DNA from: Naasia sp. SYSU D00057
GTDB lineage: Bacteria; Actinomycetota; Actinomycetes; Actinomycetales; Microbacteriaceae
NCBI RefSeq assembly: GCF_017916505.1
Contig: NZ_JAFMSZ010000002.1
Location: forward strand, 124,001-188,000
Direction of reading: 5' to 3'
DNA length: 64,000 nt
Shown here: one piece after another, positions 1-64,000 of the stretch
How positions within the stretch are numbered: the first letter of the stretch is position 1
Layout: each line of letters starts with the position of its first letter
Translations under genes and position numbers: made by a program
The notes under the pieces: generated by a model
Told to the model about the DNA's origin: nothing
Seen by the model: only the letters and a program-made list of their open reading frames with translations
The model's database searches: none

Positions 1-161
1 GCGTCCGCTCCGAGACCGACGCCGCGGGGCTGCTCACCCGGCTGGTCGGCGAGGGCGTGCCGGTGGCGGTCTTCACTCCCGCGGTCGGCGAGCTCGAGCA
101 CACCTTCCTCGACCTCACCCGCGACGCCGGCGCTCAGCCCGAGATCGGGAGCGAGTCGTGA
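1..161 (+). CDS. ABC transporter ATP-binding protein, C-terminal fragment
   Basis: The last 52 codons of a gene that begins before the window. The fragment (VRSETDAAGLLTRLVGEG, then a FTPAVGELEHTFLDLT-type end) resembles the tail of DrrA/CcmA-type exporter ATPases; the Walker motifs lie outside the window. Its TGA overlaps the GTG of the next gene in a GTGA quartet, so the two are translationally coupled and form one ABC-2 exporter. Substrate unknown. The assignment rests mainly on the partner permease. Confidence 0.75.
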   Translation, partial: VRSETDAAGLLTRLVGEGVPVAVFTPAVGELEHTFLDLTRDAGAQPEIGSES

Positions 162-1201
162 GCCGCTTCCTCTCCGGCGTCGGCACCGTCCTCGCCCTCG
201 AGCTCCGGCAGCGGGTCCGCGCGCGCGGCTGGTACATCCTGCTCGGCGTCTACGTGCTGCTCATCGGCATCGTCACGCTGCTGCTGAGCCTGTCGCTCGG
301 CACCTTCGCCGGCGGTGACGCCGGCAGCGGAGTGCTGTCGACGATCATCTACTTCGTGCTGCTGCTCGGCACGCTGGTGACGCCCGCCCTCAGCGGCAAC
401 GCGATCAACGGCGACCGGACCGACGGAACGCTCGCGACGACACAGGTCACCCAGATCAGCACCGGTCAGCTGGTGGTCGGCAAGTTCGTGGCGGCCTGGG
501 TTTCGGCGCTCGCGTTCCTCGCCGCGAGCGTTCCCTTCCTTCTCGGCGCCGTGCTGCTCGGCGGGGTCCGGGCGGACACTGCGCTCGTGTCGATCGTCGT
601 GCTCGCCGTGGAGCTCGGCGTGGTGGCGGCGATCGGCGTCGGCCTGTCCGGGCTGCTCGCGCGGCCGCTGTTCTCGATCGTCGTCACCTACCTCGTCGTG
701 GCGGCGCTGAGCATCGGCACGCTCATCCTCTTCACCCTCGCGGGGCTCGCCACGCAGAGCACGGTGACGAGCACCTACCGCTACGCCGAGTCGATCGACG
801 AGGACGGCGATCCCGTCTGCAGCGCCGTGCAGGAGGACACCTACACGATCCCGCGCTTCGACCCCTACTGGGGCGTGCTCGTCGCGAACCCCTACGTCGT
901 CCTCGCCGACGCCGTGCCCACGGCCTTCGACGACGACGGGAACCCCGTCGACCTGTTCGGCTTCCTCAAGACGGGGGTGCGACAGGCGCAGATCCCGCCG
1001 GACCTCGACGTCGAGTACGACGACTGCGCCGGCGAGTTCCCGCCCTCCCCCACCGCCCAGGAGATCATCGAGCGCACCGTCCCGGGCTGGTTCGTCGGGC
1101 TGGGCCTCCACGCCCTGCTGGCGGGCGGCCTGCTGGCGGCCGGCTGGTCCGCGACGCGCACCCCGGCTCGGCGCCTGGCCCGCGGCAGCCGCATCGCCTA
1201 G
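158..1201 (+). CDS. ABC-2 type transporter permease
   Basis: 347 aa membrane subunit of an ABC-2 exporter. Hydrophobic segments lie near residues 24-47, 65-80, 110-135, 147-170, 174-200 and 312-335. A polar, probably extracytoplasmic loop of about 110 residues sits between the last two and includes two cysteines (VCSAVQ and DDCAGEF) that could pair. GTG start in a GTGA overlap with the ATPase stop. The SGNAINGDRTDGTLATTQ stretch after the second segment is typical of ABC-2 permeases of the NatB/GldF type. Substrate cannot be read from the sequence. Confidence 0.85.
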   Translation: MSRFLSGVGTVLALELRQRVRARGWYILLGVYVLLIGIVTLLLSLSLGTFAGGDAGSGVLSTIIYFVLLLGTLVTPALSGNAINGDRTDGTLATTQVTQISTGQLVVGKFVAAWVSALAFLAASVPFLLGAVLLGGVRADTALVSIVVLAVELGVVAAIGVGLSGLLARPLFSIVVTYLVVAALSIGTLILFTLAGLATQSTVTSTYRYAESIDEDGDPVCSAVQEDTYTIPRFDPYWGVLVANPYVVLADAVPTAFDDDGNPVDLFGFLKTGVRQAQIPPDLDVEYDDCAGEFPPSPTAQEIIERTVPGWFVGLGLHALLAGGLLAAGWSATRTPARRLARGSRIA

Positions 1202-1277
1202 CGCGCGGCGCGGGTCGCGCGGACAGCTGCACACCCCGCAGACCGTCGCGAGTCGTCCGCAGGGCCCGCGCGAGCGG

Positions 1278-1910
1278 TCAGGAGGCGGCGGGCTCCCCGG
1301 CGCGGATCTCGTCCTCGAGGCCGCGGAGCGTGGTGCGCAGTGCCCGCTCGGCGTCGAGTCCGCGAGCGCGGGCGGACAGCACGAGCGCGAGCAGGAGCGG
1401 GCCGAGCTCGTCCTCCGACTCGAACGGGACGGCGGCCGCCTCCCCCGCCTCCACGACGCCGACCTGCTCGGCGCGGCCGAGGAGCTTGTCGGCGAGCGCG
1501 AGGGCGGACATGCCGCGCGGGATGCCGTCGAGCACGCTCGTCCGGGACGCCTTCTCGCGCGCCTTGACCTCGAGCCACTGCTCGCGGATCTCGTCCGGCG
1601 TCGACGCGGCGGAGTCGCCGAACACGTGCGGATGCCGGCGCTTCATCTTCTCGGCGGTCGCGGCGGCGACGTCCTGGATGTCGAAGCCCTCCTCGGCGGC
1701 GGCGATGTCGGCGTGGAAGAGCACCTGGTAGAGCACGTCGCCGAGCTCCTCGCGCATGCCGGGCACGTCGTCGGTCTCGATGGCGTCGACGAGCTCGGCG
1801 CTCTCCTCGAGCAGGTAGGGCACGAGCGAGCGGTGGGTCTGCTCGCGATCCCAGGCGCACTCGGCACGCAGCCGGGACATGACGGAGACGAGGTCGTCGA
1901 GGGCGGTCAC
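1278..1910 (-). CDS. mazG: MazG nucleoside triphosphate pyrophosphohydrolase
   Basis: 210 aa. Cytoplasmic house-cleaning enzyme that hydrolyses (d)NTPs to NMP and pyrophosphate. The two acidic metal-binding clusters of the MazG fold are present: EESAE (residues 35-39) and EELGD (54-58). CAWDREQTH near residue 18 is the usual MazG N-terminal signature. I chose the GTG at 1910, preceded by a purine-rich GGAGG/GGGGGA stretch; the next in-frame ATG (1880) would remove the first conserved helix. Only the N-terminal MazG domain is well conserved; the C-terminal half is actinobacterial in style. mazG lies next to mfd in many Actinobacteria; here about 4 kb separates them. Confidence 0.93.
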   Translation of the reverse strand: MTALDDLVSVMSRLRAECAWDREQTHRSLVPYLLEESAELVDAIETDDVPGMREELGDVLYQVLFHADIAAAEEGFDIQDVAAATAEKMKRRHPHVFGDSAASTPDEIREQWLEVKAREKASRTSVLDGIPRGMSALALADKLLGRAEQVGVVEAGEAAAVPFESEDELGPLLLALVLSARARGLDAERALRTTLRGLEDEIRAGEPAAS

Positions 1911-1947
1911 TCCCCCATCCTCCCCCGCCTCTCGGCGCCGGTCGCCG

Positions 1948-2706
1948 TCAGCGCCGCCGCGAACGGTAGGAGTAGCGCGCCGCCTCCGTGAAGCCCGCCC
2001 TTGCGTACAGGGCGCGGGCGGGCGCGTTGTCGCCCTCGACCTGCAGGTAGAGCCCCTGAGCGCCCCTCTGCGCGGCCCAGTCGGCGAGAGCTCGGAGGAC
2101 GGCGCGCGCCGACCCCGTCCGGCGCTCCCCGGGCAGGGTCGCCATGCCGAAGACGCCGGCCCAGCCGTCGTCGAGGACGGCGCGCCCGACGGCGACCGCT
2201 TCCCCAGCCGGGAGCGCGGTGGCGTAGGCGGTCGGAAGATCGACCCGCGCCAGCATGGCGGCCTCAGCGATCCGGTCCCCACCGTTCACGGCGTGCCAGG
2301 TGTCCAGCCAATCCGGCGTCGGCGCGGTGTCGAGGCGGACGCGACCGGCGTCGCCCGCGCGGAGGCGATCGGCGGGCGCCGTGAGCAGGTGGAGCGGCGC
2401 GCCGAGCTCGTAGCCGCGCTCCGCGAGCAGTCCGTCGAGCGCGGCGGCGCAGACGCCGGGCGTGAGCTGGAACGCCGTCGCGGCATCGAAGCGGGCGTAG
2501 AAGCGCTCCGCGGCGTCGATCCGCCGGATCAGCTCCCCCTCGGACGCCTCGCCGTGCGCGAGGACGGTGCCCGTCCACCAGGACGGCCCGCCGGTGTGCC
2601 GCAGCCACCAGTCCCCGACCCGCTCGACGTGCTCGGCCGGCTGCGCCCGCGCCGCCCGCTCCTGCAGCGCGCGCGCAAGGCCCGCGTCGACGACCTCAGA
2701 GGACAT
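1948..2706 (-). CDS. GNAT family N-acetyltransferase
   Basis: 252 aa. The N-terminal half (WWLRHTGGPSWWTGTVL) resembles tandem-GNAT proteins. The C-terminal half has the acetyl-CoA-binding motif A region (GMATLPGERRTGSARAVLRAL, residues about 185-205) and the closing ALYARAGFTEAARYSYR segment typical of GNAT strands 6-7. Substrate unknown. Its stop is 37 nt before the mazG start on the same strand, so the two may be cotranscribed. A strong stem-loop lies just upstream, separating it from the next acetyltransferase. Confidence 0.8.
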   Translation of the reverse strand: MSSEVVDAGLARALQERAARAQPAEHVERVGDWWLRHTGGPSWWTGTVLAHGEASEGELIRRIDAAERFYARFDAATAFQLTPGVCAAALDGLLAERGYELGAPLHLLTAPADRLRAGDAGRVRLDTAPTPDWLDTWHAVNGGDRIAEAAMLARVDLPTAYATALPAGEAVAVGRAVLDDGWAGVFGMATLPGERRTGSARAVLRALADWAAQRGAQGLYLQVEGDNAPARALYARAGFTEAARYSYRSRRR

Positions 2707-2730
2707 GCACTTCCGCGTCCCCTCGCCGAG

Positions 2731-2780
2731 CCGCCCACTTCTGCGGCGACTCGACGCCGAGTTGCCGCAGAACCGGGCGG
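2731..2780 (-). terminator. Stem-loop after an acetyltransferase gene
   Basis: Inverted repeat with a 15-bp inner stem (TTCTGCGGCGACTCG with CGAGTTGCCGCAGAA, one G-T pair, 4-nt loop), extended by CCGCCC/GGGCGG after a 2-nt mismatch. It starts 2 nt after the stop of the acetyltransferase gene at 2782, so it could act as its terminator. There is no T-tract. A dispersed palindromic repeat is an alternative, because its inner word resembles intergenic repeats of related genomes. Confidence 0.5.
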
Positions 2781-2781
2781 G

Positions 2782-3276
2782 TCACTTCACGGGCGCGGCG
2801 AGGAGGGCGACCGTGTAGGCGCCGCCCTTGGTGTGCTGCTCGCCGACGCGGGAGAAGCCCATCCGCTCGTGGAATGCGAGGGACTGCGGGTTCGGCGGCT
2901 GCAGGTTGACCTCGCAGGTCACCTCGGGACGGCCGTCCGCCTTCGCCTTCGCGAACACCGCGTCGTAGAGCGCGCGGCCGATGCCGGCGCCGCGGATGTG
3001 CCCGTCGACGACGATGCGGTCGATGTAGAGCGACGGCCCGCGCTCGGCGAAGAACCGGTAGTTCTCGCTCTCGTAGTCCGCGCCCGGGTCGAGCGCGAGC
3101 AGGAAGCCGACGATCGCCCCCTCGTGCTCGGCGACGAGCGCGAGGCTCGTGTAGCCGGCGAGGCGCGTCAGCTCGGCGACGTCCGCGTTCGGCACGGCGG
3201 GGAAGGCGGCGTTGTTGAGCTCGACGACGCGGCCGTAGTCGGTGGGGCGGAGGGGGCGCAGGTGGACCGTGGGCAC
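2782..3276 (-). CDS. GNAT family N-acetyltransferase
   Basis: 164 aa, one complete GNAT domain. Strand 4 and motif A are visible (LYIDRIVVDGHIRGAGIG, residues about 77-95, with the R/Q-x-x-G-x-G pyrophosphate loop), followed by PNPQSLAFHERMGF, the usual motif B. The annotation as a general small-molecule acetyltransferase is safe; the acceptor is unknown. GTG start directly behind a TAGGGT box with a 6-nt gap, so the mRNA is probably leaderless. Confidence 0.85.
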   Translation of the reverse strand: MPTVHLRPLRPTDYGRVVELNNAAFPAVPNADVAELTRLAGYTSLALVAEHEGAIVGFLLALDPGADYESENYRFFAERGPSLYIDRIVVDGHIRGAGIGRALYDAVFAKAKADGRPEVTCEVNLQPPNPQSLAFHERMGFSRVGEQHTKGGAYTVALLAAPVK

Positions 3277-3282
3277 CGATCG

Positions 3283-3288
3283 ACCCTA
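3283..3288 (-). promoter_or_regulatory. -10 box of a leaderless promoter (acetyltransferase)
   Basis: TAGGGT followed by 6 nt and then the GTG start at 3276, placing the transcription start at the start codon. It lies inside the 3' end of the TetR gene transcribed in the same direction. Confidence 0.45.
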
Positions 3289-3855
3289 TCCGGCCCGCCA
3301 GGCGGCGAACGCCGCGTCGAAGCCGGCGATCATCCGCTCGAACGACGCGCCCGGGGGACGGCTCAATCCGAAGCCGCCGCCCGCCTCGAGCAGCACGAAG
3401 CCGTGCAGGGCGGCGCGAAGGGCGCGAGTGGCGTCGATCGCGTCGTCGCCCTCGAGGCCGTACCCGCGGAGGGCGGCGAACACCGCGGAGGCCGCCCGCT
3501 CCGCCTCGGCCTCGTGCTCCGCGTCGCCGGCAGCCGGGGCGACCTGGGTGAGCGGATACCCGCCCGGATGCTCGACCGCGTATCGCCGGTAGGCCTCCGC
3601 CATCGCCGTGAGGGCGTCGAGGCCGGAGCGTCCCGCGACCGCCTCGCCGAGGCGCCGCGCGAGCTCGGCGGTGGCGGCGACGGCCATCCGGCGGCGGAGG
3701 TCGTCGAGTCCGCCGACGTGCTTGTAGAGGCTCGGCAGCGCGACGCCGAGGCGTGCGGCGAGCGCCGCGAGCGTGAGCCGCTCGAGCCCGCCCTCGTCGG
3801 CGAGGTCGAGCCCTCGTTCGACGACGATCGCGGGAGTGAGTCCCGCCCTAGGCAC
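3286..3855 (-). CDS. TetR family transcriptional regulator
   Basis: 189 aa. N-terminal TetR helix-turn-helix at residues about 8-55 (LTLAALAARLGVALPSLYKHV, recognition helix containing PSLYKH). The C-terminal part resembles the WHG-type ligand domain (HPGGYPL, LHGFVLLEAGGGFG). Its start overlaps the hydrolase stop by 8 nt, so hydrolase and regulator share one transcript. The palindrome at 4658-4672 in the hydrolase promoter is the likely operator, giving autoregulation and control of the hydrolase. Confidence 0.88.
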   Translation of the reverse strand: MPRAGLTPAIVVERGLDLADEGGLERLTLAALAARLGVALPSLYKHVGGLDDLRRRMAVAATAELARRLGEAVAGRSGLDALTAMAEAYRRYAVEHPGGYPLTQVAPAAGDAEHEAEAERAASAVFAALRGYGLEGDDAIDATRALRAALHGFVLLEAGGGFGLSRPPGASFERMIAGFDAAFAAWRAG

Positions 3856-4648
3856 GCCGGGTCACCGCCCGGGCGAAGCGCACCACGGCCGGCCCGACCT
3901 GCTCCGGCGCGTCGACCATCGGGTAGTGCCCGGAGCCCTCGACGAGCAGCACCTCCGCCGACAGCCGCTGCCCGATCCAGGCGGCCTCGGCGGCCGGATC
4001 CTTCCAGTCGCGGTCGGCTGTGCCCATGACGACGAGGGCCGGAGCCTGCACCTCCGCGATGCGCCGCTCGGCCGGCTCGTGGCTCGTGCGCGTGGTGCGC
4101 TGGAAGGACCGCCAGTGCCGGGCGAGGCTGCGGCTCATCGCCTCCCGATGCTCGGCGAAGTCGGCGGGCACCGCGCCCGGGTAGAGCGAGCGGTGGTAGG
4201 CGCCCCACACCGCCGGCCCCCACGGCCGCAGCAGAGCGAGGCGGAGCGCTGCCGACCCCAGTGCGGAACCCGGCGGGTTGCGGACGAAGGGGGCGAGCAG
4301 GACGAGGCCCGCCACGGCGTCGGGGCGCTCGGCGGCCGCGAGAACGGCGGCGCCGGCGCCCATCGAGTTGCCGACGAGGAGCGCCGGGCCCCCGAGCTCA
4401 CCGATGAGGGCGAGCACGTCGGCGGCCGCCGCCTGGTCGTCGAAGGAGTCGAAGCCGTCGTCGCTGTCGCCGTGGCCGCGGAGGTCCATGGCGGCGACGC
4501 GGAAGCCGGCGGCCGCTAGGTCGGCGGCGAGGAAGCGGAAGGAGCTGCGGAGTTCGCCCATTCCGGGCACGGCCACGACGAGGGGGCCCTCGCCGGTGAC
4601 CTCGTACGCGATGCGCCGCCCAGCGGCGCCGACGAAGCTAACGTTCAT
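3848..4648 (-). CDS. Alpha/beta hydrolase
   Basis: 266 aa, alpha/beta hydrolase fold. Visible: oxyanion region PGMGELRSSFRF, AMDLRGHGDSDD, nucleophile elbow GNSMG (Ser), acid loop VMGTADRDW (Asp) and SGHYPMVDAPE (catalytic His). No signal peptide; cytoplasmic. A longer reading to a TTG at 4684 is possible, but that TTG is the TTGACA -35 box, so I use the ATG at 4648, which sits 7 nt after a TAGCTT -10 box. It heads an operon with the TetR gene. Probably an esterase, lactonase or haloperoxidase-like enzyme for a compound sensed by the TetR protein. Confidence 0.85.
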   Translation of the reverse strand: MNVSFVGAAGRRIAYEVTGEGPLVVAVPGMGELRSSFRFLAADLAAAGFRVAAMDLRGHGDSDDGFDSFDDQAAAADVLALIGELGGPALLVGNSMGAGAAVLAAAERPDAVAGLVLLAPFVRNPPGSALGSAALRLALLRPWGPAVWGAYHRSLYPGAVPADFAEHREAMSRSLARHWRSFQRTTRTSHEPAERRIAEVQAPALVVMGTADRDWKDPAAEAAWIGQRLSAEVLLVEGSGHYPMVDAPEQVGPAVVRFARAVTRRA

Positions 4649-4655
4649 AGCCACC

Positions 4656-4684
4656 AAGCTAATGCTATTAGCCGCACCTGTCAA
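4656..4684 (-). promoter_or_regulatory. Promoter and palindromic operator of the hydrolase-TetR operon
   Basis: On the minus strand TTGACA (4679-4684), 17-nt spacer, TAGCTT (4656-4661), then 7 nt to the ATG: a near-consensus leaderless promoter. A perfect palindrome GCTAAT-AGC-ATTAGC (4658-4672) covers the -10 box and part of the spacer, where a TetR repressor would block RNA polymerase. A second half-site-like GTTAGC lies at 4637-4642, inside the first codons. Confidence 0.65.
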
Positions 4685-4755
4685 CCGGCTAGGGTGGCAG
4701 GAGGAGAGCCGGGAAGTCTGGTCGGCACCACGCCACCGACCCTTCGGGAGCCTCC

Positions 4756-5928
4756 GTGCACATCTTCCGCTCCGAGCGCTACGCCGCCGCCCTCCTCCTG
4801 GGCGCCGCCGCGCTCGCGCTGCTGCTCGCCAATCTGCCGTTCGGCGGAGCCCTGCTCGGGGCGAGAGACGCGCATCTGCCGATCCCCGCGCTCGGCCTCG
4901 ACCTCTCGATCGGGCACTGGATCAGCGACGGCCTGCTCGCCGTGTTCTTCTTCCTCGTCGCGATCGAGCTGCGGCACGAGGTGACGAAGGGCGAGCTCGC
5001 ATCCCCGGCCAAGGCGCTGGTCCCCGCGATCGCCGCCCTGGGCGGCGTTCTCGTCCCCGCGGCGCTCTACCTCGCCTTCGCGGGCCGCAGCGGCTATGCG
5101 GAGGGCTGGCCGATCCCGACGGCCACCGACATCGCGTTCGCCCTCGGGGTGCTCGCGATCTTCGGTCCCCGCCTGCCGTCCCGAGTGCGGGCGTTCCTGC
5201 TCGCGCTCGCGATCCTCGACGACCTCATCGCGATCCTCATCATCGCGGTGTTCTTCGCGCACGAGCCCGACTTCGTGCTGCTCATCGGTGCCGTCATCGC
5301 CGTCGCCGCCTTCGGGCTGCTGAGCCGCCTGGCGTCGCGCCCGGTCCGGGTCCCCGTCGCGATCGCCATGGTCGTCGTCGCCCTGATCACCTGGTACTTC
5401 GTCTACGAGTCCGGCATCCACGCGACGATCGCCGGCGTGGCACTGGGGCTCGTGATGAGCCCCAAGCCCGCGCACCGCGCGCACCACGCCATCGAGCCGT
5501 GGTCGAACGGCGTCATCCTGCCGCTGTTCGCGTTCTCGGCGGCGCTCGTCGCCATCCCTCAGGTGAGCCTCGCCGAGCTCTCCCCGCCCTTCTGGGGGAT
5601 CCTCGTCGGCCTGCCGGTCGGCAAGCTGCTGGGGATCACCCTGGCCGGCGCGATCGCGGTCGTGATCGCGCGCCGCCGCGGCAGCCGGGTGCTGGAGCGC
5701 GGCGAGATCCTGATCGTCGCGACGCTCGGCGGCATCGGCTTCACCGTGTCGCTGCTCATGAACGAGCTCGCCTTCGCCCGGAGCGAGGAGGTCTCCGACG
5801 AGGGGACGCTCGCTGTGCTGCTCGGGTCCGCCGTCGCGATCGTGGTGTCGGCGCTCGTGGTCAGCGCGGCGTCGCGGCGGGCTCCTGCGCGAAGAGAGCG
5901 TTCAGAAGGTCCCCCGCCCATCGTATGA
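4756..5928 (+). CDS. nhaA: Na+/H+ antiporter NhaA
   Basis: 390 aa inner-membrane antiporter exchanging Na+ (or Li+) for protons, for sodium and alkaline tolerance. About 12 hydrophobic segments. FFFLVAIELRHEVTKGEL and the ILDDLIAILIIAVFF segment, with the paired aspartates that bind the ion, are diagnostic for NhaA. GPTATDIAF-type loop (PIPTATDIAFALGVLAIFG) before it. GTG start at 4756. The last 68 nt overlap the 3' end of mfd, which is transcribed towards it. Confidence 0.95.
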   Translation: MHIFRSERYAAALLLGAAALALLLANLPFGGALLGARDAHLPIPALGLDLSIGHWISDGLLAVFFFLVAIELRHEVTKGELASPAKALVPAIAALGGVLVPAALYLAFAGRSGYAEGWPIPTATDIAFALGVLAIFGPRLPSRVRAFLLALAILDDLIAILIIAVFFAHEPDFVLLIGAVIAVAAFGLLSRLASRPVRVPVAIAMVVVALITWYFVYESGIHATIAGVALGLVMSPKPAHRAHHAIEPWSNGVILPLFAFSAALVAIPQVSLAELSPPFWGILVGLPVGKLLGITLAGAIAVVIARRRGSRVLERGEILIVATLGGIGFTVSLLMNELAFARSEEVSDEGTLAVLLGSAVAIVVSALVVSAASRRAPARRERSEGPPPIV

Positions 5929-8900
5929 GCTCGTCGTCGGCGGGGGTCCGCCCGTCCACCTCGGGCAGCGGCACGAGGATGACGCCGCCCTGGGCGAGCA
6001 TCCGCGCGCGCGGGTAGAGGCGCTTGAGGCGCACCTGCCGCGAGTCGGCCAGCTCGGCCGGGGCGATGCGGAGGTTGCCGCCCAGCACCACGACCTCGCT
6101 GAGCCCGGCCTTCTGGGCCAGGCGCCGCAGCCGGGAGACGGCGAGCAGGTTGACGACCTCGACGGGCGGCTCGCCGTAGCGGTCGGTCAGCTCCTCCAGC
6201 ACGAGGTCGAGGGCGTCGTCCGCGGCGTTCGGACCGCTCGCCGCCGAGAGCTTCTGGTACGCCTCGAGGCGCAGGCGCTCGCTGTCGACGTAGGACTCGG
6301 GGATGCGCGCGTCGACGGGCAGCTCGAGCCGCAGCTCGGTCTGGCCCTCGGCGACCTCGCCGCGGAAGGCGCTCACCGCCTCGCCGATCATGCGGAGGTA
6401 GAGGTCGAAGCCGACGCCCGCGATGTGTCCGGACTGCTCGCCGCCGAGCAGGTTGCCGGCGCCGCGGATCTCGAGGTCCTTGAGCGCGACCTGCATGCCG
6501 GAGCCGAGGTCGTTGTTCGCCGCGATCGTGGAGAGGCGGTCGTGCGCCGTCTCGGACAGCGGCCTCGTCTCGTCCCAGAGGAAGTACGCGTACGCGCGCT
6601 CCCGGCCGCGGCCGACGCGGCCGCGCAGCTGGTGCAGCTGGCTGAGGCCGTACTTGTCGGCCCGGTCGATGATGAGCGTGTTCGCGTTCGGGATGTCGAG
6701 GCCGGTCTCGATGATCGTCGTCGACACCAGCACGTCGAACTTCCGCTCCCAGAAGTCGACGATCACCTGCTCGAGCGCCTGCTCGTTCATCTTGCCGTGG
6801 GCGACCGCGATGCGCGCCTCGGGGACGAGCTCGGCCAGCTGGGCCGCGACCCTGTTGATGCTCGACACCCGGTTGTGCACGTAGAAGATCTGGCCCTCGC
6901 GCAGCAGCTCGCGCCGGATCGCGGCACCGACCTGCTTGTCCGAGTAGGGGCCGACGAAGGTGAGGATGGGGTGCCGGTCCTCGGGCGGGGTGGCGAGAGT
7001 CGACATCTCCCGGATGCCGGTCACCGCCATCTCGAGCGTGCGCGGGATCGGGGTCGCACTCATCGCGAGGATGTCGACGTTGGTCTTCAGCTTGGTGAGG
7101 GCGTCCTTGTGCTCGACGCCGAACCGCTGCTCCTCGTCGATGATGACGAGGCCGAGATCCTTGAACACGAGGCTGTCGGTGAGGATCCGGTGGGTTCCGA
7201 TGACGATGTCGACGCTGCCGTCGGTGACGCCCTTGAGCGTCTCCTTGACCTCCTTCTCCGTCTGGAAGCGGCTGAGCGGCCGCAGGTTGACGGGGAAGCC
7301 GGCGAAGCGCTCGGAGAACGTCTCGAGGTGCTGGCGGACGAGGAGCGTCGTCGGCACGAGGACCGCGACCTGCTTGCCGTCCTGCACGGCCTTGAACGCG
7401 GCTCGGATGGCGACCTCGGTCTTGCCGAAGCCGACGTCGCCCGCGATGAGGCGGTCCATCGGGATGGGCCGCTCCATGTCCGCCTTCACCTCGTCGATGG
7501 TGGTCAGCTGGTCCGGCGTCTCCGCGAACGGGAACGCCTCCTCGAGCTCGCGCTGCCAGGGGGTGTCGGGGGCGAACGCGTGGCCCTTCGACGCCATGCG
7601 CGCGGAGTAGAGCTTGACGAGCTCCACGGCGATGTCGCGGACCGCCTTGCGGGCCTTGCCCTTCGCGGCGGCCCAGTCGGAGCCGCCCATCTTCGACAGC
7701 TGCGGGGCCTCGCCGCCCACGTAGCGGGTGAGCAGGTCGAGCTGGTCGGTGGGCACGTAGAGCTTGTCGCCCGGGTAGCCGCGCTTCGACGGCGCGTACT
7801 CGAGCTGCAGGAACTCGCGGCTCGTCTTGACCGCGTTGCGGCCGCCCGTGCTCACCTCGCGGGAGACGAGCTCGACGAACCTGCCGATGCCGTGGGTCTC
7901 GTGCACGACGTAGTCGCCGGGCTTCAGCTGCAGCGGGTCGACGACGTTCTTGCGGCGGCTCGCGAGCTTCTTCACCTGACGGGAGTCGTAGCCGGCGGCC
8001 CGGCCGAAGAACTCGCGCTCCGTGATCAGCGCGATCTTCGCCTCGGCCTGCTCGAAGCCGAGGTCGATCGCGCCCTGGATCAGGTAGGCGACGCCGGGCT
8101 CCGGCTTCTCCGGGAACTCGTCGGCCATCCGACCGGCGAGCTCGCGCTCGGCGAGCACATCTCGGCTGCGCTCGAGGAGACCGGGCCCGGCAGCGGCGAC
8201 CGCGAGCGACCAGCCGGCGGAGAGCAGTGCGGCGACGTGGTCGAGGGCCGTGCCGCCCTGGGCGACCGGCACCGCCTCCCCGCGGACGCGCACGTAGGCG
8301 GCCTCCTCGACGGCGGCGGCGTCGTCCTCGGGGCCCGACTCGAACGAGGTGAACGTCCACCAGGGGCGGCCGTCCGCCGTGGCGTGCAGCTGGTTCAGGG
8401 TGAGGAAGTCACCGGCGGCGAGGTCGATCGGCGCCTGCGCGCCCGCGGTCGCCGCGCTCCACGCGGCGGTCAGGAACTCGCGGTTCGTCTCGGCGAGGTC
8501 CACGGCGCGGCTCGCGACCCGCTCCGGCGAGACGACGGCGACCGCCGCGCCGGCGGGCAGGTAGGCGGTGACGGGGACGAGCTCGTCGACGAGGGCCGGG
8601 GTCAGCGACTCCATGCCCTCGACGGGGATGCCCTCGGCGAGCTTCGCGAGCATTCCGGCGAGGCTCGGGAACTCGTGCTGCATCTCGGCGGCGCGCTGGC
8701 GCACCGCGGGTCCGAGCAGCAGCTCGCGGCTCGCGGGCAGCTCGACCTCGCGCACCTCGTCGGGGAGGGAGCGCTGGTCGGCGACGGAGAAGAGGCGCAT
8801 CGCGTCCACCTCGTCGCCGAAGAAGTCGACGCGCACGGGGTGCTCGGCGGTGGGCGGGAAGACGTCGAGGATGCCGCCGCGGACGGCGAACTCGCCGCGG

Positions 8901-9427
8901 CGGGTGACCATGTCCACGCGGGCGTAGGCGAGCTGCGGGAGGCGCTGGGCCAGCTCGGTGAGGCCCGCGCCGCGGCCGCCGAGAGTGAGGACGATCGGCT
9001 CGAGGTCGGCGAGGTCGGAGGCGAGCGGCTGGAGGGCGGCGCGGACGGCGCCCACGACGACGAGGGGCCGGGAGCCGTCCCACGCGCGCATCCGGCGGAG
9101 GGCGTGGATGCGCTGGCCGACCGTCTCGGCGCTCGGGCTGAGCCGCTCGTGCGGGAGGGTCTCCCAGGCGGGGAAGGCGAGGATCTCGGCCTCCGGCAGC
9201 AGGCAGCCGAGGGCGGTGCGGAGCGCCTCGGCCTCGCGGCCGGTCGGTGTGATCGCGAAGAGGGCCGCCGGATCGCCCGCCTGGCGCCGGGCGTCGAGGA
9301 GCGCGGCGATCAGCGCAGGCTGCAGCCCGGCCGTGGCGGAGAAGTCCGCCTCACGGGCGGCGTAGCGCAGGGCGCCGGAGAACGAGTCGGCGCGGGTGAG
9401 GGCATGGGTGAGCCCGGAGAGAGTCAC
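5861..9427 (-). CDS. mfd: Transcription-repair coupling factor Mfd
   Basis: 1188 aa ATP-dependent DNA translocase that removes RNA polymerase stalled at lesions and recruits UvrA. Domain order fits the family: UvrB-like N-terminal modules, a CarD-like RNA-polymerase-interacting domain (LKPGDYVVHETHGIGRF, near residue 500), SF2 helicase with Walker A GDVGFGKTE (about 662) and DEEQRFG (about 763), helicase motif VI (QLRGRVGRGRERAYAYF), and the C-terminal TRCF domain. GTG start placed by a TAGAAT box 7 nt upstream. In related genomes mfd sits near pth; here the sugar island separates them. Confidence 0.97.
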   Translation of the reverse strand: MTLSGLTHALTRADSFSGALRYAAREADFSATAGLQPALIAALLDARRQAGDPAALFAITPTGREAEALRTALGCLLPEAEILAFPAWETLPHERLSPSAETVGQRIHALRRMRAWDGSRPLVVVGAVRAALQPLASDLADLEPIVLTLGGRGAGLTELAQRLPQLAYARVDMVTRRGEFAVRGGILDVFPPTAEHPVRVDFFGDEVDAMRLFSVADQRSLPDEVREVELPASRELLLGPAVRQRAAEMQHEFPSLAGMLAKLAEGIPVEGMESLTPALVDELVPVTAYLPAGAAVAVVSPERVASRAVDLAETNREFLTAAWSAATAGAQAPIDLAAGDFLTLNQLHATADGRPWWTFTSFESGPEDDAAAVEEAAYVRVRGEAVPVAQGGTALDHVAALLSAGWSLAVAAAGPGLLERSRDVLAERELAGRMADEFPEKPEPGVAYLIQGAIDLGFEQAEAKIALITEREFFGRAAGYDSRQVKKLASRRKNVVDPLQLKPGDYVVHETHGIGRFVELVSREVSTGGRNAVKTSREFLQLEYAPSKRGYPGDKLYVPTDQLDLLTRYVGGEAPQLSKMGGSDWAAAKGKARKAVRDIAVELVKLYSARMASKGHAFAPDTPWQRELEEAFPFAETPDQLTTIDEVKADMERPIPMDRLIAGDVGFGKTEVAIRAAFKAVQDGKQVAVLVPTTLLVRQHLETFSERFAGFPVNLRPLSRFQTEKEVKETLKGVTDGSVDIVIGTHRILTDSLVFKDLGLVIIDEEQRFGVEHKDALTKLKTNVDILAMSATPIPRTLEMAVTGIREMSTLATPPEDRHPILTFVGPYSDKQVGAAIRRELLREGQIFYVHNRVSSINRVAAQLAELVPEARIAVAHGKMNEQALEQVIVDFWERKFDVLVSTTIIETGLDIPNANTLIIDRADKYGLSQLHQLRGRVGRGRERAYAYFLWDETRPLSETAHDRLSTIAANNDLGSGMQVALKDLEIRGAGNLLGGEQSGHIAGVGFDLYLRMIGEAVSAFRGEVAEGQTELRLELPVDARIPESYVDSERLRLEAYQKLSAASGPNAADDALDLVLEELTDRYGEPPVEVVNLLAVSRLRRLAQKAGLSEVVVLGGNLRIAPAELADSRQVRLKRLYPRARMLAQGGVILVPLPEVDGRTPADDELIRWAGDLLNALFAQEPAATPR

Positions 9428-9434
9428 TCACGCG

Positions 9435-9440
9435 ATTCTA
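9435..9440 (-). promoter_or_regulatory. -10 box of the leaderless mfd promoter
   Basis: TAGAAT on the minus strand, 7 nt from the GTG start at 9427. No Shine-Dalgarno sequence precedes the start, consistent with a leaderless message. Confidence 0.5.
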
Positions 9441-9469
9441 CCGGCGCGCCCTCGCAGGGACGCGGTGTC

Positions 9470-9560
9470 CGCCGAGGGCTGACGCAACCCGGCCCTCCGC
9501 CGCCGAATTGCCACTTCTCGCCCTCACTCAGGCGGAATAGGGGCGGAAAGTGGCAACTCG
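9470..9560. repeat. Island-edge palindromic repeat, copy 1
   Basis: Contains CGCCGAGGGCTGACGCAACC, then a hairpin whose arms are TTGCCACTTCTCGCCC and GGGGCGGAAAGTGGCAA around CTCAGGCGGA. Copy 2 lies at 36358-36465 in the same orientation, with the same leading word and hairpin. Here the element lies between the divergent mfd and island promoters, so it is not simply a terminator. The rest of the 367-nt gap 9428-9794 holds the promoter and operator of the ABC operon and otherwise nothing I recognise. Confidence 0.7.
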
Positions 9561-9678
9561 GGGGACTCAGGGGACGCGCTCGACGGGAAGCGGTCCGGCT
9601 CGAGCGAGGAGGAGCCGAGCGAGGGGAGCGACCCGGCCGCCAGGAGCACCCTCGGGAAACGGGGGTGGAAGGAGATGC

Positions 9679-9706
9679 TTGCATCGGCTCGTTTTATCGA
9701 TAACAT
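9679..9706 (+). promoter_or_regulatory. Promoter with LacI-type operator ahead of the GH95 operon
   Basis: TTGCAT (9679-9684), 16-nt spacer, TAACAT (9701-9706) form a plausible sigma-70-type promoter. TTTTATCGATAACA (9692-9705) covers the -10 box and matches 13 of 14 positions of a TGTTATCGATAACA palindrome, the shape LacI-family repressors bind with a central CG. The core TTATCGATAA is a perfect 10-bp palindrome. The likely binder is the LacI regulator at 15392, the last gene of this cluster. Confidence 0.6.
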
Positions 9707-9794
9707 CGTCCGCGTCGGTGCCCGAGCCGCCGGCGGCAACCCCAACAACCTGTTCAACGGCGAACCTGCGTAGGCGAGCCGGACTGGAGACACG

Positions 9795-11063
9795 ATGAAG
9801 TTCTCGAAGCGCACGACCGCCGCGGCGGCCGCCGCGGGTGCGGCCCTCCTGCTGACCGGCTGCGCAGGCGGCGGCGGGAACGCCGCCCAGGATGGCGTGA
9901 CCACCATCAACTACTGGAGCTGGGACGGTGCGCCCGGGCGCGACATCGTCGAGGCGGTGATCGAGGCCTGCGAGGCCGAGCACCCCGACATCAAGGTGAA
10001 CTACACCGAGCTCGCCCAGACCGACTACAAGCCGAAGGCGGCGCAGTCCCTGGGCGCCGGTGAGGAGATCGACGTCCTCACCGTGCAGCCCGGCTCCTGG
10101 GCGATGGAGGTCGAGGACTACCTCCTGCCGGTGTCCGACTGGTCGAACGGCGACCTCGTCGGGAAGTTCGGCGAGCAGTCGATCACCCAGGCGGAGCGCA
10201 ACTTCACCGACGGCCTCCTGTCGGCCGTCCCGGTGTACTCGACCGGCTCCGCCGTCGGTGTCTACAACGCGGACATCCTCGCCGAGCTCGGCCTCGAGGC
10301 GCCGACGACCTGGGACGAGTTCAAGGCGCTGAGCGACGCTCTGGCGGCGCAGGGCAAGGGCATCCTCCCCGTCACCATGCCCGCGGACGACTGGTTCCAG
10401 GACGAGATGGCGCTCACCTTCGTGGGCCAGGAGGACCCGGAGTTCTTCAACTCGGTGCGCTACGACGACGGCTCGTGGGACTCCGACGCCTACGTGACGG
10501 GCCTCAGCAACTACGCGGCGATGTTCGAGAACGGCACGTTCGACGCCGCGACGCTCGACATGGACTACACGACCGCGATGACCGCCTTCGACGAGGGCAA
10601 GTCTGCGGTCGTGTTCAACGGCTCCTGGGAGGCGGGCCGGATCCTCACCGGCAACTACGGCGTGATCCCCGTGCCGGCCGAGACGGCGGACAAGGCGTCG
10701 CTGCGCGCGTTCCTCGACGTGATGCTCGGCATCCCGGCCGAGTCCACCAAGCAGGAGGCCGCGGCCACGTTCATCGACTGCATGTCGACCGGCGCGGGCG
10801 TCGACCCCTGGGCCACGGCGCTCAAGGGCATCCCCGCGGTGAGCGACTACGAGCTCCCGGAGGGCACGCTGACCACCGAGCTGCAGCAGCAGAGCTACGA
10901 CACCCTCGTCGAGCTCATCTCCAACCCGGCGAGCGACCGGAACAACCTCGGCGCGTTCTCCGACCACGTGGGCGCGAACGTCAAGCAGGTCCTGTTCGGC
11001 ACGATGACCCCGGAGGAGGCCGCGAAGGACGCGCAGGCCGAGTTCGAGCGGGGCACGTTCTAG
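9795..11063 (+). CDS. Carbohydrate ABC transporter solute-binding lipoprotein
   Basis: 422 aa, family 1 extracellular solute-binding protein. Lipoprotein signal peptide with lipobox LLTGC, lipidated Cys at residue 23. The mature part shows INYWSWDGAPG, ALKGIPAVSDYELP and FNGSWEAGRI, usual for MalE/CUT1 proteins. RBS GGAGA 4 nt before the ATG. First gene of an importer with two permeases (11142, 12047); no ATPase is encoded nearby, so a shared MsiK-type ATPase is expected. With a GH95 enzyme downstream the ligand is probably a fucosylated or L-galactosylated oligosaccharide. Confidence 0.92.
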   Translation: MKFSKRTTAAAAAAGAALLLTGCAGGGGNAAQDGVTTINYWSWDGAPGRDIVEAVIEACEAEHPDIKVNYTELAQTDYKPKAAQSLGAGEEIDVLTVQPGSWAMEVEDYLLPVSDWSNGDLVGKFGEQSITQAERNFTDGLLSAVPVYSTGSAVGVYNADILAELGLEAPTTWDEFKALSDALAAQGKGILPVTMPADDWFQDEMALTFVGQEDPEFFNSVRYDDGSWDSDAYVTGLSNYAAMFENGTFDAATLDMDYTTAMTAFDEGKSAVVFNGSWEAGRILTGNYGVIPVPAETADKASLRAFLDVMLGIPAESTKQEAAATFIDCMSTGAGVDPWATALKGIPAVSDYELPEGTLTTELQQQSYDTLVELISNPASDRNNLGAFSDHVGANVKQVLFGTMTPEEAAKDAQAEFERGTF

Positions 11064-11079
11064 TAGAACCCCTCCCCCA

Positions 11080-11118
11080 CGTTCGGCGGGCCGCCGCAGC
11101 CCGGTGGCTCGCCGAACG
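11080..11118 (+). promoter_or_regulatory. Stem-loop between binding-protein and permease genes
   Basis: Arms CGTTCGGCGGGCC (11080-11092) and GGCTCGCCGAACG (11106-11118) pair with one mismatch, 13-nt loop. Such hairpins after binding-protein genes commonly protect or attenuate the message, so that more binding protein than permease is made. The second importer of this island has the same arrangement at 21429-21466. Confidence 0.55.
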
Positions 11119-11141
11119 CCTTCGACAGGAGTGAAAGAGCC

Positions 11142-12050
11142 GTGACCACTGACACCCGCACGAGGAAGCGCCGTCGCCGCAGCGACTGGCTCGTCGCCCT
11201 CGTCTTCCTCGCCCCGCTGCTCGCCATCTACGCGGTGTACTACCTGTACAGCATCGTCTTCCTCGGCCAGACCAGCATGCAGCGCATCGGCATCTCGCTG
11301 CTCCGGCCCGTGCAGGTCGGCTTCGAGAACTTCGCCCTGCTCGCCACCGATCCCGTCTTCCTGGGCTCGATCGTCAACAATCTCGTCTTCGCCGCGGCGA
11401 GCATCGTGGTGGCGCTGACGATCGCCTTCTTCATCGCCGTGGCCCTCTCGACCGGGGTCCGCGGCCGCAAGCTGTTCTACCTGGTGTTCCTGCTGCCGGC
11501 GCTGATGCCGCTGTCGCTCGTGGCCACCATCTTCGGCTCGATGCTGCAGGAGCGCTTCGGCATCCTGAACGAGACGCTGCGCGCCGTCGGCCTGGGCGAC
11601 CTCGCACAGTCGTGGCTCACGACCCCTGGCCTCGCCTACACGGCGGTGATCCTGGTCTTCTGCTACCTGATCGGCCTGCCGATCATGTACTACACGGCCG
11701 ACCTGTCGGCCCTGCCGACCTCCGCACTCGAGGCGGCACTGCTCGACGGCGCGGGCACCTTCCGGATCATGACCCAGGTCATCTACCCGATGATGCGGAC
11801 CACCCACATCACGGTGATCCTGGCCCTGCTCCTCGGCGCGTTCCGCGGCCTCGAGCAGGTGCTGTTCTCGACCGGGGGCGGCCCCGGCGACACCACCGAG
11901 ATCGTGGGCACCTACGTCTACGGCTACGTCAACTCCGGGGGCAAGACGATCGGCTACGCCGCCGCCGCGTCGATCGTCGTGCTCCTGATCGGTCTCGTCA
12001 TCTCGCTCGCGCAGATGTTCGCGACCCGGACGAAGAGGAGCGCACGATGA
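11142..12050 (+). CDS. Carbohydrate ABC transporter permease (MalF type)
   Basis: 302 aa with six predicted membrane helices, the first at residues about 15-40. The EAA loop that contacts the ATPase reads EAALLDGAGTFRIMTQVIYPM (near residue 195-215). GTG start. Its stop overlaps the ATG of the next permease in an ATGA quartet. CUT1 family; pairs with the 12047 permease for import of the sugar bound by the 9795 lipoprotein. Confidence 0.92.
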   Translation: MTTDTRTRKRRRRSDWLVALVFLAPLLAIYAVYYLYSIVFLGQTSMQRIGISLLRPVQVGFENFALLATDPVFLGSIVNNLVFAAASIVVALTIAFFIAVALSTGVRGRKLFYLVFLLPALMPLSLVATIFGSMLQERFGILNETLRAVGLGDLAQSWLTTPGLAYTAVILVFCYLIGLPIMYYTADLSALPTSALEAALLDGAGTFRIMTQVIYPMMRTTHITVILALLLGAFRGLEQVLFSTGGGPGDTTEIVGTYVYGYVNSGGKTIGYAAAASIVVLLIGLVISLAQMFATRTKRSAR

Positions 12051-12955
12051 CGACGACCGACCTCCTGCCGCCGGACGTCGAGGCGGACCCCGGCCAGCCC
12101 CGTCGGGGCACCGTGCCGAGTCGTGGCGAGGACAACCCCATGCGCGCCGTGATCACCTCGCGCGGCGACAGGATCCTCGTGTACGTGCTCCTCATCGCGA
12201 TGGGGCTGGTGTTCGCGTTCCCGCTCTACGCCATGGTGGCGAAGTCCCTGCAGGGCGCCGGCATCGCGAACTACACGACGCTGCTCACCCAGCCGGTCGC
12301 GGGTGTCAACGTCCTCACGACGTACCTCAACTCGTTCGTCATCGGACTGCTGCACGCCGCCCTCGTGGTCGGGATCGGGTCCATGGCGGGCTACGCGCTG
12401 TCGAAGCTCCACTTCCGCGGCCGTGAGCTCGCCTTCGCGCTGATCATCCTGTTCCTGGCCGTGCCCGGCACGGCGCTGCTCATCCCCGTCTTCCACATCA
12501 CGAACGAGGCGGACCTCTTCAACAACTACCTCGGGGTCGCCCTGCCCGAGGCCGTCCTCACGATCCCGTTCGCGGTGCTGCTGCTCCGCAACTACGGGCA
12601 CAACCTCGACGACTCCCTGTTCGAGGCGGCGCGGATGGACGGCGCGGGGCACTTCCGGGTGTTCTGGCACATCTTCCTGCCGATGACGCGGCCGGCGATC
12701 GCGAACCTGCTCGTGCTCTGCATGATCTGGTCGCTGCAGGACTTCCTGTGGCCCTCGATGCTGTTCACGAACCCCGGCATGACCACCGCGGCGCAGGCGG
12801 TGTCCTCGTTCGCGAATGCGCTCGGCCGCAGCGCCGAGGACTTCGGGCGCTACAACGCGAGCCTCGTGCTCCTCGCCGTCCCCGCCGTGCTGTTCGTCCT
12901 GTTCGGCCTCCGGTTCATCGTGAACGGCTTCGCCAGCGGAAGCAGCAAGGAGTGA
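12047..12955 (+). CDS. Carbohydrate ABC transporter permease (MalG type)
   Basis: 302 aa. About 40 hydrophilic N-terminal residues, then six helices. The EAA loop reads [21 protein letters not shown] (residues about 194-214), typical of MalG. ATGA overlap with the previous permease and GTGA overlap with the GH95 gene, so importer and hydrolase are coupled. Confidence 0.92.
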
Positions 12956-15372
12956 CCGGCGCGCACGAGCTCTGGTTCTCCCGCCCCGCCGCGGAGTGGA
13001 CCGAGGCGCTTCCCCTCGGCAACGGCACGCTGGGCGCGATGGTGTTCGGCGGGCCGCACACGGAGCGGCTCCAGCTGAACGACGGCACGGCCTGGTCGGG
13101 CAGCCCGGCGAGCGAGGACGTCCCGCCACGCGTGGATCCCGCGACCGCCGCGGCCGCGCTCACCGAGGCGCGGGAGGCGATCGAGCGAGCGGACTACGCC
13201 GCGGCGGATCGCGCGCTGCGCAGACTGCAGCACCGCCACAGCCAGACCTATCTCCCCTTCGCGGACCTCGTCGTCGCGCTCTCCGGCGAGGGGGCGGTCG
13301 GCGACTACCGGCGCTCCCTCGACCTCGCGACGGCGACGCACACCACGGCCTACCGGCTGGACGGGGCGGAGGTGCGGCACCGCACCTTCATCAGCCACCG
13401 CGATGCGGTGCTCGTGCACGAGCTCGTGTCGGCTGCACCGGGCGGCGTCGCGCTGACCGTGGCGCTGTCGAGCCTGCTCCGTGCGGAGGCGGCCCCGGCC
13501 GGCGACGGGACCCTCGGGCTGCTGCTGACGATGCCCGCCGACGTCGCGCCATCGCACGACGACTGGGCCGAGCCTGTGGTGTACTCGGACGCGCCGGGCG
13601 CCTCGCTCCGGGGCGCCGTCGCCCTCTCGGTCGAGCACGACGGAACGGCCGTCCCCGCCGCCACGGACGCGGCGGCGCCGGCGCTCCGCATCGAGGGCGC
13701 CAGCCGGGTCGTCCTCCGGCTCGCCACCGCGACGACGTTCGCCGGCATCGCCCGCACGCCGGAGGGCACCGCCGAGGGCGCGCACGCCGCGGCCGCTGAA
13801 CGGGTGCGCCGTGCCGGCTCGCGGACCGTCGACGAGCTGCACGAGCGCCATGTCGCCGAGCATTCGGCGCTCTACGCGCGGACGGAGCTCCAGGTGGGCT
13901 CGCCCGTCGACGCACCGCTCGACGAGCGGATCCTCAGTGGCAACGCCCATCCCGGCGGGCCGATCGCCGCGGACCCCGCGCTGGCCGCACTCGCGTTCAA
14001 CTTCGGCCGCTACCTCCTCATCTCGAGCTCACGCCCCGGGGGCGCCCCCGCCAACCTGCAGGGCATCTGGAACGACTCCCTGCAGCCGCCGTGGAGCTCC
14101 AACTACACGACGAACATCAACGTCGAGATGAACTACTGGCTCGCCGAGGCGACCGACCTCCCGGAGTGCGCGGAGCCGCTCTACGACCTCATCGACGGTC
14201 TCGCCCGCACCGGGCGCCGGACCGCTCGTGAGCTCTACGCCGCTCCCGGCTGGGTGGCGCACCACAACACCGACGTCTGGGGGTACACGCTCCCCGTCGG
14301 CTACGGCACCCACGACCCGAAGTGGGCGTTCTGGCCCATGGCGGGTCCGTGGCTCGTCCGCCACCTGTGGGAGCGGGTGCTGCACGGCGGGAGCGACGAG
14401 TTCGCGTGCACGCGAGCGTGGGAGCCGGTGCGCTCCGCCGCCGAGTTCGCGCTGGCCTGGCTGGTGGAGCAGCCGGACGGGACCCTCGGGACGAACCCGT
14501 CGACGTCCCCCGAGAACCAGTTCACGACCCCGGACGGCGGGATCGGCTCGGTCGCACGCTCGTCGACGTACGACCTGGTCGTCCTGGCCGACCTGTTCGA
14601 CATCCTGGTCGGGCTCGCCGACCGCCTGGGACGATCCGACGACCCGATCGTGCGGCAGGCGCGCGCGGCGCGCACCCGGATCCCCGGCCCGCGGATCGGG
14701 CGCGAGGGCCTGGTGCAGGAGTGGGCGGACGACTTCGACTACCCGGATCCGACCCACCGGCACGTCGCCCACCTGTACTTCCTGCACCCGAGCGACTGGC
14801 GGCCGGACCCGGCGCTGCACGCGGCGACGTCGCGCAGCCTGGACGCGCGCGGCGACGAGTCGACCGGCTGGGCGCTCGCGTGGAAGCTGCTCATGCGCAC
14901 GCGTCTCCGGGAGCCCGAGAAGGCCTCCGCGCTGCTCAGGCTGTTCTTCCGCGACATGACCGTGGATCGGGGGCCGTGGATCGGCGGCGTCTACCCGAAC
15001 CTCTTCTGCGCCCACCCCCCGTTCCAGATCGACGGCAACTTCGGGCTCGTCGCCGGACTCGCGGAGTGCCTCGTGCAGTCGCAGTGGGGGACGCTCGACC
15101 TGCTCCCCTCGGTGCCCGCCGAGCTCGGCACGGGGCGCGTCCGGGGGCTCATCGCCCGCCCCGGGATCCGGGTCGACCTGGAGTGGAGCGACGAGAGCGG
15201 AGAGCCGCGCCTCGTCGAGGCCCGCCTCCAGGCGACGGGACCGTCCGGGGAGGGGACCCACGTCGTGCGCTGCGGCGGGGAGGAGAGGATCATTACTCTC
15301 GGGGGCGACGCCGTCCTCCTCACGCCGGACCTGTTCCAGCCGGAGCTCGCCGACGGCACCCGGCGGACGTGA
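12952..15372 (+). CDS. Glycoside hydrolase family 95 (alpha-L-fucosidase / alpha-L-galactosidase type)
   Basis: 806 aa, full length for GH95, which removes 1,2-linked alpha-L-fucose (some members L-galactose) by inversion. N-terminal beta-sandwich begins at [19 protein letters not shown]. The conserved Asn pair of NINVEMNYW is N388 and N390; the likely acid is E521 in [10 protein letters not shown] and the base D694 in PFQIDGNFG, by analogy with AfcA. No signal peptide or lipobox: the GTG start is fixed by the GTGA overlap with the permease, so the enzyme is cytoplasmic and acts on imported oligosaccharides. Exact linkage and sugar not determinable here. Confidence 0.9.
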
Positions 15373-15391
15373 CGGCGCCGCCGAAGAGGGG

Positions 15392-16444
15392 ATGCACGTG
15401 ACCGGCACCGAGCGCACGCGGGCGAAGCGGGCGACGATCTACGACGTCGCCCGGCACGCCGGCGTCTCCCATCAGACCGTCTCCCGCTATCTCCGGGGCT
15501 ACGAGAACATCCGGCCGGAGACGCGGGAGCGTGTGGAGGCTGCGCTCGGCACGCTCGACTACCGGGCCAACATCCCCGCGCGGAACCTCCGCCAGGGCCG
15601 CACGGGCGCCATCTCGCTCGCGGTGCCGAGCCTCAACCAGCCCTACTTCGCGGAGCTCGCCCAGTCGGTGATCAGCGCAGCACGGGAGCAGGGGCTCACC
15701 GTGTTCGTCGAGACGATGGAGAACGATCGGCAGAGGGAGCTCGAGGTGCTCTCCCGCTCGCGGGGCAACCTCGTGGACGGGGTGCTCTTCGCACCGACCG
15801 TGGTCACCGCCGAGGAGCTCCGGCAGCAGGAGGTCACCTTCCCGCTGGTGCTGCTCGGCGACCGCATCTTCCACAGCGACTTCGACCACGTCGCGATGGC
15901 GAACGCCGCCGGCGCCCGCGCGGCGGTTCAGCACCTGATCTCACTCGGCCGCTCGCGGATCGCCGCGATCGGGGTCGAGCCGCCCGGCAGCGCGGGAGCC
16001 GCCCAGCTTCGACGGGACGGCTATCGGCAGGCGCTCGAGGAGGCCGGCCTGCCCCTCGATCCCGCGCTCGAGCGGGAGGGCGGCAGCTGGATCAAGGAGA
16101 GCGGCGTGCGGTCGGCCGAGGCGCTCCTCGCCTCCGGCGTCGAGTTCGACGCCGTGTTCGGCTTCAACGACGCTCTCGCGCTCGGCGCGCTGCGCGCCCT
16201 GCTGCGGGCGGGCGTGCGGGTGCCGGACGACGTCGCAGTGGTCGGCTTCGACGACACGGAGGACGGGCTCTTCTCGACCCCCTCCCTCACGAGCATCTCC
16301 CCCGGCCGGGATGAGATCGCCCGCCTCGCGGTCGAGCTGCTCACGCGTCAGTTCGACGGCTCCCCGCACGAGCCGGCACGCGAGGTGGAGGCCTCGTTCT
16401 CGCTCAGCGTGCGCGAGAGCACGATGGGGATCGCCGCCGCCTGA
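15392..16444 (+). CDS. LacI family transcriptional regulator
   Basis: 350 aa. N-terminal LacI helix-turn-helix TIYDVARHAGVSHQTVSRYL (residues about 16-35) with hinge-helix region NIPARNLRQGRTGAISL, then a periplasmic-binding-protein-like effector domain (VVGFDDTEDGLFSTPSLTSI). ATG at 15392; a GTG two codons later is an alternative. It closes the importer-GH95 cluster and probably represses it through the operator at 9692-9705, released by L-fucose or a derivative. Confidence 0.92.
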   Translation: MHVTGTERTRAKRATIYDVARHAGVSHQTVSRYLRGYENIRPETRERVEAALGTLDYRANIPARNLRQGRTGAISLAVPSLNQPYFAELAQSVISAAREQGLTVFVETMENDRQRELEVLSRSRGNLVDGVLFAPTVVTAEELRQQEVTFPLVLLGDRIFHSDFDHVAMANAAGARAAVQHLISLGRSRIAAIGVEPPGSAGAAQLRRDGYRQALEEAGLPLDPALEREGGSWIKESGVRSAEALLASGVEFDAVFGFNDALALGALRALLRAGVRVPDDVAVVGFDDTEDGLFSTPSLTSISPGRDEIARLAVELLTRQFDGSPHEPAREVEASFSLSVRESTMGIAAA

Positions 16445-16477
16445 GCGGGCCGGCGCGACGAGGCGGGCGAGCCGCAC

Positions 16478-16801
16478 CTAGTCGGTGTGGAAGACCTCCG
16501 GGAGCTCCTTCCACCACTCGCCCTCGGCACGGTCGTCGAGGGGGCGCTGCAGAGGCATCTGCACCGCCCACCAGCGCTGCGTCTCGGGGTCGGCCGCGAT
16601 CGCGGCCATGTCCGCCTCGTAGTCGTCGCCCGTGTACTCGAAGTACGAGAACAGCAGCTCGCCGTGCCGGTAGATCGAGTAGTTGTGCACGTTGCTCCGG
16701 GCGAGCCGGTCGAGCACGGCCGGCCACACCGCGGAGTGGTACCGCTCGTACTCCGCTCGGTTCTCGGCGGGCAGGCCGATCACCGAGGCGACGCGCTTCA
16801 C
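16478..16801 (-). CDS. L-rhamnose/L-fucose mutarotase family protein
   Basis: 107 aa, the usual length of RhaM-type mutarotases (COG3254). These dimeric ferredoxin-like proteins interconvert alpha and beta anomers of 6-deoxyhexoses. The catalytic His is H22 in YERYHSAVWP; SIYRHGELLFSYFEY and the Trp pair WWAVQMPLQ near the end are family signatures. GTG start in a GTGA overlap with the SDR stop. In the operon with fuconate enzymes, L-fucose is the likely substrate, supplying the anomer used by the dehydrogenase at 27958. Confidence 0.88.
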   Translation of the reverse strand: MKRVASVIGLPAENRAEYERYHSAVWPAVLDRLARSNVHNYSIYRHGELLFSYFEYTGDDYEADMAAIAADPETQRWWAVQMPLQRPLDDRAEGEWWKELPEVFHTD

Positions 16802-17550
16802 GCCTGCCTCACCCGGAGGTGGGTGACACCACCGTCGACCTCGAGAGCGGTGCCCGTGGTGGAGCCGGAGGCGGGGCTGGCGAGGTAGAGGATCGCCCCG
16901 GCCACCTCCTCCGGCGTCACCATGCGACCGGTCGCCTGCCGGGCGTCGAGCGCCGCGCGCTCGGCGGCCGGGTCGGCGAATCCCTGCAGCATCCGGTCGA
17001 CGAACGGGGTCGACACCGTGCCGGGGCTCACGCAGTTGACGCGGACGCCCTCCCGCACATGGTCGGTCGCCATCGCGTAGGTGAGCGCGAGGACCGCCCC
17101 CTTCGAGGCGGCGTACAGCGCGCGCTGGGGCAGCCCGTTGAGCGCCGCGATCGAGCACAGGTTCACCACGGCGGCGCTGCTCGACTCGCGGAGGAAGGGC
17201 AGGGCGGCGGCGGTGACGCGGGCCATGCCGGTCACGTTGATGTCGAGGACCCGCGCCCAGTCCTCGTCGGGCGTCTCCTCCACCGTGCCCACCGCACTGA
17301 TGCCGGCGTTGTTGACGACGATGTCGATGCCGCCGAACGCCTCGCCGACCTGCGCGATGGCGGCGTCCACCGAGGCGCGGTCGGAGACGTCGGCGACGAA
17401 GCCGGTGAGGCGCTCGTCCAGTCCCTCCGGGTTCAGGTCGAGCACGGCGACGCGGGCGCCCCGGTCCGCGAAGGCGAGTGCAGTGGCGAGTCCGATGCCG
17501 GAGGCGCCACCGGTGACGACGGCCGTGAGGCCGGCGAACTCGCCGCTCAT
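16798..17550 (-). CDS. Short-chain dehydrogenase, probable 2-keto-3-deoxy-L-fuconate dehydrogenase
   Basis: 250 aa classical SDR. Cofactor motif TGGASGIG (13-20); D38 after beta-2 favours NAD+; NNAG (80-83); catalytic S133, Y146 and K150 (YAASK). It would oxidise 2-keto-3-deoxy-L-fuconate to the 2,4-diketo acid. The assignment rests on its place between the FAH hydrolase and the mutarotase, as in the non-phosphorylative L-fucose clusters of Xanthomonas and Burkholderia. Overlaps both neighbours by 4 nt. Confidence 0.82.
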   Translation of the reverse strand: MSGEFAGLTAVVTGGASGIGLATALAFADRGARVAVLDLNPEGLDERLTGFVADVSDRASVDAAIAQVGEAFGGIDIVVNNAGISAVGTVEETPDEDWARVLDINVTGMARVTAAALPFLRESSSAAVVNLCSIAALNGLPQRALYAASKGAVLALTYAMATDHVREGVRVNCVSPGTVSTPFVDRMLQGFADPAAERAALDARQATGRMVTPEEVAGAILYLASPASGSTTGTALEVDGGVTHLRVRQA

Positions 17551-18395
17551 GCCGGCACCAGCTCCTGCCGCGCCCGGCCGAGGCCGTCGATCTCCAGCTC
17601 CACCACATCCCCGCTCCGCAGGTACGGGTTGCCCGGCAGGCCGAGCGCGACGCCCGCGGGCGTCCCCGTGTTGATGACGTCGCCGGGGTGCAGCACCATG
17701 AACTGGCTGAGGTACCAGACGACGTGACGCACGCCGAAGATCATGTTGGCGGTGGAGCCGTCCTGGCGGAGCTCGCCGTTCACCCACAGCCGCAGGCCGA
17801 GGTCCTGCGGGTCCCCCACCTCGTCGGCGGGCTTCAGCACCGGTCCGAGCGGGTTGAAGGTCTCGCAGCTCTTGCCCTTGTCCCACTGGCCGCCGCGCTC
17901 GAGCTGGAACTCCCGCTCGGAGACGTCGTTCGACATCGCGTATCCGGCGATGACGTCGTCCGCGTCCTCGGGCGAGCCGAGGTAGCGGGCCTCGGCGCCG
18001 ATCACGACCGCGAGCTCCACCTCCCAGTCCGTCTTCTCGGAGTTGCGCGGCACGCGCACCTCGTCGAAGGGGCCGACCATCGTCGACGGGTCCTTCATGA
18101 AGACCACCGGCTCTGCGGGAACGGCGGCGCCGGTCTCCTCCGCGTGATCGGAGTAGTTGAGGCCGATGCACACGATCTTGCCCGGCCGCGCGATCGGGGC
18201 TCCCACTCGGAGGCCGGCGTCGTCGAGCACGGGGAGCCCGCCCTCGGCCAGTGCTCGGCGCGCGGCGGCGAGGCCGCCCGACGCGAGGAACGCCCCGTCG
18301 ATGTCGCTCGTGAGCGACCTCAGGTCGTAGTTGACCCCGTCCTGCTGGAGGACGGGGATCTCCGATCCGGCGGGGCCGAGCCTGGCGAATGTCAC
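17547..18395 (-). CDS. Fumarylacetoacetate hydrolase family, probable 2,4-diketo-3-deoxy-L-fuconate hydrolase
   Basis: 282 aa. C-terminal FAH domain starts at PGKIVCIGLNYSDHAEE (71-87), followed by FMKDPSTMVGPFDEV. Metal ligands are expected at E125/E127 (DWEVELAVVIG) and D157 (SNDVSE). In the L-fucose route this enzyme splits the diketo acid into pyruvate and L-lactate. GTG start overlapping the upstream oxidoreductase by 4 nt. Alternative: another acylpyruvase of the same family. Confidence 0.85.
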   Translation of the reverse strand: MTFARLGPAGSEIPVLQQDGVNYDLRSLTSDIDGAFLASGGLAAARRALAEGGLPVLDDAGLRVGAPIARPGKIVCIGLNYSDHAEETGAAVPAEPVVFMKDPSTMVGPFDEVRVPRNSEKTDWEVELAVVIGAEARYLGSPEDADDVIAGYAMSNDVSEREFQLERGGQWDKGKSCETFNPLGPVLKPADEVGDPQDLGLRLWVNGELRQDGSTANMIFGVRHVVWYLSQFMVLHPGDVINTGTPAGVALGLPGNPYLRSGDVVELEIDGLGRARQELVPA

Positions 18396-19504
18396 TGGGA
18401 CTGCTCCTTGATCCCGAGGGCGACGCCCTCGTGTTCCTGTGATGTGTAGGCGGCCTCGACGACCGCCATCGTGTGCAGCACGTCGTCGACCGCCGTCGGC
18501 AGTGTCGGGACGGACCCTTCGACGAAGCGCTGCAGTGCCCCCATGGACCCGATGAACGCATCGGGGAACCACGACCCCTCGAACGGCACCGGCTGCCAGC
18601 CGCGCTCCTTCTCGTCGAGCAGCGCGAGCTCGAGGGCGTCGGGGCCGCCCGTCGGGTAGTCGAGCAGGAGTCCCATCTGGGCGCGGATCGCGCCCTTGGT
18701 GCCCTCCCACTTGATGAAGCTCTCCTCGTGCCCGGGACCGAAGGCATGGTCGTGGTTCGTGCTCACGGTCACCCGGATCGGCCGGTCGCGGTAGCGCAGG
18801 AGGATGGTCGAGCGGGTGTTCGCCACGTCCGTCTTCAGCGGGTGGCGGACGGTGACCGCGCTGACGCCGTCCGGATCGCCGAGGAACGAGCGGACGAGGT
18901 CGAGGTAGTGCACGCTGTGCATGTTGATCTCGAGCCGGTCGAGCCCGAACACGTGCGGGAACAGGTGCCACGGGGTGTCGACCGAGACCCGGATCTCGAA
19001 GTCGTACAGCTCGCCGATCACGCCCTCGGCGATGAGGCGGCGGGCGGCGGCGACGTAGGGCGCGAACCGCAGCTGCGTGTTGACCGCGGCGACGAGGCCC
19101 TTGCTGCGGCAGAGGTCGCGCAGCTCGATGCCCTGCTCGAGGGTGTGCCCGAGCGGCTTCTGGATGAGCACGGGTGCGCCGTCCGGCAGCGCCCGGAGGG
19201 TGTCGAGGTACTGCTCCGGCATGAGGGCGATGTCGTAGACCGCGTCCGCCGGCGCCGCCGCGACCGCCTCCGAGACCGACCCGAACACGTTCTCGATGCC
19301 GTACTCGTCGGCGAGGGCCTGAGCTCGGGGCACCGTGCGGTTGACGAGCCCCCAGACCGGGTAGCCGGCCTTGCGGTACGCGGGCAGGTGGGCGTCCTTG
19401 ACGATCCCGCCCGTGCCGAGGATGACGATCGGACGCGGGCTGTTCGGCAGCTCGAGCGTGTAGGCCTTCGCCGGCCGGCGCTCGGGGTAGTCCTCGGGGC
19501 TCAT
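18392..19504 (-). CDS. Gfo/Idh/MocA family oxidoreductase
   Basis: 370 aa. Rossmann domain begins at residue about 24 (IVILGTGGIVKDAHLPAY); the EKP-type motif appears as IQKPLGHTLEQG; a second alpha/beta domain follows from about residue 140 (QLRFAPYVAAARRLI, HSVHYLDLVRSFLG). Members oxidise or reduce sugars and their acids with NAD(P). Fourth of seven coupled genes (4-nt overlaps both sides). No step of the standard L-fucose route needs it, so it may widen the substrate range. Confidence 0.83.
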   Translation of the reverse strand: MSPEDYPERRPAKAYTLELPNSPRPIVILGTGGIVKDAHLPAYRKAGYPVWGLVNRTVPRAQALADEYGIENVFGSVSEAVAAAPADAVYDIALMPEQYLDTLRALPDGAPVLIQKPLGHTLEQGIELRDLCRSKGLVAAVNTQLRFAPYVAAARRLIAEGVIGELYDFEIRVSVDTPWHLFPHVFGLDRLEINMHSVHYLDLVRSFLGDPDGVSAVTVRHPLKTDVANTRSTILLRYRDRPIRVTVSTNHDHAFGPGHEESFIKWEGTKGAIRAQMGLLLDYPTGGPDALELALLDEKERGWQPVPFEGSWFPDAFIGSMGALQRFVEGSVPTLPTAVDDVLHTMAVVEAAYTSQEHEGVALGIKEQSQ

Positions 19505-20433
19505 CCCTTCACCGCCCCGACCGTCTGACCCCGGATCAGGAATCTCTGAGCGGTGAGGAACACGACCAGCAGCGGAAGCATCGAGATGAACGTCGCGAGG
19601 GCGAGCTGCGGCATGTAGAGCTTCACGTCGAGGCCGGCGGCGACGGTCGCGTTGAACAGCGGGCTCGCGCCGATGAGCTCCTGGATGCCGATCGACACCG
19701 TCTTGTTCTGCTGACTCGAGGTCAGCAGCGCGAGCGGCAGGAAGAAGTTCGTCCAGTTGGCCACGAAGGAGAAGAAGGCGACCAGGGCCGTGACCTGCTT
19801 CGAGATGGGCAGACCCACCTGGAGGAAGATCGCGACCTCGCCGAGACCGTCGATCCGGGCCGCCTCGACCAGCTCCGGCGGCATCGTCGTCATGAAGTGG
19901 ACGTAGCTGAGGTACACGCCGAACGGGAAGAAGCCCATGATGATCGCGACGGGCCACAGCTGCCCGATCGCCCCGATCGCGTTGACCTCGAGGAACAGCG
20001 GGATGACGAGCACCGTGTTCGGCATGACCATCGCGAGCAGGGTCGCGAACAGCCACGCCTTCCGGAGGCGGAACCGCAGCCGGGCCAGCGCGTAGCCGGC
20101 GGGCAGCGCCGCGACGAGGCCGAGGACGCCTCCCACGACCGAGACGATCAGCGAGTTCAGAATCCAGCGCGGGAAGAGCCCGCCCCCGCCCGGGCCGAAG
20201 CCGACGATCTGGCTCCAGCTGTAGACGGCGTTCTCCCACGACATCCCGCCCAGGCCGAGGAAGCCGTCGGAGCCGGCGGCCACGTTCTCCTGGTTGCGGA
20301 ACGCCATCGCGATGAAGCCGATGATGGGGATGACGAAGAAGGCGGCGACCAGCAGCATGACCGACACCCGGGCGATCCGACCGGCGCTCCATCGCCTCGA
20401 TCCGACGACCCGATGCATCTCGACGGCGCTCAT
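19501..20433 (-). CDS. Carbohydrate ABC transporter permease (MalG type)
   Basis: 310 aa. First helix at residues about 21-45; a glycine-rich periplasmic stretch (FGPGGGGLFPRW) precedes helix 2. EAA loop EAARIDGLGEVAIFLQVGLPI. CUT1 permease partner of 20430 and of the lipoprotein at 21473. ATG start overlapping the upstream permease stop by 4 nt. No ATPase gene in the operon. Confidence 0.92.
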   Translation of the reverse strand: MSAVEMHRVVGSRRWSAGRIARVSVMLLVAAFFVIPIIGFIAMAFRNQENVAAGSDGFLGLGGMSWENAVYSWSQIVGFGPGGGGLFPRWILNSLIVSVVGGVLGLVAALPAGYALARLRFRLRKAWLFATLLAMVMPNTVLVIPLFLEVNAIGAIGQLWPVAIIMGFFPFGVYLSYVHFMTTMPPELVEAARIDGLGEVAIFLQVGLPISKQVTALVAFFSFVANWTNFFLPLALLTSSQQNKTVSIGIQELIGASPLFNATVAAGLDVKLYMPQLALATFISMLPLLVVFLTAQRFLIRGQTVGAVKG

Positions 20434-21392
20434 CGCCGCTCCTCCTTCTCTCCGAAGAGGCCGCTGCGGAACACGATGACGATGCCGATGGCCAGGGTGA
20501 TCACGAGCAGGATGATCGACATCGCGGCGGCCGCCGGGAAGTTGCGGTTCGTGAAGGCGAAGGCGTAGCCGAGCTGCGTCGGCGCCCATTCCGCATCCAC
20601 CGAGCCGGCGGAGATCTGCCGCAGCAGGTAGGGCTCGAGGAAGAGCTGGAATCCGTAGGCCAGGTTCATGAGGGCCGCGTAGCCGATCCACGGGCGGATG
20701 AGCGGCAGCTTGACGCGCCAGGCCATGTGCCAGGCGTTCGCGCCGTCGAGGGCCGCGGCCTCGAAGATCTCGTCCGAGATGCCGTTGAGCCCGCCGTTGA
20801 CGATGACGATCCAGGTGCCGACGCCCTGGAAGAAGAGCATGGCGGTGAGGATGCTCGGCAGGTTCTCGGTGGTCACCACCTCCTTGAGGTTGTCGAGTCC
20901 GGCGCCCTGCCAGAGGAAGGCGATGGGCGACTGCGACGGGTTCAGGAGGTAGACCCACAGCACGAAGTTGGCGATGCCGGCCAGGGCCCCGGGCACGTAG
21001 TAGATGAAGCGCATGGCGCCGCCGAAGCGCCCCGGGCTGGCGTGCACCAGCAGCGCGAGGCCGACGATGCCGATGATCATCAGCGGCAGCCAGACGATCA
21101 TGACCGTGAAGATGTTGATGAAGGTGTCGACGAATCGGTAGTCGCTGATCACCGTCACGAACGAGTCCAGGCCGCCGAACCCGGACTGCGGGTTCACGAG
21201 GGTCGGCGCCTTCTGCAGGGAGATCCAGAAGGCGTAGCCGATCGGGATCGCCGCGGCGACGAGGAACAGCAGGATGTAGGGGCTCAACAGGATGAGAGCG
21301 CCGCGGGCTTCCACCCGGTGGGGGGCCCTGCGCCGCGCTGCCCGCGGTGGCGGCGCGGTGCGCTTCTCTTCCTTCACCAATGTCGTCGTCAT
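20430..21392 (-). CDS. Carbohydrate ABC transporter permease (MalF type)
   Basis: 320 aa. About 33 basic N-terminal residues, then six predicted helices. EAA loop EAAALDGANAWHMAWRVKLPL. Separated from the binding-protein gene by an 80-nt gap with a strong hairpin; otherwise all genes downstream in this operon overlap. Confidence 0.92.
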   Translation of the reverse strand: MTTTLVKEEKRTAPPPRAARRRAPHRVEARGALILLSPYILLFLVAAAIPIGYAFWISLQKAPTLVNPQSGFGGLDSFVTVISDYRFVDTFINIFTVMIVWLPLMIIGIVGLALLVHASPGRFGGAMRFIYYVPGALAGIANFVLWVYLLNPSQSPIAFLWQGAGLDNLKEVVTTENLPSILTAMLFFQGVGTWIVIVNGGLNGISDEIFEAAALDGANAWHMAWRVKLPLIRPWIGYAALMNLAYGFQLFLEPYLLRQISAGSVDAEWAPTQLGYAFAFTNRNFPAAAAMSIILLVITLAIGIVIVFRSGLFGEKEERR

Positions 21393-21428
21393 GCCTTCAT
21401 CCTCGAATCGCACTCTGGCCGGGGGAGG

Positions 21429-21466
21429 TCGCGCTGCGGGGCGCCTGTCGGCACCCCGCAGCGCGA
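21429..21466 (-). promoter_or_regulatory. Strong stem-loop between binding-protein and permease genes
   Basis: 17-bp stem (TCGCGCTGCGGGGTGCC with GGCGCCCCGCAGCGCGA on the minus strand, one G-T pair) and a 4-nt loop, beginning 7 nt after the stop of the lipoprotein gene. No T-tract follows. Likely a 3' stabiliser or partial terminator that lowers permease expression relative to the binding protein. Confidence 0.6.
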
Positions 21467-21472
21467 TGAGGG

Positions 21473-22810
21473 TCATTCGGTGACGGTGTACCCGACCGAC
21501 TTCGCCTGGTTGACGAGCTCCTCGCCGAAGGCCGTGATGGCCTCCTCGACGGAGGAACCGCCGATCAGCGCGGGGCTGACGGTCTCCGTCCACACCGAGC
21601 CCGTGTCGTACAGCATGTACGAGTAGGGGCTCACCGCGGACGCGGCCGCCTTGAACGCCTCCTGCGTGGTGGGGATGTCCGCGAAGTAAGCCTCAGCGGC
21701 CATGTTGTCGAGCCACGCGTCCTGCACCGGGCCGTAGCCGGGCAGACCGGTGCTCAGCTCGACCTGCCACGCGGGGTCCGTCGCGACGAAGGTCGCGAAG
21801 GTCAGCGCGTTCTCGAGCTGCTTGCCCTTGATGTGGGACGAGACGCCCCACAGGCCGCCGCCCTCGTTGCCCGTCGTCGGCTCCGACTCGCCCTCCCAGG
21901 CGAGCGGGGCCACCGCGGTCATCTGACCGGCCGGGATCTTCCAGGTGTCGCGGAACAGGTAGTTGCCCCACCACACGGCCCCGGGGCTCATGACGAGGTT
22001 CACGCCCGTGCCGGCCGCGTCGCCGTCGAAGATGCCCTGGGTCGACAGCGCCCCGGCGTCGTACATCTGGGTCAGCAGCTCGGTGGCGCGCACGCACGCC
22101 GGGTCGCTGAGGTCGATGCGGGCCTCGGACTCCGACACGCGCTCGTTGGTCGGGCAGCCGGAGCCCTGCAGGTACCGGTTGACGGCGTAGGCGTCGCCGA
22201 GGAACCCGCTGATCTTGCCGGGGTGCTCCTGCGCGATCTGCACGGCGAGCTCGCCGTACTCCTCCCACGTCGTCGGCAGCTGGTAGCCGTTCTCGTCGAA
22301 GAACGCCTTGTTGTACCAGAACACGTCGGGCGCGGCGTCGTTGCGGAGGCACCGGATCCTGCCGTCGATGTCGCAGAAGGACAGGACCGCCGGGTCGTAT
22401 CCCTCGATGACCTCGGGCAGCAGGTCGGTCAGGTCGGCGGCGTAGTTGCTCGTCGAGTTCGTGGCCCAGGCGATGTCGTCGTTGGACGGGAAGAAGATCG
22501 CGTCCGGCCAGCCGGAGCCGGCGGAGTCGAAGTTCGCGAACGCCTGCTTGACGGTCTTGCCGCCGACGGTGCCGTCGATCTGCACGACGTCGATCTCGAT
22601 CTCCGGGTGCGCCTCCTGGAAGGCCTCGGCCGCGGGGACGCGGGGCGGGTCGACCCAGACGGTGATCTTGCCGCCGGAGTCGGTCTGCTCTCCCCCGCCC
22701 GTGCTGCCGCCGCCGCCTTCGCCGCCGCCGCCGCCGGAACAGCCGGACAGGACGAGGGCCGCGCCGGCGACGAGCGCCGAGGTCGCGGTGATGTACCTCT
22801 TGGTCTTCAT
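21473..22810 (-). CDS. Carbohydrate ABC transporter solute-binding lipoprotein
   Basis: 445 aa, family 1 solute-binding protein. Lipobox LSGC with the lipidated Cys at residue 24, then a Gly/Ser-rich tether (GGGGGEGGGGSTGGG). RBS AAGGAGT before the ATG. First gene of a seven-gene operon: lipoprotein, two permeases, Gfo/Idh oxidoreductase, FAH hydrolase, SDR, mutarotase. The operon suggests uptake of L-fucose, a fucoside or a related sugar acid. Two pairs of cysteines (SFCDIDGRIRC, GCPTNER and PAC) may form disulfides. Confidence 0.92.
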   Translation of the reverse strand: MKTKRYITATSALVAGAALVLSGCSGGGGGEGGGGSTGGGEQTDSGGKITVWVDPPRVPAAEAFQEAHPEIEIDVVQIDGTVGGKTVKQAFANFDSAGSGWPDAIFFPSNDDIAWATNSTSNYAADLTDLLPEVIEGYDPAVLSFCDIDGRIRCLRNDAAPDVFWYNKAFFDENGYQLPTTWEEYGELAVQIAQEHPGKISGFLGDAYAVNRYLQGSGCPTNERVSESEARIDLSDPACVRATELLTQMYDAGALSTQGIFDGDAAGTGVNLVMSPGAVWWGNYLFRDTWKIPAGQMTAVAPLAWEGESEPTTGNEGGGLWGVSSHIKGKQLENALTFATFVATDPAWQVELSTGLPGYGPVQDAWLDNMAAEAYFADIPTTQEAFKAAASAVSPYSYMLYDTGSVWTETVSPALIGGSSVEEAITAFGEELVNQAKSVGYTVTE

Positions 22811-22975
22811 TGACACTCCTTGTGTGAGGTGGCGCTGGATACGCCGTTGTTGTTCTGCCGTGGGTCTGCAGCTGTGCACTGCCACGAGCCACCGCGGTGG
22901 CTCTGCGTCCGCCCCGTCCGGAGGACGTCGCGGGCTCGGCGCCGCCGAGGAATGAGTTGCGGCTCGATGGTACTA

Positions 22976-22990
22976 GAGATCAGATGAATC
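22976..22990 (-). promoter_or_regulatory. Putative GntR operator, SBP operon promoter
   Basis: Minus strand GATTCATCTGATCTC. Thirteen bases (ATTCATCTGATCT) are identical to the site at 32967-32979 ahead of the zinc dehydrogenase gene. It lies about 170 nt upstream of the lipoprotein start in the 238-nt gap 22811-23048, which holds no gene. Confidence 0.55.
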
Positions 22991-23048
22991 GGCCTCCGTT
23001 TGTCGTCAGTGGTTGCGGGATCGACTGTTATAGGCGGCAGTGGTTGGA

Positions 23049-23924
23049 TTATTGCGCCGCGAGGCTGATGCGGGACGGGTCGATCGAGTAGAAGTCCGCG
23101 GCCGTCCTGCCGAGCACCTGCTCGCGATCCGACGCTCCGAGGGAGTCGAACAGCGGCGCGAGCCCCCGCCAGACGCGGGTGTACCCGCCGGCCAGCACGG
23201 AGATGGGCCAGTCGCCCCCGTACATGAGACGAGCCGGGCCGAACAGCTCGACCGCCCGGTCGAAGTACGGACGCACGGACTCCGTGGTCCACGACCCCAT
23301 GTCCGCCGTGGCGGAGTACAGGCCGCTCACCTTCGCGTGGACCAGGGGGTTCTCCGCAGCGGCGGCGATGAGGCTCCACCACGGCTCCCGCGAGTCCAGG
23401 CCGATCGGCGGCTTCGAGAGGTGGTCGATGACCATCTTCAGCCGTGGATGGCGCTCGGAGAGGATCGGGACGAGCTCGAGATGCCGCGGCAGCACCGAGA
23501 CGACGTCGAAAGTGAGCCCGGCCTGCTCGAGCAGCGCCAGCCCTTCGCCGACCTCGGGCCGCAGCAGGAAGTCGGGATCGGGCTGGTTGTGGATGAGCGT
23601 GCGCACGCCGACGAGCAGGCTGTTCCCCCGCCAGCCCGCGATCGTCTCCGCCAGCTCCGCCGGACGGTCGATGGGCGCGTAGCCGACGATCGCCGCGACC
23701 TCCGGGTGCGCGGCCGCGGACTCCAGCATGATCGCGGTGTCGTCGGCGTTGTCCGCGGACTGCACCTGCACGGTGTACTGCACGCCGGCCGAGGCAAGCT
23801 CGGGCTGAAGCTCCTCGAAGCCGATCGCGCGGTTGATCGGAGCGAGGTCGGGGCCGAGCCAGTCGTACTCCGCCCGCTCCGGATCCCACACGTGCTGGTG
23901 TGCGTCGATCACGGGAAACGCCAC
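23049..23924 (-). CDS. Amidohydrolase family (COG3618), probable L-fucono-1,5-lactonase
   Basis: 291 aa TIM-barrel metal hydrolase. Opens with FPVIDAHQHVWDP: H9 and H11 are the family HxH metal ligands, and DPERAEYDWLG follows as in L-fuconolactonases. VIDHLSKPP and LMYGGDWPISV carry further active-site residues (His and the C-terminal Asp). It would open the lactone made by the L-fucose dehydrogenase to L-fuconate. GTG start 28 nt after the RraA stop; last gene of the dehydratase-RraA-lactonase operon. L-rhamnonolactonase or L-galactonolactonase activity is possible. Confidence 0.85.
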   Translation of the reverse strand: MAFPVIDAHQHVWDPERAEYDWLGPDLAPINRAIGFEELQPELASAGVQYTVQVQSADNADDTAIMLESAAAHPEVAAIVGYAPIDRPAELAETIAGWRGNSLLVGVRTLIHNQPDPDFLLRPEVGEGLALLEQAGLTFDVVSVLPRHLELVPILSERHPRLKMVIDHLSKPPIGLDSREPWWSLIAAAAENPLVHAKVSGLYSATADMGSWTTESVRPYFDRAVELFGPARLMYGGDWPISVLAGGYTRVWRGLAPLFDSLGASDREQVLGRTAADFYSIDPSRISLAAQ

Positions 23925-23952
23925 TGTTGCTCCTTCGGTCGATTGTCGGGGT

Positions 23953-24621
23953 TCAGAGGACGCGGTGCCGGTCCCAGACGGCTCGCAGGGACTCCCCCGC
24001 GAGCAGCTCGGCGAGCACGGTGGACTCGCGCGCGGCGCGCTCGCGAGCAAGGCCGAGGACTTCCTCCTCGCGCTCGCGCGGGACCACCACGACTCCGTCG
24101 TCGTCCGCCATCACGACGTCGCCCGGGTCGATGCGGACGCCGCCCACGGTGACCGCGACATCGGCGTCGATCACCCGCATGCGCGCCCGGTAGTCGATCG
24201 GTCGCCGCGATCGGGAGAAGGCGGGGAAGCCCAGCGCGGCGATCCGGTCGGTGTCGCGGAGGTTGCCGTCGGTGATCACGCCGGATGCCCGTGCGCCGAG
24301 CGCGGCGGCGCTGAAGAGCTCACCCCAGAAGCCGGAGTCGTTGCTCTCGTCGGTGGCGATGACGACGAGCTGCCCAGCGGCGATCGAGTCGATGAAGTCG
24401 ATGGCGTCCCGGTACGGGTCGTCGGGCTGATCCTCGAGCGACGGAGCGAACCGCACCGTGCGCGCCCGGCCGATCGCGCGCGAGCCGGGGACCACGGGAG
24501 CGAGGCGGTGCTCGAGCACCTGGTTGCGGAGGCCTGCGGCGTCGCAGGAGTCGCTGAGGATCGCCGTGCTGAGGCGCTCGTCGCCCGGCTCCGGCGTGAA
24601 TCCCGGGTCAGCGGATGACAT
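23953..24621 (-). CDS. RraA-like protein (HMG/CHA-type aldolase or oxaloacetate decarboxylase family)
   Basis: 222 aa with the RraA fold. Conserved GRARTVRFAP near residue 51, then GELFSAAALGARASGVITDGNLRDTD (residues about 100-125), which holds the G-x-x-x-R-D metal/substrate motif of 4-hydroxy-4-methyl-2-oxoglutarate aldolases. DPGDVVMADDDGVVVVPRE is the usual C-terminal segment. Its start overlaps the dehydratase stop by 14 nt. In this setting it may cleave or decarboxylate a 2-keto acid from sugar-acid breakdown; the substrate is open. Confidence 0.82.
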   Translation of the reverse strand: MSSADPGFTPEPGDERLSTAILSDSCDAAGLRNQVLEHRLAPVVPGSRAIGRARTVRFAPSLEDQPDDPYRDAIDFIDSIAAGQLVVIATDESNDSGFWGELFSAAALGARASGVITDGNLRDTDRIAALGFPAFSRSRRPIDYRARMRVIDADVAVTVGGVRIDPGDVVMADDDGVVVVPREREEEVLGLARERAARESTVLAELLAGESLRAVWDRHRVL

Positions 24622-25768
24622 GGCCGCCTCCCGGGTGGAAGGGGAAGTCCCGCTCGATCTCGGGGGTGAGTCGCACTCCGAGGCCGGGGGCGGTGGGGGC
24701 GACCACTCGACCGTCCCGGAACCCGACGGGCTCGACGAGAAGCGCGTCGCGGAGCGGATTCGAGAGCGTGCAGTACTCGAAGAGCTCGACGTGCGGGTCG
24801 GCCAGGACGGTGTGGAGGTTGGCGGAGAAGGTCACCCCGCTCCCCCACACGTGCGGCACGACGGCGACGCCGGCCTCGCGGGCGATGCCGGACACGCGTG
24901 CGAAGGCGGCCGGGCCGCCGACGAAGGTGACGTCCGGCTGGGCGATGTCGACGCCTCCCGCCGCGATCAGCTCGGCGAACTCCCGCACGGTGCCGTTCGA
25001 TTCCACACCCGAGATCGGCACGTCCACCTCGGAGCGGACCCGGGCGTACCCGGCGACGTCGTCCGCCTGGCAGGGCTCCTCGTACCAGCGGGCACCGAGT
25101 TCTGCCGCCTTCCGGCCGACGCGGATCGCTTCGTCCACGGGCCACGGGTCGGACGCACAGGCCTGCACTGCGTCGATCACGAAGCGGACGCCATCGGGCA
25201 GCCTGCCCGCGACGTGAACGAGGAGCCGGACGGTGGTGTCCGGGTCCGTCATCGCTCGGAACTTGACGGTGCCGAAGCCGGCGGCGATCTGCGCATCGGC
25301 CCAGGCCGATACCTCGTCGAACGTCGTGCCGAGCCCGCCGCTCGCGTAGGCCTCGATGGTCGGCCGAGCGAGCCCGCCGAGGAGCTCGTAGGCGGGGACG
25401 CCCTCCCGCTTCGCGACGGCGTCGAGCGCCGCGGTCTCGATGGCCCCCGCGACGCCGTTCAGGATGCCACCGCGCGACCAGAAGGCCGTGTAGGCGCGGA
25501 GATGGTCCGCGACCTCGAGGGGATGACCGAACCCACGGCCCTCGAGATATGGCCGGAAGGAGTCCACGATGCCCGGCACGGCGAGCGCCGCCATGATGCC
25601 CGCGCCGGCCTCTCCGATTCCTCTCGTCCCGTCGGAGAGCGTGACCTCGACGAGAGCCGCATCCCACGACCGGATGGTCCCGCCCACCCAGGTGAGCTCC
25701 TCGCCCTTCGGGTAGCGGTGGGAGAGGAGCACGGCTCGCAGCCCCGTCACCGTGAGGGCGGTGTTCAT
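24608..25768 (-). CDS. Mandelate racemase/muconate lactonizing enzyme family sugar-acid dehydratase
   Basis: 386 aa, enolase superfamily. Barrel residues read from the sequence: K169-x-R171 (TVKFRAM) where MR-type enzymes have KxK, metal ligands D199 (FVIDA), E230/E231 (WYEEPC) and E256 (GVESNG), and a His at 306 in VVPHVWGSG. I take the ATG at 25768, preceded by AAGGGG with 8-nt spacing; an ATG at 25792 lacks a ribosome site. First gene of the operon with RraA and the lactonase, divergent from gntR. Likely dehydrates an aldonate or aldarate other than L-fuconate. Confidence 0.83.
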   Translation of the reverse strand: MNTALTVTGLRAVLLSHRYPKGEELTWVGGTIRSWDAALVEVTLSDGTRGIGEAGAGIMAALAVPGIVDSFRPYLEGRGFGHPLEVADHLRAYTAFWSRGGILNGVAGAIETAALDAVAKREGVPAYELLGGLARPTIEAYASGGLGTTFDEVSAWADAQIAAGFGTVKFRAMTDPDTTVRLLVHVAGRLPDGVRFVIDAVQACASDPWPVDEAIRVGRKAAELGARWYEEPCQADDVAGYARVRSEVDVPISGVESNGTVREFAELIAAGGVDIAQPDVTFVGGPAAFARVSGIAREAGVAVVPHVWGSGVTFSANLHTVLADPHVELFEYCTLSNPLRDALLVEPVGFRDGRVVAPTAPGLGVRLTPEIERDFPFHPGGGHVIR

Positions 25769-25800
25769 CGGCGGATCCCCTTCGTCGGACATCTAGGCGA

Positions 25801-25827
25801 GATCAATATAGATCAAACGATTGCTCA
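25801..25827. promoter_or_regulatory. Putative GntR operator between the dehydratase operon and gntR
   Basis: GATCAATATAGATC (25801-25814) is a near-palindrome. GATCAAACGATTGCTCA (25811-25827) matches GATCAATCGTTTGCTCA at 32881-32897 in 15 of 17 positions. Read on the minus strand, AATCGTTTGATCTAT agrees with the ATTCATCTGATCTAT word of 32967 in 12 of 15 positions. The position between divergent starts suits control of both the dehydratase operon and the regulator itself. Confidence 0.6.
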
Positions 25828-25860
25828 CCGCCTAGTGATCCGACGATTCGGTCCCGGCCG

Positions 25861-25866
25861 TACACT
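25861..25866 (+). promoter_or_regulatory. -10 box of the leaderless gntR promoter
   Basis: TACACT followed by 7 nt and the ATG at 25874, with no ribosome site before the start. Confidence 0.5.
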
Positions 25867-25873
25867 GGCCCGC

Positions 25874-26632
25874 ATGACCGACGGCGCCCCCACCGAGGCC
25901 TCCCCCGCGCGATCCCAGACGGATGTGGTCATCCAGGGGATCAAGGGGATGCTCACCCGCGGCGAGCTCGGGCCCGGCTCCCGGCTGCCGGTCGAGAAGG
26001 ACCTCGCGACGGCGCTCGGCGTCTCGCGCGGCTCCCTCCGGGAGGGGGTGCGTGCGCTCGCCACCCTCGGCGTGCTCGAGACGCGCCAGGGCGACGGTAC
26101 CTACGTCACCGCCCTCGACCCCCGCACCCTGCTCAGTCCCCTCGGGTTCCTGGCCGATCTGCAGCAGCCGGCGCACGCCGCCGACCTCCTCGCGGTGCGC
26201 CGCGTGCTCGAGGCGGAGAGCGTCTCCCTCGCCGCGACGCGCCTGACCGACGAGCAGCTCGTCGAGCTCGACGCGGTGCTCGCGACGGTCGACGGCATCC
26301 TCGAGAGCGACCCCGACATGGACCTCGAGGCCTTCATCCAGGCCGACACCGAATTCCACCGCCTCATCGCGAGGGCGAGCGGCAACCCGCCGCTCGCCGC
26401 GATCATCGACACGCTCGTGGGCCGGACCTTCCGCGCGCGGCTGTGGCGCGCCATCTCGCACCGCGGCTCCGTTCGGGAGACCCAGGCCGAGCACCGTGCC
26501 ATCCTCGACGAGCTGGCCCGGCGCGATCCCGAACGGGCGCGGCTGCGCATGTCGATCCACCTGCTCGGGGTCGAGGAGTTCAGCGCGGCGCACGCCGATG
26601 AGGACCCGGACGCGCCGCTCGCCGAGGCCTGA
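25874..26632 (+). CDS. GntR family regulator, FadR subfamily (FCD domain)
   Basis: 252 aa. N-terminal winged helix at residues about 16-82 (LPVEKDLATALGVSRGSLREGVRAL, then RQGDGTYVT of the wing). C-terminal all-helical FCD domain with the metal/effector pattern ADTEFHRLIARASGN and a His in QAEHRAILDEL. FCD regulators sense sugar acids or carboxylates. Central position and recurring motifs at five promoters make it the probable regulator of most island operons. The effector may be L-fuconate or a keto-deoxy acid. Confidence 0.9.
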   Translation: MTDGAPTEASPARSQTDVVIQGIKGMLTRGELGPGSRLPVEKDLATALGVSRGSLREGVRALATLGVLETRQGDGTYVTALDPRTLLSPLGFLADLQQPAHAADLLAVRRVLEAESVSLAATRLTDEQLVELDAVLATVDGILESDPDMDLEAFIQADTEFHRLIARASGNPPLAAIIDTLVGRTFRARLWRAISHRGSVRETQAEHRAILDELARRDPERARLRMSIHLLGVEEFSAAHADEDPDAPLAEA

Positions 26633-26659
26633 CCGCGGCGGCGGCGCACCCGGCCGTCG

Positions 26660-27961
26660 TCAGCGGGATGCCCAGTACGAGCCCTCGGGGAACGCGTACT
26701 CCTCGACCGACGCGTCGAACATCTGGGCGCTGTAGCCCGGCTGGGTCGGCAGCACGTACGCGCCGTTCTCGACGATGCAGGGGTCGACGAAGTGCTCGTG
26801 CAGGTGGTCGACGAACTCGGTGACCCGGTTCTCCAGCGACCCGGACACGCAGACGTAGTCGAAGATCGACAGGTGCTGCACCAGCTCGCACAGGCCGACG
26901 CCGCCCGCGTGCGGGCACACCGGCACGCGGAACTTCTTCGCCATGAGGTAGACGGCGATGATCTCGTTGACGCTCGCGAGGCGGGCGGAGTCGAGCTGGC
27001 AGTAGTCGATGGCCTCCGCCTGGAACATCTGCTTGAACAGCACCCGGTTCATGCCATGCTCGCCGGTGGCGACGCCGATCGGGGCCACGGCCTTGCGGAT
27101 CGCCGCGTGGCCGAGGACGTCGTCCGGACTGGTCGGCTCCTCGATCCACATCGGCTTGAACTCGGCGAGCCTCCCGACCCAGTCGATGGCCTGCGGGACG
27201 TCCCACACCTGGTTCGCATCGATCATCAGATTCGCGTCCCAGCCGATGACCTCGCGGGCGATCCGCAGCCGGCGGATGTCCTCGTCGACGTCGGCGCCGA
27301 CCTTGAGCTTCACGTGCCGGTAGCCCTCGTCCACGGCCTCCTGCAGGAGGCGGCGCAGCTTGTCGTCGCTGTACCCGAGCCAGCCGGCGCTCGTGGTGTA
27401 GCAGGGGTAGCCGCCGCGCGCCTCGAGGTCGGCGATCCGGTCGGCGCGGGTCGGCGCGAGCTCGGCGAGGAGCTCCACGGCCTCGTCGCGGGTCAGCGCG
27501 TCCGAGAGGTACCGCAGGTCGGCGACGTCGACGAGCTGTTCCGGCGTCATGTCGGCGAGCAGCCGCCACAGAGGCTTGCCCGCGACGCGCGCCGCGAGAT
27601 CCCACATCGCGTTCATGACCGCGGCCATGGCGAGGTGCACCACGCCCTTCTCCGGACCGAGCCAGCGCAGCTGCGAGTCGGAGGCGAGCTCGCGGTAGAG
27701 GCCGCCGAGGTCAGCGACCGAGTCCTCGACCGAGCGCCCGACCAGCGGGATGCCGCGCTGCCGCGCCGCCTCGACGCAGAGGTCGTTGCCGCGCCCGATG
27801 GTGAAGGTGAAGCCGTAGCCCTTCACCGCGGGGTCGTCGGTGTGCACGACGACGTAGGCGGCGGAGTAGTCGCCGTCCTTGTTCATGGCGTCGGAGCCGT
27901 CCATGCTGAGCGACGTCGGGAACCGGACGTCGTGCGCGGTGACTGCGGTGATGGTGGTCAT
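26660..27961 (-). CDS. L-fuconate dehydratase
   Basis: 433 aa, enolase superfamily, MR subgroup. The catalytic set occurs at the numbering I recall for Xanthomonas FucD: K218 and K220 (HVKLKVG), metal ligands D248 (MIDANQ), E274 (WIEEPT), E301 (ATGEHG), H351 (CPHAGGVG) and E382 (RVTEF). Converts L-fuconate to 2-keto-3-deoxy-L-fuconate. Full family length. ATG in an ATGA overlap with the L-fucose dehydrogenase-type AKR. High confidence that it is a fuconate-type dehydratase; activity on L-galactonate or D-arabinonate is also known in the family. Confidence 0.93.
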
Positions 27962-28935
27962 GACGGGATCTCCTGGATCAGGCCGGCGGATACGAGCTCG
28001 GTCCACACGGCGTCGGGGACGGATGTCTGGTAGCGGTCGAGGTTCTGCTGCACCTGGCTGCGACCGCGGGCGCCGACGACGACGCTCGTGACCGCCGGGT
28101 GCCGGAGGACGTAGGCGATGGCCGCGGCGGGCAGCGTCACGCCGTGGGCCTCGCACACGTCCGCGATGCGATTCGCCCGGTCGATGAGCTCGGCCGGCGC
28201 GGGTCCGTAGTCGAAGGTGGCGTCGGCCGCCGGCCGATCGCGGCCGAGCAGGCCGGAGTTGTACACGCCGGCCGCGACGACGCCGACCCCGCGCTCGAGG
28301 GCGAGGGGCAGCAGGTCGCGCAGCGCTTCGTCGTCGACGAGTGTGAACCGGCCCGCGCACATGACGAGGTCCACATCGGCGCGCCGGATGAGCTCGGCGA
28401 GCGGCGCGGCGTGATTCATGCCGGCGCCGACGGCGGAGACCACTCCCTGCTCCCGCAGCTCGATGAGGGCGCCGACGCCCTCGGTCGAGGCCTGCTCGAA
28501 GAAGTCGTCGGGATCGTGCAGGTAGAGGATGTCGAAGCGGTCGAGGCCGGTGCGCCGAAGGGAGTCCTCGACGGAGCGCAGGATGCCGTCGCGGCTGAAG
28601 TCCCACTGCCGCCGGGGATCGGCCGGCACGTCGAAGCCCTGCCCGTCCCGCTCGGACGCGGTCTCCGGGCTCGGCACGAGGAGGCGGCCCACCTTGGTCG
28701 AGAGAACGAACTCGTTCCGCGGACGCCTCGCGAGCTCCTCCCCGATGCGGCGCTCCGAGAGGCCCACGCCGTAGTGCGGGGCGGTGTCGAAGTACCGGAC
28801 GCCGCCCGCCCAGGCGGTGTCGATCGACTCCACCGCCTCCTGCGGAGTCGTCTCCCGGTAGAGGTTGCCGAGCTGTGCGGCTCCGTAGCCCAGCTCGGTC
28901 AACTCCAGGCCGCGCTTCGTCGCGCGAGTGCGCAT
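27958..28935 (-). CDS. Aldo/keto reductase, probable L-fucose (D-threo-aldose) 1-dehydrogenase
   Basis: 325 aa. AKR tetrad D50, Y55 (YFDTAPHYG), K81 (STKVG) and H140 (LYLHDP). [14 protein letters not shown] and [15 protein letters not shown] match the galactose/L-fucose dehydrogenase branch (D-threo-aldose 1-dehydrogenases), which oxidises L-fucose to L-fucono-lactone. RBS GAGGAGGTG before the ATG. First gene of a two-gene operon with L-fuconate dehydratase; an operator-like site lies about 40 nt upstream. Confidence 0.87.
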
Positions 28936-28968
28936 CGTGCACCTCCTCAACTGCTCCCTCACCCTAGT

Positions 28969-28986
28969 CGAAACATTAGATGTATC
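28969..28986 (-). promoter_or_regulatory. Putative GntR operator, AKR-fuconate dehydratase promoter
   Basis: Minus strand GATACATCTAATGTTTCG. Its first 14 bases match GATTCATCTGATCT of the SBP promoter in 11 of 14 positions. It also holds the short palindrome ACAT-TAG-ATGT on the plus strand, so a different regulator, such as the LacI protein at 29044, is an alternative binder. Confidence 0.4.
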
Positions 28987-29043
28987 GCGCTTCGAGGCGC
29001 CTTTTCGAGGGGTTTCCACCTCAGCGGGGCCGATTCGTCAGTT

Positions 29044-30057
29044 CTATCGGCGCGGCGGCGCCGTCGACTCGCGCAGGATGAGCTCCGGCCGAGGATCGTG
29101 GACGACGTGGTCGGCGACCGCGCCCGAGGTGATCCGGTCGAAGATGGCCGACATCGCCTGCCGCCCGAGCTCGTACAGCGGCATCTTGATCGTCGTCAGC
29201 GGGGGCCACGCGTTCTCCGCCGTCCAGGCGTCGTGCATCGCGACGATGGAGAGGTCCTCGGGGACCCGCAGGCCGAGCCGCCGCGCCTCGAGCAGCGCAC
29301 CGTGAGCCGCGTTGATGTTGGCGACGACGACGGCGGTCGGCGGGTCGGGAAGGGAGGCGATGCGGTTCAGCGCGGCCCTGCCCTGACGCGGCTCGTAGCC
29401 GAGCTCGGTGACGAAGTCGGACGGCACCGCGAGGCCGGCGTCCGCCATCGCACCGGCGAAGCCGAGCCCTCGCCGGCGCGCCGAGTCGGACGTCGGCAGG
29501 CCGTTGACGAATCCGATGCGCCGGTGTCCCAGGTCGAGGAGGTGCTGGGTCGCGAGACGCATCCCCAGCTCGTCCTCGAGGGTGACCGAGCCGGCGTGCT
29601 CGGGATGGATGGAGTTGATGAAGACGACGGGGAGGCCGCCCTCGAGGAGGGTCGTCAGGTCCTCCTGGCGCATGTTGTCGCCCACCTGCACCAGGACGCC
29701 GTCCACGCGGCCCTCGCCGATGAGGCGCGGGATCGACTCCTGGCCCTCGGGCATGCCCTCGGCGCGGGCGATGAGCGCCATGTATCCCCGCTTGAGCGCC
29801 TCCTCCTCCACGCCGCGCATGAGCTCCGTGAAGATCGCGTTGGTGAGATCGGGCACGACGAGTCCCACGACGTTGGTCCGCGCGAACTTGAGGGCCCGCG
29901 CCGCGAAGTTGGGGCGGTAGTCGAGCTCGCGCGCGGCCTCGTGGATCCGGCGCCGGGTCTCGACGCTGACGCGCGCGCTCGGGGCGTCGCTGAGGACGCG
30001 CGACACGGCGGAGACCGACACCCCCGCACGCGCCGCGACGTCGCTCAGTGTGGCCAT
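29044..30057 (-). CDS. LacI family transcriptional regulator
   Basis: 337 aa. Helix-turn-helix ATLSDVAARAGVSVSAVSRVL at the N-terminus, hinge RPNFAARALKFARTNVVGL, effector domain with SIVAMHDAWTAENAWPPLTTI. It starts 4 nt after the MaoC stop and is the last gene of the CoA-transferase operon. It probably responds to an intermediate of that operon. Confidence 0.9.
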   Translation of the reverse strand: MATLSDVAARAGVSVSAVSRVLSDAPSARVSVETRRRIHEAARELDYRPNFAARALKFARTNVVGLVVPDLTNAIFTELMRGVEEEALKRGYMALIARAEGMPEGQESIPRLIGEGRVDGVLVQVGDNMRQEDLTTLLEGGLPVVFINSIHPEHAGSVTLEDELGMRLATQHLLDLGHRRIGFVNGLPTSDSARRRGLGFAGAMADAGLAVPSDFVTELGYEPRQGRAALNRIASLPDPPTAVVVANINAAHGALLEARRLGLRVPEDLSIVAMHDAWTAENAWPPLTTIKMPLYELGRQAMSAIFDRITSGAVADHVVHDPRPELILRESTAPPRR

Positions 30058-30061
30058 CGGC

Positions 30062-30526
30062 TCAGTGTAGGGACGGCGTCGCTCGCCGGTTCACCAGGTA
30101 GAGGTGGGTGAGCACGAGCACGGTCTCGCCGCGCTGATTGGTCACCGACACCACCTCGTGGACGTACCCGGACTCGTCGGGACGCTTCGTGTGCGGCGCC
30201 TTCTCGGTGATCTCCGCGACCACGGTGATGGTGTCGCCGATGAACACGGGACGGATGAACCGGATGCGGTCGTAGCCGTAGCTCATCGCCTGCGGGTTGA
30301 TGTCCCCCGCGGTCATGCCGACGGCCACCGACAGGATGAGCGTGCCGTGCGCGATCCGCTGCCCGGCGGGCTGCGTGCTCATCCACTCGGCGTCCATGTG
30401 GTGCGGGAAGAAGTCGCCGGTCTGCCCGGCGTGCAGCACGATGTCCGCCTCGGTGATGGTGCGCCCCACCGTCTCCCGGCGCTCCCCGATCTCGTAGTCC
30501 TCGTACCAGCGGTCGATCGTCCGCAT
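30062..30526 (-). CDS. MaoC family (R)-hydratase/dehydratase
   Basis: 154 aa hot-dog fold. The hydratase 2 motif appears as [22 protein letters not shown] (residues about 24-45), with the catalytic Asp/His pair near D38 and H42-H43, then [15 protein letters not shown]. Hydrates or dehydrates acyl-CoA thioesters. The start overlaps the stop of the solute-binding-like gene by 1 nt. With the family III CoA-transferase upstream it implies a CoA-activated hydroxy acid, for example a mesaconyl- or citramalyl-type step; the compound is unknown. Confidence 0.85.
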
Positions 30527-31656
30527 CAGTGCACCAGCCATTCCGCGACGCCCTCGTCGAGCCGGACGCGCAGCTCGTCGTCCGGGATCCTCCCGAGCAG
30601 GGCGTCGGTCACGAGCCCGGAGAGGGAGTTCTGCAGCTCGATGTAGTGCACGAAGCGCGGGCGCAGGTACGCGCCCTCGAGCGTCGCGCGGGTGCCGCGG
30701 AAGAAGTCGAGGCTGTCCGCGTTCGTGCGGTCGCTCTCCCAGGCGACCGCGTTGCCGGGCTGCCCGCCGCCGTCGTAGTAGACGCCCTCCTGCACCTCGG
30801 CGGAGTCGAGCCAGAACGCGTGCGCGATCGCCTGCTCGGGATGCCGGGTCCGGGCCGACACCGCGATGCCGGCCCCGCCGAGCAGCGAGCCGCTGACGCC
30901 GTTCCGCGAGGCGGGGATGTCGGTGTACCGGATCCGGTGCCGCCGGAACCCGGCACGCGAGTAGTTCGTGTAGCCGAAGGCGAGGGGGACGTAGGCGTAC
31001 CGATCCCCGCTGCTCAGGGCATCGGCGGCCTGGATCGGGTTCCAGCCGGCGTTCTCCTCCGGGACGAGCCGCGCCAGCTTGCGGAGCAGCTCCATCGCCT
31101 CCCCCAGGGCGTCGGGACTGAGGAATACGCCGGGCGTGCGCATCGGCTCCTCGCCGTTGCCGCTCGCGACGGTCACGAGGCTCGAGAAGGCGTCGACGGG
31201 CTTGTAGGGCCACAGCACCCGGCCCTCCGCCGCGAGCTCGAGCACGCCGGCCCAATCCCGCGGCGGCTCGGGCAGCAGGTCGGGGCGATAGGCGGCCACC
31301 TGCGCCGCGGCATCCGTCGCGAGCCCCCACTGCCGATCCTGGTGGCGGTAGCTCTCATGCGATCGGCCGACCGACTGGCCGGCGAGCACGGCGAGCTCGT
31401 CGTCGTGACCGGCTCCGTCGAGGGGTGCCAACAGTCCGTGCTCGGCGGCGAGCGGGATGTGCGGGTGGTCGATCACGAGCAGGTCGTAGTCCTCGACGAG
31501 CCGCTCGAGCGCCTGGTCGGCGAAGGACTGGAGCGAGCGGTACTCCCAGCGGACCTCGACGTCGGGCTCGACCGCGCGGTACGCCTCTGCCGCCGCGACG
31601 ACGCTGCCGTAGCCGCGGGCGTGCTCCCAGGTGATGCCCTTGAGGACGACGGTCAC
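30526..31656 (-). CDS. Solute-binding-protein-like protein without signal peptide
   Basis: 376 aa, resembles family 1 extracellular solute-binding proteins: [58 protein letters not shown] and [17 protein letters not shown]. The protein begins at what would be the mature N-terminus; there is no signal peptide, lipobox or membrane segment. The GTG start is fixed by a 4-nt overlap with the CoA-transferase stop, so no leader can be hidden upstream. No permease gene is in this operon. It therefore looks cytoplasmic: perhaps a metabolite sensor, a carrier or an enzyme on this fold. Confidence 0.8.
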
Positions 31657-32822
31657 GAGACCGCCTCGCTCACGGGGAACTCGGTGCGGACGCGCTCGTC
31701 GTCCTCGCCGAGCATCGGCGCGGCCTTCGAGCTGGTGAGGATCTGTCCGTCGATCCGGATCGGGCTCCGCGTGGTGGAGAGCGTCGTCCCGTTCCGCTCC
31801 ACCTGCTGCGTCATCCGGATGGCGGCGAAGCCGTCCGACTCGAGGAGCTCGTCGAGCGTCAGCACCGGCGCGCACCAGACGTCGGCCGCGTCCAGGATGT
31901 CGAGCCACTGCTGGGTGGGGCCGGTCGCGAACTTCGCGGCCAGGATGGCCTCGATCTCCTCCTGCAGGTCCCAGGCCTGACGCGGGTCGGTCATCGCCTC
32001 GAGCTCGGGCAGTCCGAGCAGCGAGCCCAGCACGGGGATGGGGTTCATCGCGAGGGCGAGGTAGCCGTCCTGCGTCGGATAGGTGCCGTAGGGGGCGGCG
32101 AGGAACGCGTGCGCCGAGTGCTCGCCACCCCGCTTCACGGTGATCGTTTCGTCGTTGAGCCGCGTGCTCAGCAGCTCGAACTGGAGGTCGAGCATCGCCT
32201 CCAGCAGGCTCGTCTCGGCGTGCCCGCCGACGCCCGTCCGGAAGCGGCGGACGAGGAGCGCCGTCACCCCCTGGGCGATGTGGCAGCTGACGAGGTGGTC
32301 GGCGATGGAGAGGCCGACCGGGACCGGGCCGTCGTCGTGCGATCCGCTGAGCCACGGCAGCCCGGAGATGCTCTGGGCGAGCAGATCCTGGCCCGGGCGG
32401 TCCTTCCACGGGCCCGCGTCGCCGTAGCCGGTCGCGCTCGCGTACACGATGCCCGGATTGATCGCCCGGACCGACTCGTAGTCGAGGCCGATGCGCTCCA
32501 TGACGCCGGGACGGAAGTTCTGGATCACGACGTCGGCCTTGGCGACGAGCTGCTTCACGTACGCCAGGTCGTCCGGCGACTTCAGGTTCGCGGTGATCGA
32601 CTCCTTGTTGCGGTTCATCGCGTGAAAGGAGATGGTGTCGCCGTCGGCGGTCCGACCCGCGAAGGCGAGCGTCCGCCCGATGTCGCCGACGCCCGGTCGC
32701 TCGACCTTGATCACGCGCGCACCGAGATCGGCGAGCCGCATGGCCGCCACCGGGCCGGCGAGGAACTGGCTGAAGTCGAGCACGAGGATGCCCTCGAGTG
32801 GTCGTATGTTCTCTGGCGCCAT
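31653..32822 (-). CDS. Family III CoA-transferase (CaiB/BaiF)
   Basis: 389 aa. Opens with PLEGILVLDFSQFLAGPVAAMRLADLGARVIKVE, the family N-terminus. The catalytic Asp is expected at D146 in GQDLLAQSISG. NRNKESITANLKSPD and QNFRPGVMERIGLDY are further signatures. Moves CoA between carboxylic acids. First gene of an operon with the solute-binding-like protein, MaoC hydratase and LacI; divergent from the zinc dehydrogenase operon. The acid activated may be a sugar breakdown product. Confidence 0.88.
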   Translation of the reverse strand: MAPENIRPLEGILVLDFSQFLAGPVAAMRLADLGARVIKVERPGVGDIGRTLAFAGRTADGDTISFHAMNRNKESITANLKSPDDLAYVKQLVAKADVVIQNFRPGVMERIGLDYESVRAINPGIVYASATGYGDAGPWKDRPGQDLLAQSISGLPWLSGSHDDGPVPVGLSIADHLVSCHIAQGVTALLVRRFRTGVGGHAETSLLEAMLDLQFELLSTRLNDETITVKRGGEHSAHAFLAAPYGTYPTQDGYLALAMNPIPVLGSLLGLPELEAMTDPRQAWDLQEEIEAILAAKFATGPTQQWLDILDAADVWCAPVLTLDELLESDGFAAIRMTQQVERNGTTLSTTRSPIRIDGQILTSSKAAPMLGEDDERVRTEFPVSEAVS

Positions 32823-32880
32823 CGTCAGGCCTTCATCTCCCCGGACGCAGCGGCCCTTGTCCTGCTCCGCCGCTGCTGGT

Positions 32881-32979
32881 GATCAATCGTTTGCTCATCC
32901 TACGAGCGGCCTCCCGCGACCGCAAGGCGACAATCGCGGCGCGGGGGTGCACAATGGAGCGCAAGAATTCATCTGATCT
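32881..32979. promoter_or_regulatory. Divergent control region with two putative GntR operators
   Basis: GATCAATCGTTTGCTCA (32881-32897) lies on the CoA-transferase side and matches the gntR-promoter site in 15 of 17 positions. ATTCATCTGATCT (32967-32979) lies 15 nt before the zinc dehydrogenase GTG and is identical over 13 bases to the inverse of 22977-22989. The two sites could let one regulator control both divergent operons. Confidence 0.6.
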
Positions 32980-32993
32980 ATCGAGGAGCACCG

Positions 32994-34016
32994 GTGCGAA
33001 CTGCGAGCTATGTGGGCGACCACACCATCGAGGTGTCGGAGGCGGAGGCCACGCCGCCGCGCCCGGGCGAGGTGCAGGTCGCCGTGGCCTACACGGGCCT
33101 CTGCGGCACCGACCTGCACATCCTGCACGGGAGCATGGATGCGCGGGTCAGCACGCCGCTCGTGTTCGGCCACGAGATGAGCGGCACCGTCGCCGCGGTC
33201 GGCGACGGGGTCGAGGGCTGGTCGGTCGGCGACGGGGTCACCGTGATGCCGCTCGACTGGGACGGCACCTGCCCCGCGTGCCTTGCCGGCAACTCCCACA
33301 TCTGCCAGAACCTCAACTTCATCGGCATCGACTCCCCCGGCTCGCTGCAGCCGCTCTGGAACGTTCCCCCCGAGACCCTCGTCGCGCTGCCCGCCGGTCT
33401 GCGCCTCGACCATGCCGCGCTCGTCGAGCCGGCGGCGGTCGCCGTCCACGACGTCCGCAGAGCCGAACTCGCCCCCGGTCAGAAGGCGGTCGTGATCGGC
33501 GGCGGCCCGATCGGCGTCCTCATCGCCTCCGTGGCGCGCGAGTTCGGCGGGGACGTCGTCGTCGTCGAGCTCGACCCCAACCGCCGGGCGCAGGTCGAGG
33601 CGCTCGGCTTTCCCACGATCGACCCCCGCGAGGTGGACCAGGTCGAGTGGGTCACGGAGTGGACGGGAGGCGCCGGCGCCGACGTCGTCTTCGAGGTGTC
33701 GGGAGCGGCCGGCGCGGTGCTCGGCGCACCCGACCTCGCGAAGGTCCGCGGAACCATCGTGGTCGTGGCCATCCATCCGGAGCCGCGCCCCATCAACCTC
33801 CAGCGGGTCTTCTGGCGCGAGCTGCGGATCCTCGGCGCCCGCGTCTACCAGCGGCAGGACTTCGAGACCGCTGTCGAGCTGGTCGCCCGGGGTGTCATCC
33901 CGGCCGAGCTCCTCATCACGAAGATCGTGCCGCTCTCCCGCACCCAGGAGGCGTTCGCCGACCTCGAGGCCGGCCGCGCCATGAAGGTCCTCGTCGATGT
34001 GGCGGGCCAGGCGTGA
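32994..34016 (+). CDS. Zinc-dependent medium-chain alcohol dehydrogenase
   Basis: 340 aa MDR enzyme. Catalytic zinc region TGLCGTDLHILHG and VFGHEMSG; NAD(P) fold VVIGGGPIGVLIA with an acidic VVELDPNRR after beta-2 (NAD+ preferred). The structural-zinc lobe reads DGTCPACLAGNSHIC, so three cysteines and an Asp where most relatives have four cysteines. GTG start behind GAGGAG. It resembles sugar-acid and polyol dehydrogenases such as L-galactonate 5-dehydrogenase. First gene of a four-gene operon with SDR, aldolase and kinase. Confidence 0.87.
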   Translation: MRTASYVGDHTIEVSEAEATPPRPGEVQVAVAYTGLCGTDLHILHGSMDARVSTPLVFGHEMSGTVAAVGDGVEGWSVGDGVTVMPLDWDGTCPACLAGNSHICQNLNFIGIDSPGSLQPLWNVPPETLVALPAGLRLDHAALVEPAAVAVHDVRRAELAPGQKAVVIGGGPIGVLIASVAREFGGDVVVVELDPNRRAQVEALGFPTIDPREVDQVEWVTEWTGGAGADVVFEVSGAAGAVLGAPDLAKVRGTIVVVAIHPEPRPINLQRVFWRELRILGARVYQRQDFETAVELVARGVIPAELLITKIVPLSRTQEAFADLEAGRAMKVLVDVAGQA

Positions 34017-34771
34017 GCGGCATGTTCGACCTCTCCGGACGGACCGCCGTCGTCACGGGCGCGAAGCGGGGCATCGGGTTCGCGATGGCCACGGCGCTCG
34101 CCGAGGCGGGCGCGGACATCATCGGCGTCAGCGCGACGCTGGAGCCGTCCGGGAGCACCATCGAGAAGGCGGTGATCGCCACGGGCCGGTCGTTCCGCGG
34201 CATCGCCTGCGACTTCGCCGACCCGGCCGCGGTGACGGACCTCGTCGCCCAGCTGTCGGGGCAGGACGTCGACATCCTCGTCAACAACGCGGGAACCATC
34301 GAGCGGGCACCTGCCGCTGACCACCCGATCGAGCTGTGGGACCGCGTGCTCCAGGTGAACCTCTCGAGCCAGTTCATCCTCGCGCAGGGGATCGGCCGCT
34401 CCATGCTCGACCGCGGCCACGGGAAGATCATCTTCACGGCGTCCCTGCTCAGCTTCCAGGGCGGCATCAACGTGCCCGGCTACACGGCGGCGAAGTCGGG
34501 GATCGCCGGCCTGACGAAGGCGCTCGCCAACGAGTGGGCTTCCCGCGGCGTCAACGTGAACGCGATCGCCCCCGGCTACATCGCGACCGACAACACTCAG
34601 GCGCTGCGCGACGACCCGGACCGCTCGCGGGCGATCCTCGACCGGATACCGGCCGGGCGCTGGGGAACCTCTGACGATCTCGCCGGCGCGACGGTCTTCC
34701 TCGCATCATCGGCGTCCGACTACGTCTCGGGCATCGTCCTTCCCGTCGACGGCGGCTGGCTCGGCCGATGA
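34013..34771 (+). CDS. Short-chain dehydrogenase (KduD-like)
   Basis: 252 aa classical SDR: VVTGAKRGIGFAMATAL cofactor loop, NNAG, catalytic Ser in FTASLLSFQGG and YTAAKSG (Tyr, Lys). Closest in feel to 2-dehydro-3-deoxy-D-gluconate 5-dehydrogenases (RIPAGRWGTSDDLAGATVFLAS). GTG at 34013 in a GTGA overlap is chosen because the operon uses such overlaps; ATG at 34022 is an alternative. Probably interconverts keto and hydroxy forms of a hexonate before the aldolase step. Confidence 0.82.
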   Translation: MSGMFDLSGRTAVVTGAKRGIGFAMATALAEAGADIIGVSATLEPSGSTIEKAVIATGRSFRGIACDFADPAAVTDLVAQLSGQDVDILVNNAGTIERAPAADHPIELWDRVLQVNLSSQFILAQGIGRSMLDRGHGKIIFTASLLSFQGGINVPGYTAAKSGIAGLTKALANEWASRGVNVNAIAPGYIATDNTQALRDDPDRSRAILDRIPAGRWGTSDDLAGATVFLASSASDYVSGIVLPVDGGWLGR

Positions 34772-35397
34772 CGCCCGCTCGCGCACTGCTCGCGGAGAAC
34801 CCGATCGTTCCGGTCGTCGTGCTCGACGACGCGGCGAACGCCCCGGAACTCGTCGCCGCGCTGGCGGCAGGCGGCATCCGCTGCGCCGAGTTCACGCTGC
34901 GCACTCCCGCCGGCCTCGGCGCCATCGCCGCAGTCGCCGGCACGGCGGACTTCGCGGTCGGCGCCGGGACCGTGCTCTCCCTGGACGACCTCGAGCGCTC
35001 GGTCGACGCCGGTGCCACGTTCCTCGTCAGCCCGGGCTTCGACGACGAGCTCGTCGAGCGGGCGATGGAGCGCGGCGTCGCCGTCCTCCCGGGGGTCGCG
35101 ACCGGCACGGAGGTGCAGCGGGCCGCGAAGGCGGGCCTCGACACCGTCAAGTTCTTCCCGGCGGACCGCCTGGGCGGCCTGCCCACGATCGCGGCGCTCG
35201 CCGCACCGTTCGTCGGGATGGGGTTCGTGCCGAGCGGCGGGGTCACCGGCGCCAACGCGCCGGAGTACCTCGCCCATCCCGCGGTGCCCGCCGTGAGCGG
35301 AAGCTGGATGGCGCCCCGCTCGCTCATCGGGTCGGGCGACTTCGAGGCGATCGAGCGCCTCAGCAGCGAGGCCGTCGTCGCGATCGGACGGGCATGA
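34768..35397 (+). CDS. KDPG/KHG-type 2-keto-3-deoxy-6-phosphonate aldolase
   Basis: 209 aa, class I aldolase. Schiff-base lysine K128 in TVKFFPAD; E41 in AEFTLRTP; phosphate loop at VPSGGV. Splits a 6-phospho 2-keto-3-deoxy acid into pyruvate and a triose phosphate. ATGA overlaps with both neighbours, and the kinase that would make its substrate follows directly. Confidence 0.92.
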   Translation: MTPARALLAENPIVPVVVLDDAANAPELVAALAAGGIRCAEFTLRTPAGLGAIAAVAGTADFAVGAGTVLSLDDLERSVDAGATFLVSPGFDDELVERAMERGVAVLPGVATGTEVQRAAKAGLDTVKFFPADRLGGLPTIAALAAPFVGMGFVPSGGVTGANAPEYLAHPAVPAVSGSWMAPRSLIGSGDFEAIERLSSEAVVAIGRA

Positions 35398-36338
35398 GCG
35401 GCGGGCTGGTCACCCTCGGGGAGACGATGGCGCTGTTCCGCCCGACCGGGATCGGCTCGCTCGCGCACGAGAGCGAATTCCGGCTCGCGATCGGCGGCGC
35501 CGAGAGCAATGTCGCGATCGGCGTCGCGCGCCTCGGCGGCACGGCGGCCTGGATCGGCCGCGTGGGCGCCGACAGCCTGGGCGAGCGCGTGTCCCGCGAG
35601 CTGCGCGCCGAGCGCGTCGACGCGCGTGTCGTCGTGGATGGAGGCGCGCGCACCGGCCTGATGATCAAGGAGCGGCGCACCCCTGACCACACCGGGGTCC
35701 TCTACTACCGAGCGGGCAGCGCCGGCAGCCGGATCTCCCCCGACGACCTGGATGGCGCGCTCATCCGCGCCGCCGGCGTGCTGCACATCACCGGCATCAC
35801 GCCGGCGCTGTCCACGAGCGCGGCCGGTGCCGTGTTCGCCGCGGTCGACCTCGCCGACGAGGCGGGCGTCCCGGTGTCGTTCGACGTGAACCACCGCGCG
35901 ACGCTCTGGTCCGCCGCCGAGGCCGTCCCGGTGTACCAGGAACTGGCGCGGCGGGCCGACCTCGTGTTCGCGGGCGAGGACGAGGCGGCGATGCTGGTCG
36001 GCAACGGGCCGCCGGCCGACCTGGCTGCTCGGATCGCCGCTCTCGGGCCGGGTCAGGTCCTCATCAAGCGGGGTGCCGAGGGATGCTTCGCCCTCATCGA
36101 CGGCGTCGCGCACGAGGTGGCCGCGCGGACGGTCTCCGTCGTCGACACGGTCGGTGCAGGAGACGCCTTCGTCGCGGGGTATCTCGCGGAGCTGCTGGCC
36201 GGCGAGCCGGCCGCAGCGCGACTCGCGACGGCGGTGGCGGCGGGCGCCTTCGCCTGCCTGGGCCCGGGCGACTGGGAGAGCCTCCCCCGCCGAGCCGACC
36301 TCGCGATGCTCGACCGCACGGATCCGGTCACTCGCTAG
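35394..36338 (+). CDS. PfkB family sugar kinase, probable 2-keto-3-deoxygluconate kinase
   Basis: 314 aa ribokinase fold. N-terminal GG motif region (FRLAIGGAESNVAIGVARLGG), C-terminal anion-hole motif DTVGAGDAFVAGY with the catalytic Asp. YYRAGSAGSRISPDDLD matches KDG kinases. With the aldolase it forms the lower half of an Entner-Doudoroff-like route to pyruvate and glyceraldehyde 3-phosphate (or the deoxy equivalent). Last gene of the operon. Confidence 0.9.
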   Translation: MSGGLVTLGETMALFRPTGIGSLAHESEFRLAIGGAESNVAIGVARLGGTAAWIGRVGADSLGERVSRELRAERVDARVVVDGGARTGLMIKERRTPDHTGVLYYRAGSAGSRISPDDLDGALIRAAGVLHITGITPALSTSAAGAVFAAVDLADEAGVPVSFDVNHRATLWSAAEAVPVYQELARRADLVFAGEDEAAMLVGNGPPADLAARIAALGPGQVLIKRGAEGCFALIDGVAHEVAARTVSVVDTVGAGDAFVAGYLAELLAGEPAAARLATAVAAGAFACLGPGDWESLPRRADLAMLDRTDPVTR

Positions 36339-36357
36339 CGCCTGCTCTCCCTCGGAG

Positions 36358-36465
36358 CCGCCGCCGACGGCTGACGCAGCCGGTGCGAGCGCAGCCCCTC
36401 CCGCGCCCGAGTTGCCACTTTCCGCCCCTATTTCAGGCGGATGGGGACGAAAAGTGGCATCTCGG
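36358..36465. repeat. Island-edge palindromic repeat, copy 2
   Basis: CGCCGACGGCTGACGCAGCC, then a hairpin at 36407-36465 with arms CCGAGTTGCCACTTTCCGCC and the pairing GGGGACGAAAAGTGGCATCTCGG around a TTTCAGGCGGAT loop. Same orientation as copy 1 at 9470-9560, with an 11-nt longer gap between leading word and hairpin. It lies between the convergent kinase and pth genes, where it could also serve as a two-way terminator. Confidence 0.7.
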
Positions 36466-36474
36466 ACGGCCACG

Positions 36475-37053
36475 TTACGGGGAGTGGAACTTCTGCTGAG
36501 CCGCCGTCAGGCCCTCCGCCGCGATCTGCTGGACCGCGTCCGCGGCGTCGTCGAGCAGGGACGGCAGCACCTCGCGCTCGGCGGACGCGAAGTCCTTGAG
36601 CACGAAGTCGGCGGCCGGCTGGCGGCCGGGCGGGCGCCCGATCCCGACCCGGACGCGCACGAAGTCGGGGGTGCCGACCGCCGCGATGATGTCGCGGATG
36701 CCGTTGTGGCCGCCGTGTCCGCCGCCCGCCTTGAGCCGCACTGAGTCGAACGGGATGTCCAGCTCGTCGTGCACGACGATGAGGCGGTCCGGCTCGAGCG
36801 AGTAGAACGCGAGCAGCTGCGCGACCGGCGAGCCGGACACGTTCATGAACGTGTTCGGCTTCGCCAGCACGAGACGCGGCCCCGCCGGGAAGCTGCGCCC
36901 CTCGGCGACGGCCGCGTTCGTCTTGTGCGACTTGAACCGCGCGTCGATGCGGTCAGCGAGGGTGGCGAGCACCATCTGACCGACGTTGTGCCGGTTCCCG
37001 GAGTAGCCCGCCCCCGGATTGCCGAGTCCGACGACGAGCCAGGGATCCTCCAC
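36475..37053 (-). CDS. pth: Peptidyl-tRNA hydrolase
   Basis: 192 aa. Recycles peptidyl-tRNA dropped from ribosomes. GLGNPGAGYSGNRHNVG carries the conserved Asn and the catalytic His; PNTFMNVSG and VHDELDIPFDSVRLKAGGGHGGHNGIRD complete the active site. GTG start 8 nt after the rplY stop; both are usually cotranscribed in Actinobacteria. Confidence 0.97.
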   Translation of the reverse strand: MEDPWLVVGLGNPGAGYSGNRHNVGQMVLATLADRIDARFKSHKTNAAVAEGRSFPAGPRLVLAKPNTFMNVSGSPVAQLLAFYSLEPDRLIVVHDELDIPFDSVRLKAGGGHGGHNGIRDIIAAVGTPDFVRVRVGIGRPPGRQPAADFVLKDFASAEREVLPSLLDDAADAVQQIAAEGLTAAQQKFHSP

Positions 37054-37061
37054 AGGAAGGG

Positions 37062-37670
37062 TCAGCCGTTGTCGGCCGCGGTGTCGGCGTCGGCGGCGGG
37101 CTCGGCGGCCGGCTCCTCGGACTCGCCGAGGTCGGCGGCGGTCGCCGCGCCGATCGCGATGACCAGCATCTCCGGGTCGGAGACGAGCTTGGTGCCCTGC
37201 GGCAGGGTGAGCTGCGCCGCGGTGATGTGCGTGCCCTCGGTGAGGCCGTCGACGCTCACGGTGACGCGCTCGGGGATGTGGGTGGCCTCGGCGTCCAGCG
37301 TGACCGTGGTCGCGTCCTGCGCGACGACGACGTCGCCGGCGGGCTCGCCCTCGACGTGCACCGGGACCTCGACGTGCACGCGCTCGCCGCTGCGGACGAC
37401 GACGAGGTCGAGGTGCTCGATGATCTGGCGCACCGGGTCCTTCTGCACGTCCTTGACGAGGGCGAGCTGGGTGCGGCCCTCGATGTCGAGCTCGAGCAGC
37501 GCGTTCGCGCGGCGGATGACGAGCGACACCTCGTGGCCGGGCAGCGACACGTGCTGCGGCTCGGCGCCGTGGCCGTAGATGACGGCGGGGATCTTGCCGG
37601 CGGCACGGAGCTTGCGCGCCGCGCCCTTGCCGAAGCTGCTGCGGGTCTCGGCCTTGATCTGGTCGGCCAT
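37062..37670 (-). CDS. rplY: Ribosomal protein bL25, long (CTC) form
   Basis: 202 aa. 5S-rRNA-binding domain at residues 1-95 (RKLRAAGKIPAVIYGHG, then HLDLVVV) and the C-terminal beta domain of CTC proteins, ending in an Ala/Glu/Asp-rich acidic tail. RBS GGAGAG before the ATG at 37670. Directly upstream of pth. Confidence 0.96.
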   Translation of the reverse strand: MADQIKAETRSSFGKGAARKLRAAGKIPAVIYGHGAEPQHVSLPGHEVSLVIRRANALLELDIEGRTQLALVKDVQKDPVRQIIEHLDLVVVRSGERVHVEVPVHVEGEPAGDVVVAQDATTVTLDAEATHIPERVTVSVDGLTEGTHITAAQLTLPQGTKLVSDPEMLVIAIGAATAADLGESEEPAAEPAADADTAADNG

Positions 37671-37791
37671 TGTGCTCTCCTCGCGGGCCTTACGGCCCAG
37701 TCTCGATTCGGGCGCATGGCCCGGGGTTTGTGGGTCAACTCGTGCGCGCAGCGCGTGAGGACAAGCCGGAGCCATCCACCGCGTCGATCAC

Positions 37792-37808
37792 GGATGCGGG
37801 TCGCATCC
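37792..37808 (-). terminator. Small hairpin downstream of gntK
   Basis: Perfect 7-bp stem GGATGCG/CGCATCC with a 3-nt loop, 24 nt after the gntK stop. No T-tract, so termination is only possible. Confidence 0.3.
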
Positions 37809-37832
37809 CTCGCCGAAGTCCAGCCAGCGAGT

Positions 37833-38354
37833 TTAGCGCACCCCCGCGAGCGCGGCGACCGCGGCCCCCGTCAACTCCTTCGGGGTGTGCACGACGTCGA
37901 GGACGACGCCCTGCTCGTCGTCCTGCAGCGGCTCGAGGGTCGCGAGCTGCGAGTCGAGGAGCGTGGTGGGCATGAAGTGCCCCTTCCGCGCACCCAGCCG
38001 GCTGGCGAGCAGCTCCTTCGTGCCGTGCAGGTGCACGAAGAACACGGGACCGGCGGCCGCGTCGCGGAGGGCGTCGCGATAGACGCGGCGCAGCGCGGAG
38101 CAGGCGACCACGATGGAGCGCCCGCCGTCGGTCTCGGCCTTCATGGCGGCGCCGACGATCGCGAGCCACGGCCAGCGGTCCTCGTCGGTCAGCGGCGTGC
38201 CGCCGGCCATCTTCTCCTTGTTGGCGGCGGGGTGCAGGTCGTCGGCGTCGAGGAAGTCGACCTGGAGCTCGCCTGCGAGCGCCTCCCCGACGGTCGACTT
38301 GCCGCAGCCGGAGACTCCCATGACGACGATCGCGAGCGGCTCCACGGCTTCCAC
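37833..38354 (-). CDS. gntK: Gluconokinase
   Basis: 173 aa, GntK family. P-loop VVMGVSGCGKSTVGEAL (residues about 10-26), then DADDLHPAANKEKMAGGTPLTDEDRWPWL, the diagnostic gluconate kinase stretch. Phosphorylates gluconate to 6-phosphogluconate, the substrate of Gnd encoded 2 kb away. GTG start. Confidence 0.94.
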   Translation of the reverse strand: MEAVEPLAIVVMGVSGCGKSTVGEALAGELQVDFLDADDLHPAANKEKMAGGTPLTDEDRWPWLAIVGAAMKAETDGGRSIVVACSALRRVYRDALRDAAAGPVFFVHLHGTKELLASRLGARKGHFMPTTLLDSQLATLEPLQDDEQGVVLDVVHTPKELTGAAVAALAGVR

Positions 38355-38405
38355 CCTAGGAGGAAGGGGCGCCCGCCGCCGGATCGCGGCGGCGGGCGCC
38401 GCGGT

Positions 38406-39449
38406 TCAGGCGGCGGACCAGCCGCCGTCGGAGGGGAGGATCGCGCCGCTGACGTTCACGCCGTCGTCGCTCAGCAGGAACGTGATCGACGCGGCGAGCT
38501 GCTCGGGCAGCACGGGGGTGGGCAGCACGGCCATCGCGCGCTGCACGCGCTCGGCGCCGAGCTCCGACGCGAACTTCGCCTCGATGTTGGTGATGACCGG
38601 TCCCGGGGCGACGGCGTTGACGCGGATGCCGCTCGGCCCGTACATGAAGGCGCTGCTCTTGGTGAGACCGACGACGGCGTGCTTCGAGGCGGTGTAGGCC
38701 GCGCCGGCGGCGGAGCCGCGCAGGCCGGCCTCGGACGCGACGTTGACGATGGATCCCGCGCCGCGCGCGAGCATGCCGGGCACGACCGCCCTCATCAGCT
38801 TCATGGTCCCCGTGACGTTGACCGAGAAGACGCGCTGCCAGACGGCATCCGACACCTCGTGCACAGGCGTCATGTCGTCCATGATCCCGGCGACGTTCGC
38901 GAGCCCGTCCACCTGCCCGCCGGCCGCCTCGAGGATCGCGGCGACGGAGTCGTCGTCGGTGATGTCGCCCGCGACGGGGACGATGTCCGCGCCGGGCTGC
39001 GAGCCGGCGAACTCGTCGAGGCGCTCCTGGGAGATGTCGACCGCGATGACGCGGCCGCCCTCGCGGGCGATCCGGGAGGCGGTGGCCCGCCCGATGCCGG
39101 AGCCGGCGCCGGTCACGATGACGGTCCTCCCCGCGAAGCGGCCGTTCGTCACCTGTTCCTGCCACTGTGCGACCGGAGCGGTGACGCCCTCCTCGGTGTT
39201 CTGCCCGTCCTCGGGCTCGCCGTCGACGCCGCCCTCGGCGCGGACGCGCGCGACGAGCCCGTCGACCATCTCGTCACTCATGGCGCCGCCGCTCATCGCA
39301 ACCAACTGCTTGAGGGGAAGGCCCCGGACGGGCGTGAGGGCGGCGGGCGTCTGGCCGGCCTGGGCGAGGAGCTCGCCGATGATCGGGCCGCCGACGGGGT
39401 GGTCGAGCCACGCGCCGATCGAGGAGTCGCGGGTGAGGGTGTGAGCCAT
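38406..39449 (-). CDS. Short-chain dehydrogenase with N-terminal extension domain
   Basis: 347 aa, about 100 longer than a classical SDR. The C-terminal 245 residues hold GAGSGIGR, NVAG, YTASKHAVVGL and PSDGGWSA. The N-terminal 70 residues (SIGAWLDHPVGGPIIGELL, then PLKQLVAMSGGAMSDEMVD) form a separate helical module, joined by an acidic Gly/Asp/Glu linker. I recall similar modules as tails of actinobacterial glycosidases. Divergent from the TetR gene at 39504 across a palindromic operator, hence probably repressed by it. Substrate unknown. Confidence 0.82.
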   Translation of the reverse strand: MAHTLTRDSSIGAWLDHPVGGPIIGELLAQAGQTPAALTPVRGLPLKQLVAMSGGAMSDEMVDGLVARVRAEGGVDGEPEDGQNTEEGVTAPVAQWQEQVTNGRFAGRTVIVTGAGSGIGRATASRIAREGGRVIAVDISQERLDEFAGSQPGADIVPVAGDITDDDSVAAILEAAGGQVDGLANVAGIMDDMTPVHEVSDAVWQRVFSVNVTGTMKLMRAVVPGMLARGAGSIVNVASEAGLRGSAAGAAYTASKHAVVGLTKSSAFMYGPSGIRVNAVAPGPVITNIEAKFASELGAERVQRAMAVLPTPVLPEQLAASITFLLSDDGVNVSGAILPSDGGWSAA

Positions 39450-39466
39450 GAATGCCTCCATCGAGA

Positions 39467-39497
39467 TTGACCGGACAACCTTGTCCGGTTCTACGCT
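39467..39497 (+). promoter_or_regulatory. TetR promoter with perfect 20-bp operator palindrome
   Basis: ACCGGACAA-CC-TTGTCCGGT (39470-39489), 9-bp perfect arms. It sits between a TTGACC (39467-39472) and a TACGCT box (39492-39497) whose 6-nt gap to the GTG at 39504 suggests a leaderless tetR message. It is also 20 nt upstream of the divergent SDR start, so one bound repressor would shut both genes. Confidence 0.7.
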
Positions 39498-39503
39498 ATA
39501 CCG

Positions 39504-40058
39504 GTGCCGGATGCCCCGAGAGTGAACCGAGGTCCGAGCGCCGGACCCGAGAACCGGCGGGCCCTTCTCGCCGCGGCTCGGGAGGTGTTCGCCGAATCCG
39601 GCTATTCGGCGCCCCTCAGCGCGGTCGCCCGGCGAGCCGGCGTCGGGCAGGGCAGCCTGTACCGCCACTTCCCCGACCGAATCGCCCTCGCGGCGGCCGT
39701 CTTCGAGGACAATCTCGGCGAGCTCGAGGACGTCGCCGCGTCTCCGGACGCCACGCTCGACGACCTGCTCGACCGTGCGGCGGAGCAGGCGTCCGTCGGG
39801 GCCGCGTTCTTCGACCTGGTGAGCGGCCATCGGCACGATCCCCGCGTCGAGGCGCTGGGGAACCGCGTGCGCCGGGTCGCCACCGCGCTTCTCGAGCGCG
39901 ATCGTGAGGCAGGCCGGATCTCGCCCGCGGTGACCGCGGAGGACGTCGAGCTCGCGCTCTTCATGATCGCGAGCGCCCTCGCGCGATCGGAGGCCGCCGA
40001 GCGACCGGCCGTCGCCGCCCGAGCGCGCGCGATCCTGCACGCGGCCTTCCGGCTCTGA
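39504..40058 (+). CDS. TetR family transcriptional regulator
   Basis: 184 aa. Helix-turn-helix with SAVARRAGVGQGSLYRHFPDR (residues about 38-58). The C-terminal domain shows AEQASVGAAFFDLVSGHRHD, seen in the TetR_C SbtR-like group. GTG start placed by the leaderless promoter. Probable autorepressor and repressor of the divergent SDR at 38406. Confidence 0.88.
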   Translation: MPDAPRVNRGPSAGPENRRALLAAAREVFAESGYSAPLSAVARRAGVGQGSLYRHFPDRIALAAAVFEDNLGELEDVAASPDATLDDLLDRAAEQASVGAAFFDLVSGHRHDPRVEALGNRVRRVATALLERDREAGRISPAVTAEDVELALFMIASALARSEAAERPAVAARARAILHAAFRL

Positions 40059-40190
40059 CGGCTCCGACGGCGGGAGGAACCAGCTCGGCTGCAGGCGTTC
40101 CCGACCGCGGTGTCCCGTGGCGTCACGGGCCCCCGGCGATCGCGGCGCGGCGGCTACGCTCGGAACGCTCGCGAAATCGAAGGAGACGAC

Positions 40191-41645
40191 GTGTCGGACA
40201 CGGCAGCAAAGGCGAACATCGGCGTGGTCGGACTGGCGGTGATGGGCTCGAACCTCGCCCGGAACCTCGCCAGCCGCGAAGGCAACACCGTGGCGGTGTA
40301 CAACCGGACGTGGGAGCGGACCGAGGGTGTGGTCGAGCACTTCCCCGAGGCCGGCTTCCTCCCTTCGAAGACGATCGAGGAGTTCGCCGCCTCGCTGCAG
40401 AAGCCGCGCGCGGCGATCATCATGGTCAAGGCCGGTCGCCCCACCGACGCGGTGATCGACGAGCTGACCCGCGTGTTCGAGCCGGGCGACATCATTGTCG
40501 ACGGCGGCAACGCGCTCTTCACCGACACCATCCGTCGCGAGAAGGCGGTGCGCGAGACGGGCATCAACTTCGTCGGAGCCGGCATCTCGGGCGGCGAGGA
40601 GGGCGCCCTCAAGGGGCCGTCGATCATGCCCGGCGGCAGCGCCGAGGCGTGGGAGACGCTCGGCCCGATCTTCAAGTCCATCGCCGCGATCGCCGAGGGC
40701 GAGCCGTGCGTGACGCACGTCGGCACCGACGGCGCCGGCCACTTCGTGAAGATGATCCACAACGGCATCGAGTACGCCGACATGCAGCTGATCGGCGAGG
40801 CGTACGACCTCATCCGCCGCGGCACCGGCAAGAGCCCCGCCGAGATCGCCGACATCTTCGCCGAGTGGAACCGCGGCGAGCTCGAGAGCTACCTCATCGA
40901 GATCACGGCCGAGGTGCTCCGCCAGGTCGACGCCGAGACCGGCAAGCCGCTCGTCGACGTGATCGTCGACCAGGCCGGCGCCAAGGGCACCGGCGCCTGG
41001 ACCGTTCAGACCGCCCTCGACCTCGGCATCCCGGTGTCCGGCATCGCCGAGGCCGTCTTCGCCCGCTCGCTCTCGTCGAAGCCCGCCCAGCGCGCCGCCG
41101 CCGCGGATCTGCCGGGCCCCGCCGAGGAGTGGACGGTCGACGACCCCGAGGGATTCATCGAGGACGTGCGCCGCGCGCTCTACGCGTCGAAGATCATCGC
41201 CTACTCGCAGGGCTTCGACGAGATCGTCGCCGGCGCCGAGCAGTACGGCTGGGACATCCAGAAGGGCGACATCGCGAAGATCTGGCGCGGCGGCTGCATC
41301 ATCCGCGCGCAGTTCCTCAACCGCATCACCGACGCGTACGCCGAGGACCCGGGCCTCGTCGCCCTGCTCACCGCCCCCTACTTCCGGGAGGCGCTCACCG
41401 GCGCCGAGGCCGCGTGGCGCCGCGTCGTCATCGCCGCGGTGCAGGGCGGCATCCCCGCGCCCGCGTTCTCGTCGTCGCTCGCCTACTACGACGGCCTCCG
41501 CGCCGACCGCCTGCCGGCTGCGCTCATCCAGGGCCAGCGCGACTTCTTCGGCGCGCACACCTACAGGCGCGTCGACAAGGAGGGCACGTTCCACACCCTC
41601 TGGAGCGGCGACCGCACCGAGGTCGCGGCGACCGACAGCCACTGA
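40191..41645 (+). CDS. gnd: 6-phosphogluconate dehydrogenase, decarboxylating
   Basis: 484 aa, the long homodimeric form. GVVGLAVMGSNLARNLA binds the cofactor; NRT after beta-2 favours NADP+. GISGGEEGALKGPSIMPGG holds the substrate loop, and HFVKMIHNGIEYADMQLIGE the catalytic Lys and phosphate-binding region. Makes ribulose 5-phosphate, CO2 and NADPH. GTG start behind AAGGAG. Functionally paired with gntK. Confidence 0.97.
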   Translation: MSDTAAKANIGVVGLAVMGSNLARNLASREGNTVAVYNRTWERTEGVVEHFPEAGFLPSKTIEEFAASLQKPRAAIIMVKAGRPTDAVIDELTRVFEPGDIIVDGGNALFTDTIRREKAVRETGINFVGAGISGGEEGALKGPSIMPGGSAEAWETLGPIFKSIAAIAEGEPCVTHVGTDGAGHFVKMIHNGIEYADMQLIGEAYDLIRRGTGKSPAEIADIFAEWNRGELESYLIEITAEVLRQVDAETGKPLVDVIVDQAGAKGTGAWTVQTALDLGIPVSGIAEAVFARSLSSKPAQRAAAADLPGPAEEWTVDDPEGFIEDVRRALYASKIIAYSQGFDEIVAGAEQYGWDIQKGDIAKIWRGGCIIRAQFLNRITDAYAEDPGLVALLTAPYFREALTGAEAAWRRVVIAAVQGGIPAPAFSSSLAYYDGLRADRLPAALIQGQRDFFGAHTYRRVDKEGTFHTLWSGDRTEVAATDSH

Positions 41646-42397
41646 TGAACGACCTCGCCGGGCAGGTCGCCGTCGTCACGGGCGCCTCCCGCGGCATCGG
41701 CCGCGGGGTGGCGCTCGCCCTCGCCGCTGCGGGGGCGACCGTGGCGGCGACGGCCCGCTCGGCCGAGGACCTCGAGTCCCTCGAGGCGGAGGCGAGCGCC
41801 GCGGGCGGGCGCATCGTCACGGTGACCGCCGATCTGGCCGACGTCGGATCGATCCGCGAAGCCTTCGACCGCATCGGGCGCGACCTCGGCCGCGTCGACA
41901 TCCTCGTCGGCAACGCCGGGCTCGGCTTCAACCACGACGCGCTCGACATCACCGAGGACGACTGGGACGGCATGATGGCCGTCAACCTCAAGGGCCTCTT
42001 CTTCGCGTCGCAGGCGGCCGCCCGGCTGATGGCGGAGCGCGGCTACGGGCGCATCGTGCACATGAGCTCGCAGGCGGGGCTCGTCGGCATCCGCCGGCAC
42101 GCCGTCTACTCGGCGAGCAAGGGCGGCGTGAACATGCTCACCAAGGTGCTCGCCCTGGAGTGGGCGCCGCTCGGCATCACGGTCAACGCCATCGCGCCCA
42201 CCTACATCCGCACCCCGGGAACCGCCGAGCGGCTCGACCAGCCGGAGATCGCGGGAGACATCCTCGCGCGCATCCCGGTCGGCCGGTTCGGCACCATCGA
42301 CGATGTCTCGGCCGCTGTGCTCTACCTCGCGTCACCGGCCGCGGGCCTGGTGACGGGCACGATCCTCCCCCTCGACGGAGGCTGGACCGCTCAGTAG
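41645..42397 (+). CDS. Short-chain dehydrogenase (gluconate 5-dehydrogenase-like)
   Basis: 250 aa classical SDR: VVTGASRGIGRGVAL, NAG, HMSSQAGL (Ser) and YSASKGGVNML (Tyr, Lys). ARS after beta-2 suggests NADP(H). TGA of gnd and ATG overlap by one base (TGATG), so it is translationally coupled to gnd. A gluconate or keto-gluconate oxidoreductase role fits the neighbours; not proven. Confidence 0.83.
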   Translation: MNDLAGQVAVVTGASRGIGRGVALALAAAGATVAATARSAEDLESLEAEASAAGGRIVTVTADLADVGSIREAFDRIGRDLGRVDILVGNAGLGFNHDALDITEDDWDGMMAVNLKGLFFASQAAARLMAERGYGRIVHMSSQAGLVGIRRHAVYSASKGGVNMLTKVLALEWAPLGITVNAIAPTYIRTPGTAERLDQPEIAGDILARIPVGRFGTIDDVSAAVLYLASPAAGLVTGTILPLDGGWTAQ

Positions 42398-42412
42398 GGT
42401 CGCCTCCCCCCG

Positions 42413-42546
42413 GGTGATTGAGGAGCCGGCCGCGGCCGGCGTCTCGAAATCACGCGAGGTGTTCCGGGACGCAGCCACCGCGTAGTCGCGTCCACAGACA
42501 CGTCACGTGATTTCGAGACGCCCGCTGCGCGGGCTCCTCAATCACC
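42413..42546. repeat. 134-bp imperfect inverted repeat between convergent genes
   Basis: Left arm 42413-42454 starts GGTGATTGAGGAGCC and contains GTCTCGAAATCACG. Right arm 42506-42546 reads CGTGATTTCGAGACGCCCGC, then GGGCTCCTCAATCACC. Each arm has its own GC palindrome (GCCGGCCGCGGCCGGC; GCCCGCTGCGCGGGC). I recognise the TCGAGACG...GGCTCCTCA words as a dispersed intergenic repeat of Microbacteriaceae. It follows the SDR stop by 15 nt and precedes the prs stop by 20 nt, so it may end transcription from both sides. Confidence 0.75.
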
Positions 42547-42566
42547 GGGAAGCGGTTGAAACGAAC

Positions 42567-43544
42567 CTACGCGGCGCCCTCGAACATCGACGTGACCGAG
42601 CCGTCGTCGAAGACCTCGTGGATGGCGCGCGCGATCAGCGGGGCGATCGGCAGGATCGTCAGCTTCTCGAAGCGCTTCTCCGGCGGCAGGGGCAGCGTGT
42701 CGGTGACGATGACGCTGTCGATCTCCGGGCTGTTGAGGATCTCGACGGCAGGCGGCGAGAACACCGCGTGCGTCGCCGCCACGATCACGCCCTTCGCGCC
42801 GTTCGCCTTCAGCGCCGCCGCCGCCTTCGCGATGGTCCGGCCGGTGTCGATGAGATCGTCGACGATCAGGCAGACCTGGCCCTCGACCTCACCGACGATC
42901 TCGTGCACGGAGACCTCGTTCGGCACCAGCGGGTCGCGGCGCTTGTGGATGATCGCCAGCGGCACACCGAGCTTGTCGCTCCAGATGTCGGCGACGCGGA
43001 CACGGCCCATGTCGGGCGAGACGACGGTGAGGTCCTGCTTCGGGACGACCTTCTCGATGTGCTCCATGAGCACCGGCATCGCGAACAGATGGTCGACGGG
43101 GCCGTCGAAGAAGCCCTGGATCTGCGCGGCGTGCAGGTCGACCGACATGATGCGGTCGGCGCCCGCGGCGGCGTAGAGGTCGGCGATGAGGCGGGCCGAG
43201 ATCGGCTCGCGGCCGCGGCCCTTCTTGTCCTGGCGCCCGTACGGGTAGAACGGCGAGACGACGGTGATGCGCTTGGCGGACGCGCGCTTGAGGGCGTCGA
43301 CCATGATGAGCTGCTCCATCAGCCACTGGTTGATGGGCGCCGTGTGCGACTGGATGACGAACGCGTCGCAGCCGCGCACGCTCTCGTCGTACCGGGCGTA
43401 CAGCTCGCCGTTCGCGAAGGTGCGCGCATCCGTCGGCACGATCGCGGTGTTGAGCTCGGCCGCGATGTCCTGCGCGAGTTGGGGATGGGCTCTTCCGCTG
43501 ACGATGACCAGGCTCTTCTCGCCGGTCGCCTTGATGCCCGTCAC
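42567..43544 (-). CDS. prs: Ribose-phosphate pyrophosphokinase
   Basis: 325 aa. Makes PRPP from ribose 5-phosphate and ATP. PYGRQDKKGRGREPISARL (flexible ATP loop), MSVDLHAAQIQGFF (PRPP synthase signature) and CLIVDDLIDTGRTI (PRPP-binding loop). GTG start overlapping the glmU stop by 4 nt; the two are coupled, as in mycobacteria. Confidence 0.97.
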   Translation of the reverse strand: MTGIKATGEKSLVIVSGRAHPQLAQDIAAELNTAIVPTDARTFANGELYARYDESVRGCDAFVIQSHTAPINQWLMEQLIMVDALKRASAKRITVVSPFYPYGRQDKKGRGREPISARLIADLYAAAGADRIMSVDLHAAQIQGFFDGPVDHLFAMPVLMEHIEKVVPKQDLTVVSPDMGRVRVADIWSDKLGVPLAIIHKRRDPLVPNEVSVHEIVGEVEGQVCLIVDDLIDTGRTIAKAAAALKANGAKGVIVAATHAVFSPPAVEILNSPEIDSVIVTDTLPLPPEKRFEKLTILPIAPLIARAIHEVFDDGSVTSMFEGAA

Positions 43545-44968
43545 TCGTCCCCGCTCTCTGCCGCGGCGCGCGCGGCATCGGTGCCGGGCCGGTTGGCAGC
43601 AACCCAGCCCGCGATATTGCGTTGCGGAGCAACGTTGATGGCGAGCGACCCGGCAGGCACGTCCTTGCGCACCACCGTTCCGGCACCCGTATACGCTCCG
43701 TCCCCAATCCTAACCGGGGCCACGAAGACGTTGTGCGACCCGGTGCGGACGTGGGACCCGACGACGGTGGAGTGCTTGTGCACGCCGTCGTAGTTGGCGG
43801 TGATCGTTCCGGCACCCACATTCGAGCCGACACCGACCTCGGTGTCGCCGATGTAGGACAGGTGCGGCACCTTCGACCGCTCCCCGATCCGTGCGTTCTT
43901 CGTCTCGACGAACGTGCCGATCTTGCCGTCACGGCCGAGCACCGTGCCGGGCCGCAGGTAGGAGAACGGGCCGACGCTCGCACCCTCGCCGATCACGGCG
44001 AGGGTCGCGTCGGTGCGCTTGACGGTGGCGCGCTCGCCGATCTCGCAGTCGACGAGGGTCGTGTCCGGCCCGATCACCGCGCCAGTGGCGACGGTGGTGG
44101 CGCCCTGCAGCTGCGTGCCGGGCAGGATCTCGACGTCGGGCGCGAGGGTCACGGTGAGGTCGATCCAGGTGGTCGCCGGGTCCTGGATCGTGACGCCGTT
44201 CAGCTGCCAGCCCCGCACGATGAGCGCGTTGAGCTTGGCGGCGGCGTCGGCGAGCTGAGCGCGGTCGTTGATGCCCTCGACGAGCCACGGCTCGGCGACG
44301 GGCACCGCGGACACCGCGGATCCGGCGTCACGCAGCGCGGCCACCATGTCGGTGAGGTACTTCTCGCCCTGCGCGTTCGACGTCGTGATCGACGCGAGCC
44401 GGTCGCGGAGGCCGGAGAGCCCGAACGCGTAGACGCCTGTGTTGATCTCCCCGATCGCGACCTCGTCCTCGCTCGCGTCCTTCTGCTCGACGATGCGCTC
44501 GAGGCTGCCGTCGGCTCCGCGGACGATGCGGCCGTAGCCGGTGGGGTCCGGCAGCACGGCGGTCAGCACGGAGCCGGCCGCTCCCCCGCCCCGATGCGCG
44601 GCGAGGAACTCCCGGAGGGTCGCCGCGTCGAGCAGGGGCACGTCGCCGTTCAGCACGAGGACGTCGCCGTCGAAGCCCTCGGGCAGCGCCTCGAGGGCCA
44701 CCTCGACCGCACGCCCGGTGCCGGGCACCTCGTCCTGGTCGACGATGATCGCGTCGGGCAGCGCGGCGGACACCGCGTCGGCCACCCGGTCGCGCTCGTG
44801 GCGGACGACGGCGAGCACGTGCGCGGCGGACAGCTCACGCGCCGTGGCGAGCACGTGCGCGACGATCGGCAGGCCCGCCAGCTTGTGCAGCACCTTCGGA
44901 GTCGCCGACTTCATGCGCGTGCCCTGACCTGCGGCGAGGATGACGACGGCGAGACGGGGGTCGGTCAC
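43541..44968 (-). CDS. glmU: Bifunctional GlmU: GlcN-1-P acetyltransferase / GlcNAc-1-P uridyltransferase
   Basis: 475 aa. N-terminal uridyltransferase domain with LAAGQGTRMKS (about residues 11-21) and a C-terminal left-handed beta-helix of hexapeptide repeats (FSYLRPGTVLGRDGKIGTFVE, GNVGAGTITANYDG-type loop). Makes UDP-GlcNAc for cell wall. GTG at 44968 has AGGGAG 5 nt upstream and starts at the usual place; an in-frame ATG at 45025 would add an atypical tail. Operon with prs. Confidence 0.96.
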   Translation of the reverse strand: MTDPRLAVVILAAGQGTRMKSATPKVLHKLAGLPIVAHVLATARELSAAHVLAVVRHERDRVADAVSAALPDAIIVDQDEVPGTGRAVEVALEALPEGFDGDVLVLNGDVPLLDAATLREFLAAHRGGGAAGSVLTAVLPDPTGYGRIVRGADGSLERIVEQKDASEDEVAIGEINTGVYAFGLSGLRDRLASITTSNAQGEKYLTDMVAALRDAGSAVSAVPVAEPWLVEGINDRAQLADAAAKLNALIVRGWQLNGVTIQDPATTWIDLTVTLAPDVEILPGTQLQGATTVATGAVIGPDTTLVDCEIGERATVKRTDATLAVIGEGASVGPFSYLRPGTVLGRDGKIGTFVETKNARIGERSKVPHLSYIGDTEVGVGSNVGAGTITANYDGVHKHSTVVGSHVRTGSHNVFVAPVRIGDGAYTGAGTVVRKDVPAGSLAINVAPQRNIAGWVAANRPGTDAARAAAESGDE

Positions 44969-45083
44969 AGGGCTCCCTTGCTTGGTGATGCCGGTAGGGC
45001 CGTCCGGCTCGCGCGGCATCCGCACGAGGTCGGCCCCGTTCGAGCGTACTGGGAGCCGGTCGGGGCGGGGCGGGCGGTTTCGG

Positions 45084-45824
45084 TCAGCCGCCGAGCTCGT
45101 GCAGGACGAAGGCGGTGAGGAACCCGACCGTCGCGAACAGCCCGGTGAGCACCTTGTCGCGCTGGAAGGCCTCGGGGATCATCGTGTTCGACACCATCGC
45201 CAGGATGCCGCCCGCCGCCACGGTCGTCACGAACGCGATCAGCACGTCCCCCGCGCCCTGCAGCAGGGTGTAGCCGAGCAGGGCCGCGATCGTCGACGCC
45301 GCCGCGATCCCGCCCCAGACTCCGAACACGTAGCCGGCGCGGTGGCCGTCGGCCTTCATGCCGGACGTGCTGGACAGCCCCTCGGGAATGTTCGAGATGG
45401 CGATCGCGGCGATGATCGGGATGCTGAGGCCGCCGCCGCCCGCCACGCTGAGGCCGAGCACGATCGACTCCGGGATCCCGTCGATGAGCGCCCCGACGGC
45501 GATCACGGCGCCGCTCCCGCCGCCCCCGGCCCCCTCCGCGCGCTTCCGATGCCTCCCGCCGGCGCGCGAGAGCAGCCAGTCGGCGGCCACGAAGAGGATC
45601 GCGCCCGCCAGGAAGCCGCTGACCGTCGGCACCAGTCCGCCCGCGGTGTTCGCCTCGGCGACCAACTCGTATGCGAGGGCAGAGATGAGCACCCCGGCGC
45701 CGAACGCCATGACGGCCGCCACCACGGGCTGCGGGACCCGGACGAGGTATGCGATGCCGGCGCCCAGCAGGAGGGTGCTCGCGGCGATCAGCCCGCTGAG
45801 TCCCGCGAGCAGGCCGTCGTCCAC
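45084..45824 (-). CDS. ZIP family metal transporter
   Basis: 246 aa, about eight hydrophobic segments. The metal-binding helices typical of ZIP/ZupT are visible as ALIDGIPESIVLGLS and ISNIPEGLSSTSGM (His replaced by Asp and Asn at the usual HxxxE positions, Glu kept). A basic loop GGRHRKRAEG sits between helices 3 and 4. GTG at 45824 chosen by a leaderless-type -10 box; a GTG at 45833 is possible. The His substitutions make zinc uptake uncertain. Confidence 0.75.
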   Translation of the reverse strand: MDDGLLAGLSGLIAASTLLLGAGIAYLVRVPQPVVAAVMAFGAGVLISALAYELVAEANTAGGLVPTVSGFLAGAILFVAADWLLSRAGGRHRKRAEGAGGGGSGAVIAVGALIDGIPESIVLGLSVAGGGGLSIPIIAAIAISNIPEGLSSTSGMKADGHRAGYVFGVWGGIAAASTIAALLGYTLLQGAGDVLIAFVTTVAAGGILAMVSNTMIPEAFQRDKVLTGLFATVGFLTAFVLHELGG

Positions 45825-45831
45825 GCGCTGC

Positions 45832-45837
45832 ACGCTA
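45832..45837 (-). promoter_or_regulatory. -10 box of a leaderless promoter (ZIP-type transporter)
   Basis: TAGCGT, 7-nt gap, GTG at 45824. Confidence 0.4.
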
Positions 45838-45934
45838 CCCAGTCCTCCGCGCCCCCGCCGATCGGAACGACGGGGTTGACGGCCGGGGCCGTCGGACCCG
45901 CTAGCCTGGCGATCCTGCAAGGGAGCGGAGGACC

Positions 45935-46333
45935 ATGACGAAGTTCGTGCTGCACGTCAGCGCCGCCCTGGCTCTGGTGAGCGACGGGATCGACGTCCCC
46001 GCAAGGCACGAGCTGTTCGCCCCTTCGCTGCTCCGCTCGCAGCTGCTCTCCCGCCTCTACGAGGCCGTTCGGAGCGGCGACCTCTCGGCCGACGACGCGC
46101 AGAACCGGATGGCGCGGTTCCGGCGACTGCCGATCCGCCTCCTCGGCGACTCGGTGCTGCAGCGCACCGCCTGGCGCATCGCCGACCGACTCGACCTGGA
46201 TTCCACCTACGACGCCGAGTACCTCGCGCTGACCCAGCTGCAGGGGGACGCTCTCGTCACCCTCGACGCACGGCTCGCCGCGGCGGCCGAGGGGCTGGTC
46301 CGGATCGCCGGGATCGACGAGCTGCGCGGCTAG
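45935..46333 (+). CDS. PIN-domain (VapC-like) protein with altered active site
   Basis: 132 aa, PIN fold. Of the four acidic residues that normally bind metal, the last two remain (D93 in YDAEYLAL, D111 in VTLDARL). The first Asp is H7 (FVLHVSAAL) and the middle Glu is Q36 (LLRSQLLSRL). RBS GGAGGA before the ATG. No antitoxin-like gene adjoins it. Either a divergent clade that lost canonical RNase activity or one with a changed metal site. VapC toxin function should not be assumed. Confidence 0.75.
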   Translation: MTKFVLHVSAALALVSDGIDVPARHELFAPSLLRSQLLSRLYEAVRSGDLSADDAQNRMARFRRLPIRLLGDSVLQRTAWRIADRLDLDSTYDAEYLALTQLQGDALVTLDARLAAAAEGLVRIAGIDELRG

Positions 46334-46367
46334 GGACCGCGGCGGCTCGCTGAGCGCGGACCGCCGC

Positions 46368-46781
46368 TCAGGACCTCTCGTCGTTCCCGCTCGTGCGGGC
46401 GATGCGCACGACCGCGACGAGCGAGGCGATGAGGATCAGCGCGCAGAGCACGATGAGCCCGATGACGAGGGGCGACCGGTCCGGAGCCAGCAGCGCGAGC
46501 ACGAGACCGGCGGCGCTGTAGGCGGCGAACATCCCGGTAACCCAAGCGCGGGCCCAGCCGCGTCTCGGCTCCGTGACGTCGTGATGCCGATCGAGGGCAC
46601 GTCCCGCCGGCGAGCGGCGGGACAGCCAGAAGCCGAACGCGCCGGCCGGCAGGAGGATCACGCCGGCGACCAGGAAGATGCCGGCGCCGTCCCTCTCCCG
46701 GATCAGGGTCGTGAGACTGAGCGTCAGGGCGAGCAGGCCCGCCGTCATGGCGGCCTCCGAAATCCGCCGCAGCGCTCTCAT
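46368..46781 (-). CDS. Small membrane protein, unknown function
   Basis: 137 aa with four predicted membrane helices (residues about 13-28, 34-54, 83-102, 106-128) and a basic, hydrophilic loop around 55-80 (RRSPAGRALDRHHDVTEPRR). I do not recognise the family. ATG at 46781, 34 nt downstream of the stop of the next membrane protein on the same strand, so possibly an operon. Confidence 0.65.
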   Translation of the reverse strand: MRALRRISEAAMTAGLLALTLSLTTLIRERDGAGIFLVAGVILLPAGAFGFWLSRRSPAGRALDRHHDVTEPRRGWARAWVTGMFAAYSAAGLVLALLAPDRSPLVIGLIVLCALILIASLVAVVRIARTSGNDERS

Positions 46782-46815
46782 GGGCCGACGCCGACCGACC
46801 GGGACCCCGGCCGGC

Positions 46816-47550
46816 TCACCATGCGATGAACGGCACGCTGAACGTCATCCCCAGCGAGACGGCGTAGATGACCATCGCGGCGCCGATGAGGATCAGCTGC
46901 ACGCGCAGCTGCCGCGCGACGGCCGCGACGCCGAGCAGGAACAGCGAGATCGCCATCAGCACGGTCGTGAGGGTCAGGGCGTCACCGTGCTTGTCCGCGC
47001 GGTCCCCCGCCTGGAACGCGGCCTCGGACTTGTCGTCCTCCGCGGCCCACGCGCCGTAGAGCGTGTTCTGGTACTGCTCCGATTCGAAGGGGCTGACGAA
47101 CCCGGACGGGTCCGCCGCGTTCTGCTCGGCCGACCAGAGAATCGCGGCGTTGAGGGTCTCCGAGACGGAGGTGAAGAGCAGGGTGTCGTACTTCAGCTGT
47201 GACGCGGCGGCCTGCTCCGGGATGTTGTCGATCTCGATCTGCAGCTCCGTCATGCGGTCCCACAGCTGCACGTCGCGGATGTACTGCTGGTTCGCCTCGA
47301 GGTAGAGCGACTCCGCCTCCGTCTGCGCGTTCTGGCCCGCGCTGAACTGCTTGGCCGTCTCGCCGTCGTAGAGCGACGCCTGGAAGGAGGCGTAGGCGGT
47401 GGTGACCGAGACGACGCCGAGCAGGATCGCGGTGAGGAGCTCCACGTTGCTGAGGAGCCGGCCGAGCCGGGGCTGGTTGCGGCTGCGGCGCGGACGGGCC
47501 GGGTCGGGGGCTGCTGCCGGGGCGGGGGTGGTCGTGGCGTCGATCGTCAC
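46816..47550 (-). CDS. Membrane protein with extracytoplasmic helical domain, unknown function
   Basis: 244 aa. Pro/Ala-rich N-terminus with a basic patch, one helix at residues about 36-55 (LLTAILLGVVSVTTAYASF), a 120-residue Gln/Glu-rich predicted helical domain (YDGETAKQFSAGQNAQTEAESLY), then three membrane helices at the C-terminus. Resembles DUF4337-like proteins in layout, but the match is weak. GTG start at 47550. The following 215 nt (47551-47765) hold nothing I recognise. Confidence 0.65.
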   Translation of the reverse strand: MTIDATTTPAPAAAPDPARPRRSRNQPRLGRLLSNVELLTAILLGVVSVTTAYASFQASLYDGETAKQFSAGQNAQTEAESLYLEANQQYIRDVQLWDRMTELQIEIDNIPEQAAASQLKYDTLLFTSVSETLNAAILWSAEQNAADPSGFVSPFESEQYQNTLYGAWAAEDDKSEAAFQAGDRADKHGDALTLTTVLMAISLFLLGVAAVARQLRVQLILIGAAMVIYAVSLGMTFSVPFIAW

Positions 47551-47765
47551 GGCGGGAACTCCAGGGCTCGGAAGTGGTTGCGGCTCCCTGGCAGCGCGCG
47601 CTCCGGGGTCGCGCCAGCGTAGCGACGGACGGCGTGGCGGCACCGGAGGCGGCGCACGGGAGCGCTCCGTGTCGCGCGCCTTGGCCCGGCGCGCTGCTGG
47701 ATGCGCGAGGGCACCGGCCTCCCCGCCCTACCGCTGGCGCGTCTGCGCCCCTCCGCGGCGACGCG

Positions 47766-47951
47766 TCAGCTGTCGCACTCGCAGATGAGGTTGTAGGACA
47801 CGACCCGGTCGCCCTCCTCCGGGCGAGCCCACGCCTCCGCGGCGGCGCGATCGGTGAAGGCGCGCGGCGCTAGGCGGCCGTCCGCCATCAGGACGCCGTA
47901 CTCGATCTCGTCGCGGGGGTCGGTCCACACCGCCGCTTCCGGCTGTGCCAT
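47766..47951 (-). CDS. Small conserved-looking protein, unknown function
   Basis: 61 aa, acidic, with WTDPRDEIEYGVLMADG, AAAEAWAR and a terminal CECDS. No membrane segment or signal. ATG preceded by a TACAGT box with a 6-nt gap (leaderless type), which supports a real gene. It looks like a short single-domain actinobacterial protein; role unknown. Confidence 0.6.
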   Translation of the reverse strand: MAQPEAAVWTDPRDEIEYGVLMADGRLAPRAFTDRAAAEAWARPEEGDRVVSYNLICECDS

Positions 47952-47957
47952 GCGGCC

Positions 47958-47963
47958 ACTGTA
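47958..47963 (-). promoter_or_regulatory. -10 box of a leaderless promoter (61-aa protein)
   Basis: TACAGT, 6-nt gap, ATG at 47951. Confidence 0.4.
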
Positions 47964-48003
47964 CGCGCGCGGGTGCCCGCCCGGGAGGGGCGGACGCGCC
48001 TCC

Positions 48004-48753
48004 TCAGCGGACCGGGACGCGGCCGACGGCGAAGCGGAACGCGTTGACGAGCCGGTACCCGCCGCCCGCGGTGCGGAACGGCTCGGCGGCCGCGACGACC
48101 ACCGGTGCCGCGGCCGCGAGTCCCGCGTCGTCCTCGCCGAGGAGGATCCCGCGGACGAGGGCGTCCTCGTCGGCGGCCTCCCAGACGGCCGGCACCGTCC
48201 CTGATGCGACCACGTCGAGCCCCGCGGCCGTGAGCAGACGCTCGAGCCCGCCGGGCAGCCGCAGCGGGCCATCCGGGGAGGGCTCCTCCTCGTAGGCCTC
48301 CGCGACCGCCGCCTCGATGGCGTCCACGTCGTTGCGAGCACCCTCCGCCCAGTTGGCAACAGCGACGACGCCTCCCGGCACGGTCACCCGCATCGCCTCG
48401 GCGAGGGCCAGCTCGGGGTCGCCGGTGAGCTCGAGCGCGTTGACCGCCACCACGGCGTCGAAGGAGTCGTACGGCCACGGCAGGTCGAGCGCATCCCCGA
48501 CGCGCACCTCCGCTGACGGGACGGCGGACCTGGCGATCTCGACCATGCCGGGCGCATCGTCGATGCCGGTCGCGCGGGCGCCCCGCTCCTGCAGCAGCCG
48601 CAGGAACTCGCCGCTGCCGCAGCCGACGTCGAGCACCCGTGTGCCGGGTCCGATCGCCGCGGCGGCGACCAGCGCCTCCCGCGCCGGGCCGGCGAATCGG
48701 CCCCAGAGCCTCGCCCAGTCGGCGGCGACAGCGGACCAGCGGTCGTCGTCCAT
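48004..48753 (-). CDS. Class I SAM-dependent methyltransferase
   Basis: 249 aa. Motif I VLDVGCGSGEFLRLL (residues about 43-57), acidic loop GIDDAPGMVEIAR, motif II/III DAVVAVNALELTGD, and VPGGVVAVANWAEG. The Methyltransf_11/25 fold is clear; the substrate is not. ATG at 48753, with an in-frame GTG at 48762 as alternative. Confidence 0.86.
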   Translation of the reverse strand: MDDDRWSAVAADWARLWGRFAGPAREALVAAAAIGPGTRVLDVGCGSGEFLRLLQERGARATGIDDAPGMVEIARSAVPSAEVRVGDALDLPWPYDSFDAVVAVNALELTGDPELALAEAMRVTVPGGVVAVANWAEGARNDVDAIEAAVAEAYEEEPSPDGPLRLPGGLERLLTAAGLDVVASGTVPAVWEAADEDALVRGILLGEDDAGLAAAAPVVVAAAEPFRTAGGGYRLVNAFRFAVGRVPVR

Positions 48754-48833
48754 GCCGCCCACCCTGCCAGAGGCGGCCGTCGCGAACCCCGTTCGCCGAC
48801 CGCACGGTGGGACCGGCGGAACTCGATCTCGTG

Positions 48834-48905
48834 CTCCGCCTCCAGGATTCGAACCTGGTCCTCACAGCTCCAAAGGCTGTCGTGCTGCCGTTACACCAAG
48901 GCGGA
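48834..48905 (-). tRNA. tRNA-Gln (anticodon TTG)
   Basis: 72 nt on the minus strand. Acceptor stem TCCGCCT/AGGCGGA, anticodon arm ACAGC-CTTTGGA-GCTGT giving anticodon TTG, T-arm CCAGG-TTCGAATC-CTGG, discriminator G; CCA not encoded. The D-arm word TTGGTGTAACGGCAGCAC is typical of actinobacterial tRNA-Gln. In mycobacteria a tRNA-Gln lies near glmU, in keeping with the order here. Confidence 0.95.
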
Positions 48906-48980
48906 CCGCTCCACGGAGCCCTGCCAGTCTGCCAGACCGCTCCAGCGTCAGGTCCGGCGCCCGGCCTGCTCCTGCCGTCG

Positions 48981-49055
48981 CTCAACAGGCGGAATCGCCG
49001 CCAACAGGCTCCGACGGCCACGGTGAGCCTGTCGACGGGTTTTCTGCCTGTTGAG
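48981..49055. repeat. Nested palindrome upstream of tRNA-Gln and MarR gene
   Basis: Outer arms CTCAACAGGC (48981-48990) and GCCTGTTGAG (49046-49055). Inner arms AACAGGCTC and GAGCCTGTC around CGACGGCCACGGT. The 75-bp cruciform-like element lies between the tRNA promoter side and the MarR start. No second copy in the window. The 199-nt gap 48906-49104 otherwise holds only the MarR promoter. Confidence 0.55.
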
Positions 49056-49092
49056 GGACAGGTCTTGGCCCGAGGGAAGGGGCTGGGATCGC

Positions 49093-49098
49093 CATAAT
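49093..49098 (+). promoter_or_regulatory. -10 box of the leaderless marR promoter
   Basis: CATAAT, 6-nt gap, ATG at 49105. Confidence 0.4.
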
Positions 49099-49104
49099 GG
49101 GGGC

Positions 49105-49602
49105 ATGGCGAGCCACGACGAGGTCGACCTCATCGTCGAGGCCTGGGAGCGGGAGAGGCCGGAGCTCGACTTCACGCCCCTCCAGGTGCTCTCGCGCGTC
49201 ACGCGCCTCGCCCGGCGACTCGAGCGGGCGCGCAAGGCGGCGTTCGCGACGGCCGGGCTCGAGCCGTGGGAGTTCGACGTGCTCTCGCCTCTGCGGCGAT
49301 CCGGCGCACCCCACCAGCTGAGCCCCAAGACGCTGCTGCAGCTGACCGGCGTCTCGTCCGGCACGATGACCAACCGCATCGACCGCCTCGTCGAGCGCTC
49401 CCTCGTCGAGCGGCGGATCGACCCGAAGGACGGCCGCGGCGTGCTCGTCGTCATCACCGCCGAGGGACTCGCCCGCGTCGACAGCGCCATCGAGCGGCTC
49501 CTCGCCGCGGAGGTCGAGCTGCTCGAGGGGCTCTCCCGCGGCGATCAGGAGCGCGTGGCCGCCCTGCTGCGGAAGCTCAGCCACTCCTTCGACTCGGCCT
49601 GA
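49105..49602 (+). CDS. MarR family transcriptional regulator
   Basis: 165 aa. Winged helix: SPKTLLQLTGVSSGTMTNRIDRL (recognition helix, residues about 72-95), wing RRIDPKDGRGVLVVITAEG. N-terminal dimer helix contains LARRLERARKAAFATAGL. The ATG at 49105 is supported by the -10 box; an upstream reading to a GTG at 49051 is unlikely. Target unknown; self-control or control of the ABC-F gene (convergent) cannot be judged. Confidence 0.9.
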   Translation: MASHDEVDLIVEAWERERPELDFTPLQVLSRVTRLARRLERARKAAFATAGLEPWEFDVLSPLRRSGAPHQLSPKTLLQLTGVSSGTMTNRIDRLVERSLVERRIDPKDGRGVLVVITAEGLARVDSAIERLLAAEVELLEGLSRGDQERVAALLRKLSHSFDSA

Positions 49603-49610
49603 TCGCGGAC

Positions 49611-49673
49611 CTGCAACCATTCGACCGTTCTGCAACGGCACGCGGTTGCGAAACGGTCGTTCGGTTGCAACGG
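49611..49673. repeat. REP-like palindrome, copy A
   Basis: 28-nt arms running from TGCAACCATTCGACCGTTCTG to GAAACGGTCGTTCGGTTGCA around GGCACGCGG. Lies between the convergent MarR and ABC-F genes. Shares core and orientation with copies B (51582) and C (56119). Confidence 0.75.
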
Positions 49674-49696
49674 ACCGGAGGTCGGCAGCGGCAGGC

Positions 49697-51523
<1,827 letters not shown>

Positions 51524-51581
51524 GTGGCTCAACGGTAGCCGCCCGCGGCCGCCCCTCCTTCCGGTCCCGCTGAGGGCGAAC

Positions 51582-51643
51582 TCGCAACCGTACGACCGTT
51601 CTGCAACGGCACGCGGTTGCAAGACGGTCATCCGGTTGCAAAA
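51582..51643. repeat. REP-like palindrome, copy B
   Basis: CGCAACCGTACGACCGTTCTG ... AAGACGGTCATCCGGTTGCA, same core GCAACGGCACGCGGTTGC as copy A. Intergenic, between the ABC-F start and the ispE stop. Confidence 0.75.
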
Positions 51644-51667
51644 GCGGGCGCCGCGCCCGCGGACGCG

Positions 51668-52597
51668 CTAGTCGGCGAGGAGGCGGGCGCCCGAGACCGG
51701 GCCCGTGACGCGGGCGACCGTCAGCCGCGCGGCGGAGAGGGCGATCTGCAGGGAGATCGCGGAGTCGAGGTCGGCGGCGAGGAACGCGATCGTCGGGCCC
51801 GAGCCGGAGACGATGCCCGCGAGGGCGCCGTTCTGCTCCCCCAGCTCGAGGACCTTCGCGAGATCCGGCGCGAGGTGCAGGGAGGGGGCCTGCAGGTCGT
51901 TGTGCAGGCACTCGGCGAGCATGTGCGGGTCGCCCGCCCGGAGTGCCTGCAGGACGCCCGCGTCGACGAACGGCTGCGGGCTCGCCGGGAAGATGTCGAG
52001 GGCGTGCCGGTCGCGGTGCCGGTCGAGCTCCTGGTAGACGGCCGGGGTGCTCATCCCGAAGTCGGCGAACGCGAGCACCCAGTGGAAGGTGCCCTTCGCG
52101 AGCGCGGGGCTCAGCCGGTCGCCCCGTCCGGTGCCGATCGCGGTGCCGCCCATCAGCGCGAACGGCACGTCGGCGCCGAGGCGTGCCGCGAGCGCGTGCA
52201 GCTCCTCGCGGCCGACGTCGGTTCCCCAGAGCGCGTCGCAGGCGAGCAGGGCACCCGCCGCGTCCGCGGAGCCGCCGCCCATGCCGCCGGCGATGGGCAC
52301 GCGCTTCGTGATCTCAAGCCGGACGCCGCCCCGGAAACCCGTGCGGCGGGCGAGCGCGCGGGCCGCCTTGATTGCGATGTTGGACGCGTCGGTCGCGAGC
52401 CCCGAGCTGTCGATGGGCCCGTCGAAGGACACCGAGAAGTCGGACGCGGGGAACGCCCGCACCTCCTCGCACAGCGACACCGCCTGGTACGCGGTGGCCA
52501 CGTCGTGGTAGCCGTCCTCCTGCAGAGTGCCCACGCGCATGAAGACGTTGATCTTGCCCGGCGCCCGCACGTGCACTGCGGCGGCGGGCGTGGTCAT
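51668..52597 (-). CDS. ispE: 4-diphosphocytidyl-2-C-methyl-D-erythritol kinase
   Basis: 309 aa GHMP kinase of the MEP isoprenoid pathway. [12 protein letters not shown] at the N-terminus, ATP loop [16 protein letters not shown] (residues about 100-115), and [13 protein letters not shown] near the C-terminus. ATG behind TAGGTT-GGAGGC. Its order with ksgA, tatD and metG is the actinobacterial core arrangement. Confidence 0.96.
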
Positions 52598-52603
52598 GCC
52601 TCC

Positions 52604-52609
52604 AACCTA
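52604..52609 (-). promoter_or_regulatory. -10 box of the ispE promoter
   Basis: TAGGTT followed by GGAGGC and the ATG at 52597: leaderless by spacing, although GGAGGC could also act as a ribosome site if transcription starts further upstream. Confidence 0.35.
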
Positions 52610-52659
52610 ACGTCCCGGATCCGACAGCCGCGGGCCCCGGCGAAACGCTGCGACTCGGT

Positions 52660-53517
52660 TCAGGCGGCCGCGACGCGGGCGATGCGCAGGAAGTCCTCCA
52701 CGGTCAGGCGTTCTCCCCGGGCCGACGGGTCGACGCCCGCCGCCGCGAGCGCGCCGCCCGCGGCGTCGGCGCCGCCGAGTACGCCCGACAGGGACTGTCG
52801 CAGCGTCTTGCGGCGCTGTCCGAAGGCGGCGTCGACGAGCCGGAAGGTCGCGCGGCGCTCCTCGGCCGTGCCCGGCTCCTCGTCGTGCCGGGTGAACCCG
52901 ACGAGCACCGAGTCGACGTTCGGCACCGGCCAGAACACCTGCCGGCTCACCTGTCCGGCGACGCGGAAGGCTCCGTACCAGGCCGACTTCACGCTCGGCG
53001 AGCCGTACACCTTCGAGCCGGGCCGGGCGGCGATCCGCTCCCCCACCTCGGCCTGCACCATCACGACCCCGGACCGGATGCTGTCGAAGTGCTCGAGGAA
53101 GTGCAGGAGCACCGGCACCGACACGTTGTAGGGCAGGTTGGCGACGAACCGGACGGGGTCCGGCAGTTCGGTGACGCGGAGCGCGTCGGCGTGCACCACG
53201 TCGAGTCGCGCGGCGGCGTCCAAGCCGCCCACCTCCGCCACCGTCAGCGGCAGCTGCTCGGCCAGGCGCCCGTCGATCTCGACCGCGGCCACGCGGGCGC
53301 CCGCCTCGAGCAGCCCGAGGGTCAGGGAGCCGAGGCCGGGCCCCACCTCGACGACCGTCTCCCCCGCCTCGACGCCCGCGGTGCGGACGATCCGCCGCAC
53401 CGTGTTCGGATCGAGAACGAAGTTCTGGCCGAGCTTCTTGGTCGGGTTCACGCCGAGCCGGGCGGCGAGCTCCCGGATCTCGGCGGGCCCGAGCAGCGCC
53501 GGCCGCGGATCACTCAT
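52660..53517 (-). CDS. rsmA: 16S rRNA (A1518/A1519-N6) dimethyltransferase
   Basis: 285 aa, KsgA/Dim1 family. NPTKKLGQNFVLDPNT (residues about 24-39), SAM loop VEVGPGLGSLTLGL, catalytic FVANLPYNVSVP. Dimethylates two adenines near the 3' end of 16S rRNA. The start overlaps the tatD stop by 4 nt. Confidence 0.96.
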   Translation of the reverse strand: MSDPRPALLGPAEIRELAARLGVNPTKKLGQNFVLDPNTVRRIVRTAGVEAGETVVEVGPGLGSLTLGLLEAGARVAAVEIDGRLAEQLPLTVAEVGGLDAAARLDVVHADALRVTELPDPVRFVANLPYNVSVPVLLHFLEHFDSIRSGVVMVQAEVGERIAARPGSKVYGSPSVKSAWYGAFRVAGQVSRQVFWPVPNVDSVLVGFTRHDEEPGTAEERRATFRLVDAAFGQRRKTLRQSLSGVLGGADAAGGALAAAGVDPSARGERLTVEDFLRIARVAAA

Positions 53518-54473
53518 GCGAGGGCGGCGGGCGTGACGGCGTCCTCGTCCGGCACGGGCGGGTCGTCCGTCCACAGGCCGTAGACGAGCTCGGTGTTCGA
53601 GGAGATCTGCGCCGCCAGCATCGACACGTCGGTGCCGAGGCGCGCCGCCATCGCGCGCAGCGTGTGCGGCAGCAGGTACGGCGCGTTGGGCCGGCCGCGC
53701 AGCGGGGTCGGCGTGAGGAACGGCGCGTCGGTCTCGACGAGGAGCAGGGCGCGCGGCATCACGTCGAGCGCCTCGCGGAGGTCCTCGGCGTTCTTGAACG
53801 TCACATTGCCGGAGAAAGACGTGTACCAGCCGTTCTCCGCGCACTGCCGGGCGAGCACGACGTCGCCCGAGAAGCAGTGGAACACCGTCTTCTCCGGGGC
53901 GCCGACCCGCTTGAGCGTGCGGACGACCTCGTCGTGCGCGTCCCGGTCGTGGATCTGCAGCGCGATCCCCTCGCGCTTCGCGATCTCGATGTGCGCCTCG
54001 AAGCTCTCGTACTGGGCGGCGCGGCCCTCCTCGCCGGTGCGGAAGAAGTCGAGGCCTGTCTCGCCGACGGCACGGACGCGGGGCCGCTTCGCGAGCTCGG
54101 CGATCTCCGCGATGGCGCTCTGCAGCTGCCCGGCCTCGGCGTAGCGCGGCGCCTCGTTCGGGTGGATCGCGACCGCCGCGAGCATTCGCGGCTCGTTCGC
54201 CGCGACCTCCGCCGACCAGCGGCTCGTCTCCAGGTCGCCGCCGACCTGGATGACGCCGCGCACGCCCACGCTCGACGCGCGGTCGAGGTGCTCGAGGTAG
54301 CCGATCGGCTCGATGCCGTCCGCGATCTCGAGGTGCGTGTGGTTGTCGTAGACGGGGACGGTGAGCGCCTCCGGCAGCGGCGGATACGTCAGGTCGCGGC
54401 TCGTCCCGTTGATCTCCGTCGTGTTCCGCTGGCGGACGTAGTTGGACGGCTCGGCGTTCGACGCGTCGCTCAT
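53514..54473 (-). CDS. tatD: TatD family metal-dependent DNase
   Basis: 319 aa TIM-barrel hydrolase. Metal ligands visible: HTH in YDNHTHLE (near residue 45), Glu in AVGETGLDFF, His in QIHDRDAHDE and VFHCFSGD, Asp in VETDAPFLTP. About 40 extra N-terminal residues compared with the minimal family. Overlaps metG and rsmA by 4 nt each, forming one metG-tatD-rsmA operon. Confidence 0.94.
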   Translation of the reverse strand: MSDASNAEPSNYVRQRNTTEINGTSRDLTYPPLPEALTVPVYDNHTHLEIADGIEPIGYLEHLDRASSVGVRGVIQVGGDLETSRWSAEVAANEPRMLAAVAIHPNEAPRYAEAGQLQSAIAEIAELAKRPRVRAVGETGLDFFRTGEEGRAAQYESFEAHIEIAKREGIALQIHDRDAHDEVVRTLKRVGAPEKTVFHCFSGDVVLARQCAENGWYTSFSGNVTFKNAEDLREALDVMPRALLLVETDAPFLTPTPLRGRPNAPYLLPHTLRAMAARLGTDVSMLAAQISSNTELVYGLWTDDPPVPDEDAVTPAALA

Positions 54474-56056
54474 CGGGCGGCCCCCACCCCGGCCTCCTGC
54501 TCGATGCGCGGGAATAGGGCCTCGAGCGGGGACACGGCCGATCCGGCGGGCAGCTGGCCCCAGTCGCCGGCGGTGCGGATGGGCTGGTCGGCGAGCGCGC
54601 CGGGTGCGCCGAGCGAGGTCCACAGCTTCGCGGTGGACTTCGGGATAACCGGCGACAGCAGCACGGCGAGCGCGCGGAGCCCCTCGGCCGCCGTGTACAG
54701 CACGGTCCCGAGCCGCTCGCGGTTCTCCGGCTGCTTGGCGAGCACCCACGGCTCCTGCTCGGTGATGTAGCCGTTGAGCTCCTCGACGACCGTCCAGATC
54801 GCGCCGATCGCCTCGTGGATCGCGAAGCGCTCGATCGCGGCGTCGGCGTCCCGGGCCGCCGCGGCGACCGTCGCGCGGATCGCCTCGTCCGCGGGCTGGA
54901 GCGCGCCGGACTGCGGCACGACGCCGTCGAAGTAGCGGGTGATCATCGCGACCACGCGGGAGGCGAGGTTGCCGAAGCCGTTCGCGAGCTCCGCCTGGTA
55001 GCGGGCGGAGAGGTCCTCCCAGCTGAACGACCCGTCCTGCCCGAACGTGATGGCGCGCATGAAGTAGTAGCGGAACGCGTCGGAGCCGAAGACGTCGGTG
55101 ATCTGGTTCGGCGCGATGCCGGTGAGCTTCGACTTCGACATCTTCTCGCCGCCGACGAGCAGCCAGCCGTGCGCGAACACGTGCTTCGGCACGTCGAGGC
55201 CGGCGGCCATCAGCATGGCCGGCCAGATCACCGCGTGGAAGCGGAGGATGTCCTTGCCGACGAGCTGGATGCCCGGCCAGCGGCGCTCGAAGTTGGCCTC
55301 GTCCTGCCCGTACCCGATCGCGGTGATGTAGTTGAGCAGCGCGTCGAACCACACGTAGACGACGTGCTGCGGGTCCCACGGGATCTGGATGCCCCAGTCG
55401 AAGCTGGAGCGCGAGATCGACAGGTCGGCGAGCCCCTGCTTGACGAAGGAGACGACCTCGTTGCGGGCGCTCTCGGGCTGCACGAAGTCGGGCCGCTCCT
55501 CGTAGAGGGCGAGGAGCCGCTCCTGGAACTCGCTCATCCGGAAGAAGTAGTTGCGCTCGTGCAGCAGCTCGACCGGCTTCGAGTGGATGGCGCAGACGCG
55601 CTCCCCCTCGAACGGACCGACGCCCGCCACCAGCTCGCTCGGCTGCTTGTACTCCTCGCAGCCGACGCAGTAGAAGCCCTCGTAGTCGCCGGTGTAGATG
55701 AACCCGGTGTCGTACAGCTTCTGCAGGAACGCCGCGGCGCTCGTCTCGTGCCGCTCCTGGGTGGTGCGGATGAAGTCGTCGTTGGCGATGTCGAGGGTGT
55801 CGAGCAGCGGCAGCCAGGAGCTCTCGACGAGGCGGTCCGCCCACTCGCGTGGCGTCATGTCGTTCGCGGACGCGGTGCGCAGCATCTTCTGGCCGTGCTC
55901 GTCGGTGCCGGTCAGCAGCCAGGTGTCGTCGCCGGCCTGGCGGTGCCAGCGGGCGAGCACGTCGGCGGCGACCTCCGTGTAGCCGTGGCCGATGTGCGGG
56001 ACGTCGCTGGGGTAGAAGATCGGCGTGGTGATGTAGAAGGACGCGCCGGAAGACAT
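54470..56056 (-). CDS. metG: Methionyl-tRNA synthetase
   Basis: 528 aa class I synthetase. HIGH motif PHIGHGYTEV (near residue 20), zinc knuckle CVGCEEYK (about 134), KMSKS in GEKMSKSKLTG (about 299), anticodon-binding helices at the end. No C-terminal tRNA-binding appendage. I place the start at the ATG 56056, which is 7 nt from a TAGGAT -10 box; an ATG at 56065 is the alternative. Confidence 0.96.
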   Translation of the reverse strand: MSSGASFYITTPIFYPSDVPHIGHGYTEVAADVLARWHRQAGDDTWLLTGTDEHGQKMLRTASANDMTPREWADRLVESSWLPLLDTLDIANDDFIRTTQERHETSAAAFLQKLYDTGFIYTGDYEGFYCVGCEEYKQPSELVAGVGPFEGERVCAIHSKPVELLHERNYFFRMSEFQERLLALYEERPDFVQPESARNEVVSFVKQGLADLSISRSSFDWGIQIPWDPQHVVYVWFDALLNYITAIGYGQDEANFERRWPGIQLVGKDILRFHAVIWPAMLMAAGLDVPKHVFAHGWLLVGGEKMSKSKLTGIAPNQITDVFGSDAFRYYFMRAITFGQDGSFSWEDLSARYQAELANGFGNLASRVVAMITRYFDGVVPQSGALQPADEAIRATVAAAARDADAAIERFAIHEAIGAIWTVVEELNGYITEQEPWVLAKQPENRERLGTVLYTAAEGLRALAVLLSPVIPKSTAKLWTSLGAPGALADQPIRTAGDWGQLPAGSAVSPLEALFPRIEQEAGVGAAR

Positions 56057-56063
56057 GCCGACC

Positions 56064-56069
56064 ATCCTA
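56064..56069 (-). promoter_or_regulatory. -10 box of the leaderless metG promoter
   Basis: TAGGAT, 7-nt gap, ATG at 56056. Decides between the two candidate metG starts. Confidence 0.5.
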
Positions 56070-56118
56070 TTCGGCGGCCTTCCGCCCCCTCGGCGGCGTT
56101 ACTTCCGTCGGCGGCGCC

Positions 56119-56176
56119 TGCAACCGTACGACCGTTTTGCAACGGCACGCGATTGCGAAACGGTCGTTCTGTTGCA
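56119..56176. repeat. REP-like palindrome, copy C
   Basis: TGCAACCGTACGACCGTTTTG ... GAAACGGTCGTTCTGTTGCA, core GCAACGGCACGCGATTGC. Lies between the metG start and the rsmI stop, in the same orientation as copies A and B. Confidence 0.75.
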
Positions 56177-56193
56177 CGGGCGCGGGCGGTGCT

Positions 56194-57009
56194 TCAGCGG
56201 CGGCGCAGCGCCGCCTCGTACAGCTCGCGGCGGGACAGGCCGGTCGCCTCGGCGACCTCGGCCGAGGCCTCCTTGAGGCGGGTGCCCGATGCGACGAGGG
56301 CCAGCACCTGCGCGATGGCGTCCTCCGCCGACACCTCGACAGGGGCGGCGCCCTCGACCACGACCACGATCTCGCCGCGGACCCCGTCTGCCGCCCACGC
56401 CGCGAGCTCCGCCGCGGTGCCGCGGACGACCTCCTCGTGCAGCTTGGTCAGCTCGCGGCAGACCGCCACGCGGCGCTCGGCTCCGAACGCGCCCGCGAGG
56501 TCGGCGAGGAGGTCGCCGAGCCGCTGCGGGGACTCGAAGAAGACGAGGGTCCGCGGCTCGCGGGCGAGCTCGGCCAGCAGCGCGCGGCGTTCGGCGGGCC
56601 GACGGGGCGGGAAGCCTTCGAACGCGAACCGGTCGGTGGGGAGACCGGAGACGGCGAGCGCGGTGGGCACGGCGGACGCGCCCGGGAGCACGGTGACGCG
56701 GACGTCCGCCTCGACGGCGGCGGTGACGAGGCGGTAGCCGGGATCGGAGACGGTCGGCATCCCGGCGTCGCTCAGGACGAGCACGTCGGTGTCGGCGGCG
56801 ATGGCGAGGAGCTCGGCGATCCGCTCCCGCTCGTTGTGCTCGTTGAGGGACACGAGCCGCGGGCGGTTCTCCACCTTGAGGCCGGCGAGCAGACGCTGCG
56901 TGACGCGGGTGTCCTCGGCCGCGACGACGGTGGCCGTGCGGAGGGCGTCGACGAGGCGGACGGTCGCGTCGCCCAGGTTCCCGATCGGGGTCGCGGCGAG
57001 GACCAGCAT
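56194..57009 (-). CDS. rsmI: 16S rRNA (cytidine1402-2'-O)-methyltransferase
   Basis: 271 aa. Tetrapyrrole-methylase fold: LAATPIGNLGDATVR at the N-terminus, AEDTRVTQRLL, SDAGMPTVSDPGYRLV (residues about 80-95), LPGASAVPTAL and FEGFPPRR. Full length with a C-terminal helical part. Divergent from pmt. Confidence 0.96.
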   Translation of the reverse strand: MLVLAATPIGNLGDATVRLVDALRTATVVAAEDTRVTQRLLAGLKVENRPRLVSLNEHNERERIAELLAIAADTDVLVLSDAGMPTVSDPGYRLVTAAVEADVRVTVLPGASAVPTALAVSGLPTDRFAFEGFPPRRPAERRALLAELAREPRTLVFFESPQRLGDLLADLAGAFGAERRVAVCRELTKLHEEVVRGTAAELAAWAADGVRGEIVVVVEGAAPVEVSAEDAIAQVLALVASGTRLKEASAEVAEATGLSRRELYEAALRRR

Positions 57010-57110
57010 GGCTCCAGTCTCCCCCCTCGCGTCCGCGGAGGCGTGCGGAGGGGGCCGGAGGCACGGCGGCCCCACCGGGACAGCCAGCGGGGCGCGGAGG
57101 TCGCCCCGCC

Positions 57111-57116
57111 TATCAT
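57111..57116 (+). promoter_or_regulatory. -10 box of the leaderless pmt promoter
   Basis: TATCAT, 6-nt gap (GGGGCG), GTG at 57123. One of the clearest leaderless arrangements in the window. Confidence 0.55.
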
Positions 57117-57122
57117 GGGGCG

Positions 57123-58727
57123 GTGCCGAGCCCGATCGCCCTCTCCCGGCGCGCGCTCCGCGACCTGCCCGTCCTCGCCGCCGTGCCCCGTACGCCGCTC
57201 GCCCGGGCCCTCGACGATCGGGTGTGGCGATGGCTCGGCCCGCTGATCGTGACGCTGCTCGCGGCCGTCCTCCGCTTCTGGAACCTCGGGCATCCGCCGA
57301 CGCTCATGTTCGACGAGACGTACTACGTGAAGGACGCGTGGACGATCCTCAACCTGGGCTACGAGGCCACATGGCCGGAGGGCTCGGACGAGCAGTTCAA
57401 CGCCGGCATCGTGGACGGCTACACCACGACCGGCTCGTACGTCGCGCATCCACCGCTCGGCAAGTGGCTGATCGCCATCGGCCTCGCGATCTTCGGCCCG
57501 GAGAGCACGTTCGGCTGGCGGTTCTCGACGGCCCTCGCCGGCACCCTGGCGGTGCTGCTGCTCGTCCTGATCGCGACGACCCTGTTCCGGAGCACCCTCC
57601 TCGGCGTGCTCACCGGCGCGCTCTTCGCGGTGGACGGGCAGGCGATCGTGCTCTCGCGCATCTCGCTGCTCGACAACTTCGTGATGCTGTTCGCGCTGCT
57701 CGGGTTCGGGGCGGTCCTGTTGGATCGGCGCTCCCGCGACCGGCGGCTCGAGGCGTGGCGGGCCGCGCGGGGGCACGAGCTCGCCGTCGGGTGGGGTCCC
57801 GCGCTGGCGATGCGGCCCTGGCTGCTCGCGGCGGGCGTCGCGTTCGGCCTCACCTGCGCGGTGAAGTGGTCGGGCGTGTACTTCCTCGCCGCGTTCGGCA
57901 TCTACGTCGTCGTGTCGGAGGCGCTCGCACGGCGAAGGGCCGGCGTCGACGGCTGGCTCCTCGCGAGCGTGGTGCGCCAGGCGCCGCTCGCGGCCCTGTG
58001 GATGCTGCCCGCCGCCCTCGCCGCCTACCTGGCGAGCTTCACGGGCTGGTTCCTCTCCTCGGGCGGGTGGGGCCGCTCGTGGATCGAGACCGGCGGCGGG
58101 GAGCGCTGGACAGGTGCGCTCGCCTGGGTGCCGGACGCCGTGCAGAACCTCTGGCATTGGCACGCCGACATCTACGCGTTCCACACGGGCCTCAGCACGA
58201 GCCACCCGTATGCGACGCCCGCGATCCTGTGGCCGCTGCTCGCGCGTCCGACCCAGATCCACTACATCGGCAGCGGGATGGGGGAGAACGGCTGCACGGC
58301 GTCGTACTGCTCGGAGATCGTGTGGTCGGTCGCGAACCCGCTGCTCTGGTGGACCGCGATCGCGGCGACGCTCTACCTCGTCTACCGCTTCGTCCGGTAT
58401 CGGCACGGCCGGGATGCGCTCATCCTCACCGCGGTCGCGGCCGGCTACCTGCCGTGGCTGCTGTACCCGACGCGGACGATGTTCCAGTTCTACACGATCG
58501 CCTTCGAGCCCTACCTGCTGCTCGCTCTCGTCGCGGTCCTCGGCGGACTCACCGGACTGATCGGCGATCCGGTGTCGAAGAACCAGCGCATCCTCGCCAC
58601 GAGGCTGGCCGGCGTTTTCCTCGTCCTGGTCGCCCTGCTCAGCGCGTTCTTCTACCCGCTGTGGGCGGGGATCCAGACGCCGTTCTGGTTCTGGCAGATC
58701 CACGTGTGGCTGCCGAGCTGGGTCTGA
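57123..58727 (+). CDS. pmt: Protein O-mannosyltransferase (PMT family)
   Basis: 534 aa integral-membrane GT39 enzyme that mannosylates exported proteins using polyprenyl-phosphate-mannose. The first extracytoplasmic loop has the DE motif in MFDETYYVKDAW (near residue 65); about eleven membrane helices follow. VAHPPLGKWLIAIG and CAVKWSGVYFLAAFG are family signatures. GTG start fixed by the -10 box. Next to rsmI, as in mycobacteria (Rv1002c-Rv1003). Confidence 0.94.
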   Translation: MPSPIALSRRALRDLPVLAAVPRTPLARALDDRVWRWLGPLIVTLLAAVLRFWNLGHPPTLMFDETYYVKDAWTILNLGYEATWPEGSDEQFNAGIVDGYTTTGSYVAHPPLGKWLIAIGLAIFGPESTFGWRFSTALAGTLAVLLLVLIATTLFRSTLLGVLTGALFAVDGQAIVLSRISLLDNFVMLFALLGFGAVLLDRRSRDRRLEAWRAARGHELAVGWGPALAMRPWLLAAGVAFGLTCAVKWSGVYFLAAFGIYVVVSEALARRRAGVDGWLLASVVRQAPLAALWMLPAALAAYLASFTGWFLSSGGWGRSWIETGGGERWTGALAWVPDAVQNLWHWHADIYAFHTGLSTSHPYATPAILWPLLARPTQIHYIGSGMGENGCTASYCSEIVWSVANPLLWWTAIAATLYLVYRFVRYRHGRDALILTAVAAGYLPWLLYPTRTMFQFYTIAFEPYLLLALVAVLGGLTGLIGDPVSKNQRILATRLAGVFLVLVALLSAFFYPLWAGIQTPFWFWQIHVWLPSWV

Positions 58728-58758
58728 GCCGCGGCAGCCGGCGGGACGGGGCGATCCG

Positions 58759-60609
58759 TCACGCGGCCGTCGTCAGCGCCTGGCGCACCTGCTCCGCCTC
58801 GTGGGTCGGCAGGCGGCACACGAACCCCTCGCAGAGGTAGGCGGTCGCCCGCCCGTCGTGTGCGGCGCGATCCGCGAAGAGGCCGAAGCCGGCGTCGGCG
58901 AAGGCGCGCGCCTGCTCCTCCGTCACCGACACCGCGACGTCGAGCTCGGCCGACTGCACGACGGCCGCGAGGTCCGGGTCCTCGGGGCCGACGACGATCA
59001 GCGCGGTCCCGATCTCCTGCAGCCGCGCGAGCGCCTCCAGCGCGCCGCCAAGCGAGATGGGGCGGGACGCGGCGATGGCGGCGAGCGGAGCGAGTGCCAG
59101 CTCGGCGGCCTCCCGGTACTCGTCTTCGCCGGTCAGCTCGTTCAGCAGCATCGCCGCGACGGCCATCTCGCTCGTGCCCGACGGGTAGGCGCCCTCGCCC
59201 GTGTCGGCGGCGAGCGCCAGTCCCCGCCGAGCCAGCGTCGAGTCGGGGCCACCGGGCGCCGCGAACGCCTGCCCGGGCCCGGCCGCCGAGCGGCAGTCGT
59301 CGACGAGCTCCCGGGCCACCTTCGCGTAGTGCACTTCCCCGGACGCGAGAGCCAGCTCGAGCAGCCCGCGGGCCAGCATCCCGTAGTCCTCGAGCGTTGC
59401 GGGCGCGGGCGACTGGCGGCCGTCCAGGGTTGCGCGGAGGAGGGACCGGCCGGTGCGCGCGGAGGCGAGCACCGCGTCGGCGGCCTCCTCGGCGAGACGC
59501 GTCCACTCGGGCCGGCCGAGACGGCGGGCGGCGGTGGCGAGCGCGCCGATCGCGAGGCCGTTCCAGCCGGTGAGCACCTTGCCGTCGACGGCCGGCGGCG
59601 GCTGGTCCGCGCGCCCGGCCGCGTCGAGCGCGTAGTACCCGCCCTCGGTGCGCTCGCCGTTCACGAAGCTCTCCGAGTCCTGGGCGGAGCCGAAGGCGCC
59701 GGACGGGCGCCTCAGCACCTCGGTGAGGAAGGACACGATGCCCGCCGCCGTGTCCGCGTCGCCGACCTCGGCGTACGCCCGCAGCAGCTGCGCGTTGTCG
59801 TAGAGCATCCGCTCGTAGTGGGGCTCCGTCCAGTCGCGCTTCGTGGCGTACCGGAAGAAGCCGCCCTCGACCGGGTCCCGCAGCCCGGATGCGGCCATCG
59901 CGGCGAGGGTGCGGCGGGCGAGGGCGCCGACCTCCGCGGCGCGAGGCTGCGGCAGCACGGGCGAGCGCCCGAGACGCAGCGCGAGGAGCAGGACCGGCGC
60001 GACCGGGAACTTCGGCGCCCCGCCGAACCCGCCGTGCTCGTGGTCCTCGTAGGCCAGCAGCTGCTCGGCCACCTCGCCGAAGTCGACCGAGGCCCCCGAC
60101 TCCGAAGGCATCACCGGCGCCACGAGCGCCTCCGCGAGGGCGCCCGAGACCCGGTCGACCTCCTCGCGCTTGGTGCGCCAGGCCTCGTCGACGGCCTCCA
60201 GCACCTGCCGGAAGGACGGATGGCCCGCCATGGGCCGGGGCGGCGAGTACGTGCCGGCGTAGAAGGCGCGCCCGTCCGGCGTCGCGAACACGTTGAGGGG
60301 CCAGCCGAGGTTCGGCGTGAACGCGGAGGCGGCCGCCATGTACGTCGAGTCGACGTCCGGATGCTCCTCACGGTCCACCTTGATCGCGACGAAGTGCTCG
60401 TTGAGGTAAGCCGCGATCCCCGGATCGGAGAAGCTCTCGCGCGCCATCACGTGACACCAGTGGCAGGTGGCGTAGCCGATCGAGACGAGCACCGGCACAT
60501 CCCGGCGCTCGGCCTCGTCGAAGGCGTCCTCGCCCCACGGGCGCCAATCGACGGGGTTGTCCGCGTGACTGCGGAGGTAGGGACTGACGGCGCTGTCGAG
60601 TCGGTTCAT
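58759..60609 (-). CDS. DUF255 thioredoxin-fold protein (YyaL/SPATA20 family)
   Basis: 616 aa. N-terminal thioredoxin-like domain with C49 and C52 in [14 protein letters not shown] and [10 protein letters not shown] ahead of it; the C-terminal two thirds are an (alpha/alpha)6 barrel-like region ([27 protein letters not shown]). [10 protein letters not shown] lies in the glycosidase-like part. Function of the family is not settled; no signal peptide. The ATG follows TAGCGT-GGAGGA, and the gene overlaps the TauE/SafE gene by 4 nt. Confidence 0.9.
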
Positions 60610-61427
60610 TCCTCCACGCTAGGACGGCGGCGACGGGGCCGTCTGCCCCCTTGACCGCGCAGGGCCCGCACCGCGAGCTGCAGCGCGCTGACCACGAGGA
60701 GCACCGCGAACGCGATGGCGGAGACGCGCGCCGGGAGGAGGAACGCTGCCGCGACCCCCGCGAGCGACGTGATCGCCGCGGCTCCGCCGACCAGAAGGCC
60801 CGCCCTCAGGTCGACGAGGCGGGCGCGCACGTTCGACACGGTGCCGACCGCACTCGACGCGACGATCACCGTGAGGGAGGTCCCCTTCGCGAGCAGGTCG
60901 CCGACGCCGAAGCCGGCGACCAGCACGGGCACGATGATGATGCCGCCGCCCACCCCGAAGAGCCCGGACGCGATTCCGACCAGGAAGCCGATCCCGGCGA
61001 GGAGGAGCAGCAGCCACCCGTCGAGCACGCTCTCCGCGCCCCGCGCGGGCACGACGAGCACGAGCCGGAGGGCCACCGCCAGAAGCAGCGCGATGAAGAG
61101 CCAGCGGAGCAGGGCGACATGGAGCTTTCGCAGCAGGCGCGTGCCGACGAGGGTGCCGGGGATCGCGCCGACCGCCAGGGCGATGGCCGCGTCGAGCTCC
61201 ACCTGGCCCTGCACGAGGTAGCCGATCGCCCCGACGATGGAGGCGGGCACGATCGCGGCGAGCGAGAGAGCCGATGCGCGGCGCTGGTCGAACCGGGCGA
61301 GTGCGACGAGCAGCGGCACCATCACGACGCCGCCGCCGACCCCGAACAGGCCGGAGAGGAACCCGCCGATCGCGCCGACGGCGAGCAGCGCGAACCAGGG
61401 CAGTCGCTCAGCGGTGGTGCCGCTCAT
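60606..61427 (-). CDS. TauE/SafE family sulfite exporter-like permease
   Basis: 273 aa with about eight helices and the twin repeats of the family: [20 protein letters not shown] (near residue 20) and [20 protein letters not shown] (near 155). Exports or imports sulfur-containing or organic anions; substrate open. Overlaps both the MFS gene and the DUF255 gene by 4 nt. Confidence 0.92.
60616..60621 (-). promoter_or_regulatory. -10-like box before the DUF255 gene
   Basis: TAGCGT, 6-nt gap (GGAGGA), ATG at 60609. It lies inside the 3' end of the TauE/SafE gene, so this would be an internal promoter; GGAGGA is too close to the ATG for a usual ribosome site. Confidence 0.35.
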
Positions 61428-62617
61428 GCGTCCGCCAGCCGGCGACCCGGCGGGATCAGCAGGATCGCCGCGGAGACCACCCACACGACGCCGACGAGCA
61501 CGGTGAGCGTGACGCCGCCGAGCACGCCCAGTGCGCCGAAGACCGCGGCGCCGAGCGCGCCGGCCGTGCCGCGCAGTCCGGCGCCGACCGTGAACACCTG
61601 GGAGCGGACCTCGGCCGGGCTCTCGGAGTGCCGGATCAGCTGCATCGCGGAGACGCCCGGCGCCGTGAACAGGCCGGCGACCGCCATCGCGACGAGGGTG
61701 AGCGGCAGGCCGGGGAGAAGGCCGGCGGCGATGGTCGCGATTCCGGTGCCGCCGAAGGTGACGAGCATCACGCGGTGCGGCGTCCACCGGCGCACCGGCC
61801 GCCACGCGGTCCACAGCGCGCCGATGAGCCCGCCGACGGAGAACGCGGTCACGATCCAGCCGGCGTCGGCCTCCGAGGACGCCCGCTCGGCGGCGAGCGC
61901 GACCGCCGCGATCGGCAGGCCGCCGCCGCCGAGCTGGGTGAGCGTGCCGGACAGCGTGGACAGCGCGAGCGGGCGGTGGCCGACCATGTGCCGGGTGCCG
62001 CGAGCGACCTCGGTGAGGACGGCCGCCCGCTCCTCCCGCACCGGTCGTGGCGGCAGTGCGAGCAGCAGCACCGCGGCGGCCCCGACGAGCGCGACGGCGG
62101 CGAGCAGCTGCAGCGCCACTCGCCCGGAGGCCGACGCCAGGGCGAGGGCGGCGATCGCCGGCCCCGCCACCCCGGCGATGTTGTAGGAGAGGGTGTCGCT
62201 CGCGAAGGCCTTCTCGTGGCCGGGGATGACATCCGCGGCGAAGCTGCTGAGACCCCCGCCGAACGCGGGCGTGCAGCAGCCGGCGAGCAGGAGGGCGACC
62301 ACGACCGCGGCCGTCGGCAGGATCCCGAGCAGGCTGCCGATCGCGAGCGCCGCGGCGACGACGAGCGCGGAGCCGAGCACGAGCGCACGCGGACGCCTCG
62401 CGCGGTCGAGGGCGACGCCGGCGAACGGCGCGACGATCACGCTCGGCGCGAGCAGGGCGGCGATGAGCAGGCCGCCGAGCGCGACGCTGCCCGCCTCCTG
62501 CACCGCGACGACCGCGAGCGCGACGCGGGCGCCGTCGAGCGCCAGCCGCAGCGGCACCGCGGCGAGCAGGTAGGCCGCGATGCGGCCGCCCGCCGCGGTG
62601 CCGGTTGCCGTGGTCAG
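61424..62617 (-). CDS. MFS transporter
   Basis: 397 aa, twelve hydrophobic segments. Cytoplasmic motif A as GVALDRARRPRAL (near residue 58) and a second half beginning near TLTQLGGGGLPIAAVALA. Probably a drug or metabolite efflux protein of the Bcr/EntS-like type. No ATG, GTG or TTG is available near the expected start. A CTG at 62617 overlaps the aldo/keto reductase TGA (CTGA), in line with the coupling used elsewhere; a GTG at 62557 would cut the first helix. Confidence 0.85.
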   Translation of the reverse strand: MTTATGTAAGGRIAAYLLAAVPLRLALDGARVALAVVAVQEAGSVALGGLLIAALLAPSVIVAPFAGVALDRARRPRALVLGSALVVAAALAIGSLLGILPTAAVVVALLLAGCCTPAFGGGLSSFAADVIPGHEKAFASDTLSYNIAGVAGPAIAALALASASGRVALQLLAAVALVGAAAVLLLALPPRPVREERAAVLTEVARGTRHMVGHRPLALSTLSGTLTQLGGGGLPIAAVALAAERASSEADAGWIVTAFSVGGLIGALWTAWRPVRRWTPHRVMLVTFGGTGIATIAAGLLPGLPLTLVAMAVAGLFTAPGVSAMQLIRHSESPAEVRSQVFTVGAGLRGTAGALGAAVFGALGVLGGVTLTVLVGVVWVVSAAILLIPPGRRLADA

Positions 62618-63453
62618 CGGAAGCTGGCGGTCGCGGGGTCCGCCCCCACCCGCCGGCCCGCGTCGAGGCTGTCGAAGACGGCGAGCTCGTCCGGCGTCAG
62701 CGAGAAGTCGAGGATGTCGAAGTTCTCGCGCTGCCGGTCCGGGTTGTTCGACTTCGGGAACACGATCCGCCCCTCGTCGAGGTGCCAGCGCAGCGTGACC
62801 TGTGCCGCCGTCTTGCCGTACTTCTCGGCGATCGCGGCGACGTCCTCGCGGTCGACGATCTGTCCGGACGCGAGCGGCGACCACGCCTCGATGGCGATTC
62901 CGTGCTGCTTGCAGAACTCGGTCACGTCGCGCTGCTGGAGCTCGGGGTGCAGCTCGATCTGGTTGACCGCCGGCACGATGTCGCTCGCGGCGAACAGGTC
63001 CTGCAGGTGGTCGGGCAGGAAGTTGGAGACGCCGATAGTCTTCGCGCGGCCGCTCGCGAGGATCTCCTCCAGCGCCTTCCACGCCTCGACGTACTCCCCG
63101 TACATCGGGACCGGCCAGTGGATGAGGTAGAGGTCGACGAAGTCCAGGCCGAGGCGCTCGAGGCTCTGGTCGAACGCGGCGAGCGCCTTGTCGCGCTTGT
63201 GGTTCGAGTTCCACAGCTTGGTGGTCACGTAGAGGTCGTCGCGCGCGATGCCGGAGGCGGCGATCGCGGCGCCGACGCCCTCCTCGTTGCCGTAGATCGC
63301 GGCCGTGTCGATGTGGCGGTAGCCGACGCCGAGCGCGCTCTCGACCACCTCCTGGGTCTTCTCGGGCTCCACCTGGAATACCCCGAAGCCGAGCTGCGGG
63401 ATCTCGGTGCCGTTGTTGAGGGTGACCGTTGGGACAGCGGTGTTCGTCGTCAT
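62614..63453 (-). CDS. Aldo/keto reductase (2,5-diketo-D-gluconate reductase-like)
   Basis: 279 aa, AKR5-type. Tetrad D49, Y54 (YRHIDTAAIYGNE), K79 (VTTKLW) and H112 (YLIHWPVP). KSNNPDRQRENFDIL binds the NADPH phosphate. ATG at 63453. Reduces aldehydes or ketones with NADPH; physiological substrate not readable. First gene of a run AKR-MFS-TauE/SafE-DUF255, all overlapping by 4 nt. Confidence 0.92.
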   Translation of the reverse strand: MTTNTAVPTVTLNNGTEIPQLGFGVFQVEPEKTQEVVESALGVGYRHIDTAAIYGNEEGVGAAIAASGIARDDLYVTTKLWNSNHKRDKALAAFDQSLERLGLDFVDLYLIHWPVPMYGEYVEAWKALEEILASGRAKTIGVSNFLPDHLQDLFAASDIVPAVNQIELHPELQQRDVTEFCKQHGIAIEAWSPLASGQIVDREDVAAIAEKYGKTAAQVTLRWHLDEGRIVFPKSNNPDRQRENFDILDFSLTPDELAVFDSLDAGRRVGADPATASFR

Positions 63454-63661
63454 GGCTACCACTCTTCCATCGCATCCCGACTCGGCGGAAAACGCCGGTC
63501 GGGGCCTTGACGGCGAGGATCGCGTCGTCCCCTCGCCAGGAGCCTGTCCCTCGAGCAGGAGCACGGACCCCCGGCTGCTGCGAGAGGGACGCCGTGCTGC
63601 CGAAGGGACGGGGTCGCTGCCGTCCTTCCGCTGATCGGCGGCGACTTACGATGGAGGGCTC

Positions 63662-64000
63662 ATGTCCCTCGACGCCCCTGCCATCGTCTACCCCGCCGAG
63701 CTGCCGGTCTCGGCGGCGAAGGACGAGATCGCGGCCGCCATCCGGGACCACCAGGTCATCGTGCTCGCGGGTGCCACCGGCTCCGGCAAGACCACGCAGC
63801 TGCCGAAGATCTGCCTCGAGCTCGGCCGGCAGTCGATCGGGCACACACAGCCCCGGCGCATCGCGGCCCGCACCATCGCGGAGCGCATCGCCGAGGAGCT
63901 CGGTGTCGAGCTGGGCGGGCTCGTCGGCTACCAGGTGCGCTTCACGGACAGAGCGAGCGCCGACACGCGCATCAAGCTGATGACGGACGGCATCCTGCTG
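63662..64000 (+). CDS. hrpA: ATP-dependent RNA helicase HrpA, N-terminal fragment
   Basis: First 113 codons, cut by the window end. DEAH/RHA helicase start: [22 protein letters not shown] (Walker A, residues about 30-51), [20 protein letters not shown] (motif Ia), GYQVRFTDR (motif Ib region) and [11 protein letters not shown] 9 nt after a TACGAT box. The divergent gap 63454-63661 shows no other gene. Confidence 0.92.

Follow-up and report, generated by a model that had tools for sequence, protein, structure and literature searches.

Leaderless solute-binding proteins kept beside class III CoA-transferases in sugar-breakdown gene clusters point to an undescribed intracellular job

Results

A family 1 solute-binding protein (SBP) without an export leader is kept beside a CaiB/BaiF class III CoA-transferase (CaiB) in sugar-breakdown clusters, a placement that points to an undescribed intracellular job. 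The case that we started from lies in Naasia sp. SYSU D00057, within the 64,000-nucleotide stretch of DNA that we call, as a whole, the window (Table 1). A sequence-only reading of this stretch had drawn attention to a leaderless SBP inside a CaiB/MaoC operon, and we confirm that this observation is real. Re-reading of the minus-strand codons reproduced the coordinates and strand of the gene and the 4-bp GTGA overlap between the CaiB stop and the SBP start (minus strand ...GTC TCG TGA / GTG ACC GTC), where the SBP start codon is GTG. At the other end, the base A is common to the SBP stop codon TGA and the MaoC start codon ATG.

Table 1. Coordinates of the genes discussed, in the window unless a locus is named
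Feature	Position	Strand	Remark
Leaderless family 1 SBP	30526..31656	-	376 aa; Pfam and predicted fold
CaiB/BaiF class III CoA-transferase	31653..32822	-	389 aa; Asp175 in SIAD motif
MaoC-like hydratase	30062..30526	-	154 aa from ATG; best solved match 4ffu_A
LacI-family regulator	29044..30057	-	
Aldo/keto reductase, candidate sugar dehydrogenase	27958..28980	-	start not settled
Enolase-superfamily (MR/MLE) sugar-acid dehydratase candidate 1	26660..27973	-	
MR/MLE sugar-acid dehydratase candidate 2	24608..25792	-	
RraA-like protein	23953..24621	-	
Amidohydro_2, lactonase candidate	23049..24050	-	first-start ORF; true start probably inside
Importer SBP with lipoprotein leader	~21473..22810	-	control
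ABC sugar permease 1	20430..21593	-	ORF, true start inside
ABC sugar permease 2	19501..20958	-	ORF, true start inside
Gfo/Idh/MocA oxidoreductase	18392..20392	-	ORF, true start inside
FAA_hydrolase family, candidate diketo acid hydrolase	17547..18971	-	ORF
Short-chain dehydrogenase	16798..18747	-	C-terminal part of ORF
L-rhamnose mutarotase (rhaM)	16478..17608	-	C-terminal part of ORF
Divergent zinc alcohol dehydrogenase	32994..34016	+	
KduD-like short-chain dehydrogenase	34034..34771	+	under NCBIfam cut-off
KDPG/KHG-type aldolase	34768..35397	+	
PfkB-family kinase	35394..36338	+	
Second leaderless SBP family (SBP2)	L102:9437-10672, L107:9993-11237, L127:8998-10230	+	
SBP2	L128:8992-10179, L130:7995-9230, L047:1988-3145	+	

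Domain, model, fold, and profile matches all place the protein in the family 1 SBP fold. It matches Pfam SBP_bac_8 (E 1.2e-14) and SBP_bac_1 (E 4.7e-7), both above the curated cut-off, while an NCBIfam search at E 0.01 returned no family and the protein's own genome holds no second match at E 0.001. An AlphaFold2 model built from 81 rows is a full-length SBP fold (pLDDT 95.9, pTM 0.93) whose VIA-align Z is 37.5 with MalE3, 37.3 with TMBP, and 37.3 with LpqY, and a profile search finds TMBP at E 7.7e-19. Its neighbors match other Pfam families, CoA_transf_3 for CaiB (6.9e-98) and MaoC for the hydratase (5.2e-22), whose best solved match is presumably an S. meliloti protein.

The same genes lie within about 20 kb (16478-36338) of sugar-acid catabolism genes comprising a candidate deoxyhexose oxidation route and importer genes, with a GntR/FCD regulator on the strand opposite to the cluster. 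We take the families present to match nonphosphorylated L-fucose/L-rhamnose-type catabolism: the RhaM, AKR, Amidohydro_2, MR/MLE, SDR, and FAA_hydrolase proteins of the L-fucose/L-rhamnose diketo-hydrolase pathway are all represented, although that pathway includes, to our knowledge, no CoA step, CaiB, MaoC, or cytosolic SBP. No priming acyl-CoA ligase was seen among the window genes scanned. The importer SBP of the cluster, about 8 kb from the leaderless one, begins with a typical lipoprotein leader (MKTKRYITATSALVAGAALVLSGC), and no ATPase gene was identified among the window importer genes (this SBP and two permeases). The proposal that the operon has no partner permease therefore holds for CaiB-SBP-MaoC-LacI but not for the longer same-strand cluster, which continues to the importer SBP and its two permeases. 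Next to the leaderless SBP we find CaiB and MaoC rather than a permease and an ATPase; the permeases follow the leadered SBP.

The window SBP carries neither a signal peptide nor a lipobox. Its N terminus is already part of strand 1 in the predicted fold and therefore leaves no room for a leader, in agreement with the sequence-only reading that the protein begins at the mature part. Among the best 80 homologous loci, the first conserved motif (TW) lies 4–16 codons after the chosen start in every case, a range that reflects starts picked close to the motif. Because this choice is biased toward short starts, we also applied a test that is independent of it. No ATG, GTG, or TTG occurs 18–50 codons before the motif in 71/80 loci, and in the other nine the highest Kyte–Doolittle mean over 10 residues within any such extension is at most 1.49, compared with 1.81–3.36 by the same measure for five leadered importer SBPs, including the window's own. 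An in-frame stop leaves at most 20 codons before the motif in 30/80 loci and at most 25 in 36/80. A missed leader is thus rejected on the evidence of the 71 loci with no start codon in reach and the nine with no leader-like stretch, and the check for leaders in homologues that had been proposed found a convincing one in 0/80 sampled loci. These reading-frame tests show the SBP to be, by prediction, cytosolic.

The SBP family is large yet sparse. A pattern scan of the genome collection found a relative encoded in 576 of the 595 stretches listed, that is, in at least 576, of which we analyzed the best 80; these are the top-scoring ones and so are biased toward the window type. They cover eight phyla and 37 genera, with 45 loci from Pseudomonadota, 21 from Actinomycetota, seven from Bacteroidota, three from Bacillota, and one each from Planctomycetota, Dormiibacterota, Thermodesulfobacteriota, and Verrucomicrobiota. 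A homologue is present at E 1e-10 in 16 of 99 relative genomes (own included), and at E 1e-20 in 5/396 genomes drawn from the window's phylum (own included, four candidates scored per genome). Among plasmid records, 145/72,556 match at E 1e-8.

CaiB is the constant neighbor of these genes. It is directly adjacent on the same strand in 70/80 best loci (51 upstream, 19 downstream), with a 4-bp overlap in 37 of the 51 cases where it lies upstream and a natural CaiB–SBP fusion in none of those 51. Over all fetched loci, near-duplicate and repeated genomes included, CaiB lies within 200 bp on the same strand for 101/116 SBP genes. As for the remaining loci, one gene separates SBP and CaiB in L048 and L054, and the SBP of L083 is at a contig start. 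In six others (L052, L057, L077, L094, L097, and L099) the fetched stretch contains no CaiB although the contig continues, and in L080, where the contig also continues, the sole nearby CaiB, a relative at 37%, lies on the other strand at a distance of about 4.6 kb. Each of these seven loci, and L083 too, comes from a genome with a CaiB at E 1e-60, the identity being 50–53% in six and 37–39% in L080 and L097. The Dormiibacterota copy (L052) has a single MR/MLE relative nearby.

The two families also occur in the same genomes. Among the 99 relatives, window-type SBP and CaiB are present in the same seven genomes, own included. Of 199 genomes in the family that includes Rhizobium lusitanum (L077), 47 have the SBP, 46 have CaiB, and 45 have both, leaving two with SBP only (G550 and G585, the gene of the latter 408 bases from a contig start), one with CaiB only (G647), and 151 with neither; four genomes (G509, G560, G641, and G647) are left out on the SBP side, their sole SBP match falling in a 38–40% group. 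More distant SBPs, with 30–39% identity in the relatives (group B), pair with a different clade of CaiB: each of the ten group-B carriers in the set of 99 also has a 34–42% CaiB match, which in G009 lies about 1.2 kb away on the opposite strand. Five further genomes (G003, G025, G038, G072, and G090) have 36–42% CaiB matches with no accompanying SBP. SBP and CaiB distances correlate over 99 pairs (r 0.91, 0/999 permutations), a value obtained without a control pair of genes and due in part to shared ancestry. On a FastTree CaiB tree, the SBP-linked label requires eight changes versus 21.6 in shuffles; the tree has long branches, and near-copies make a label of this kind cluster. Linkage and co-occurrence with CaiB together rule out random insertion of a transporter gene.

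The partner CaiB appears intact. The Asp175 column, which we take to hold the catalytic Asp of class III CoA-transferases, is D in 127/127 CaiB rows over 330 aa, which rules out a degenerate CaiB; with this residue and the CoA_transf_3 domain, the partner is a predicted class III CoA-transferase.

The surrounding genes suggest sugar-acid chemistry, with sugar-acid genes near SBP members in at least seven of eight phyla. The search for the trio CaiB-SBP-MaoC in other genomes, which had been proposed as a check, finds that the set recurs widely. A CoA-transferase and an acyl-CoA hydratase share one cluster in the window, and a MaoC or crotonase hydratase occurs in the fetched stretches of 62/80 loci (the stretches are short, which makes absence weak evidence). 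In type A clusters, CaiB and SBP are accompanied by MaoC, Gfo/Idh, RhaM, Amidohydro_2, MR/MLE, and an importer, and in type B clusters by crotonase, aldose epimerase, SDR, and sometimes a FAH-family gene. Sinorhizobium meliloti carries the SBP and CaiB pair; its copy and that of S. medicae have CaiB only and lie apart from type A genes. Bacteroidota clusters show SBP-CaiB-CaiB together with crotonase or a second SBP, and an aldehyde dehydrogenase in three (L073, L075, and L079). Persicobacter, Croceibacterium, and the archaeon Halostagnicola have an alpha-L-fucosidase close to the set. Two loci have other companions. One from Phycisphaerae (L048:4872-10802) reads Gfo-SBP-Amidohydro_2-CaiB-DHDPS aldolase and then a bacterial microcompartment shell gene, and in Pseudovibrio (L080:200-10025) the SBP occurs with LacI, a TRAP-type transporter (by ORF reading), SDR, ADH, and a kinase.

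The presence of another leaderless SBP family suggests that operons of this kind have recruited an SBP twice. This second family (SBP2), of SBP_bac_1 type, follows the second CaiB in Lutibacter, Pontibacter, Persicobacter, and Rufibacter, and it is also found in Croceibacterium, Halostagnicola (the only SBP family seen there), and a Nocardioides MAG, there directly after MaoC. BLASTP finds no significant similarity between SBP2 and the first leaderless family, and the nearest SBP2 relatives in the fetched loci are importer SBPs at about 25%. Alternatively, one old leaderless ancestor may have split later into both families. SBP2 is present in 0/99 of the window's relatives at E 1e-25, an uninformative empty answer for a set without a known positive. 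In Rufibacter (L129:8989-9115), the annotated SBP2 start (9115) omits about 38 conserved residues, and a better fit is given by an in-frame TTG at 8995 that directly follows a stop.

The ligand site appears to retain the closure residues of sugar SBPs and little else. TMBP (1eu8), MalE3 (6dtq), LpqY (7ape), and SmoF (7ofy), all family 1, cluster D, share the full-length fold of the window SBP (Z 36.9–37.5, rmsd 2.6–2.8, 361–368 aligned) at only 17–20% identity. Compared with such sugar SBPs, the window SBP has no leader, lipobox, or adjacent permease and adjoins CaiB instead. The GGW of TMBP, whose Trp presumably stacks on the sugar, is GGT or GGA in the window SBP family. In the printed alignments, invariant D63 aligns with Asp80 and invariant R332, of an RP motif, with Arg404 of Mycobacterium thermoresistible LpqY. 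According to the LpqY study, Arg404 lies at the hinge in direct contact with the substrate trehalose, its Arg404Ala variant does not bind, and Asp80Ala is unstable (PMC7949145). The LpqY contact Asn134 falls on A117 of the window SBP and is not kept, and the alignment does not cover the contacts Trp259 and Glu241. As aligned, the closure pair D63/R332 is kept and the remaining ligand site is apparently altered. Twenty-six polar or aromatic positions, including R14, R40, D63, H64, D115, Y232, Q299, W306, and R332, are conserved in at least 95% of 81 SBP rows. The ligand is likely anionic because R14, R40, and R332 are invariant.

Discussion

We propose that the SBP is a cytosolic ligand-binding Venus-flytrap protein and a dedicated partner of the adjacent class III CoA-transferase, a reading to which we give close to, but below, an even chance. 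The SBP would capture a sugar acid, or the corresponding lactone or acyl product, from the surrounding deoxyhexose-type pathway and either hand it to CaiB or, by closing around it, switch CaiB on. CaiB would then load the acid with CoA, the resulting thioester would be the substrate of a MaoC or crotonase hydratase, and CaiB would afterwards recover the CoA for a new round, in the manner of CaiB/CaiD on carnitine and BaiF/BaiE on bile acids. The type of ligand, physical binding of the SBP to CaiB, and the direction in which one acts on the other are inferences. In favor are the missing leader, the linkage and co-occurrence with CaiB and its intact Asp, the predicted SBP fold with D63/R332, and the sugar-acid context. 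Against it, CaiB is absent nearby in 7/80 loci, two CaiB genes accompany a single SBP of the window's family in some clusters, class III CoA-transferases can act without such a partner, and the window also holds a candidate ordinary dehydratase/diketo-hydrolase route that needs no CoA. The sequence-only reading had suggested a metabolite-binding partner, an allosteric subunit, or a new enzyme. Its interpretation is partly supported: recurrence, the absence of leaders in 80 loci, and co-occurrence with CaiB favor a cytosolic partner in CoA metabolism, and none of the three options is singled out.

The main rival is that the SBP fold has itself become an enzyme (a dehydratase, isomerase, lactonase, or acyl-CoA-acting protein) in a CaiB/MaoC module, which we regard as unlikely though well worth weighing. 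MqnA, MqnD, and cyclohexadienyl dehydratase are enzymes from SBP-like ancestors, and retention of the 26 polar or aromatic positions despite a median pairwise identity of about 40% (99-row set) speaks for this rival; the occurrence of two separate leaderless SBP families in one operon would likewise be compatible with enzyme recruitment. However, D63/R332 fall on the ligand and closure residues of ordinary SBPs, and H12, which might be catalytic, is replaced by N or D in some members. The 50 fold matches listed include no SBP-fold enzyme, which excludes nothing. MqnA/MqnD, which act in the cytosol, and cyclohexadienyl dehydratase resemble the window SBP in putting an SBP-like fold to new use, whereas the latter belongs to a sugar-SBP lineage, is linked to CaiB, and has no known activity.

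Venus-flytrap sensing is common, and LacI, IclR, or GntR type regulators occur in many of the clusters examined (LacI relatives in 19/80 stretches), which would agree with a role in the cytosol as a sugar or sugar-acid sensor or buffer whose target is not CaiB but, for example, a regulator. We consider this improbable, as the constant neighbor is CaiB rather than one regulator type and the overlapped gene is CaiB. The public records, which label the SBP an extracellular or ABC transporter substrate-binding protein, imply an ordinary importer component whose leader was missed or whose export is unusual. That view seems very improbable, given a convincing leader in none of 80 loci under a measure that does pick one out in five importer SBPs, and given that four Bacteroidota loci (L079, L102, L127, and L129) have a RhaT-type importer instead.

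If the family is cytosolic, several hundred genes at least (at least 576 relatives), of a type that public records label extracellular solute-binding proteins, would be misnamed and would have another job. If the SBP partners CaiB, a protein that evolved to bind solutes for transport now forms part of a CoA enzyme, and there is a sugar-acid route that depends on CoA and that, as far as we know, standard pathway maps lack. Extending the partner reading, class III CoA-transferases might have acquired transport SBPs, perhaps on two occasions from different lineages, as cytosolic subunits or delivery partners. Together with MaoC or crotonase, they would form a CoA-cycling deoxyhexose-type sugar-acid route across phyla and, via SBP2, to a haloarchaeon, a reading that we regard as possible but somewhat doubtful.

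The claim that no function has been described for such an arrangement stands in the open-access PMC literature, where we found no description of the SBP family or of the arrangement; one candidate, PMC9007349, concerns a different subject.

The closest functional parallels are the carnitine (CaiB/CaiC/CaiD) and bile-acid (BaiF/BaiB/BaiE) modules, which likewise combine a class III CoA-transferase and a hydratase gene, sometimes with an AMP-binding ligase. Window-type clusters differ from them in their sugar-acid context and SBP partner; we know of no SBP partner in the Cai and Bai modules. An AMP-binding gene occurs in 2/80 stretches and also in L026 and L130. In Ammoniphilus resinae (L098:28-8803), both paralogue groups are present in one locus, in the order CaiB_b, AMP-binding, SBP_b, crotonase, MR/MLE, SBP_a, CaiB_a, MaoC.
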